In this document: positions 1 to 28,139 of the stretch, piece by piece
Position numbering within the stretch: the stretch's first letter is position 1
Layout of the letters: each line of letters opens with the position of its first letter
IMG/VR virus record: IMGVR_UViG_3300025133_000483
Coordinates: 1-28,139 of that record
DNA from: a virus
Strand: one strand, 5' to 3'
Length of the DNA: 28,139 nt
The notes under the pieces: model-generated
Seen by the model: the letters and a program-made list of their open reading frames with translations, nothing else
Told to the model about the DNA's origin: nothing
Database searches by the model: none
Translations under genes and position numbers: made by a program

Positions 1-312
1 GAGAAGGGTGGCAAGCAGATAAACTTCGATCTGCAAGGCAACATGGAGAAGCTGCTGGACAACCCCGGACATGACCGTGTCTTGATGTGGTTCGAGGTTA
101 CCTACGGCAAGGTCCGTGAGTGGACAGACAATCACCTGAACAGTTGCGTGATGGGAATGGCCGAACATGGCGACGGAACCAAGTACATCATCAGCCAGCG
201 GTCGCCAAGACAGAAGGCTGTGACTATGCGCCAGTCCGGTGTCGATCCCATTATGATCTCCAAGCGCCTGATGATCCCGGTCCACCGAATACGAGAATGG
301 ACAGGAGCTTAA
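1..312 (+). CDS. Unknown protein with C-terminal HTH-like segment (5' end probably outside window)
   Basis: The frame is open from base 1, so the gene probably begins before the window. An internal ATG at 43 has an AAGG five bases upstream and could be a real start giving 89 residues. I do not recognise the family. The last 35 residues (RQKAVTMRQSGVDPIMISKR onward, ending IREWTGA) have the spacing of a helix-turn-helix: a helix, a Gly-containing turn, then a second helix with a basic end. That suggests nucleic-acid binding, but only as inference. The stop at 310-312 is followed after seven bases by a strong intrinsic terminator, so this is the last gene of its transcription unit. Confidence 0.6.
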   Translation, partial: EKGGKQINFDLQGNMEKLLDNPGHDRVLMWFEVTYGKVREWTDNHLNSCVMGMAEHGDGTKYIISQRSPRQKAVTMRQSGVDPIMISKRLMIPVHRIREWTGA

Positions 313-319
313 ACAAAAA

Positions 320-346
320 AACCCCCGGCTTAAAAAACCGGGGGTT
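320..346 (+). terminator. Rho-independent terminator after the first gene
   Basis: Arms AACCCCCGG (320-328) and CCGGGGGTT (338-346) are perfect complements around a 9-base A-rich loop. Downstream is AAGTTTTG, and upstream is a run of A, so the hairpin may work in both directions. It closes the unit ending at 312 and separates it from the next leader. Confidence 0.85.
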
Positions 347-852
347 AAGTTTTGCTGTAACACTTCGGGCTTGGGGAACCCTGCAACCAAAAAACACCTA
401 CAAAAACATTGTTATGAGGCTTCTTGCCTCGTGCCTGCCAAGGGATCATTCCCCGCAGGCGATCTGCCCTTCGGGCAAATTCCGACATTAAATCTTTCGC
501 GCCTCGTGTGCGCCGTTCGCTTCGCTCTCGCTCTTTAATAGATAAACAGCTTTGCTCGCTTTGAGTGACGACCGCCCCCCAAGGGCGGGAGGAACTGTCG
601 ATCAACACTTTGATTAAAGAGGGGAACGCGAGTTCTAGCGTTTAAAAAACGAGTTGTCAAATCCTTTTTTTGGCCCCTTGTTTTCATTACGTTTTTCATT
701 AAAACTAATCCTTGACAGGGTATTTGATTAACCGTAAAACGACATCAATTAATCTTACTCAACCTCGTATGTTTACCTAGTCTGGCTCAGGTCGAGCGGC
801 CCCTTGGGGGGGCCTCCTCCCCTACCGAGCCTGCCTATAGAAGAGACTGAGG
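347..852. other. Non-coding leader region between two plus-strand units
   Basis: About 500 bases without a convincing gene. It holds several compact hairpins, for example GCCC-TTC-GGGC near 467-477. A GACGACCGCCCCCC string at 567-580 recurs at 22370 and near 24308. The stretch 640-770 is A/T-rich and contains the promoter at 712. Just before the next gene an outer GGCTC/GAGCC pair (about 785 and 826) encloses a GC-rich stem of GGCCCC with GGGGCC. The reading frames here lack ribosome-binding sites and recognisable protein character. This could be a regulatory leader or an origin-like region; the sequence does not decide. Confidence 0.5.
712..740 (+). promoter_or_regulatory. Sigma70-like promoter for the nuclease operon
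   Basis: A perfect -35 TTGACA at 712-717 is followed after 17 bases by TAAAAC (735-740), which matches the -10 consensus at four of six positions. It lies in an A/T-rich stretch about 110 bases before the first gene of the 853-3051 operon, leaving room for the GC-rich hairpin leader between them. Confidence 0.55.
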
Positions 853-1167
853 TTGCCAAAACGTGTTGAGATCAATCAGGACCACATTGACTGGCTGGCT
901 GATGCCGTCGATGCCGAGCTTCCGTACTCACAGATGGCCGATCACGTCGGTTGTTGCGTCGACACCCTCAAGCGTATCCTCGTGCGCCATGACCTCGCAG
1001 AGTTTGAGGCGGCCAAGTACGCAGTCAGCCGTGCCTCCAAGATCGAGCAGTGGTCACGCCCCTGTATGCGCTGCGGCGACACCAAGTCCCGCGCCAAAGG
1101 CCAGTACCGCTGCGACAACTGCCGCGAGCAGGAAGACATCAACAACCCCGTGGACTGGCTCCTATGA
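853..1167 (+). CDS. Small HTH plus zinc-finger DNA-binding protein
   Basis: 104 residues from a TTG start. An in-frame TAG at 838-840 rules out a longer product and no ATG or GTG is available nearby; AAGAGA six bases upstream is the likely ribosome-binding site. Residues about 22-48 (YSQMADHVGCCVDTLKRIL) form a helix-turn-helix of the type that reads DNA in small phage regulators. Residues 71-90 carry two CxxC pairs (C71/C74 and C87/C90), which should bind one zinc. This is the first gene of the plus-strand operon, overlapping the next by ATGA, so it may regulate the operon or help the nucleases find DNA. The role is inferred; the two domains are visible. Confidence 0.75.
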   Translation: MPKRVEINQDHIDWLADAVDAELPYSQMADHVGCCVDTLKRILVRHDLAEFEAAKYAVSRASKIEQWSRPCMRCGDTKSRAKGQYRCDNCREQEDINNPVDWLL

Positions 1168-1601
1168 GTAGGCCCACATATGTCACCCCTGCCGACGAGG
1201 CCGTCGAACGGGTCATCGCAGACACAGTCGGCGTGTCTTGGAACTGCTCACCCACAAAGCTGGCCAAGTTCAACTCAATAGACTTCGCCCTCACCCGCGA
1301 TGGCAACGTGTCTGGCTGGATGGAGATCAAGCGGCGTACCAACGCGCACGACAAGTACCCCACCTACATGATCTCGTTCGACAAGTGGAAGAACCTCATT
1401 TTGACAGCCAATGCCTCGCAACTTCCGGCCTTCCTCGTCGTCCAGTTCACGGACGGCCTGTACTACCTCCACTCCCACATACCCCCAACCCACATCGAAG
1501 TCGGTGGACGCTTCGACCGCAACGACAGCCAAGACGTCGAACCCGTAGCCCACTTCAAGCACGAACTCCTCACCCCAATCAAACCGAAAGCAAGCCAATG
1601 A
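1164..1601 (+). CDS. PD-(D/E)XK-type nuclease-like protein
   Basis: 145 residues, starting at the ATG that overlaps the previous stop (ATGA), which favours this start over longer alternatives. The core is SIDFAL at residues 38-43 followed by GWMEIKRR at 51-58. D40, E54 and K56 fit the D-(X)n-E-X-K catalytic signature of the PD-(D/E)XK fold, with an acidic helix before it (E12, E15). Such enzymes cut DNA with Mg2+ and include resolvases and small restriction-like nucleases. The flanking coiled-coil gene and a second nuclease of the same superfamily suggest a shared DNA-processing job, such as recombination, host DNA breakdown or genome repair. The substrate cannot be read from the sequence. 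Confidence 0.72.
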   Translation: MSRPTYVTPADEAVERVIADTVGVSWNCSPTKLAKFNSIDFALTRDGNVSGWMEIKRRTNAHDKYPTYMISFDKWKNLILTANASQLPAFLVVQFTDGLYYLHSHIPPTHIEVGGRFDRNDSQDVEPVAHFKHELLTPIKPKASQ

Positions 1602-1855
1602 CCCCAGAGAAAAGCCTCACCAAAGAACTCGAAGACACCCTCCGCGAGAACGACAAGCTCGCCGAAGCCCTCCTGTGGGAACGCGAGAGCCACCGTCGCA
1701 GTTGCCGCCACTACGAAGACAAGGTCACCGATCTCACCAAGCGCCTCGCCGAACAAAACTCGCTGGCCCTCGAAGCCAATGCCAACCTCGGCAGCGCCGA
1801 AGCTCGCATCCGTGACCACGAGCGCGTCATCGCAGCAGAACTGGACCTCAAATAA
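1598..1855 (+). CDS. Small charged coiled-coil protein
   Basis: 85 residues, starting at an ATGA overlap with the upstream nuclease. Almost the whole chain is a predicted coiled coil rich in Glu, Arg and Leu, with heptad-like spacing from LTKELEDTLRENDKLAEALL through to the last residues. There are no cysteines in a metal-binding pattern and no membrane segment. It ends with TAATG, overlapping the next nuclease gene, so it is translationally coupled to nuclease genes on both sides and may bridge or dimerise them. No family is recognised; the function is not known. Confidence 0.7.
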   Translation: MTPEKSLTKELEDTLRENDKLAEALLWERESHRRSCRHYEDKVTDLTKRLAEQNSLALEANANLGSAEARIRDHERVIAAELDLK

Positions 1856-2262
1856 TGGCACTCAAGCCACGCGGCGCAAAACAAAAGGGCGACAAGTACG
1901 AGCGCGAACTCGCAGCCTACTTCAACCAGCATGTCTTCGACGGAAGGGATGTTGTCTTCAGAGCACCCCTGTCTGGGGGCGGCTCCATCAACTTCGAGGG
2001 TGGCGGGGCCGACCTCAATGGTACGCAGGACTTATTCGTTGAGGCCAAGCGTGTCGAGAAGCTCAACATCCGCGACGCACTACGCCAAGCCGAAAGCAAC
2101 CTCGTCAAGCGAGACATGACTGCCCTCGAGATGCCCGTCGTCATCAACCGTCGCAACGGCGAAACCACTGGCCAATCCGTCGTCAGTCTACGCCTCGACG
2201 ACTTCCTCTGCCTCTATCGACATCATCTCGCCAAGACAGGCCACCTCAAGGACAGCGAATGA
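1855..2262 (+). CDS. PD-(D/E)XK endonuclease, Holliday-resolvase-like
   Basis: 135 residues with the start in a TAATG overlap. The N-terminus GDKYERELAAYF (12-23) matches the conserved opening helix of archaeal-type Hjc resolvases and related phage nucleases. D59 in QDLFVEAKR, with E63 and K65, completes the PD-(D/E)XK catalytic set. A glycine-rich loop (41-51) precedes the catalytic strand, where substrate loops sit in this fold. The family cleaves branched or duplex DNA using metal ions. A phage could use it to resolve recombination intermediates before packaging. The fold assignment is firm; the resolvase role is inferred. The gene overlaps the next by ATGA. Confidence 0.78.
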   Translation: MALKPRGAKQKGDKYERELAAYFNQHVFDGRDVVFRAPLSGGGSINFEGGGADLNGTQDLFVEAKRVEKLNIRDALRQAESNLVKRDMTALEMPVVINRRNGETTGQSVVSLRLDDFLCLYRHHLAKTGHLKDSE

Positions 2263-2606
2263 CCGAAGTCATCGACATAAATACCCGAAAAATTTTCGCA
2301 GAAAATTTGAAACCTTCAGAAGACGACCAGCCCGAAGGACGCCCACCCGCCAAGACACTTATCAACTCGCTCACCAAGTGCATCGAACGCGCAGAGGCTG
2401 GCGAATTGGTGGGCATCGTCGGCACCCTGCTGTGGGCAGACGGACAGGTAGGCCCCGCGATCTACGGCGACAGCGAAACCCTCAGTGACATGTCTATCAT
2501 CTCCATCGCTGGCCTCGAACTCACGAAGTCATCCATGACCCAAGTCATCGAGGGAACCGCGTACCTCGGAAACAGTAACGAGGAACCAGACAATGACGAA
2601 GAGTAA
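2259..2606 (+). CDS. Unknown operon protein
   Basis: 115 residues, ATG overlapping the upstream stop, with AAGGA six bases before the start. The N-terminal 35 residues are polar and probably disordered. The middle (KTLINSLTKCIERAEAGELVGIVGTLLWADG) is an amphipathic helix followed by hydrophobic strands, and the C-terminus is very acidic (NEEPDNDEE). I recognise no domain. It overlaps the HNH nuclease gene by 14 bases, so the pair is coupled. It might be a small accessory protein for the neighbouring nucleases, but nothing in the sequence shows that directly. Confidence 0.7.
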   Translation: MTEVIDINTRKIFAENLKPSEDDQPEGRPPAKTLINSLTKCIERAEAGELVGIVGTLLWADGQVGPAIYGDSETLSDMSIISIAGLELTKSSMTQVIEGTAYLGNSNEEPDNDEE

Positions 2607-3051
2607 GGTCTGCCCCCACTGCGAAACATCCAAGCCCCTCTCTGAATTCGCCTACATCAAGACACGCAGCGTCACATATTATCCGCGCTGCCGCTCATGT
2701 GATGCACGGCGTGTCGTCTTGGGCAGACACAAGACATTCCGGGGCCTGCTTGCCCACGCCACATCAGCAGCCAAGCAACGCTCACTAAGAATGGACAGGG
2801 AATTCTCAATCACAGTCGACGATGTCATGTCTGTCTTGGAAGCCCAAGGCTACAAGTGCGCAGTGACGGGAGTGCCCCTCTCCCACCTCCAACCGGGCGA
2901 CCGCACGAACGCATCGCTCGACCGCATAGACAGCAGGTTCGGGTACACACCCTCAAACATTCAGATTGTCTGCGTAATCGTGAACACCATGAAGCACGAC
3001 CTGTCACCCGGCGAACTCGCTCACTGGTGCCACCTCATCTCGGCTGGCTAG
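2593..3051 (+). CDS. HNH endonuclease
   Basis: 152 residues with GAGGA about nine bases before the ATG. An N-terminal zinc knuckle is formed by C7/C10 and C33/C36. The HNH core runs from YKCAVTGVPL (87-95) through SLDRIDSRFGYTPSNIQIVC (107-126) to NTMKHDL (130-136), the pattern of phage HNH proteins with the SLDRID-GYT-N-VN-MK signature. These enzymes nick or cut DNA with a single metal ion. HNH proteins next to terminase genes often assist packaging, but this one sits in the nuclease operon, far from the terminase, so recombination, DNA degradation or homing-like activity are all possible. It is the last plus-strand gene, and its stop overlaps that of a convergent small gene. Confidence 0.85.
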   Translation: MTKSKVCPHCETSKPLSEFAYIKTRSVTYYPRCRSCDARRVVLGRHKTFRGLLAHATSAAKQRSLRMDREFSITVDDVMSVLEAQGYKCAVTGVPLSHLQPGDRTNASLDRIDSRFGYTPSNIQIVCVIVNTMKHDLSPGELAHWCHLISAG

Positions 3052-3221
3052 GCACAAATCAACTCGACTAAATCCTCGAGACTGGCATCGCCGCTGCTCG
3101 CAAGCAACTCAATCGTCATATCGGCTTTACGCAAGAGGTCAATCCTCTGTCTCTCAAGCTGTCTCACCCTGTCCCTCAACACCTCAACCTCATTATCTTT
3201 GGTCATGTCTTCGCTCGTCAT
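3048..3221 (-). CDS. Small coiled-coil protein, convergent with the HNH gene
   Basis: 57 residues when begun at the ATG at 3221, which has an AGAGG nine bases upstream; a start ten codons earlier (3251) lacks a ribosome-binding site. Residues EVEVLRDRVRQLERQRIDLL form a clear leucine-zipper-like coiled coil, followed by an acidic amphipathic tail. The stop codon overlaps that of the convergent HNH gene. It lies downstream of the winged-HTH gene on the same strand and is probably co-transcribed with it. No family is recognised. It could be a small partner or antirepressor-type protein, which is speculation from size and position. Confidence 0.55.
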   Translation of the reverse strand: MTSEDMTKDNEVEVLRDRVRQLERQRIDLLRKADMTIELLASSGDASLEDLVELICA

Positions 3222-3305
3222 TATCGTCGTCCTCTGCTTGTCTTTCTCCATTTACAGGAAGTAAAAAGATACAACCAGCCAACCTGAACGCAACAATAAA
3301 CTGTG

Positions 3306-3339
3306 GGTAATGTTACCAATTTAGTAACGTTACCTTTTT
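3306..3339 (+). terminator. Plus-strand terminator built from two palindromes
   Basis: GGTAATGTTAC (3306-3316) pairs with GTAACGTTACC (3324-3334) with a single G-T wobble, followed by TTTTT (3335-3339). This would end the plus-strand nuclease operon by reading through the small minus gene. Each arm is itself a near-perfect palindrome, so on double-stranded DNA the site also looks like a tandem operator beside the winged-HTH gene, whose stop codon lies at 3338-3340. Confidence 0.65.
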
Positions 3340-3736
3340 ATTTAGTAGAACTGCTCTCACCCCCTGCGCTGGCCATTCCAACAGCTTCAATTGTTCGGAC
3401 GCAATCAATAATATCGTCCATCATCGCAGCGGCAGCGGCATACGCTCGAGCCAACCTGACGTCTGTCATGAGAACGACAGACGTATTGCCTCGCCTCTCA
3501 ATTATGTAATCGCCCTTGTCAGCCCACCGCAGGATTATCGCCCTCGCGGTCTTGCGCGTTACTCCTAACACTTCAGCTGCCTCACCCATGGACAACTCTT
3601 TGCCAATCAGGTGCTGTGAAAATATTTCAGAACCCAGCCATCTGTTCTGTGTCTCCCTAATGTCTTTTTGATACTTCTTGGTAAACGCATTGTTACGCTT
3701 TGCGAAAACAATGATCTGCTCCTTGCTGTACTTCAC
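3338..3736 (-). CDS. Winged helix-turn-helix transcriptional regulator
   Basis: 132 residues from a GTG start with AGGGG about eight bases upstream. Residues about 46-92 (LSMGEAAEVLGVTRKTARAI then RWADKGDYIIERRGNTSVVL) are a winged HTH: two helices, a recognition helix rich in Arg, Lys and Thr, and a beta-hairpin wing, as in MarR- or MarR-like phage repressors. The N-terminal 45 residues are basic and helical. An Ala/Met-rich helix near the C-terminus could mediate dimerisation. The role is probably transcriptional control of the lysogeny or nuclease units. The two palindromes beyond its stop codon are candidate binding sites. It is not recognised as a named repressor. Confidence 0.68.
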   Translation of the reverse strand: MKYSKEQIIVFAKRNNAFTKKYQKDIRETQNRWLGSEIFSQHLIGKELSMGEAAEVLGVTRKTARAIILRWADKGDYIIERRGNTSVVLMTDVRLARAYAAAAAMMDDIIDCVRTIEAVGMASAGGESSSTK

Positions 3737-4148
3737 GGACTGCCCCTATGCCACAAACACCGCGTAAAACCACAAGGAAAATACGACCCCCTGTCCTCCA
3801 TTACAACCCCCTAATATATGGCACATATATGACACAGACACGCGCCACAAGTTGCGCGTGTCATTAATAGAAAGAGGTCAGTACTCCAAGGTTGCTGCCC
3901 TTCACACTCCATTCACCACTAACGATGTGTCGTCGTTGCCTTTTAGACTAGTCCCCGACTGGTGATGGTTCCCCTTGTTAGGGCGTTGGACAAGACTTAC
4001 TGTAACCCTTACTGACCAACGATCACAGCTGTTTTTTGTCCGATAATTTTCACCTGTTTTTGTCGGTTTGTGTCACTAACCGCGCCAAAAAAACCCTCAA
4101 TTCTGCTCGCTCCCTTCATTGGGGGTAACACCCCCCCCTCGGTAACCC
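3737..4148. other. Non-coding region beside the integrase block, candidate att/control region
   Basis: About 410 bases without a supported gene. It contains two copies of an A/T motif (ATATATG at about 3815-3830), a 9-bp perfect hairpin at 3837-3862 and a smaller one at 3947-3963. A pair of CTGTTTTT(T)GTC strings lies at about 4028 and 4053, with an 18-of-19 direct repeat at 4002-4020 and 4142-4160. Clustered repeats next to an integrase are typical of attachment regions with core and arm sites. I see no tRNA fragment and cannot name an attP core. Confidence 0.45.
3837..3862. other. Perfect 9-bp hairpin in the control region
   Basis: GACACGCGC (3837-3845) and GCGCGTGTC (3854-3862) are exact complements around an 8-base loop. 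Neither side has a T-run, so it is unlikely to be a simple terminator. It lies about 100 bases upstream of the winged-HTH gene and could be an operator, an integration core or a replication-related hairpin. Confidence 0.5.
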
Positions 4149-4160
4149 TTACTCACCAAC
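4002..4160. repeat. Direct repeat pair, candidate integrase arm sites
   Basis: GTAACCCTTACTGACCAAC at 4002-4020 and GTAACCCTTACTCACCAAC at 4142-4160 differ at one base and are spaced 140 bases apart, in the same orientation. They lie just beyond the integrase and its small downstream gene. Tyrosine integrases and excisionases bind short repeated arm sites in such positions. The binding role is an inference. Confidence 0.5.
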
Positions 4161-4343
4161 ACTTTCAGTCATCGCAACCAACCCTCTCCCTCCCTCTACA
4201 GCCGTGTCACGTTCAACCCGCCTCCAACTCTCCATTTCATTCCACACCACAGCTTCCGGTACACCCACCTTCAACGCAATGAAGGCAGAGCCAAAGCCCT
4301 GCCTCCACCACAATCGCGCTTGCGACATCTGTCTCCAGCTCAA
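4149..4343 (-). CDS. Small HTH-like protein coupled to the integrase, candidate excisionase
   Basis: 64 residues from the TTG at 4343, which lies one base after the integrase stop with GGAGG nine bases upstream. An ATG at 4328 with GGAGA four bases before it would give 59 residues. The segment FGSAFIALKVGVPEAVVWNE has the spacing of a helix-turn-helix (small residues, Gly-Val-Pro turn, then a helix with Val and Trp), and it is followed by a basic ESWRRVER stretch. Size and position directly after the integrase would suit a recombination directionality factor. I do not recognise it as a known Xis family, so that role is a guess. Translation coupling to the integrase is likely. Confidence 0.5.
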   Translation of the reverse strand: MSWRQMSQARLWWRQGFGSAFIALKVGVPEAVVWNEMESWRRVERDTAVEGGRGLVAMTESVGE

Positions 4344-4344
4344 T

Positions 4345-5436
4345 TCACTTCGCCTCCGGCAGCAATGTAATCGCTTCGGCCAGTCGATCGTGATCTTCCT
4401 CGATGTAGATCGAGGTTGTGTTCAGGTCAGCGTGACCGAGCATCGACTGGATGGTAATCAAGTCCACCTTTTTTGAGAGCAGGTACGTCGCCACAATATG
4501 GCGGAAGTCGTGAACCCTCAGATCAGGATCAACTCCAGCCCTGTCTTTGATCACACCCCAGACACCCGACCACTGTTCTGTCGACCGCCTCCCACGCTCA
4601 ATGCTCCACGGTTGGCCATATGAGTTCCGAAAGATACGCCCTTCCCTCTTGTTTTCCGGTGTCTTGTTTAATTCGGCCACAACAGCTGGGTGCAACATAG
4701 ACATGCGATGTTTCTCAACCTTGCCCTTCCCTTTCTTTGACATCAGTGTGATTGAGTGCTGGCCATTCACACACTTCAACTGATCCCATGTCAACTCCAT
4801 AGCCTCGACCCCTCTGGCCCCAGTGTAAGCATAGAAAGTCAGCAGCGGCTTCATGTAAGCGTACTTACCCACACATACACCAAGCACAGCCTGCAAATCG
4901 GCAAACGTGCTATCCACCACACGCTTTGGCGCTTCGGCAGGCTTCACAATCTTTGGGCGGGAAAGTATATGTTCATTCTCCACCCCCCAATTCATGATGG
5001 CTTGCATCATGCCGAGGTCACGCCTGATCCCGCTCAGTGAATTCAAGGCACCCTCCTTGTCGTAATGCTTGGCCTTCACATAGTCCTGCACATCCTTGGC
5101 CGTCATCCTGTCCACGATGGCGTCCCCGATGTATTCTCTCTGCCGCCTGATGTATCCCTTTGTTCCATGCGACACCCCCTCGGGCCTCGTCATGTACTCA
5201 TCACACAGCTGGCCATAGGTCAGACCCTTCGGCCCTATCTGCAACTTACCACCCGTAAACAACTCATACTCAATCTTCGCCCTAGCGGCATGGGCCTCGT
5301 TAATGTCAGCCCTCACACCCACACCAGTACTCTTCCTCACCCGCTGGCCATGTATCATGCCAGCCACGGCCCACACCCCATCTCGCGGGACAAGGTGAAG
5401 TCCCTCGTCTTCGGGTTTCGTCTTTGCTCTAGCCAT
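4345..5436 (-). CDS. int: Tyrosine site-specific recombinase (phage integrase)
   Basis: 363 residues, a usual length for phage integrases. The start ATG has AGGAG about nine bases upstream. Residues 1-70 resemble an arm-binding N-terminal domain; about 72-165 fit the SAM-like core-binding domain (LTYGQLCDEY onward). The catalytic domain shows R208 in TGARGVEAMEL, a Lys-rich beta-hairpin (234-243), H309 and R312 in HDFRH, H335 in GHADLNTT and the nucleophile Y344 in SIYIEE, so the full catalytic set is present. It cuts and rejoins attP and attB through a phosphotyrosine link to integrate and excise the genome. It is in an operon with a LuxR-type regulator and an unknown gene upstream and a small HTH-like gene downstream. 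The motif GAGCAAAGA overlaps codons 3-5. Confidence 0.95.
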   Translation of the reverse strand: MARAKTKPEDEGLHLVPRDGVWAVAGMIHGQRVRKSTGVGVRADINEAHAARAKIEYELFTGGKLQIGPKGLTYGQLCDEYMTRPEGVSHGTKGYIRRQREYIGDAIVDRMTAKDVQDYVKAKHYDKEGALNSLSGIRRDLGMMQAIMNWGVENEHILSRPKIVKPAEAPKRVVDSTFADLQAVLGVCVGKYAYMKPLLTFYAYTGARGVEAMELTWDQLKCVNGQHSITLMSKKGKGKVEKHRMSMLHPAVVAELNKTPENKREGRIFRNSYGQPWSIERGRRSTEQWSGVWGVIKDRAGVDPDLRVHDFRHIVATYLLSKKVDLITIQSMLGHADLNTTSIYIEEDHDRLAEAITLLPEAK

Positions 5437-5439
5437 CAG

Positions 5440-5943
5440 TCAGTCTCCTTCATGCCAAAAATCAATTTCCTCTTGCAAGGCAGCGGTCGCCTTCACAGCC
5501 CTGTGCCCCTCATATGTCGCACACCAATCCTCGGCGTCCTCGACATTCTCGAAGACCCATCCTTCACTCAGATCGTGGACTAAAATCTCACACCAGAAAT
5601 CAAATTCCGCCTGTTCGCTGTATTTGACAATTTCAGGATAGTCGCCACTATTGTCGTCAGTCAGGACAAGTAGTGGCCAGCCAATTTTTGCGGCTGCATC
5701 CTTGATTTCACGATAATACAGATCGGAAAAACTGTAATTACTTTCAAAGTCTTCAGCGTTTCTGATCTCTTTGGCGTCATAGCCTGTCGTCGCATTGTCT
5801 CCAGCGACAGACGAAATGAATTTCGTCCTATCGGCTGCACTCCAAGCAACGGGTGGTCGCTGGTGTGGTATCTCAATTACGAATATCATCTCAGTACTCC
5901 AATTCCATAAATTTCCATAAATTCTTGACGGCCCATCACTCAC
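5440..5943 (-). CDS. Unknown acidic protein upstream of the integrase
   Basis: 167 residues if started at the ATG overlapping the upstream stop (ATGA). An ATG at 5889 has a better ribosome-binding site (GGAG eight bases upstream) and would remove the first 18 residues, leaving a protein beginning MIFVIEIPHQRPP. The chain is rich in Asp, Glu, Trp and Tyr, with phrases such as FDFWCEILVHDLSEGWVF and AEDWCATYEGHRAVKATAAL. No HTH, membrane or metal motif is seen. It sits three bases before the integrase, so the two are co-translated. It may be a lysogeny accessory factor, but I recognise no family. Confidence 0.72.
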   Translation of the reverse strand: MSDGPSRIYGNLWNWSTEMIFVIEIPHQRPPVAWSAADRTKFISSVAGDNATTGYDAKEIRNAEDFESNYSFSDLYYREIKDAAAKIGWPLLVLTDDNSGDYPEIVKYSEQAEFDFWCEILVHDLSEGWVFENVEDAEDWCATYEGHRAVKATAALQEEIDFWHEGD

Positions 5944-6401
5944 CTCGTTTTCCTGTAAAGCTCTGGCCGCTTCTTGCGGTCAGCCATCTTCCACGTCACG
6001 TCCCAATCCTTCGGTATCGTCGCTACACTTTCATATGCAGCGTCCGTCATGTCCTTCATGGTCGGACTGACCACATAGACAATGTCGTGACGATCATGCA
6101 GATCGAACTTCCGCAAAACGCTGGCCACAAAAACCTTGGCCGTGCCTTCGGCAATGCCGAACCGCTCGGCAACTTCCCTTGTCTTGGCCCCACGCAACAG
6201 CATCTGCATGGTGCCGTGCATCTTGGGCGTCATGCTCACGAACGCCTTTAATATTGTGGGACTTGGCTCATTCGGGTCAGGCTCAGACGCAGGTTGCCCC
6301 GCACCCCTCAACACCATCTCCTGCAACATCTCATTCTTTGCCTTCAGCACCAACACCTCTTCGCGTAGTGCTTCGATAATTCTATCTTGCTCCCTAGACA
6401 C
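5940..6401 (-). CDS. LuxR/GerE-type HTH transcriptional regulator with N-terminal coiled coil
   Basis: 153 residues from a GTG start with AGGAAGGA seven bases upstream; the nearby ATG at 6403 is out of frame. Residues 3-32 form a leucine-zipper-like coiled coil. Residues about 57-104 match the LuxR/GerE DNA-binding domain: MTPKMHGTMQMLLRGAKTRE, then AERFGIAEGTAKVFVASVLR, then LHDRHDIV. The usual acyl-homoserine-lactone or receiver domain is absent, so any signal input would come through the coiled coil or another protein. As first gene of the operon ending in the integrase, it probably controls lysogeny or integration. The fold is firm; the target is inferred. Confidence 0.82.
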   Translation of the reverse strand: MSREQDRIIEALREEVLVLKAKNEMLQEMVLRGAGQPASEPDPNEPSPTILKAFVSMTPKMHGTMQMLLRGAKTREVAERFGIAEGTAKVFVASVLRKFDLHDRHDIVYVVSPTMKDMTDAAYESVATIPKDWDVTWKMADRKKRPELYRKTR

Positions 6402-6616
6402 ATCAAATTCCTTCCTAGATTTGTTTCATATTGATAACACCTTTCAACTAGATTAGTTAGTTCTCTTTTTCGAACTATCAATACCACACTTGCAAACCAT
6501 AATAATTCAACTACATTAACCCCTGACGAACCTCACGCTCATGTGTTTGGTTTTGTCTTTGCTCGAGCCACCCGGTGACGGTAGCGATTGCACCCCGCCG
6601 GGTGGTTCACAGCAAC
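6402..6616 (-). promoter_or_regulatory. A/T-rich promoter region for the regulator-integrase operon, with a hairpin
   Basis: This 215-base gap separates the regulator-integrase operon from the upstream AAA/VWA operon. At 6568-6605, CCACCCGG and CCGGGTGG form an 8-bp stem around a 22-base loop just after the stop at 6617. The motif GAGCAAAGA follows directly at 6556-6564. The part from 6410 to 6530 is much richer in A/T than its surroundings, as expected for a promoter. I could not fix a confident -35/-10 pair. A short frame after the motif (ATG at about 6541) stops after eight codons and may be a gene remnant. Confidence 0.45.
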
Positions 6617-6844
6617 TCACCCCTTCCTCTTACTCTCTGCATCAAGTTTCTGCTGAACCTTCGCCCTTGTGCGCTTGATCAGCTTCTCACGCCACGCCTC
6701 ATTCTCCAGCGCCCAAGACACACCAAGCACCATCAGACTAACGTCACTCGTGAGGTCATTAATCATCAGGTGCTTGGCTTCATCCTCGGCCCTCAAGACA
6801 AGCACGGCATCACCGTGGTTCACTGTGAACTTGTCGTCGCTCAC
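6617..6844 (-). CDS. Small unknown protein at the end of the AAA/VWA operon
   Basis: 75 residues from a GTG in a GTGA overlap with the upstream stop, with a strong GGAGGG about six bases before it; an upstream ATG (6871) is less well placed. The middle contains HLMINDLTSDVSLMVLGVSW, a possibly amphipathic helix, followed by a basic tail (KLIKRTRAKVQQKLDAESKR). No recognised domain and no clear membrane anchor. Being the last gene of the operon with the CobS- and CobT-like proteins, it may belong to the same complex. That is inference from position only. Confidence 0.68.
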   Translation of the reverse strand: MSDDKFTVNHGDAVLVLRAEDEAKHLMINDLTSDVSLMVLGVSWALENEAWREKLIKRTRAKVQQKLDAESKRKG

Positions 6845-7734
6845 GGCGTCCCTCCATTCTCTTTGCACCATGCCTCGTAGTCAGCCAGCATGTACGTCAC
6901 TGGCTCTTCGATCAGGTTGTAGTCTGCGACGTCATTGTCCCAAGCCTCACCTGTCATCACCAGTTTCGTGACCGTGCCCTTGCTCTTCGGACACCAAGCC
7001 AGCTCGTCCCGATAGACCAGCCACCAGTCACTAGACGACATGATCTTCTGGTGACCACCGTTACCACTGCCATTGGCGGCACCAGTATGAACTTCCCATC
7101 GCCACTTTGGCTTGAAGGCGTCACCCCTCACCAGAAAGTCAGGGATGTTTGCCTCAACAGGCATCGACACCTTCACCGGCCCCGGTGTCTTGTCCTTCAT
7201 CGAGGGTGGCAGCGTGTCGTTCAAGACAAGGTTGTCCTTGTCCTTCACGAACTCACTCAGGCTCTCGGTGAACCGGCCACCCATGCCCTTGGGTGCTACC
7301 GTCGCCTTGCCATTGATCTCGCTGGCCCGTATGACCAACTCTATACGCATCTCGCCCAAGACCTCAGTCTCGAACACGACCACACCATCCGGGTCCATCA
7401 ACATGAACCGGCCACCATCCTTCATCAGCCCCCACTGGCCCTCCGGCACACCACTAAAGGTGTGACGAAAGTCGCCAACGGCGCAGGCCAAGTCATCCAG
7501 ATCGGGATTAATCTTGGTGATGCTCTTCACCCATGTCTTGCGAGCCTTTCTGTCCACCCAGTCCTTGGGCTTGGGCTTACTCGTGAACAGTGTGTCTTGA
7601 CCAGCGCTGGTGTTGGCACGCCTCTTCGGCGAAGAGACTACCAGTGGGGCAGCCTCCTTTTTCTTCGAACTCGAACCAAGCACGTTCTTCAGCATGCTTT
7701 TCGCAATTGCTTCGTTTTGTTTTTGCTCGTTCAT
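6841..7734 (-). CDS. Unknown 297-residue protein of the AAA/VWA operon
   Basis: The ATG at 7734 lies one base after the previous stop and has GGAGG six bases upstream, so it is preferred to longer in-frame starts. The first 60 residues are polar, basic and probably disordered (QKQNEAIAKSMLKN, KKKEAAP, PKRRANT). Beyond that, several aromatic beta-rich stretches appear, such as EGQWGLMKDGGRFMLMDPDG, KWRWEVHTGAANGSG and SSSDWWLVYRDELAWCPKSK. The last part is acidic and helical. I recognise no domain. Tight coupling to the CobT-like and AAA+ genes suggests it could be a client or a tail- or DNA-associated partner of that motor. Confidence 0.75.
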   Translation of the reverse strand: MNEQKQNEAIAKSMLKNVLGSSSKKKEAAPLVVSSPKRRANTSAGQDTLFTSKPKPKDWVDRKARKTWVKSITKINPDLDDLACAVGDFRHTFSGVPEGQWGLMKDGGRFMLMDPDGVVVFETEVLGEMRIELVIRASEINGKATVAPKGMGGRFTESLSEFVKDKDNLVLNDTLPPSMKDKTPGPVKVSMPVEANIPDFLVRGDAFKPKWRWEVHTGAANGSGNGGHQKIMSSSDWWLVYRDELAWCPKSKGTVTKLVMTGEAWDNDVADYNLIEEPVTYMLADYEAWCKENGGTP

Positions 7735-7735
7735 A

Positions 7736-8005
7736 TCAGGCCTCCATGACCATGTTATATTCAAGGGTTGAAAACTCTTCCAACAACGCCAACGCTCCAG
7801 TGCTGGCAGGACAACCTGCTCCTGCCCTCTCTCCAACCAGCAACCACGCATCAAGATCACTCTTCAACTCTCCTCGACCACTTGCCACCAAATACAGTGG
7901 GTGATCGGCTTTACCATTAATTGCAAGGAGCCAACCGCTCGCCTCGGCCATCGCTCCATGCTCATTGCGCCAGTTCTCCAGCGCACCACACAACTCTACG
8001 TTCAT
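7736..8005 (-). CDS. Small unknown protein next to the CobT-like gene
   Basis: 89 residues; ATG at 8005 with AAGGAG about ten bases upstream and only three bases between this start and the upstream stop. The sequence alternates helices and short strands (GALENWRNEHGAMAEASGWL then LYLVASGRGELKSDLDAWLL), ends in a hydrophobic helix, and lacks metal or membrane signatures. No family is recognised. Its place between the VWA protein and the 297-residue protein suggests membership of one functional operon. Confidence 0.7.
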   Translation of the reverse strand: MNVELCGALENWRNEHGAMAEASGWLLAINGKADHPLYLVASGRGELKSDLDAWLLVGERAGAGCPASTGALALLEEFSTLEYNMVMEA

Positions 8006-8008
8006 AAC

Positions 8009-10081
8009 TCACGCACTCCTTTTCAGGTTGTTGTTTGTAACCTTCAGCAGATCGCCATTGTCTATGACGAACCGCTCACCCAAGAGCAGCTTGCTCAACT
8101 GATCCATCACTGTCTTGGGTAGCTCTTTGATGTCCGAAAGCACGACGTACTTCGGATAGAACCTCTTAACCGCACTACTATTGATACCAATACCAACCAG
8201 CGAACCACCCTCACGACCTATGTACGCAACGGTGTCTCGCAGGTGTGTGTGCTCTTGACCCGGAAAGTCCGTGAAGAAAGCAGGGTACCCGTCACTCAGC
8301 ACGAGGATGACCTTCCTCTGCTCTGGCCTCACAGCCAGACGTTCCCACGCCCACCGAACACTCTCACCATCACAGTTACAGCCACTGGCCATGCTGTGCA
8401 TGTTCCCGATAGCTGTCTTGCACACCTGCAATCGCTCATTGAACTCCTTGTATTCAATGTGATGCAGACCCTCCCAACGCGAGTACTTGTGGGACTTGTC
8501 ATGGTCAAGGACAAGTGACCCATCCTTCATCAAGGGCTGCCCATCCGTGTCGAACCGCATGCCCTGCCTCGCACCCAGCACCGCCCTCCTCAGCGCCTTG
8601 GTATGAGGATTGGCCCCATAAAAGAAACCCAACACCTCGAAGGGAATACCTGCGGCATCCAAGACACGGCTCAGTGCAATGGTTGCCTTCTGTGCAAGCG
8701 CAAGCTCAGGCCCTGACATTGAGCCGCTGTGATCAATCAACAACGTCACCGCCGTATTAATCTCCTCAGCATCCTCTCTGTCTTGCCAGACATACGGGTA
8801 ACCCTGATAAGCCTGAACCAAGTTGCCCGTATCAATGCGACGGCCACTCTCTTCACCTCGTGACCAGCTGCGCTGTTGCTTGGCCATCAAGGCACGGCGA
8901 AACTTCTGGCTCATCACGTTGATCGCACCCTTCATGTTGCGCTCGATCTTCGCGTAATTATTTTTGCCAAAGCCACGGTGACCGTCATTCATCAGCCCTT
9001 CGTAGACACTCTGGTTCCAAAGCTCACCGTCATACATCTTCCTTGGTTCAATGACGGCCTTTCCGTCGTCACCCCACCCGATGTTATACGCAGGGATCAT
9101 GCGACCCTCGTCCTTTTTCGTATGAACGAAGTCGAAGTCGGTTGAGAACGGAACGTACTTGTCCTCGGTCGCTGTCGCGTCCTTCTCGGACACACTCTCA
9201 ACGGCCTTGGCCAAGTCAGTCGAGAATGGGATCGGTTTGGCATCGTCAGTCGCACCATGCCCCTTGACTTTGACTTTGACTTTGACTTCACCCTCGTCAT
9301 CACCCTCGGGTGCCGGTGTCTGGCCTTCGCCTTCACCGTCTCGCGGCTGGACCTCTACCTCTTCGTCACCCTTCGGGCCATCAGTGCATGGGCCTCCCGG
9401 CAGCCACGACGTCGGCGGCAGCGGTGGCGTCCCACTCTCCTTCTCGATTTCGTCCACCACATGTCTGGCCATATCAGCAACGTCCTTGCTGCCAGCCTTA
9501 CCATCACGAGCGCCCTCGATCAGATCGCAAATCTTTGCGGCCTTCTCTCGTATCCCCGCTGGCACCTTGCTCAACAGTTCCTCGTTGGTGTCACTCATGC
9601 CCTGTCTGCGACGTCCTTCCCAAGTCACGGCCACTGGCGTCATCACCTTGGGATCGGTCAGGTCTAAGTTGCCATCCTCAATCTCCTGAAGTGTCAGCTT
9701 GTTGACCTCTTCGCAGGTCGACATCAGGTCATCCTTCGAACCGGGATACTCGTCGAACATTTGCGGCTCGATACGCATGTCTTCCATGGCATTGACCATC
9801 TCTGTGTAGAGAGGGTTGTCGTCATTCATGGCCTCGATGATCACATCCATGTCGCCATAGCGGTGGTGTGCAACCTCGTGATTGACGTACCCGCCCTGTA
9901 CTTCTTGGGCATGTACGCTCATCTTCTCGGACGGATCACCACCCGGAACGTGGATGGTGTCCTTCGTGGTGTACGCACCGCTGCCAGCAGCAACGACTTG
10001 CACACCGTCCTCTCCAATCGTCTTGGCGACTGATGCGTTAGCATCATTGAAGTCGCCTCGCTTCGTGTTTGCCTGCCTCAT
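8009..10081 (-). CDS. CobT-like VWA-domain protein with HExxH motif
   Basis: 690 residues. An N-terminal part contains HEVAH at 68-72 within YVNHEVAHHRYGD, the conserved histidine motif seen in CobT-like proteins and resembling zinc metallopeptidases. The middle (about 225-290) is very acidic and low in complexity, with a Lys-Val repeat. The C-terminal von Willebrand A domain starts near 440, where DHSGSMSG (about 446-453) is the MIDAS metal-binding motif; its matching strand is VILVLSDGYPAFF further on. In cobalt chelatase, CobT works with the AAA+ CobS and the catalytic CobN; CobN is absent here. With the AAA+ gene just upstream, a MoxR/VWA-type remodelling machine is more likely than cobalamin synthesis. 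GAGCAAAGA lies 12-20 bases upstream of the ATG. Confidence 0.85.
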   Translation of the reverse strand: MRQANTKRGDFNDANASVAKTIGEDGVQVVAAGSGAYTTKDTIHVPGGDPSEKMSVHAQEVQGGYVNHEVAHHRYGDMDVIIEAMNDDNPLYTEMVNAMEDMRIEPQMFDEYPGSKDDLMSTCEEVNKLTLQEIEDGNLDLTDPKVMTPVAVTWEGRRRQGMSDTNEELLSKVPAGIREKAAKICDLIEGARDGKAGSKDVADMARHVVDEIEKESGTPPLPPTSWLPGGPCTDGPKGDEEVEVQPRDGEGEGQTPAPEGDDEGEVKVKVKVKGHGATDDAKPIPFSTDLAKAVESVSEKDATATEDKYVPFSTDFDFVHTKKDEGRMIPAYNIGWGDDGKAVIEPRKMYDGELWNQSVYEGLMNDGHRGFGKNNYAKIERNMKGAINVMSQKFRRALMAKQQRSWSRGEESGRRIDTGNLVQAYQGYPYVWQDREDAEEINTAVTLLIDHSGSMSGPELALAQKATIALSRVLDAAGIPFEVLGFFYGANPHTKALRRAVLGARQGMRFDTDGQPLMKDGSLVLDHDKSHKYSRWEGLHHIEYKEFNERLQVCKTAIGNMHSMASGCNCDGESVRWAWERLAVRPEQRKVILVLSDGYPAFFTDFPGQEHTHLRDTVAYIGREGGSLVGIGINSSAVKRFYPKYVVLSDIKELPKTVMDQLSKLLLGERFVIDNGDLLKVTNNNLKRSA
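9264..9287 (+). repeat. Hexanucleotide tandem repeat inside the CobT-like gene
   Basis: Four consecutive copies of TTGACT on the plus strand encode, on the minus strand, an alternating Lys-Val stretch in the acidic linker before the VWA domain. The 6-base period keeps the frame if copies are gained or lost, so only linker length would vary. Confidence 0.85.
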
Positions 10082-10129
10082 GTTTGGTTTCCTCTTTGCT
10101 CGTTCAGTTTTGCTCGTTCAGTTTCAACT

Positions 10130-12259
10130 TCACTTCACTCTGGACCAGACACGCTTGGCCAACTCGTTGACCGCCTGCCTGTCTTGAGAGTTACACTTGT
10201 TCAACAACACAACTTCGAGGGCGTTGTCCTTCGCAAACTTTGCGTCGCCCGTCATCTTCAGGAAGGCTGCGTGCTTCTTGACCATGGCCTGTGTGCCACG
10301 AGGCGAGATGGTTGTGCCAATCTCACCACGCTCGAAGCCCTTCCTCACCTCGGCTGCCAGATCGGCCACACCCTTGATGAAGTCCTTGTCTCCGTGCGGC
10401 ACACGCTTCTTCAGCACACCTTCTTCAGCACCCGGCTTCATGTACTCGATCTTCACGACCTCGCTGAAGCGATCCATGAAAGCAATCGACTGCACCTTGG
10501 CCCCCTGATAGAAGCCCGTCTCGTCACCAGTCCCGTTGGTATTATCGGTCGCTGCCATACGGAACCAGCCAGCTGGCGCGATGTGTCGGCCACCGTCCTC
10601 GTTGATCACGAGGCCGTTGCCCTCCAGTACCCGCTGAAAAACGTAGGCTGTGTTCGGATGGATGAATGACACCTCGTCACAACACAGGATCGCGCCCATC
10701 TCCATGGCCTGCGGCACCACACCATTGATGAACTCAGACACAGTCACCGGAGTACCATTGACCTCGACACTCTTGAGGGTTTCACGACCCAACAGATCGA
10801 GGCGTGTAATCCCATCATCGAAGTTGATGCGGAAGAACGGCCAGTTCAGCGAGGCCCCAATCCACTCAATCAGTGTTGTCTTGCCAGACCCCGTGTGTCC
10901 CGTCAGCCACGGCACACCACCGTCAACCAGTGAGTGCAGCACGTTGGCCAGCACCTTGATGTCAGGCACATAGTCAAGGTCCAGTGACGGAACAAACGGA
11001 TGCGTGCCATCCCATGCAAACACCGGAACATCGAAGTCCAGATACATCTTGGCCTTCCCCGTCACCAGCTTGCCCTTGATCTTGATCACATCGTGGGCCT
11101 TCACCATGGTCGCGCTGACCAGCGCTGGCAGCTTGCCACCAGACACAGGTGCAATGGCTGCCTTGGAAGTGCTGTTAGCCAGACGATCCATCAGGTCGGT
11201 GACGCTTGTCTTGAGTTCGTCACGTTCCTGCTCCACCGTGTTAATGGCAGCGGCCAGCGTGCCGATGTCCATCTCATAACCGAGTGACTGGAGCATGGTG
11301 TTCAGGACGTTCTTGTGTTCGTCCTTGATTTCGGGAACCGCAGACACAACAACTGGCGCTTCGGCCTCGTCCTTCCCGAACACAGCGTCAAGGCCGACCA
11401 TGAAGACGTCCTTCAACCCTCCGTCCGCTAGTACCCTAAATTCGTAGTCCACCTCGTCACCACCGCTGACCCTCGCATCAACCAGCTTGCGGGTCAGGTC
11501 GACAACACGGTCGGTCACACCAATCTTAGTCATTGCGTCGAGTGCCATACCGCTGGCTTCCTCGACGGTGATCAGGTCATCTTTAATCATGATCTCCCTG
11601 ACCATGGCGTCGTGTATGTAGGTAGCGTGACCAGCCTCCATGGTGTTGGCAGTTGCGAGTGTCTTGGGATCAATGTCGTTTGTGTTCATGGCTGCTCTTT
11701 TCTTGGTGTTGGTTGCAGTTGTGATTTCAGGGGCGCTGGGGGAAGTAGGAACGGCAGGAGTAACGGAAAGGCCTTTGAGTACGAGGTTGGCAACGGCAAT
11801 CATGTATGCCTTGCTGGCGAGGCATACGGGTTCGCCGAACGAGTAGCCTGTCTTGGACTTGTCGTTCTCCACGCCGTTGGTGGCGGGGGCTTTGATTGCC
11901 TCATAGACTTGGTCCCAATTGATAGACACGGCGCACATTTGATGTGTGCTCACGGGCTTGGAATAGGCCTTGGTCAGTGCATTGCTTTCTTCCTCAGACA
12001 AGGCCACCCCACCAAAGGCGAGGCCAGCCAGCACCTGCCAAGGCAGGCTGTCACGGACACGAGGGTAGAGCGTGGCGTTCAGGTTGATCTGATCGGCTTC
12101 CAACCCACAAAGTGGGCTGTCCTTGGCAGCTTGGTAGCAGTGGTTTCCATCGAAGTTGTGTTGGGCGACGTCGTTCACGCAGGCTCTCAGCTGCTTGCGC
12201 TGCTCAGATGCAGGTGTTGCCAGTACCGCTTGGCATATGGTTGCAAGTGTTGTTGTCAT
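10130..12259 (-). CDS. CobS/MoxR-like AAA+ ATPase with long N-terminal extension
   Basis: 709 residues from the ATG at 12259, which has AGGA eight bases upstream; an in-frame ATG at 12274 adds five residues and overlaps the GAGCAAA motif. The AAA+ core fills the C-terminal half: Walker A GHTGSGKTT (about 454-462), Walker B ILCCDEVSF (about 523-531), sensor-1 ATDNTNG and the DRF arginine-finger region, in the order seen in CobS and MoxR ATPases. Residues 1 to about 190 are a separate helical domain not found in CobS, joined by a Thr/Pro/Ala-rich linker. The family couples ATP hydrolysis to remodelling of a protein bound by a VWA partner, which is the next gene downstream. Its 5' leader holds a promoter, a repeated hairpin box and a terminator. 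Confidence 0.88.
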   Translation of the reverse strand: MTTTLATICQAVLATPASEQRKQLRACVNDVAQHNFDGNHCYQAAKDSPLCGLEADQINLNATLYPRVRDSLPWQVLAGLAFGGVALSEEESNALTKAYSKPVSTHQMCAVSINWDQVYEAIKAPATNGVENDKSKTGYSFGEPVCLASKAYMIAVANLVLKGLSVTPAVPTSPSAPEITTATNTKKRAAMNTNDIDPKTLATANTMEAGHATYIHDAMVREIMIKDDLITVEEASGMALDAMTKIGVTDRVVDLTRKLVDARVSGGDEVDYEFRVLADGGLKDVFMVGLDAVFGKDEAEAPVVVSAVPEIKDEHKNVLNTMLQSLGYEMDIGTLAAAINTVEQERDELKTSVTDLMDRLANSTSKAAIAPVSGGKLPALVSATMVKAHDVIKIKGKLVTGKAKMYLDFDVPVFAWDGTHPFVPSLDLDYVPDIKVLANVLHSLVDGGVPWLTGHTGSGKTTLIEWIGASLNWPFFRINFDDGITRLDLLGRETLKSVEVNGTPVTVSEFINGVVPQAMEMGAILCCDEVSFIHPNTAYVFQRVLEGNGLVINEDGGRHIAPAGWFRMAATDNTNGTGDETGFYQGAKVQSIAFMDRFSEVVKIEYMKPGAEEGVLKKRVPHGDKDFIKGVADLAAEVRKGFERGEIGTTISPRGTQAMVKKHAAFLKMTGDAKFAKDNALEVVLLNKCNSQDRQAVNELAKRVWSRVK

Positions 12260-12284
12260 TGAGCGTTCCTCCATGTTTGCTCAT

Positions 12285-12310
12285 AAAAAAGGCCCGACAC
12301 AGGTCGAGCC
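12285..12310 (-). terminator. Terminator in the 5' leader of the AAA+ gene, possible attenuator
   Basis: On the minus strand GGCTCGAC (12310-12303) pairs with GTCGGGCC (12298-12291), one G-T wobble, 4-base loop, followed by six T (12290-12285). It ends only about 25 bases before the AAA+ start and about 110 bases after the likely transcription start. An upstream GTCGAG (12349-12344) could instead pair with CTCGAC of the 5' arm, giving an alternative fold that would prevent termination. Confidence 0.7.
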
Positions 12311-12354
12311 TCAGAGAAGGTCAACCCCTTTTTGGGCTGGCTCCTCGACTTAAA

Positions 12355-12375
12355 TTCCCTTGTCCTTTGGACCGC
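12355..12375 (-). promoter_or_regulatory. Repeated hairpin box, copy 1 (leader of the AAA+ gene)
   Basis: On the plus strand the core reads CCCTTGTCCTTTGGACCG; on the minus transcript it is GTCC-AAA-GGAC followed by AAGGGA. The same box precedes four other minus-strand genes (16509, 17113, 19454, 19799), with a divergent copy at 17795. Here it lies between the promoter and the leader terminator. Confidence 0.75.
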
Positions 12376-12421
12376 GCCCACATAGCGTCGCAAGAGAGAT
12401 AAGCTGTTCCCTTTTGCGAAC

Positions 12422-12448
12422 ACTATATATCATGGACACATCGGTCAA
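12422..12448 (-). promoter_or_regulatory. Sigma70-like promoter of the AAA/VWA operon
   Basis: The minus strand carries TTGACC (12448-12443) and, after 15 bases, TATAGT (12427-12422) within a TATATATAGTG stretch; shifting the -10 gives spacings of 16 or 17. It lies in a markedly A/T-rich segment between the gene ending at 12516 and the leader of the AAA+ gene. Confidence 0.5.
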
Positions 12449-12463
12449 GGGGTAATCTTTCAT

Positions 12464-12479
12464 CCGTGATTAATCACGG
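12464..12479. promoter_or_regulatory. Perfect 16-bp palindrome, candidate operator
   Basis: CCGTGATTAATCACGG is an exact palindrome placed 15 bases upstream of the -35 box of the AAA/VWA promoter. That position suits an activator or a repressor binding as a dimer. No second full copy was noticed elsewhere in the window. Confidence 0.6.
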
Positions 12480-12515
12480 CTAGCAAGATCATCAAACAGA
12501 CCCATAACATTGGCG

Positions 12516-12935
12516 TCACTGGATTACTCCATTCACCTTGCCCTTGTAGTTGGGCGCACCCTCTTTAATGCGCTGGATGTGTGGCGCTAGTGTCTCGTCG
12601 AGCGTGCCCTTGTCTACGTGGTCCGCATACTCTTCACGAAACTCACGACAGACCTGCGCCCTCTCGTTGATGAACTCGTATCTGTTCATGCGGGGATCAG
12701 GTTTCTCTGTACCCAAGTCACCAAGGTTCTGCGGCAACACACCACCGCTGGCCTTGTGAACGAGGCGTGCCCTGATGTCTCCGTAGATGGAGACGAAGGC
12801 CTGACACTCGACGACATAGGGGTCTTCCTCACCAATGAGGATGTCCCGTGTCCCGAGGGTAGGAGCCTCGAGCATGTGCTTGGTGTAGGCTTCTTCGTCC
12901 CACTCTTCGAGCGTGTCCCATACAGGATTGTTCAT
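12516..12935 (-). CDS. Unknown acidic protein downstream of the phosphatase gene
   Basis: 139 residues from the ATG at 12935, which overlaps the phosphatase stop (TGATG). A longer in-frame extension has no ribosome-binding site, while AGGGAA precedes the chosen start. It begins MNNPVWDTLEEWDEEAYTKH and is rich in Glu, Asp and Arg, with helical segments NERAQVCREFREEYADHVD and LAPHIQRIKEGAP near the end. No domain is recognised. Translational coupling to the polynucleotide-phosphatase-like gene suggests a shared pathway, perhaps nucleic-acid end repair, but the sequence itself gives no catalytic motif. Confidence 0.72.
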   Translation of the reverse strand: MNNPVWDTLEEWDEEAYTKHMLEAPTLGTRDILIGEEDPYVVECQAFVSIYGDIRARLVHKASGGVLPQNLGDLGTEKPDPRMNRYEFINERAQVCREFREEYADHVDKGTLDETLAPHIQRIKEGAPNYKGKVNGVIQ

Positions 12936-13570
12936 CAGAAGTTCCCTTCTGCTACCTGAGCACAACGGATACCGTTGCGACGCCACATGTCTACGACCTG
13001 TTGCCTGTCGTCGAACGCCAAGACAGGCTCGTGCCCGGTGTCATGGAGGTGCTGGAGTATGTCCTCCTTCACCTCGAAGTCGGGTCGGTAGTCTTCGTCG
13101 TCACGCATGAACAGGAAGTCATCGTTGATTTCATAGTGTACGTTCTCGGACAGCCAGCGCAGCGTGTCGTGTCTGACGTTCACCAGTTCAGCACCGCCAA
13201 CGGCCTTCACCTGCTTGTTCATGCGCCCAGACAGGAACAAAACCTTTGGCTCGGTGGCTGGATATTCTGCGTGCTTGTCGAACATCCATGATGCCAGTTC
13301 GCATATCTCGTCGATGCGTGTGTCTGAGATGACGCTGCCGTGGAAGGCGTCCCAATCGGGCTTGAAGCCGATGTCCTTGGCAGCCACCCACTGCTTGCCC
13401 GATGTGTTTGTTCGGACCTGCCTTCCCCGTGTGGACTTGCAGACCTCAACGATCATGTGTTCGTGGCCCCGGTCATCCATCATGGTCTTCCCCACCACTG
13501 GCCGTATGTAGTGCAAGCGGTGGGTCAGGTCGGCGAGTGTGCCGTCGATGTCAAAGATAACTGTTTTCAT
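12935..13570 (-). CDS. HAD-family 3'-phosphatase domain, PNKP/PseT-like, without a kinase domain
   Basis: 211 residues, ATG with AAGGA eight bases upstream, overlapping the previous gene by ATGA. The HAD motif 1 is DIDGTLAD (7-14, nucleophile D7, acid D9), followed by THRLHYI as in T4-type polynucleotide kinase/phosphatase. Motif 2 is FLSGRM. Motifs 3 and 4 are in DFEVKEDIL and LAFDDRQQVVDMWRRNGIRC, with an ending AQVAEGNF typical of the phosphatase half of phage PseT. The reaction would be removal of 3'-phosphates from DNA or RNA ends before ligation. The P-loop kinase half present in T4 PseT is missing. It may repair ends made by host nucleases; that role is inferred from the family. Confidence 0.85.
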   Translation of the reverse strand: MKTVIFDIDGTLADLTHRLHYIRPVVGKTMMDDRGHEHMIVEVCKSTRGRQVRTNTSGKQWVAAKDIGFKPDWDAFHGSVISDTRIDEICELASWMFDKHAEYPATEPKVLFLSGRMNKQVKAVGGAELVNVRHDTLRWLSENVHYEINDDFLFMRDDEDYRPDFEVKEDILQHLHDTGHEPVLAFDDRQQVVDMWRRNGIRCAQVAEGNF

Positions 13571-14046
13571 GCTGCAATCCTTTCTGGATCGTGTGCTGAC
13601 ATCAGGTCAGACAGGTGAGTGATGCGCTCGATCATGCTGGTGGCATACGCGGCCTTGTTCTCGGGTGACCGTGATGTCTTGCCTTCGAGGCTCTCAAGTT
13701 TGTTCAACATGTGGCCTTGCTCACGCTTCCACGCTTGGCACGCCGCCTCTTCCATGCTGTCGAAGTCGTTACCCATGATGCGGCATGTCTCGTGAACGCC
13801 CAACACACTACGGATCAAGTTGATGTGCCGTCGCGTTGTCGAGCTATACCCCTTCGTGTTCACGACGGGCAGCCCACCAACGAACCAGCACAGCGGGTAG
13901 TGTGTGCCGTAGCTGAGGAGGACGTAGTTTTTCTTGTAGTAGTCCACAAACAACGTGCCCTTCCCGTTCTTGATGTACTCATAGTTGGCCCTTAAGACCT
14001 TTTTGTTGGCGAAGCGGAGGCAAACTTCCCTGTTTGTCATGCTCAT
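13567..14046 (-). CDS. Unknown protein
   Basis: 159 residues; ATG preceded by GGAGCAAAGAC, one of the recurrent leader motifs. The N-terminal half is beta-rich and aromatic (KGTLFVDYYKKNYVLLSYGT, YPLCWFVGGLPVVNTKGY), followed by a basic STTRRHINLIRSVLG stretch. The C-terminal half is helical (MEEAACQAWKREQGHMLNKLESLEG). The N-terminal arrangement recalls small phage proteins of unknown role. It overlaps the phosphatase gene by ATGA. A nucleic-acid association is possible given its neighbours and basic segments, but I see no defining motif. Confidence 0.75.
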   Translation of the reverse strand: MSMTNREVCLRFANKKVLRANYEYIKNGKGTLFVDYYKKNYVLLSYGTHYPLCWFVGGLPVVNTKGYSSTTRRHINLIRSVLGVHETCRIMGNDFDSMEEAACQAWKREQGHMLNKLESLEGKTSRSPENKAAYATSMIERITHLSDLMSAHDPERIAA

Positions 14047-14056
14047 GTCTTTGCTC

Positions 14057-14449
14057 CTATTCTGCTGCGACGAGGCGGGTGGGGAAGCGTGAGACAGGCC
14101 TGTCCCGAAACATGATGGCCCTCTTGAGGCTGTATTCAGCCGACTTGCGAAGCCAGACGGTATTCATGATGCGCTCCTCAGTCGTACTCATGTTCCTGAG
14201 CGTGGCTTGAATGTTGATTTTGCCATTCTTGTCGAGGGTGATCCGGCGATCGTCCCGTGGCGTGACAGCCTTCGGTGTCTGGCGTTGTGTCTTGGCTCGA
14301 CGTTCGACGGGAGGCTTTGCGACCTTCACGTTCTCACTGTCGATGTGAAAGTCTTGGCTCTCCTCTGCGACAAGCGAGAGGGCGGTCATAACCTCGCAAA
14401 AGGACTGGCTTGAGGTGAAGGTGATGGTGTATTTTTTGGTGTTCTTCAT
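14057..14449 (-). CDS. Unknown basic protein
   Basis: 130 residues from the ATG at 14449, which is preceded by GGAGCAAAGACACC; upstream in-frame codons have no such site and overlap a separate small gene. The first 45 residues (KYTITFTSSQSFCEVMTALS) look like a strand-helix unit. A Lys/Arg/Pro-rich linker follows (KPPVERRAKTQRQTPKAV). The end is a basic helical region (RNMSTTEERIMNTVWLRKSA, YSLKRAIMFRDRPVSRF). The strong positive charge suggests contact with nucleic acid. No family is recognised. Confidence 0.7.
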   Translation of the reverse strand: MKNTKKYTITFTSSQSFCEVMTALSLVAEESQDFHIDSENVKVAKPPVERRAKTQRQTPKAVTPRDDRRITLDKNGKINIQATLRNMSTTEERIMNTVWLRKSAEYSLKRAIMFRDRPVSRFPTRLVAAE

Positions 14450-14463
14450 GGTGTCTTTGCTCC

Positions 14464-14595
14464 TTAGTAGTTCAGCCACACAGCGGCGGCCATTGAGGCA
14501 TAGGTCACGACCAACATTGCGATGGCCGCGATCATGCCGTGAACCATGTCCGACTTGTGCCGGAGCATGGTGAGTAGTGATTGCCAGAGGGTCAT
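14464..14595 (-). CDS. 43-residue single-pass membrane peptide
   Basis: A short gene read by hand: ATG at 14595, stop at 14464, two bases before the GGAGCAAAGAC of the next gene. The product starts MTLWQSLLTMLRHKSDMVHG and continues with a hydrophobic segment of about 24 residues (MIAAIAMLVVTYASMAAAVW) ending LNY. Two basic residues precede the membrane segment, so the N-terminus is likely cytoplasmic. It begins three bases after the previous stop, so translation is probably coupled, as no clear Shine-Dalgarno is seen. It could be a small holin-like or membrane-modulating peptide; only the membrane nature is supported. Confidence 0.6.
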   Translation of the reverse strand: MTLWQSLLTMLRHKSDMVHGMIAAIAMLVVTYASMAAAVWLNY

Positions 14596-14598
14596 TCG

Positions 14599-14943
14599 TT
14601 ACATGTAATCGGTGATACTGAGGTCGCCCCATGGCATGTCGAGCAAGTCGAGGCTGTCGTAGTGTGCTTCCTCGGCTGGCGTGAAGTCGGGTTCGCTTGA
14701 GAAGTAAGCGTCAACATCAAGGATTTGGGTGAGGCCGGGACCAGCGTCCTTTGCGTGCCCGTTCTTGATGGCTGTGCGTGTCTGGCCCTCACTCAACAGG
14801 CGGAAGCTCTCGAGTGTGGTGTCACTGTGCTTCTTGACTGCGGCTTCAGCTGTCGCACGGTCGCACTTCTGCCATGCCATCGTGGCTTTCACGCAGGCCT
14901 CGTCGTGGGCCTTGTTGAACGCGGTGTTTACTGCTGGTTGCAT
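14599..14943 (-). CDS. Unknown helical protein
   Basis: 114 residues, ATG at 14943 with a leader GGAGAGCAAAGATG that combines a Shine-Dalgarno with the recurrent motif. The first 60 residues are helical (FNKAHDEACVKATMAWQKCD, TAEAAVKKHSDTTLESFRLL); the rest is acidic with aromatic residues (DVDAYFSSEPDFTPAEEAHY). No domain recognised and no membrane segment. The gene is followed after three bases by the membrane peptide, suggesting a coupled pair. Confidence 0.72.
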   Translation of the reverse strand: MQPAVNTAFNKAHDEACVKATMAWQKCDRATAEAAVKKHSDTTLESFRLLSEGQTRTAIKNGHAKDAGPGLTQILDVDAYFSSEPDFTPAEEAHYDSLDLLDMPWGDLSITDYM

Positions 14944-14958
14944 CTTTGCTCTCCTGTT

Positions 14959-15159
14959 TCAGGGTTTCAGGTCGTCGGGTAATCCCACGCCCTCGTAGTA
15001 GTGGTCGCCTTCTTCCATCGCCTTGTGTTCGTAGTTGACGGCGATGCGGTAGTAGTGATGCGCCTTCTCGACGGTGACGCATGAGGGGCAGATCAGGTCT
15101 GCGTTGAAGCGTGACTTCTCACGGCTGTTTGTTGGTGCCGTACACCTGTCACACCTCAC
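14959..15159 (-). CDS. Small zinc-binding protein
   Basis: 66 residues from a GTG in a GTGA overlap with the upstream gene. Residues 3-27 contain C3/C6 and C24/C27 (RCDRCTAP and ICPSCVTV), a plausible single zinc ribbon. The remainder is a Tyr/His-rich helix (KAHHYYRIAVNYEHKAMEEG). Such small zinc ribbons in phages often contact RNA polymerase or nucleic acids. The metal site is visible; the target is unknown. Confidence 0.72.
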   Translation of the reverse strand: MRCDRCTAPTNSREKSRFNADLICPSCVTVEKAHHYYRIAVNYEHKAMEEGDHYYEGVGLPDDLKP

Positions 15160-15431
15160 AGCTGGCCCTCCAGTTCACGGACCTGCTGCTCGAAGTCGAG
15201 TGCGGCACGGTATTCACTGACGGTCAGCCCGTCTGGCCTCCACGAGCGTGTCTTGCGAGGGTTGCCGCATAACTGACATGAGCACCATGTGTAGGTGTCA
15301 CCACGCGCTGCGATCTCGTCGTCTGTCGGATCGGACAGCAGGTTCTGCTTCATAAGGCTGGCCGCACGATCCCTCATGCGGAACTTGTGATGGCGTCGCA
15401 GAGCGAGGCCGATTACACGGGGCAGTCTCAT
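15156..15431 (-). CDS. Small basic protein with CSCxxCGNPR motif
   Basis: 91 residues; ATG with GGAGG about eight bases upstream, overlapping the previous gene by ATGA. After a basic N-terminus (RLPRVIGLALRRHHKFRMRD) comes WCSCQLCGNPRKTRSW, a motif I recognise from a group of small uncharacterised phage and bacterial proteins that carry CSCxxCGNPR. The cysteines could bind metal, perhaps as part of a dimeric site because a second CxxC pair is missing. The C-terminus is a short helix (EYRAALDFEQQVRELEGQL). Biochemical function is unknown. Confidence 0.75.
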   Translation of the reverse strand: MRLPRVIGLALRRHHKFRMRDRAASLMKQNLLSDPTDDEIAARGDTYTWCSCQLCGNPRKTRSWRPDGLTVSEYRAALDFEQQVRELEGQL

Positions 15432-15628
15432 GTGTGTTCCTCCATGTCCTTTGCCAGTAAACCTGCTGCAATCACATCTTCGATATGCTGATCCATGTTG
15501 ATGTTGAACCTGCGGTGGATGATGCGATGGATTTCAGTGCATTGATCCTCGCTGATCGTGTGACCAAGCACCTGTTCAATGTCACCGTGGTTCTCGGCAC
15601 CAAGTGGTGCCTGCGTGTCTTCGCTCAT
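15428..15628 (-). CDS. Small unknown acidic protein
   Basis: 66 residues, ATG overlapping the upstream stop by ATGA and preceded by GGGAGACAAC. The sequence is acidic with a helical middle (SEDQCTEIHRIIHRRFNINM, DQHIEDVIAAGLLAKDMEEH). It starts MSEDTQ, resembling the next protein upstream, which starts MSEDSY, but similarity ends there. No domain is recognised. Confidence 0.68.
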   Translation of the reverse strand: MSEDTQAPLGAENHGDIEQVLGHTISEDQCTEIHRIIHRRFNINMDQHIEDVIAAGLLAKDMEEHT

Positions 15629-16029
15629 GTGTTGTCTCCCTCATACTCATCATTCTCGAAGCAACGCAGTTGATCGTTGGCACCACAGCCGAGGCATTGA
15701 GCAGTCGACTTGCGGTCGTACTCGATGTCGTCGGTGGATGGTTTGCTATCCTCATCGTTGGATTTGAGCCAGATGGTTGCCTCGTGGATGATGTCGGTGC
15801 TGCCACACTCGCATTTGTATTCTGGCGTACTCATGCTGGCCCCCTCTGCCTTATTGCTCGTAGCGAGTAGGTCTGTCTTGTGAACTAATCCGCCGCAGTG
15901 AGGGCACTGACCGAAGGGCACGAGTTCGCCGGGTCCGACACGCGAATAGAAATTGTAGATGCTATCGAGTTCGGATCGGTCGTTGGTCGTGGCCCCGCAG
16001 TCGTCACAGTGATAACTGTCTTCGCTCAT
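15625..16029 (-). CDS. Double zinc-ribbon protein, possibly two fused small genes
   Basis: 134 residues, ATG preceded by GGGAGAAACGAT. It contains two CxxC-type sets: C8/C11 with C42/C45, and C73/C75 with C112/C115, giving two zinc ribbons in tandem. Met66 (MSTPEYKCECG) has its own strong ribosome-binding site (GAGGGG six to seven bases upstream), so a second, shorter product containing only the C-terminal ribbon may be made, or the gene arose by fusion of two neighbours. It overlaps the genes on both sides by ATGA. Zinc ribbons in small phage proteins often act on RNA polymerase or nucleic acids; the actual partner is unknown. Confidence 0.75.
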   Translation of the reverse strand: MSEDSYHCDDCGATTNDRSELDSIYNFYSRVGPGELVPFGQCPHCGGLVHKTDLLATSNKAEGASMSTPEYKCECGSTDIIHEATIWLKSNDEDSKPSTDDIEYDRKSTAQCLGCGANDQLRCFENDEYEGDNT

Positions 16030-16451
16030 ATCGTTTCTCCCTCAGTATGAGGCTTCAGTTCGGCGTACTTGTCGGAGAACTGCGCTTGTGCAGCGACATA
16101 GATGTCGTCGATTGATACGCAGACAACCTCGCCCGTGTGGTCGATTGCCTCGGCCCAACCAGTGACGTAGCGTGCCTTCTCGTGTCCCGCCTCCATGTAG
16201 ACAAGGACTTCACCTTCAACGAGGTGTTCGGCTACCCCATCCATGACGTAGACAAGGTCGTCGTCGTCGTTATACATGTGGGGCTGGTCGCCATATTCGG
16301 TGTCGTTGTACCAGCCATGTCGCGTAACACCCTCGCTATCGGTGTGTTCGAAGTGTGTTGCGCCGTCGAATTGATAGAGGAACGCCTTGAACTTGTCGGC
16401 GTCCTTCACTTGGACGTGATTGCTACGTCCCATACCTGTCCAATTAGCCAT
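16026..16451 (-). CDS. Unknown acidic protein under a repeated leader
   Basis: 141 residues from the ATG at 16451, preceded by GGGAGAAACGAT. The upstream frame remains open through the 88-bp repeat, but this has no start site of its own and is leader sequence. The protein begins MANWTGMGRSNHVQVKDADK and contains Asp/Tyr-rich stretches (WYNDTEYGDQPHMYNDDDDL) and a middle of alternating strands (EVLVYMEAGHEKARYVTGWA). It may be a compact beta-rich fold. No family is recognised. Expression is probably governed by the hairpin box in its leader. Confidence 0.72.
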   Translation of the reverse strand: MANWTGMGRSNHVQVKDADKFKAFLYQFDGATHFEHTDSEGVTRHGWYNDTEYGDQPHMYNDDDDLVYVMDGVAEHLVEGEVLVYMEAGHEKARYVTGWAEAIDHTGEVVCVSIDDIYVAAQAQFSDKYAELKPHTEGETI

Positions 16452-16536
16452 ATCGTTTCTCCCATAGTTGTTTCCATCGACCAGCTTCCTTCGGCTGGCC
16501 AAGCTAGTTTTCCTTGTCCTTTGGACCGCACAGGCT
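16449..16536 (-). repeat. 88-bp direct repeat, copy A: regulatory leader with hairpin box
   Basis: Identical base for base to 17053-17140. On the minus strand it runs from just after the upstream stop to the start codon. It contains the box (16509-16529), a second hairpin GGCCAGC/GCTGGTC around an 8-base loop, and the ribosome-binding site GGGAG. The flanking sequences and the genes that follow differ, so the leader alone was duplicated. Confidence 0.95.
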
Positions 16537-16551
16537 ATGTGTCGCGTATCG

Positions 16552-17055
16552 TCACGTCGCGAATAAAGAGTGGGATGAGGCCAAACAGGAACCAGCCCTG
16601 CCTGATGCCGTGGTTCCTGTCTTGGCTCTCTCGATGATTGCCCGGAAGCCAGTGAGGTCGTAGTTGCGTGTGTCACAGGCTTCGATAACGATGTCGAAGT
16701 AGACCAGCGCTTGCAACGCAGCCAGTAGCTCAAGGCCCGTCTCGTGAGTGATGAGGGGCACGAGGTTGTTGAGTTCGTAGAGTTCGATGGGTGTGTGGGG
16801 TGAGAAGTTCCGTTTGACCTCGGCATACAATGTGTCGCCCACGACCTTCCTGTAGGTGACGGTCCCTGTGAGGGTGTCGCGGTTGAAGTTGAGGGTGATG
16901 TCATCGAGGGTGTTGCCCCTCTCTCGGTCGAAATAGTATTCAGGGGTATCATCGCCGCTGTCGCAACCATCAAACCCCTGACTGAGCAGGAAGGCGATGT
17001 GCTCGTACTGTTTGTCGCTGATGTCGCTGCAACGATCTCGTGTTAACTGGCTCAT
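16552..17055 (-). CDS. Unknown protein under a repeated leader
   Basis: 167 residues from the ATG at 17055, preceded by GGGAGAAACGAT in the second copy of the 88-bp leader. The first half contains YEHIAFLLSQGFDGCDSGDD and YYFDRERGNTLDDITLNFNR followed by strands (TLTGTVTYRKVVGDTLYAEV). The second half is helical (ETGLELLAALQALVYFDIVI). The C-terminus ends in a Ser/Ala-rich tail. No family is recognised, and it shows no clear similarity to the protein encoded after copy A, despite the shared leader. Confidence 0.7.
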   Translation of the reverse strand: MSQLTRDRCSDISDKQYEHIAFLLSQGFDGCDSGDDTPEYYFDRERGNTLDDITLNFNRDTLTGTVTYRKVVGDTLYAEVKRNFSPHTPIELYELNNLVPLITHETGLELLAALQALVYFDIVIEACDTRNYDLTGFRAIIERAKTGTTASGRAGSCLASSHSLFAT

Positions 17056-17140
17056 ATCGTTTCTCCCATAGTTGTTTCCATCGACCAGCTTCCTTCGGCT
17101 GGCCAAGCTAGTTTTCCTTGTCCTTTGGACCGCACAGGCT
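17053..17140 (-). repeat. 88-bp direct repeat, copy B: regulatory leader with hairpin box
   Basis: Exact copy of 16449-16536. It begins four bases after the stop of the gene at 17145 and ends at the start codon of the next, so it fills the whole gap. The box lies at 17113-17133. Because there is no room for a separate promoter outside it, the element itself must carry whatever signal the downstream gene needs. Confidence 0.95.
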
Positions 17141-17144
17141 GCGC

Positions 17145-17768
17145 TCAATGCCCGTAGTTACAGCCAACGATCCACTTCTCTCCGTTGCTGATGATTATGT
17201 GTGACTGAAAGACACCGCAGCAGTCGTTGGCCGCACTGTGGTCGAACATGGTCTGGTACAAGCGGTCGCTGTACCTGTAAGCACGCAGGCTGCTGACGCA
17301 ATCGAGGTCGTTGCGTGCTATCTCGATGCGGAGTTCTTCCCACACTTCCTGCGGTACATTTGCGAAGAACGGCAGATCGTGGCCGCATGTCTCGCAGACG
17401 ATGTAACCCTCAACGAAGTCTTGGTAGCACGAGGGGCACGACGCAGTGATCTGCCCTGCTACCTCTGCTGGCACGTTGAGTTGCTCGAAAGCCTTGTCCA
17501 TGTCACGGCCAAAGATGTAGCCAGCCATGTTCTTCAAGAGTGCTCCCGGCACATACGCCAGAGGAACTGTGTAGTCAGGCGATCCACCTGCCTCGGTGCC
17601 AGACCTGTCTATGTCTGTGATGATGGCGTTCCAACCACCATCCTTCTCGTAACGTATCGCGGTGATGCACTGGTCTTGGTCGGTGAGCAACTCGTCTGCC
17701 ATGAGGCAGTGTTCGAGTTGCTTGATCGTGCTCTTGAGCATGGCACGAGTGAACCTGTCGAGTTTCAT
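17145..17768 (-). CDS. Unknown protein with a zinc ribbon
   Basis: 207 residues, ATG with GGGAG about nine bases upstream. The N-terminus is a basic helix (RFTRAMLKSTIKQLEHCLMA). Around residues 110-135, SCPSCYQDF and VCETCGHDLPFF supply two CxxC pairs, a typical zinc ribbon. The C-terminus contains DHSAANDCCGVFQSHIIISN and ends GCNYGH, where more Cys and His residues could join a second metal site. No catalytic motif is recognised. It is one of at least five small zinc-ribbon proteins in the window. A divergent hairpin box precedes it. Confidence 0.75.
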   Translation of the reverse strand: MKLDRFTRAMLKSTIKQLEHCLMADELLTDQDQCITAIRYEKDGGWNAIITDIDRSGTEAGGSPDYTVPLAYVPGALLKNMAGYIFGRDMDKAFEQLNVPAEVAGQITASCPSCYQDFVEGYIVCETCGHDLPFFANVPQEVWEELRIEIARNDLDCVSSLRAYRYSDRLYQTMFDHSAANDCCGVFQSHIIISNGEKWIVGCNYGH

Positions 17769-17794
17769 GTCTTGTCTCCCTTGCGTGTGTATGA

Positions 17795-17813
17795 TCCCTT
17801 GCCCTTGCGGGCC
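17795..17813 (-). promoter_or_regulatory. Divergent copy of the hairpin box
   Basis: On the minus strand this reads GCCC-GCAA-GGGC followed by AAGGGA, compared with GTCC-AAA-GGAC-AAGGGA elsewhere. The stem changes T-A to C-G on both sides, keeping the pairing, and the loop becomes a GNRA tetraloop. It lies 26 bases upstream of the ATG at 17768. A second structure, CCTTG..CTGCC with GGCAG..CAAGG, lies just upstream of the box on the same strand. Confidence 0.5.
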
Positions 17814-17864
17814 TTCACCTTGCGCTGCCTGTATATCGGCAGGGACAAGGCTCGTGCGGCTGCG

Positions 17865-18122
17865 CTACGCCGCCTCGCGTTTGCGCTCTTCGATTTCTTC
17901 ATCGAGGATGTCCGATGCCATATCTATGAGGTCGGGATCGCGCTCTCCCATAGCCGCCAGAATTGAGGTGCACATGTCGTATCTGACCGCATAACCCTCG
18001 GCCACACGGGGCAGATCGACAGCCATAATCCCGATGCTGAACCAACCGAGGTACAGGTGCAGAACGGGTGGCCCTGCGACGATGCCGAGTTTGAAGTGAT
18101 GGAGTGTGATGAAAAACGTCAT
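17865..18122 (-). CDS. Small unknown protein with hydrophobic N-terminal half
   Basis: 85 residues, ATG at 18122 preceded by GGAGCAAAGAC. The first 35 residues are hydrophobic and aromatic (FFITLHHFKLGIVAGPPVLH, LYLGWFSIGIMAV), which could be a membrane segment or beta hairpins. The rest is acidic and helical (DPDLIDMASDILDEEIEERK). No domain recognised. Confidence 0.68.
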   Translation of the reverse strand: MTFFITLHHFKLGIVAGPPVLHLYLGWFSIGIMAVDLPRVAEGYAVRYDMCTSILAAMGERDPDLIDMASDILDEEIEERKREAA

Positions 18123-18135
18123 GTCTTTGCTCCTT

Positions 18136-18171
18136 GAGTAAACCTGCTCACAGGATCGAGTAAACCTGCTC
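18136..18171. repeat. 14-bp tandem direct repeat upstream of a small gene
   Basis: GAGTAAACCTGCTC occurs at 18136-18149 and 18158-18171, separated by eight bases, just before the GAGCAAAGA leader of the gene starting at 18122. A pair of same-orientation copies about two helical turns apart is a common arrangement for a regulator binding site. Confidence 0.7.
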
Positions 18172-18244
18172 GCTTGTTGGGTTAGTGTGTGTTCGTAAAA
18201 GGGTACAACACGAGTACTAAAATATCAAGCACGACGCAAATGGC

Positions 18245-18484
18245 TCACGCCACGGGGCCAAAGCCCGTGACGTAAGCGCGCATTGCAGAGGCCTGCTCGA
18301 CACGGGCGGCAGCCCGTGCCTCACTGGCCTCGTGGATGAGATCAAGGACTTCCGCCTTGGCCTCACGACGCGAGGTGCGGTGTGCTGCTGCGCGTATCCA
18401 CGCAGACGACACACTGGCCCCTTGACGTCCGTGTCGGCACCATTTGGCGTCGAGCACGAACATGTTTGCTTCGGATTGTTTCAT
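18245..18484 (-). CDS. Small Ala/Arg-rich helical protein
   Basis: 79 residues from the ATG at 18484 with AGGAG about seven bases upstream; the longer frame has no supporting site. It is strongly helical, with AHRTSRREAKAEVLDLIHEA and SEARAAARVEQASAMRAYVT, and is positively charged near the middle (HRTSRREAK). No membrane or metal motif. It may bind nucleic acid or be a small structural partner; family unknown. Confidence 0.68.
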   Translation of the reverse strand: MKQSEANMFVLDAKWCRHGRQGASVSSAWIRAAAHRTSRREAKAEVLDLIHEASEARAAARVEQASAMRAYVTGFGPVA

Positions 18485-18524
18485 GTGATCTCCTGTGATT
18501 GTGGGTTGGTGTGGGACGGTGAAA

Positions 18525-18544
18525 CCAGCCCCCGCAGGGGCTGG
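18525..18544 (-). terminator. Hairpin terminator candidate
   Basis: CCAGCCCC and GGGGCTGG are perfect 8-bp complements with a 4-base loop. On the minus strand the tail is TTTC, a weak U-run. It follows the stop of the gene ending at 18555 and precedes the gene starting at 18484, so it may reduce read-through between them. Confidence 0.6.
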
Positions 18545-18554
18545 AAACAGCGGC

Positions 18555-18749
18555 TCACGAGTATCTGAGCAGTCTGACGAGCTTGCTGGCCCGATAGGCA
18601 CGAACACTGGCGTCACGAGCAAGCTCCCGTGCTACGCTCTCGCCGAACATGTCCTTGGCGTCGTCCGACAGGTAGAAAAACAGATCGGCTTTCAGGGCCT
18701 TGTGGATGTCCACGGCCTCGTCGAGGTCCGTGACGCGCTTGCCAGCCAT
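18555..18749 (-). CDS. Small unknown helical protein
   Basis: 64 residues, ATG at 18749 in a TAATG overlap with the upstream small gene. The sequence is helical and amphipathic: LDEAVDIHKALKADLFFYLS followed by DAKDMFGESVARELARDASV and a basic tail (RAYRASKLVRLLRYS). No recognised family. The tight coupling with the upstream 55-residue protein suggests that the two act together. Confidence 0.7.
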   Translation of the reverse strand: MAGKRVTDLDEAVDIHKALKADLFFYLSDDAKDMFGESVARELARDASVRAYRASKLVRLLRYS

Positions 18750-18916
18750 TACGCGGCCTCCCGTGTCTTGAGCACGCGGCCCTTGCTGCGGAAACGCATG
18801 AAGCCAACGTATCTAGCCTCACGCTCGGCATCCACGCGCTCCTGCTTGTCGCGGCTATCGTCAACGACGTGTTCACGGACGGGTGTGTAGTACGGGTGTC
18901 TGCGATATTCTTGCAT
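18749..18916 (-). CDS. Small basic protein, 55 residues
   Basis: Read by hand: ATG at 18916 with GGAGA seven bases upstream, stop at 18749-18751 sharing its last base with the next start (TAATG). The product begins MQEYRRHPYYTPVREHVVDD and is dominated by Arg, Glu and Asp (SRDKQERVDAEREARYVGFM), ending RFRSKGRVLKTREAA. It is probably helical and binds either nucleic acid or a protein partner. The leader contains GAGCAAAGA (18929-18937) directly after a strong terminator. Confidence 0.72.
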   Translation of the reverse strand: MQEYRRHPYYTPVREHVVDDSRDKQERVDAEREARYVGFMRFRSKGRVLKTREAA

Positions 18917-18938
18917 CGGGTTTCTCCGTCTTTGCTCG

Positions 18939-18967
18939 AAAAAAAGGGCCGCCCCGAAGGGCAGCCC
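18939..18967 (-). terminator. Strong Rho-independent terminator before the 55-residue gene
   Basis: On the minus strand GGGCTGCCC (18967-18959) pairs with GGGCGGCCC (18954-18946) with a short TTCG-like loop region and one G-T pair, followed by seven T (18945-18939). It ends the gene at 18991 but lies only 23 bases before the next start codon, followed by the GAGCAAAGA motif, the same order as in the AAA+ leader. Confidence 0.85.
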
Positions 18968-18990
18968 GTGTGTAGTGCAGGTGAGTGTGA

Positions 18991-19389
18991 TTACTCGACG
19001 AGCAGGAGCGTGATTGCCTCCTTCTGCGCCTTCGTCAGACCCACGGTGGCGATTGCACGCTCGATCGGGGTTTTCAGGTTGGAGCCTTTGGCTTTCGCCT
19101 TGGCCTTCTTCGGGGCCTTCACCAGTTTGGCAGCGGCCTTGGCCTTCGCAGACGCCTTTGCACCCGGCTGTGTAGCGAGATCGCCCTTCTTCGCGGGGCG
19201 ACTGTCGTCCTTCGGGTAGACCTCATCCGTGAGGGAAACTTCGTTAAAGGCCAAGGCAGTGACGATCCGGGTTTTGCCCTTGTATGTGACCGCGAAACGT
19301 CCGTCCGTGTGAACACGCAGAGGGCGAAGGTGCTTGCCGCCTTTGGCGTCGAACGCGATTACCTGTGTGCTTGTGAGTGTGTTTGTCAT
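18991..19389 (-). CDS. AK-rich histone-H1-like protein
   Basis: 132 residues from the ATG at 19389, with GGAGGGG about nine bases upstream; the leader contains the hairpin box copy at 19454. Residues 1-60 form a beta-rich domain (IAFDAKGGKHLRPLRVHTDG, RFAVTYKGKTRIVTALAFNE). Residues about 66-102 are an Ala/Lys/Pro-rich tract (KKGD..KASAKAKAAAKLVKAPKKAKAKAKG) like the tails of histone H1-like bacterial proteins, which wrap or bridge DNA. Residues 103-132 form a short helical domain (PIERAIATVGLTKAQKEAIT). It may compact or coat phage or host DNA. The composition is clear; the DNA role is inferred. Confidence 0.8.
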   Translation of the reverse strand: MTNTLTSTQVIAFDAKGGKHLRPLRVHTDGRFAVTYKGKTRIVTALAFNEVSLTDEVYPKDDSRPAKKGDLATQPGAKASAKAKAAAKLVKAPKKAKAKAKGSNLKTPIERAIATVGLTKAQKEAITLLLVE

Positions 19390-19453
19390 AACGTGTGCCC
19401 CTCCTACGGGCTTGGTTTGGGCCGAACCGTTGTGGCATCGGCCTCGCATTAAT

Positions 19454-19474
19454 TTCCCTTGTCCTTCGGACTGT
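19454..19474 (-). promoter_or_regulatory. Repeated hairpin box, leader of the AK-rich gene
   Basis: The minus strand reads GTCC-GAA-GGAC followed by AAGGGAAAT, with one loop change from the other copies; the stem is intact. Downstream GGCCGA and TCGGCC form a second hairpin before the GGAGGGG ribosome-binding site. Confidence 0.75.
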
Positions 19475-19485
19475 GTGTGCGTGTG

Positions 19486-19746
19486 TTACGCGGAGTGAAG
19501 CGAAGCGTGAGCGAGAACCGAAGGTTCTTCGGATTTCCATTCGATGTTGAGAACGCCGTAGGGCATTTCGAGGAAAACTCCAACGGTTTCACCGTCGTCG
19601 CTGGTGTAGTCGTAGACGTCCTTTGGCGTGAAAAATAATTTGGCCTTCGCGATGGTAATATTCGCGCTGACACCCGCGACATCGAGCGCGGATTTTCCTT
19701 CGCGGTAGTCAGCGAAGCTGAATTCGGGTGAGAGTGTGACAAGCAT
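19486..19746 (-). CDS. Small unknown beta-rich protein
   Basis: 86 residues from the ATG at 19746 with GGAGG six bases upstream; longer frames run through the leader and lack a start signal. The sequence alternates short strands (SPEFSFADYREGKSALDVAG, SANITIAKAKLFFTPKDVYD, TVGVFLEMPYGVLNIEWKSE). It has no cysteines in a metal pattern and no membrane segment. It is the first gene of the minus-strand block, divergent from the terminase operon, and its leader carries the hairpin box. That position suggests early expression. No family is recognised. Confidence 0.74.
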   Translation of the reverse strand: MLVTLSPEFSFADYREGKSALDVAGVSANITIAKAKLFFTPKDVYDYTSDDGETVGVFLEMPYGVLNIEWKSEEPSVLAHASLHSA

Positions 19747-19798
19747 GAGAACCTCCATAGAACTGGTCGAACCGGAGTGGCTCGACTTCCGCCGTACA

Positions 19799-19819
19799 TT
19801 CCCTTGTCCTTTGGACCGT
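19799..19819 (-). promoter_or_regulatory. Repeated hairpin box, leader of the first minus-strand gene
   Basis: Exact core shared with copies at 12355, 16509 and 17113. Downstream on the minus strand GTCGAGCC and GGTTCGAC form an 8-bp hairpin (one G-T pair) and then the GGAGG site. The box sits in the 116-base divergent gap between the minus block and the plus-strand packaging genes. Confidence 0.75.
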
Positions 19820-19862
19820 GGTGCGGACGACCACACATGCGATCACAGGCATAACTCGTCCC

Positions 19863-20264
19863 ATGACAAAACAGATCACAGCAGGAGCAACCCCCTTTGG
19901 GGTTTTGAGTGCCGACCAACTTGCCGCCCTTCGGGGCAGGATTGGCGAGGAGGTTGTGGGCCTGATCGACACGATGGTGGAGGTCGCGCACGGTAGACAG
20001 ACCGCAACGCCGTCACAGGTGCAGGTCATACGCATGATGCTCGCCCGCGTTATGCCTGAAGCCCCTTCGGCCAGCTACAACGAGACGGTCCACATCCATT
20101 CGGATGTTAGAAAACTCTCGAAAAACGACCTTGCCGCTATAGCGGCCCGAGATGTCTCCCCTAGTGAGGGAACAAGCCCCCCTCCAGAAACCGCAGAAAA
20201 CAGCCATTCCGAGGTAGCGAAGGCCGGAGCCTGTGCCGAAAACGTGTCGGAAACCCCTGCATAA
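19863..20264 (+). CDS. Probable terminase small subunit
   Basis: 133 residues if begun at the ATG at 19863. No Shine-Dalgarno precedes it, and a hairpin AACCCC/GGGGTT with TTTT lies at 19889-19906 inside the first codons, so a TTG at 19905 is an alternative start. Residues about 18-60 (SADQLAALRGRIGEEVVGLI, DTMVEVAHGRQTATPSQVQV) and 60-95 (RMMLARVMPEAPSASYNETV, RKLSKNDLAAIAARD) follow the helix arrangement and Leu-Ser-x-x-(D/E)-Leu-Ala-Ala-Ile-Ala ending common in small terminase subunits that recognise the packaging start. The tail is low-complexity. It lies two genes upstream of the large terminase, the usual region. Confidence 0.6.
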   Translation: MTKQITAGATPFGVLSADQLAALRGRIGEEVVGLIDTMVEVAHGRQTATPSQVQVIRMMLARVMPEAPSASYNETVHIHSDVRKLSKNDLAAIAARDVSPSEGTSPPPETAENSHSEVAKAGACAENVSETPA

Positions 20265-20437
20265 TGCGGCGCGTTTCCGTGCGTTTTCGCGCCGCGCACA
20301 CACACGCCGCGCACACACACGCCTGTGTAGGCGAGGGGGGGCTAGGGGCCATCCCGCCGACGCGCCCGCCGCGTGATCGCCACCTCCCCGACGCCCGTTC
20401 AGTAGCGAGCAATTTTTGAAACCTTGAAGGTAAACCA
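20265..20437. repeat. GC-rich gap with a 15-bp tandem repeat
   Basis: Two exact adjacent copies of GCCGCGCACACACAC (20291-20305 and 20306-20320) are followed by a small hairpin GCC-TGTGTA-GGC. The region is strongly G/C-rich until about 20390, then A-rich before an AAGGT site for the next gene. Repeats near terminase genes can be packaging (pac or cos) sites; this is unproven here. Confidence 0.6.
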
Positions 20438-20692
20438 ATGACCGTCACATCCCGCGAAGCAGAGCGCATCAAGTCAAAAGCCACCCCCCGCGAACTGGCC
20501 TCGGCCATCGGTGCCCTCGACCTCACCAATATGACCGCAGAGCAGCGCAAGGGGGCCATAGCAGAGCGTCTGGCCCAAGTCATGCTGGCGACTACCACAG
20601 ACCCCGTAGAGCGCTCTAAGGCCCATTTTCAGGCCGCCAGCGCCACGCACAACCAGCGCAATAAAGCTCTCTCCTCATCTCTCATCGTCTAA
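20438..20692 (+). CDS. Small unknown protein upstream of the large terminase
   Basis: 84 residues, ATG with AAGGT six to seven bases upstream; its stop shares one base with the terminase start (TAATG). The sequence is helical, basic at the beginning (SREAERIKSKATPRELASAI) and ends with KAHFQAASATHNQRNKALSS. The polar helical composition would suit a DNA-binding terminase partner, so small-terminase function could lie here rather than in the preceding gene. No family is recognised with certainty. Confidence 0.7.
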   Translation: MTVTSREAERIKSKATPRELASAIGALDLTNMTAEQRKGAIAERLAQVMLATTTDPVERSKAHFQAASATHNQRNKALSSSLIV

Positions 20693-22362
20693 TGAAACCC
20701 ATTACACCCCAAGATGCCGCCAAACATCTTCTTTCACTACGCGCCGCAGAGGAGAGTTTCCTCGGCTATGTGAAGCTGATGCACCCGGAATTTGACCTCC
20801 AGCCCTTCCATCTCGAACTCATCGAGGCTCTCGACCAACTCGAGAAGGGCCAGCTGCTGCACCCAGACACCGGCAAAGCCATCACCCGCCTGCTCATCAA
20901 CTGGCCCCCAAGACACGGCAAGTCACAAATCGCCACCCAACTCTTCCCTGCCTACTACATGGGCCGCAACGCCCGTCGCACGGTCCTCTCAACCTCATAC
21001 GGCTCAGACCTCGCCAAGCGCTTTGGCGACAAGGTCCGCGAGTACGTCCAGCGAACGGAACACACTCAATGCTTCGACGGCTTCGAACTACGCTCCGACA
21101 CACGCGCCAAAGAGGACTGGGCCACTACAGAAGGCGGCTCATACTTTGGATGTGGTATTGGTGGTGGTACTACGGGGCGACCAGCAAACCTCTTGCTCAT
21201 CGACGATCCCATCAAAAACCGCGCCGAAGCAGAGAGCGCCACAGTCCGCAACAAAGTCGGCGACTTCTACATTTCATCCCTCGAAAACCGCAAAGAACCC
21301 CTCCTAACAAACGGCGTAAACGAACCCCCAATAGAAGTAGTGATCCTGACCCGCTGGCATCCTGACGATCTTGGCGGTCGTATCCAGTCCACCGATGACT
21401 GGCTCGAGCATCGCTGGATGCACATCACCGCGCCAGCCATCAGGCGCAGCCGCACCAATGACCCGGCCAAGAAAATCGCCCGCAACACCCTGCCCACCTC
21501 TCACCCCATGTGGGTGCCGAACGGCGAACTCCAGATCATCGCCTCCACCAAGCGCTACATCTACCCCTCTGCCGAAACAGCTCTCTGGCCCGATCGCTTC
21601 TCCATCTCGGAACTCAAGCTCAAGGAGCGCCGCAACCCCCGCGAATTCGCTGCCCTCTACCAGCAGGAACCCTACATCAAGGGCGGTAACCTCATCAAAG
21701 CAACGTGGTGGCAATACGCCGACGACGACATCCAGCCCCAAGACGAGGACTTCTCCTCAATCATCATCACCGCCGACACCTCCTTCAAGGCTGCCGACGA
21801 CAACGACCCCTCTGTCTTGATGACCCTTGGCCTGCACAACAACGGCGACATCTACATCCTCGACATCACCACTGGCCGTTGGGAGTTCCCCGAACTCAAG
21901 CGACGCTCTGTCGCCGCAGCTGCCAAGTGGCGCGGCTTGGGCCTCAAGGGCTTCTACATCGAAGACAGGGCCAGCGGCCAATCCCTCATCCAAGAACTCA
22001 AACGCGAGAGCGGCATTCCCGTAATCCCCTACAAACTCCCCGGTGGCGACAAGTACGTTCGTGCAAAAGCCCAGACACCCATCATCGAGGGCGGTCGTGT
22101 CTTCCTGCCGCGCCAAGCCCAATGGCTCGACGCCTTCATCCAACAATCGATTGAATTCCCCTCTGGCACGCACGACGACATGATCGACGCCCTCACCATG
22201 GGCCTCGATGTCCTCTCTCGCATGGATACTCATGACACCGACCTCATCAACGGACCCCTATCAATGGGCCAGTCCCTGAACGCCATGTTCGGTGCCCAAC
22301 AGGGCCAGTCACTCCGTGCCGCCTTCGAGGGCTTTAGGGTCGGCAGGCCGCTTGGTGGTTAA
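20692..22362 (+). CDS. terL: Terminase large subunit
   Basis: 556 residues, the normal length for large terminases, which pump DNA into the prohead and cut it. The ATPase domain has Walker A PPRHGKS (72-78) and Walker B LLLIDD (167-172). The C-terminal RNase-H-like nuclease has D361 in ITADTSFKAADDND, IEDRASGQSL (422-431) and HDDMIDALTMG (493-503), the three acidic sites that coordinate metal. The overall layout matches the terminase family with a C-terminal nuclease domain of the Terminase_6C type. It starts in a TAATG overlap. The portal gene follows after 43 bases. Confidence 0.97.
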   Translation: MKPITPQDAAKHLLSLRAAEESFLGYVKLMHPEFDLQPFHLELIEALDQLEKGQLLHPDTGKAITRLLINWPPRHGKSQIATQLFPAYYMGRNARRTVLSTSYGSDLAKRFGDKVREYVQRTEHTQCFDGFELRSDTRAKEDWATTEGGSYFGCGIGGGTTGRPANLLLIDDPIKNRAEAESATVRNKVGDFYISSLENRKEPLLTNGVNEPPIEVVILTRWHPDDLGGRIQSTDDWLEHRWMHITAPAIRRSRTNDPAKKIARNTLPTSHPMWVPNGELQIIASTKRYIYPSAETALWPDRFSISELKLKERRNPREFAALYQQEPYIKGGNLIKATWWQYADDDIQPQDEDFSSIIITADTSFKAADDNDPSVLMTLGLHNNGDIYILDITTGRWEFPELKRRSVAAAAKWRGLGLKGFYIEDRASGQSLIQELKRESGIPVIPYKLPGGDKYVRAKAQTPIIEGGRVFLPRQAQWLDAFIQQSIEFPSGTHDDMIDALTMGLDVLSRMDTHDTDLINGPLSMGQSLNAMFGAQQGQSLRAAFEGFRVGRPLGG

Positions 22363-22405
22363 TTAAAGGGACGACCGCCCCCCTCTCAACCCCTAAAAAC
22401 CTAAG

Positions 22406-24307
22406 ATGCACACGAACACATCATATCGCGCCTACCAGTCATCTGGCGTGGATAGCTCCGGCGTGATTGTCGATCTGTCCGAACACATCGAGGCCATCCT
22501 CAATTACGAAGACGTCTCAGGCCTCCTCTCTCTCGACCAAGAGGCCCGCATCGTCGATTTTGTTCGTGCCTGTCTCTCCATGTCCTACCAGACAATGAAG
22601 CGCCGCCACTCCCACTGGCAAGAAGCCGACCGCGCTCACGACGTCTATGTCCCGCCAGACACAACCAGCTTCGCCGAGAAGGCCGTCATCTCAGACACAC
22701 GCGCCGTCGCAGACACAGTGCTCACATACCTCATGTCTGCCCTCACTGGCCGCAACCCCATGTTTATGCTCGAGGGCACTGACGCCAAGTCACGCCGCTC
22801 TGCCCACATCCTTGAGCGCGTCCTCCATCAGCAGACACGTCGTGGCGCAGGCGAAGCCAAGATCGCCCAACTCCTCCTCGACAGCGTCAAGTACGGTTTC
22901 GCTCCCACCAAAATAAACTGGGACGCAAAAAACAACACCAACCAAACCATCAACTTCGATCCACGCCGCGCCTTCCCCGATCCCCGCGTCAACTGGGGTG
23001 ACTGGGAACAGATGCAGTTCTGCACTTTCGTTACCTTCAGCAGTTACGACGCCCTCCTCCGCACTGGCCTCTACCCCAAACTGAAACAGTTCCCCGGCCT
23101 GCGCCAAAAGCAAATGGGTGACGCCTCCGGTTGGGAAGCCCACCGCTTCATCAAGGAGGAAGGTCGCGGCCTCTCCATCAACCCCATCGACCAGACACGC
23201 ACCGCCGCTACCTCTGGCTACTTCGCCCTAGAGCCAGCCCGTCCCGTAGACGAAATGTGGTTCCACCTCCAAGGCTACCAGATCGGCGTCCCTCAACTCG
23301 ACGACATCTGGCTCCTTGCAGCCATCATCGACGAAAGCGTTTGCATCCGTCTGCAACTCAACCCTTACGGCAGACAAATCCCCTCTGTCTTCGGTGCCCT
23401 GCACAACGACCTGCACAAGACCCTCGGCCAATCACTCTACGACATCATCCTGCCGATGCACGACATCGCCACTTGGCTCCTGCGCTCCCGCGTAGACAAC
23501 GTGCAGGCTGCCCTCAACAACCTCATCTTTGCCGATCCAACCCAAGTCAGCATCCCCGACCTCATGGATCGCAACGCCCACGGCATTGTCCGAACCATGC
23601 CCGGTGTCAAAGCCGGAGAAGGCTTCCATGTATCTCAAATCCCCGACGTCACTCGAGGCCACTGGAACGATATTGGCGCTCTCGGTGAACTCAAACAGCG
23701 CGTGGCCGCAGCCTCAGACAGCCAGCAGGGTATGCCCACCTCTGACGGCATTCGAACGGCTACTGAGATACAACGGCTTTCCGCCATGGGTGGCCAGCGT
23801 CTCGGCGTCCTCTCAAGAATAGTCTCCGCTCTCACCATCCGGCCCATGGTCCGCATGAAGGTCGCCAACATCCAAGACCATCTCTTCAACGGCTCCCTCC
23901 GCATTGTCGGCGACGACGTGCCCCCGGAACTGATGGCGATGGCCCAAGACAGCTACGTGGACTTCGGCACCAACGACCTCCAAGGCAACATCGAGTACCT
24001 CGTCATCGACGGCTCCCTGCCCACCGAACCAACCCGCTCACCCGAAACTTGGATGAGCATTCTCCAAGCCGGAAACCAAGCTGGCCTCGGTATGGAGCTA
24101 GACATGAAGCAGATCGCCCTCGAGGGCATCCGTTCCATGGGCGTGCCAGACATCGAGCGCTTCCGTATCAGCCCTCAACAGATGGCCGAAGGCCCCTCAC
24201 CCTCCCAACAACTCCAGATCATGGAGAAGATGCGAGGCGCTTCCGTAAAGCCCAACGAGCAGGTCCAGCAGGAAATCCAAAAAGGAAATCTCATTCCGGC
24301 TCAATAG
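22406..24307 (+). CDS. Portal (head-tail connector) protein
   Basis: 633 residues, directly downstream of the large terminase. The size, the gene order and stretches such as IVDFVRACLSMSYQTMKRRH, VADTVLTYLMSALTGRNPMF and GIRTATEIQRLSAMGGQRLG with a C-terminal helical barrel region rich in Gln and Met fit portal proteins of short-tailed phages. The portal forms a dodecameric ring through which DNA enters and leaves. The start ATG has no strong Shine-Dalgarno. A GACGACCGCCCCCC string lies in the gap before it. The stop is TAG, and the same frame stays open to 24586. Confidence 0.88.
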   Translation: MHTNTSYRAYQSSGVDSSGVIVDLSEHIEAILNYEDVSGLLSLDQEARIVDFVRACLSMSYQTMKRRHSHWQEADRAHDVYVPPDTTSFAEKAVISDTRAVADTVLTYLMSALTGRNPMFMLEGTDAKSRRSAHILERVLHQQTRRGAGEAKIAQLLLDSVKYGFAPTKINWDAKNNTNQTINFDPRRAFPDPRVNWGDWEQMQFCTFVTFSSYDALLRTGLYPKLKQFPGLRQKQMGDASGWEAHRFIKEEGRGLSINPIDQTRTAATSGYFALEPARPVDEMWFHLQGYQIGVPQLDDIWLLAAIIDESVCIRLQLNPYGRQIPSVFGALHNDLHKTLGQSLYDIILPMHDIATWLLRSRVDNVQAALNNLIFADPTQVSIPDLMDRNAHGIVRTMPGVKAGEGFHVSQIPDVTRGHWNDIGALGELKQRVAAASDSQQGMPTSDGIRTATEIQRLSAMGGQRLGVLSRIVSALTIRPMVRMKVANIQDHLFNGSLRIVGDDVPPELMAMAQDSYVDFGTNDLQGNIEYLVIDGSLPTEPTRSPETWMSILQAGNQAGLGMELDMKQIALEGIRSMGVPDIERFRISPQQMAEGPSPSQQLQIMEKMRGASVKPNEQVQQEIQKGNLIPAQ

Positions 24308-24343
24308 GACGACCACCCCCAGCCAATAGTGGATATTGCCGCA

Positions 24344-24586
24344 ATGAAAACCTCACAGGCCCTCTCTTCCTCCGTCGATCCCACAATCAGGGAGTACGTC
24401 GCCGCGCTTATCCGCGAAGCAGTCACGCCTCTCCAGCGCGAACTCGACGCCCTGCGTTTCTCCCTAGACATGAACACCTTGAGAAACAAGGAAGCCCAAG
24501 ACACGGCAACAGCCCGCCTCAACTCAATCGAAATAAGACAGGCCGACAAAGACCGAGCCTTCGGCAAGCAGCGAGGCCCCAAATAA
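24344..24586 (+). CDS. Small coiled-coil protein between portal and fibre
   Basis: 80 residues from the ATG at 24344; a GTG at 24329 would add five. No strong Shine-Dalgarno is seen for either. The chain is helical and charged: SSVDPTIREYVAALIREAVT, PLQRELDALRFSLDMNTLRN, DTATARLNSIEIRQADKDRA, ending in a basic KQRGPK. Such a coiled coil could help assemble or connect virion parts, but no family is recognised. It shares the portal reading frame and is separated from it only by the TAG at 24305-24307. Its stop overlaps the next start (TAATG). Confidence 0.65.
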   Translation: MKTSQALSSSVDPTIREYVAALIREAVTPLQRELDALRFSLDMNTLRNKEAQDTATARLNSIEIRQADKDRAFGKQRGPK

Positions 24587-25878
24587 TGGCACTCACACCA
24601 ACACGCCCCAGTACAGAGCAGCTGCGCTTCACCTCTGCCAACACAGGCGATCAATCCCTAGACACGTACCTCGAAGCCGCCGAAATAGGCGGGCGCTCCC
24701 TCGCAGCCCTGCTCGGCGACATCTTCGACACATCTGGCCTACCCATCGGCTCTGCGCTCTACAACTGGGCTGGCTCTTGGCTCACCGCCACAGCATACGA
24801 AGTCGGCGATACCTTCTCTGACCCCGCCACCAACGATGTCTACGTCACCCTTATCGACCACACCTCAGACACGATCGGCAATGACGTCACCGCCGCCAAC
24901 ATCGTAAAGGTCGCGGACTTCTCCACAATCACAGCAGCAGCCGCTGCAAGCGCCTCGGCAGCCTCTACAAGTGCCACAGCAGCCGCTGCAAGCGCAGCAG
25001 CAGCCCTTGTGAGTGAGAACGCAGCAGCAGCAGACCTTGTGCTGACAAATGCTGATGTTGTGCTGACAAATGCTGACGTTGCTCTGACCAATGCGGATGT
25101 TGTGCTTACGAATGCTGACGTTGTCTCCACGAACGCCGATGTTGTCAGCACGGCGCAGGCTGTAACGGATGCAGAGGCGGCACAGACAGCCGCAGAGGTA
25201 GCGTTAGACGCCTTTGATGATGATTACCTTGGCGCGAAGGCCAGCGACCCTACCGTCGACAACGACGGTGACGCACTGACAGACGGGGCGCTCTATTTTG
25301 ATACCACGCTGAACATGATGAAGGTGTACGACCTCGGGACGACGACGTGGCTACAGATGCAGCCGACAGCCTCCGAGATGGCCGACATCGCCACTGTCGT
25401 AGCCGACGCATCTGACATCGGCACAGTCGCCGGTATCTCAGCAGACGTGACTACAGTCGCCGCAGCAGACACAGACGTCTCCACAGTGGCTGGTATCGAC
25501 AGCGACGTCTCCACAGTGGCGGCTGTAGACACAGACGTGACGACGGTCGCAGGTATCTCTGCCAATGTAACAACGGTCGCAGGTATCTCTGCCAACGTAA
25601 CGACAGTCGCAGGTATATCCGCTGATGTCACCACAGCCGCGACGAACGTCGCAGACATCACGAACTTCGCTGATGTCTATGTCGGGCCGTCAGCCTCGAA
25701 CCCCACAACACGCACTGACACATCGGCGCTGCAAGACGGCGATCTTTATTTCAACACTGCGTCTAACCAGATGAAGGTTTACGGCAGTTCAGCTTGGAGT
25801 GCCGTGGCTCTGACAGAAGCATCTGTAGAAGACACAGCAGCAGAGCAAGCGGTGGCAATGGCAATCGCGCTAGGATAA
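24586..25878 (+). CDS. Repeat-rich tail fibre or appendage protein
   Basis: 430 residues; ATG in a TAATG overlap with GAGG nine bases upstream. The N-terminal region (1 to about 110) may attach to the virion and includes a WLTATAYEVGDTFSDPATND segment like carbohydrate-binding or adaptor domains. A poly-Ala stretch leads to about six heptads of LTNADVV, a probable trimeric coiled coil. Then a domain with DGALYFDTTLNMMKVYD occurs, followed by about nine copies of a ten-residue TTVAGISADV repeat, and a second DGDLYFNTASNQMKVYG domain. This architecture is typical of trimeric phage fibres in marine phages. Codon choice changes within the gene near 25030. Confidence 0.85.
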   Translation: MALTPTRPSTEQLRFTSANTGDQSLDTYLEAAEIGGRSLAALLGDIFDTSGLPIGSALYNWAGSWLTATAYEVGDTFSDPATNDVYVTLIDHTSDTIGNDVTAANIVKVADFSTITAAAAASASAASTSATAAAASAAAALVSENAAAADLVLTNADVVLTNADVALTNADVVLTNADVVSTNADVVSTAQAVTDAEAAQTAAEVALDAFDDDYLGAKASDPTVDNDGDALTDGALYFDTTLNMMKVYDLGTTTWLQMQPTASEMADIATVVADASDIGTVAGISADVTTVAAADTDVSTVAGIDSDVSTVAAVDTDVTTVAGISANVTTVAGISANVTTVAGISADVTTAATNVADITNFADVYVGPSASNPTTRTDTSALQDGDLYFNTASNQMKVYGSSAWSAVALTEASVEDTAAEQAVAMAIALG

Positions 25879-25891
25879 GGACAGACGACAA

Positions 25892-26215
25892 ATGGCAATT
25901 GCATTTAAGAACGCTCATGGTGAGGCTGCGGCATCATCTACAGTAGTTTACACAGCCCCGGCAGCTACCGAGAGTACAGTGTTTACTGTTGATCTGGCGA
26001 ATATTGACGGGACTAACTCTGTCACGGCTTCTATAGAAGTTACTGATACTTCTGCGGGTACGACAAAGACAATTCTGGACGCACTAAGTATCCCGATCAA
26101 CGATACATTTACCCTTAACGGCAAGATCGTGCTTGAGGCCACAGACACTTTGAGAATTTTCGCTGGTGCCACAGGGGATGTTGATTACCACTTGGCAATT
26201 ATGGAGAAATCATAA
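25892..26215 (+). CDS. Small beta-rich structural protein
   Basis: 107 residues, ATG with AAGGA about 11 bases upstream. It is rich in Thr, Ala and Val in alternating strands (TVFTVDLANIDGTNSVTASI, TKTILDALSIPINDTFTLNG, KIVLEATDTLRIFAGATGDV). This resembles small phage tail or head-decoration proteins with an immunoglobulin-like beta fold. Its stop overlaps the next start (TAATG), placing it in the fibre operon. Function is probably virion structural; the exact part is unknown. Confidence 0.72.
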   Translation: MAIAFKNAHGEAAASSTVVYTAPAATESTVFTVDLANIDGTNSVTASIEVTDTSAGTTKTILDALSIPINDTFTLNGKIVLEATDTLRIFAGATGDVDYHLAIMEKS

Positions 26216-28139
26216 TGGCTTTCGCTTCTGGACCTGTAGTCACAGACACAGCGAGCCTTGCTGACAATGCGGTAACACCCGCCAAGATGTCGCAGACAGG
26301 TACGTCAGGTCAGGTGTTGACCAGCAACGGTACGTCTACTGATCCGTCTTATCAGACTGCTGCTGCGGCTGACCCCACAGCCTTCTCTGGCGTAATCGAA
26401 ACGGATGCCACCTTCGTTGACGTTACTGAACCATTCGTCATGCCAGACGGTTCCGGTACGTTCATCGCCAGTATCAAGGACGCAGGAGCCGATACAACCG
26501 TCGAGCTTTGGAAAGTGGATTTGAGTTCAGTTGTGGGGGGCAGCGCGAGTGCCTCAATCACATTGACCGGAAAGGCAAGTCCTACATCGATTGCTCAGTC
26601 AATGGGCTATCTGATAATCGGGCATGAGGATGGTATTAGTATTTGCCATCCCTACGATACGGGGAGTTGGGCTGAAGCCACAACAGGCTGGCCCCGGTCT
26701 TTGTCTACCAGTACAACGCCAGCCTTGACTAACAATGATATTATAAATGTAACCGCCAAAGTTGTTCCCGGCGCAGCATCTGATCCACGAACAGGTGGTA
26801 AGATGCCTGTGTTTGGCGGTCAATATGGCACTGGTGCCGATACTGTGTTTATTGTGAAGTGGGATGGTAATGTTTACCATGATGCTTATGTAGTTCACAC
26901 GCATTTGGGTATGCAGTTCTCGGATACTGGTAAGGTACTAAGTGCAATAACCACAGATTATGTTGTATCTTCTGACGCTGACGTTGCTTCAATTACGGCA
27001 GATGATTGGGCCAATGGTACATTAAATCCAGTATTGAGAGCTTCTGCTGGTACGGGTCTTTGCTTGGGCATTAACACTGGCTTCGTCATGGGTGCTGGCG
27101 GTCAGATGGCTGCTATGGACACAGACGGACTTACCTTATGCCTTAAAGAAAGCGGGTACGACACAAACACCAACGTCAATGCTATCGTCAACAGAACATA
27201 TAATAGTGGATACACTGTCGGTAATGTGAGAGGCGCATGGCTTGCAAACTCCAAAACGGCTGATCGTAGCTGGAGCGCCAACACCCTCACAGAAAACGGC
27301 ACAGTAACATCAGGCTCCGCAGACGGTGCGAGTGGTGAGTTGCTGGCTTATAGCGGGTTTAGTGACGCCACCAATTATCTCAGCCGCGCAACTGACACAG
27401 ATTGGGATAGCATCGGTACAGGTTCCATCTACATGGCTGCTTGGGCTAAGAACTCAGGTATTTCCGCATCGGCCAATTATGTAATATCTATTGGCAATAC
27501 GGGTCTTAGCCGCCGTTGCAGCATTATCATGGATAGTACAGGTGAGTGGGGAACAAGCATCATTGGTGCAACAACGTCTATACAGAACGCCAGTGGTACA
27601 ATTCATGATGACGGTACATGGTGCTTTGTTGAGTTATGTAACCACAGCAGTACCAATCATGAGCTTAGGGTTAACGGTGTATCCGTAGATGTTATAACTA
27701 CTGACACAGGATCATTGACAGCTTCAGGTGATATGGAGCTATCCATAGGTGCTATTGCCACAACAGGTGGTGCAGCCTTTGAAGCAGGGTCTATTGCTCT
27801 CGCTAGATTGGGTGTAACTGTACCTTCGGAGGCACAGTCTAGGGCAATCTACGAAGCTGAGAAAGGCATGTTCGCTACTGGCGCAAAGGTCTTGCTCCAA
27901 TCAGGAACTACTGACGCTGTACTGGACGTATCGGTAGACGCCAAAGACGGTAAGGTCGCAGTAACTCAGACTGACAGTATGACTGTATGGGACGGCCTTA
28001 CCTGCTCAACACAGGCAACGCTAGGAGCCAACACAGCCTTTGAGCATCTCAAGACTTGGGATGGCACACTGGTCGAGGTTGGCGCAACGGACCTGTCAAT
28101 CAGCCGCCCTGCTGAGATTATCCGCAGCAAGATGGATGA
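26215..28139 (+). CDS. Long tail fibre/receptor-binding protein with LamG-like domain, truncated by the window end
   Basis: Translated by hand from the ATG at 26215 (GGAG eight bases upstream): open for 641 codons to the last base, so the true end is outside. The N-terminus (FASGPVVTDTASLADNAVTP, GTSGQVLTSNGTSTDPSYQT) is an attachment-type segment found in phage fibres. Residues about 380-545 look like a LamG/concanavalin-type lectin: GSIYMAAWAKNSG, GEWGTSIIGATT, DDGTWCFVELCNHSS, ELRVNGVSVDV, MELSIGAIATTGGAAFEAGS, ending IYEAEKGMF. Such domains bind surface sugars, so this is the likely host-recognition protein. Codon use is more A/T-tolerant than in the packaging genes, suggesting separate origin. 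Confidence 0.82.
   Translation, partial: MAFASGPVVTDTASLADNAVTPAKMSQTGTSGQVLTSNGTSTDPSYQTAAAADPTAFSGVIETDATFVDVTEPFVMPDGSGTFIASIKDAGADTTVELWKVDLSSVVGGSASASITLTGKASPTSIAQSMGYLIIGHEDGISICHPYDTGSWAEATTGWPRSLSTSTTPALTNNDIINVTAKVVPGAASDPRTGGKMPVFGGQYGTGADTVFIVKWDGNVYHDAYVVHTHLGMQFSDTGKVLSAITTDYVVSSDADVASITADDWANGTLNPVLRASAGTGLCLGINTGFVMGAGGQMAAMDTDGLTLCLKESGYDTNTNVNAIVNRTYNSGYTVGNVRGAWLANSKTADRSWSANTLTENGTVTSGSADGASGELLAYSGFSDATNYLSRATDTDWDSIGTGSIYMAAWAKNSGISASANYVISIGNTGLSRRCSIIMDSTGEWGTSIIGATTSIQNASGTIHDDGTWCFVELCNHSSTNHELRVNGVSVDVITTDTGSLTASGDMELSIGAIATTGGAAFEAGSIALARLGVTVPSEAQSRAIYEAEKGMFATGAKVLLQSGTTDAVLDVSVDAKDGKVAVTQTDSMTVWDGLTCSTQATLGANTAFEHLKTWDGTLVEVGATDLSISRPAEIIRSKMD

Follow-up and report, generated by a model that had tools for sequence, protein, structure and literature searches.

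Five Boxes in the Early Region of the Window

The window, i.e., the whole stretch of 28,139 nucleotides analyzed here, is part of the genome of a marine phage of the CRP-810 type: the portal protein it encodes (22406..24307, plus strand), which was used as the query for finding relatives, is 65% identical to that of Roseobacter phage CRP-810. The late gene terL, encoding the terminase large subunit (20692..22362, plus strand), is divergent from the early genes. The window phage and its relatives carry an integrase and are temperate, as reported for CRP-810-type phages (PMC11288001). A LuxR-type HTH gene adjoins the integrase in both the window and CRP-810.

Five minus-strand copies of a core sequence, with zero to two mismatches, were identified in the window as against a chance expectation of 0.03, and no shuffled sequence reached five; the number of copies and their confinement to one strand, both noticed in a preliminary description of this DNA, are thus upheld, its positions (12355, 16509, 17113, 19454, and 19799) being two bases off. 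In minus-strand sense, all five copies read GTCC-RAA-GGAC-AAGG(G/A)A. Box 1 (12357..12374), consisting of hairpin 1 (GTCC-AAA-GGAC) followed by AAGGGAA, is an exact match in the leader of a cobS-like AAA+ gene (10130..12259, minus strand; the longest ORF reading starts at 12274). Box 2 (16511..16528), box 3 (17115..17132), and box 4 (19456..19473, with GTCC-GAA-GGAC) are core matches preceding the genes at 16026-16451 and 16552-17055 and the Lys/Ala-rich early gene at 18991-19389, respectively. Box 5 (19801..19818), the first early-strand box past the terL divergence, precedes the gene at 19486-19746. The family model recovered these copies at E-values of 0.003-0.04 (0.0033, 0.038, 0.038, 0.02, and 0.0035 for boxes 1 to 5). 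To call the genes concerned unrelated is fair, but they all lie within one early region.

A sixth, divergent copy had been proposed at 17795, where a stem pair exchanged on both sides was taken as a sign of selection on RNA structure. This site reads GCCC-GCAA-GGGC: its loop is a 4-nt one of the GNRA type where the boxes have the RAA triloop, and a second hairpin is not evident. It was not matched by the family model at E-values up to 10, and other parts of the window, on either strand, contain hairpin-plus-AAGG matches as good as this one. Since this copy is unsupported, its double-sided change is not evidence of covariation and was discarded with it; the actual covariation comes from related phages.

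Conservation among Related Phages

Absence of the box from the equivalent leaders of related phages was looked for, and conservation was found instead. In CRP-810, CCCGAAGGGACTTC occurs at 840, 1758, and 57600, always on the early strand and once before cobS. In relatives, the boxes (two to five per genome) are likewise located ahead of the first early gene, other early genes, and cobS, in versions of their own. The model, run over 829 kb, gave 48 matches in the window, CRP-810, and the portal-selected relatives, all 48 of which are on the early strand, a placement that is near-total for model matches in the family. An exact-pattern search of 2.9 million viral contigs gave 20 matches, 19 of which fall before or at the first early gene in phages of the CRP-810 type. 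The 18-mer core was found among all viral contigs only in a near-identical sibling (L006/L085) and in the four contigs L081-L084; the matches in L082-L084 were taken to be due to chance, such a leader being absent in all three, and L081 was left out of the reading. In one related clade (L089, L091, L092, and L127), the 5' arm has been lost at the first site while GGAAGGAACTTTTAGG is kept, which means that the hairpin is not strictly required. Two other motifs near the first boxes, TCGTCC and TTTCAACAG-N-TTA, were set aside since their distance to the box is variable. In a term search, the paper defining the CRP-810-type family (PMC11288001) did not mention promoters, RNA polymerase, or hairpins.

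Two of the five window copies belong to a perfect 88-bp duplication on the minus strand (16449..16536 and 17053..17140), each unit beginning 8 bp ahead of the box and running up to the start codon, as might be expected if the boxes were recent or mobile repeats having no regulatory role. However, pairing is kept across divergent stems, equivalent positions are occupied in many phages, and the orientation is one-sided; this reading, to which we attach hardly any credence, is refuted by the conservation of the box across the family.

Stem Pairing and Second Hairpins

The outer stem bases vary both between and within genomes and their pairing is kept. Pair 3 is of the Watson-Crick type in 43 of 47 cases (20.9 expected, shuffle maximum 30) and pair 4 in 38 of 47 (23.0 expected, shuffle maximum 33); pairs 1-4 taken together are Watson-Crick in 157 of 164 cells when the clade with the lost 5' arm is left out. 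The letters vary together with their pairing partners, and for this reason an interpretation of the box as the -35 element (GGAACTT) of an ECF sigma factor was set aside.

Much like immunity specificities, the stem letters tend to vary from one phage to another, and the box might be a DNA site for a phage regulator, such as an operator or stoperator of an immunity repressor, present in one orientation within early operons. The temperate nature of these phages and the HTH gene beside the integrase would fit this possibility, and so would repressor sites of the L5 type, which lie between genes, lack symmetry, and point in the direction of transcription (PMC9283540). The stoperators of mycobacteriophage L5 resemble the boxes in that they recur, in a single orientation, between the genes of a temperate phage, but they are 13-bp asymmetric sequences numbering more than twenty per genome, whereas the boxes are inverted repeats. 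In addition, boxes within a single genome differ in their stem letters and still pair (L101, L131, and L099), unlike what base-reading by a dimer would give; the near-constant spacing from the box to the GG and to the start of the second hairpin would be unexpected, and a promoter, none of which was seen, would still be required for the first boxes. We therefore regard a regulator site as quite improbable.

A second hairpin, a Shine-Dalgarno sequence, and a start codon are present in all five window leaders. The second hairpins (hairpin 2), as predicted by RNA folding, are located on the minus strand at 12314..12346, 16477..16502, 17081..17106, 19420..19443, and 19766..19786 in the leaders of boxes 1 to 5, respectively. 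As previously noted, their sequences are unrelated, except in the case of the duplicated pair at 16511 and 17115, where they are identical. Hairpin 2 starts at a median of +12 from the loop center (IQR 11-15), and it folds better than shuffled sequences do (mean z of -1.69, as against -0.50 in the coding control); selection of hairpin 2 as an RNA structure is supported. The selection on RNA structure initially suggested for the box therefore applies to the second hairpin, but not to the first: only one G-U pair occurs among the 158 paired cells of hairpin 1, the other 157 being Watson-Crick, whereas the share of G-U in hairpin 2 is 14.5%, although the search itself favored Watson-Crick stems. 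At pairs 3-4, C-A mismatches are present and U-G pairs are not.

Sigma-70 Promoters and the Boxes

Alternatively, transcription might start at a host promoter farther upstream and the two hairpins might function in the nascent RNA, e.g., as an antitermination element of the nut or put type or as a stabilizing element, reloaded before several genes. In lambda nut and HK022 put, a short hairpin is present in the early leaders, on the sense strand of the early operons, and the box shares both of these features. Terminator-like hairpins follow some boxes, which would suit antitermination and tells against a promoter: an intrinsic-terminator-like hairpin with a T run lies between box 1 and cobS (12289..12312, minus strand), and another is present 3' of the box in L101. 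A strong hairpin of this kind at 18967-18946 separates boxed from unboxed early genes. The apparent selection of hairpin 2 as RNA and the Lys/Ala-rich, basic product of the first early gene also fit an RNA leader. As a separate observation, the 5' arm of the 12289-12312 hairpin could pair alternatively with the upstream leader, in an attenuator-like manner.

The cobS leaders bear on this possibility in both directions. A sigma-70 promoter was detected in all seven scored cobS leaders (score 10.3 versus 6.3 in shuffled sequences), with the box 33-51 nt downstream of the -10 element, which fits an RNA element. A sigma-70-like promoter, TTGACC-N15-TATAGT, is located 5' of box 1 (12422..12448, minus strand) and is the counterpart of the pre-cobS promoter in relatives. 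However, L128 has its box unit 5' of the promoter of cobS, and the sigma-70-type promoter of cobS lacks a following box in five relatives (L109, L164, L179, L181, and L244). No recognizable host promoter was found before the first boxes, where sigma-70 -35/-10 elements on the early strand scored 6.0 (6.8 shuffled), or before the other internal boxes (5.4 versus 6.6). The box and the sigma-70 promoter are separable, since each is found without the other.

Other details set the box apart from nut and put: no boxA-like partner was noticed, the loop is an RAA triloop rather than a GNRA-type pentaloop, hairpin 1 is nearly free of G-U pairs, and the second hairpins are not conserved in sequence. The search of Rfam gave nothing relevant, only two unrelated weak matches at E<1. 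An RNA leader element is, in our opinion, unlikely.

Likeness to Known Promoters and Hairpins

The closest likeness is to the early promoters recognized by the virion RNA polymerase (vRNAP) of N4 and N4-like phages (Schitoviridae). These, too, have a stem of 4-7 bp with a 3-nt loop, as seen at the N4 sites 96 and 565, give an RNA that can fold from its first bases, and occur in copies that precede early genes on one strand. The N4 promoters P1 (GTTGC-TTC-GCAACTTATGG) and P2 (GAAGC-TCC-GCTTCTTTTGG) are like the box in geometry and each have an inverted repeat at the GG; the box of the relative L170 (GTTCC-GAA-GGAACTTATGG) and P1 have AACTTATGG in common, in register. The variable stem bases of N4 promoters matter only for pairing (PMC4496689), and the box stems match this pattern, their letters varying under a pairing constraint. 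The differences are as follows: the C(GNA)G loop of N4 is on the template strand, whereas the C(RAA)G loop of the box is on the non-template strand, the N4 controls confirming the opposite placement; N4 encodes its vRNAP, whereas neither this type nor a T7-like polymerase was detected in the family records searched; and some copies in the present family, the phages of which are temperate, have no hairpin. In N4, the loop center lies about 11 nt before the GG start, with a T-rich spacer; here, the spacer is usually T-rich, and the GG is found at +11 to +14 from the loop center in most relatives and at +8 in the window copies (AAGGGAA, with a shorter spacer).

T7-family promoters are comparable in that a TATAGGGNGA-like start is present in several relatives (L145 and L159). 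The box is palindromic, however, and T7 promoters are not known to contain a palindrome. The ops element is recognized by RfaH as a small hairpin that the non-template DNA strand forms (PMC5995543), a form that the box might also take, but ops acts on the elongating polymerase, its sequence is unrelated, and no NusG/RfaH paralogue came to notice here.

A Candidate Hairpin-Type Early Promoter

Judging from these sequence features, the box is probably, if only just, a compact phage early promoter of the hairpin type, built like the N4 vRNAP promoters. Of the two possibilities first put forward, a cis-regulatory RNA or a conserved phage promoter, the latter is favored by the N4-like geometry, the lack of sigma-70 promoters at the first and internal boxes, and the separability of the two elements; the former is less likely in the case of hairpin 1, given this separability and the near absence of G-U pairs. 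Such a promoter would consist, on the non-template strand, of a tract of alternating purines and pyrimidines, an inverted repeat of 4-7 bp with its 3-base RAA loop, a short and usually T-rich spacer, and GG(G/T)NGAG. Transcription would start at the GG, usually 11-14 nt past the loop center, and the nascent RNA would fold at once into the second hairpin, shielding its own 5' end, with the Shine-Dalgarno sequence and start codon coming next. By analogy with N4, the inverted repeat might be extruded as a DNA hairpin, and the box would presumably be read either by an unrecognized enzyme or by the RNA polymerase of the host, alone or together with a phage factor. Against this promoter stand the loss of the hairpin in one clade, the position of the GGG in the window, at 8 nt from the loop center where 11-14 nt is usual, the GAA loop on the strand opposite to that of N4, and the results of the polymerase searches.

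No T7-type polymerase (PF00940) was detected at E≤10 in 13 family records (CRP-810 and 12 relatives), in a search that recovered those of T7 (1e-110) and N4 (1e-14). An N4-type vRNAP profile, which recovers held-out divergent vRNAPs at 1e-67 and 1e-78, found none in CRP-810, four relatives of 55-57 kb, or the window (best ORF 0.14), the absence resting on the relatives since the window is only a fragment. These temperate marine phages may conceivably represent a class with hairpin-dependent early promoters and no N4-type polymerase, in which an extruded DNA hairpin with the loop strand opposite to that of N4 would be read by the host's RNA polymerase, possibly assisted by a phage factor, or by an unrecognized enzyme; we put this forward tentatively. 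The box offers an easy way into the early transcription of a marine phage family that is distributed globally. If it is a promoter, the cultured phage CRP-810 allows one to ask which polymerase reads a hairpin of the N4 style in phages where no polymerase of that style was found.

A giant late protein (3.1-3.2 kilocodons), vRNAP-like in size, was rejected as a candidate since it gave no polymerase match (hhalign probability 0.4%). It has an ADP-ribosyltransferase-like domain in G001 and, more weakly, in G002, and zincin-like HExxH motifs were seen by eye.

Occurrence of the box in the window and in related phages

In the window, a 28,139-base virus record, a divergent terminase-portal module faces the minus-strand early genes, some leaders of which carry the box: hairpin 1, with a three-base RAA loop, and then a GG-containing tract, followed downstream by a second hairpin (hairpin 2), a Shine-Dalgarno sequence and a start codon. 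This box may well be an early promoter unit of the hairpin type. The core occurs five times on the minus strand with 0-2 mismatches (chance expectation 0.03). The preliminary description placed it in at least five minus-strand leaders, with a divergent copy at 17795; the five copies were recovered, whereas the sixth was rejected, its loop being 4 nt long, its second hairpin not evident and the family model giving it no support. The copies at 16511 and 17115 lie in a perfect 88-bp duplication, the unit of which starts 8 bp ahead of the box and extends to the start codon.

Among annotated phages, the closest is Roseobacter phage CRP-810 (57.7 kb; identity 65% for the portal and 50% for the terminase), which has cobS/cobT, an integrase and a LuxR-type regulator in common with the window. 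CRP-810 carries its own version of the box, CCCGAAGGGACTTC, three times on the early strand, and one of these copies precedes cobS, as in the window. Portal-based searches yielded more than 100 related loci, many of which harbor at least one box; in most cases the first is some 900-1,050 nt away from the start of the terminase. A covariance-model search of related phages had been proposed at the outset; such a model, trained on 22 copies and applied to 829 kb, recognised boxes in related phages too: the window, CRP-810 and the relatives selected by portal gave 48 matches, all on the early strand. Among 17 whole records, 10 gave a total of 21 matches, the weakest of which, at E 0.05 in the L118 contig, has the opposite orientation to that contig's boxes; the other seven gave none, and a recognisable box is therefore not present in every relative. 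Two exact patterns scanned against all viral contigs retrieved 20 stretches, 19 of them from phages of the CRP-810 type, in which the box sits at the first early gene.

Pairing and flanking sequence

Pairing was analyzed in 47 boxes aligned on the 3' half, with counts that ignore kinship; part of the pairing reflects selection, since some copies were first found as hairpins, and the set also includes non-pairing copies found by position or sequence. Pair 3, which uses T-A, C-G and A-T, is Watson-Crick in 43 boxes (expected 20.9; highest of 2,000 shuffles 30), and pair 4 in 38 (expected 23.0; shuffle maximum 33). Outside the clade with a lost hairpin, hairpin 1 shows one G-U versus 157 Watson-Crick pairs, the G-U share being 14.5% in hairpin 2. 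This scarcity favors a DNA-level structure only moderately, because early searches favored Watson-Crick stems. In L089, L091, L092 and L127, the first site has lost its 5' arm and retains GGAAGGAACTTTTAGG.

The 26 bases 5' of the box show purine/pyrimidine alternation of 0.64, versus 0.504 (sd 0.018) in random early-region DNA. Counted from the loop centre, hairpin 2 starts at a median of +12; its stability exceeds that of its shuffles, with a mean z of -1.69 against -0.50 in the coding control. A promoter unit of this type would involve a putative extruded hairpin at the box, a presumed reader and a predicted transcription start site. That the box is a site bound by a regulator is unlikely.

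Leaders of cobS

A sigma-70-type promoter lies 33-51 nt upstream of the box in all seven scored cobS leaders; no such promoter was seen as a group at 22 first boxes and eight other boxes with a simple textbook E. coli weight matrix, which may miss other hosts' promoters. In L128, the box and second hairpin are upstream of the cobS promoter, and in five relatives (L109, L164, L179, L181, L244) the TATACA promoter is present and the box between it and cobS is absent. The cobS leaders of L106, L112, L113, L137 and L218 have a AAGGAACTTTTATA version without a hairpin. The box and the sigma-70 promoter are thus separable modules at cobS, which fits better with an independent promoter unit than with an RNA element linked to the transcript from the sigma-70 promoter; a role in the RNA leader is rather unlikely.

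The sigma-70-type promoter is conserved in the window (12422-12448, minus strand) and in the cobS leaders of L086, L131, L159, L164, L170, L234, L238 and L244; it (TTGACN...TATACA in relatives) overlaps a GTGTAT...ATACAC-like inverted repeat and is probably repressor-controlled. Between the box and cobS of the window is a terminator-like hairpin with a T run (12289-12312, minus strand), the 5' arm of which could instead pair with the upstream leader, attenuator-like.

Comparison with N4

The N4 sequence contains GTTGC-TTC-GCAACTTATGG, with GGACATGTTGTCC after it, as well as GAAGC-TCC-GCTTCTTTTGG, with GGATG...CATCC after it. These sites were taken as P1 and P2, the early promoters read by the virion RNA polymerase (vRNAP), because they match the described pattern, in which a heptamer is centred at -11 with hairpin flanks and a template run of As serves as a ruler (PMC4496689). 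For N4-like Pseudomonas phages, too, early promoters have been proposed, their stems being 4-5 nt and their loops 3 nt long (PMC3715699). The family box shares the layout of the N4 sites, and that of L170 has AACTTATGG in common with P1, in register, a match of limited weight as one comparison noticed among many. In contrast, the GAA loop of the family box is on the opposite strand, and profile searches found no T7- or N4-type polymerase: PF00940 detected the T7 and N4 controls and gave no match in CRP-810 and 12 relatives, and a vRNAP profile detecting held-out divergent vRNAPs at 1e-67 and 1e-78 gave no match in the window, in CRP-810 or in four relatives. CRP-810 gp36 does match a vRNAP family, in that family's N-terminal region outside the polymerase part. 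The box is built like N4 vRNAP promoters but is not assigned to that family, because tests for two of the defining features were negative.

Other features of these genomes

In relatives such as L145, L159 and L149, an IHF-like site (TTTCAACAGnTTA) overlaps a divergent TTGAAA-N17-TWTAAC promoter that faces terL; the site lies some 60-80 nt ahead of the first box, and a TCGTCC motif is about 22-23 nt away from it. In L099, L103, L089 and L108, the divergent promoter region is overlapped by a second palindrome with a triloop (CCCCTAAAAGGGG, GGTCTGAAAGACC), around 893-956 nt from the terL side.

The products of the first early genes of the relatives, and of the second in the window (18991-19389, minus strand), are small proteins in which a basic linker rich in Lys, Ala and Pro is combined with a short helix at the C-terminus, the N-terminal parts varying from group to group. 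At the end of this Lys/Ala-rich gene in the window, a strong intrinsic-terminator-like hairpin (18946-18967, minus strand) precedes early genes that have no box. The early operon also includes a polynucleotide-kinase 3'-phosphatase-like (PNKP HAD) gene (12935-13570, minus strand). The LuxR-type (GerE) regulator adjoins the integrase region in both phages (window 5940-6401, minus strand; CRP-810 gp13). L221-L224 (G001-G004) carry a giant late ORF of about 3,150-3,217 codons with HExxH motifs and an ADP-ribosyltransferase-like match (G001), of which CRP-810 gp34-gp36 appear to be a split counterpart.
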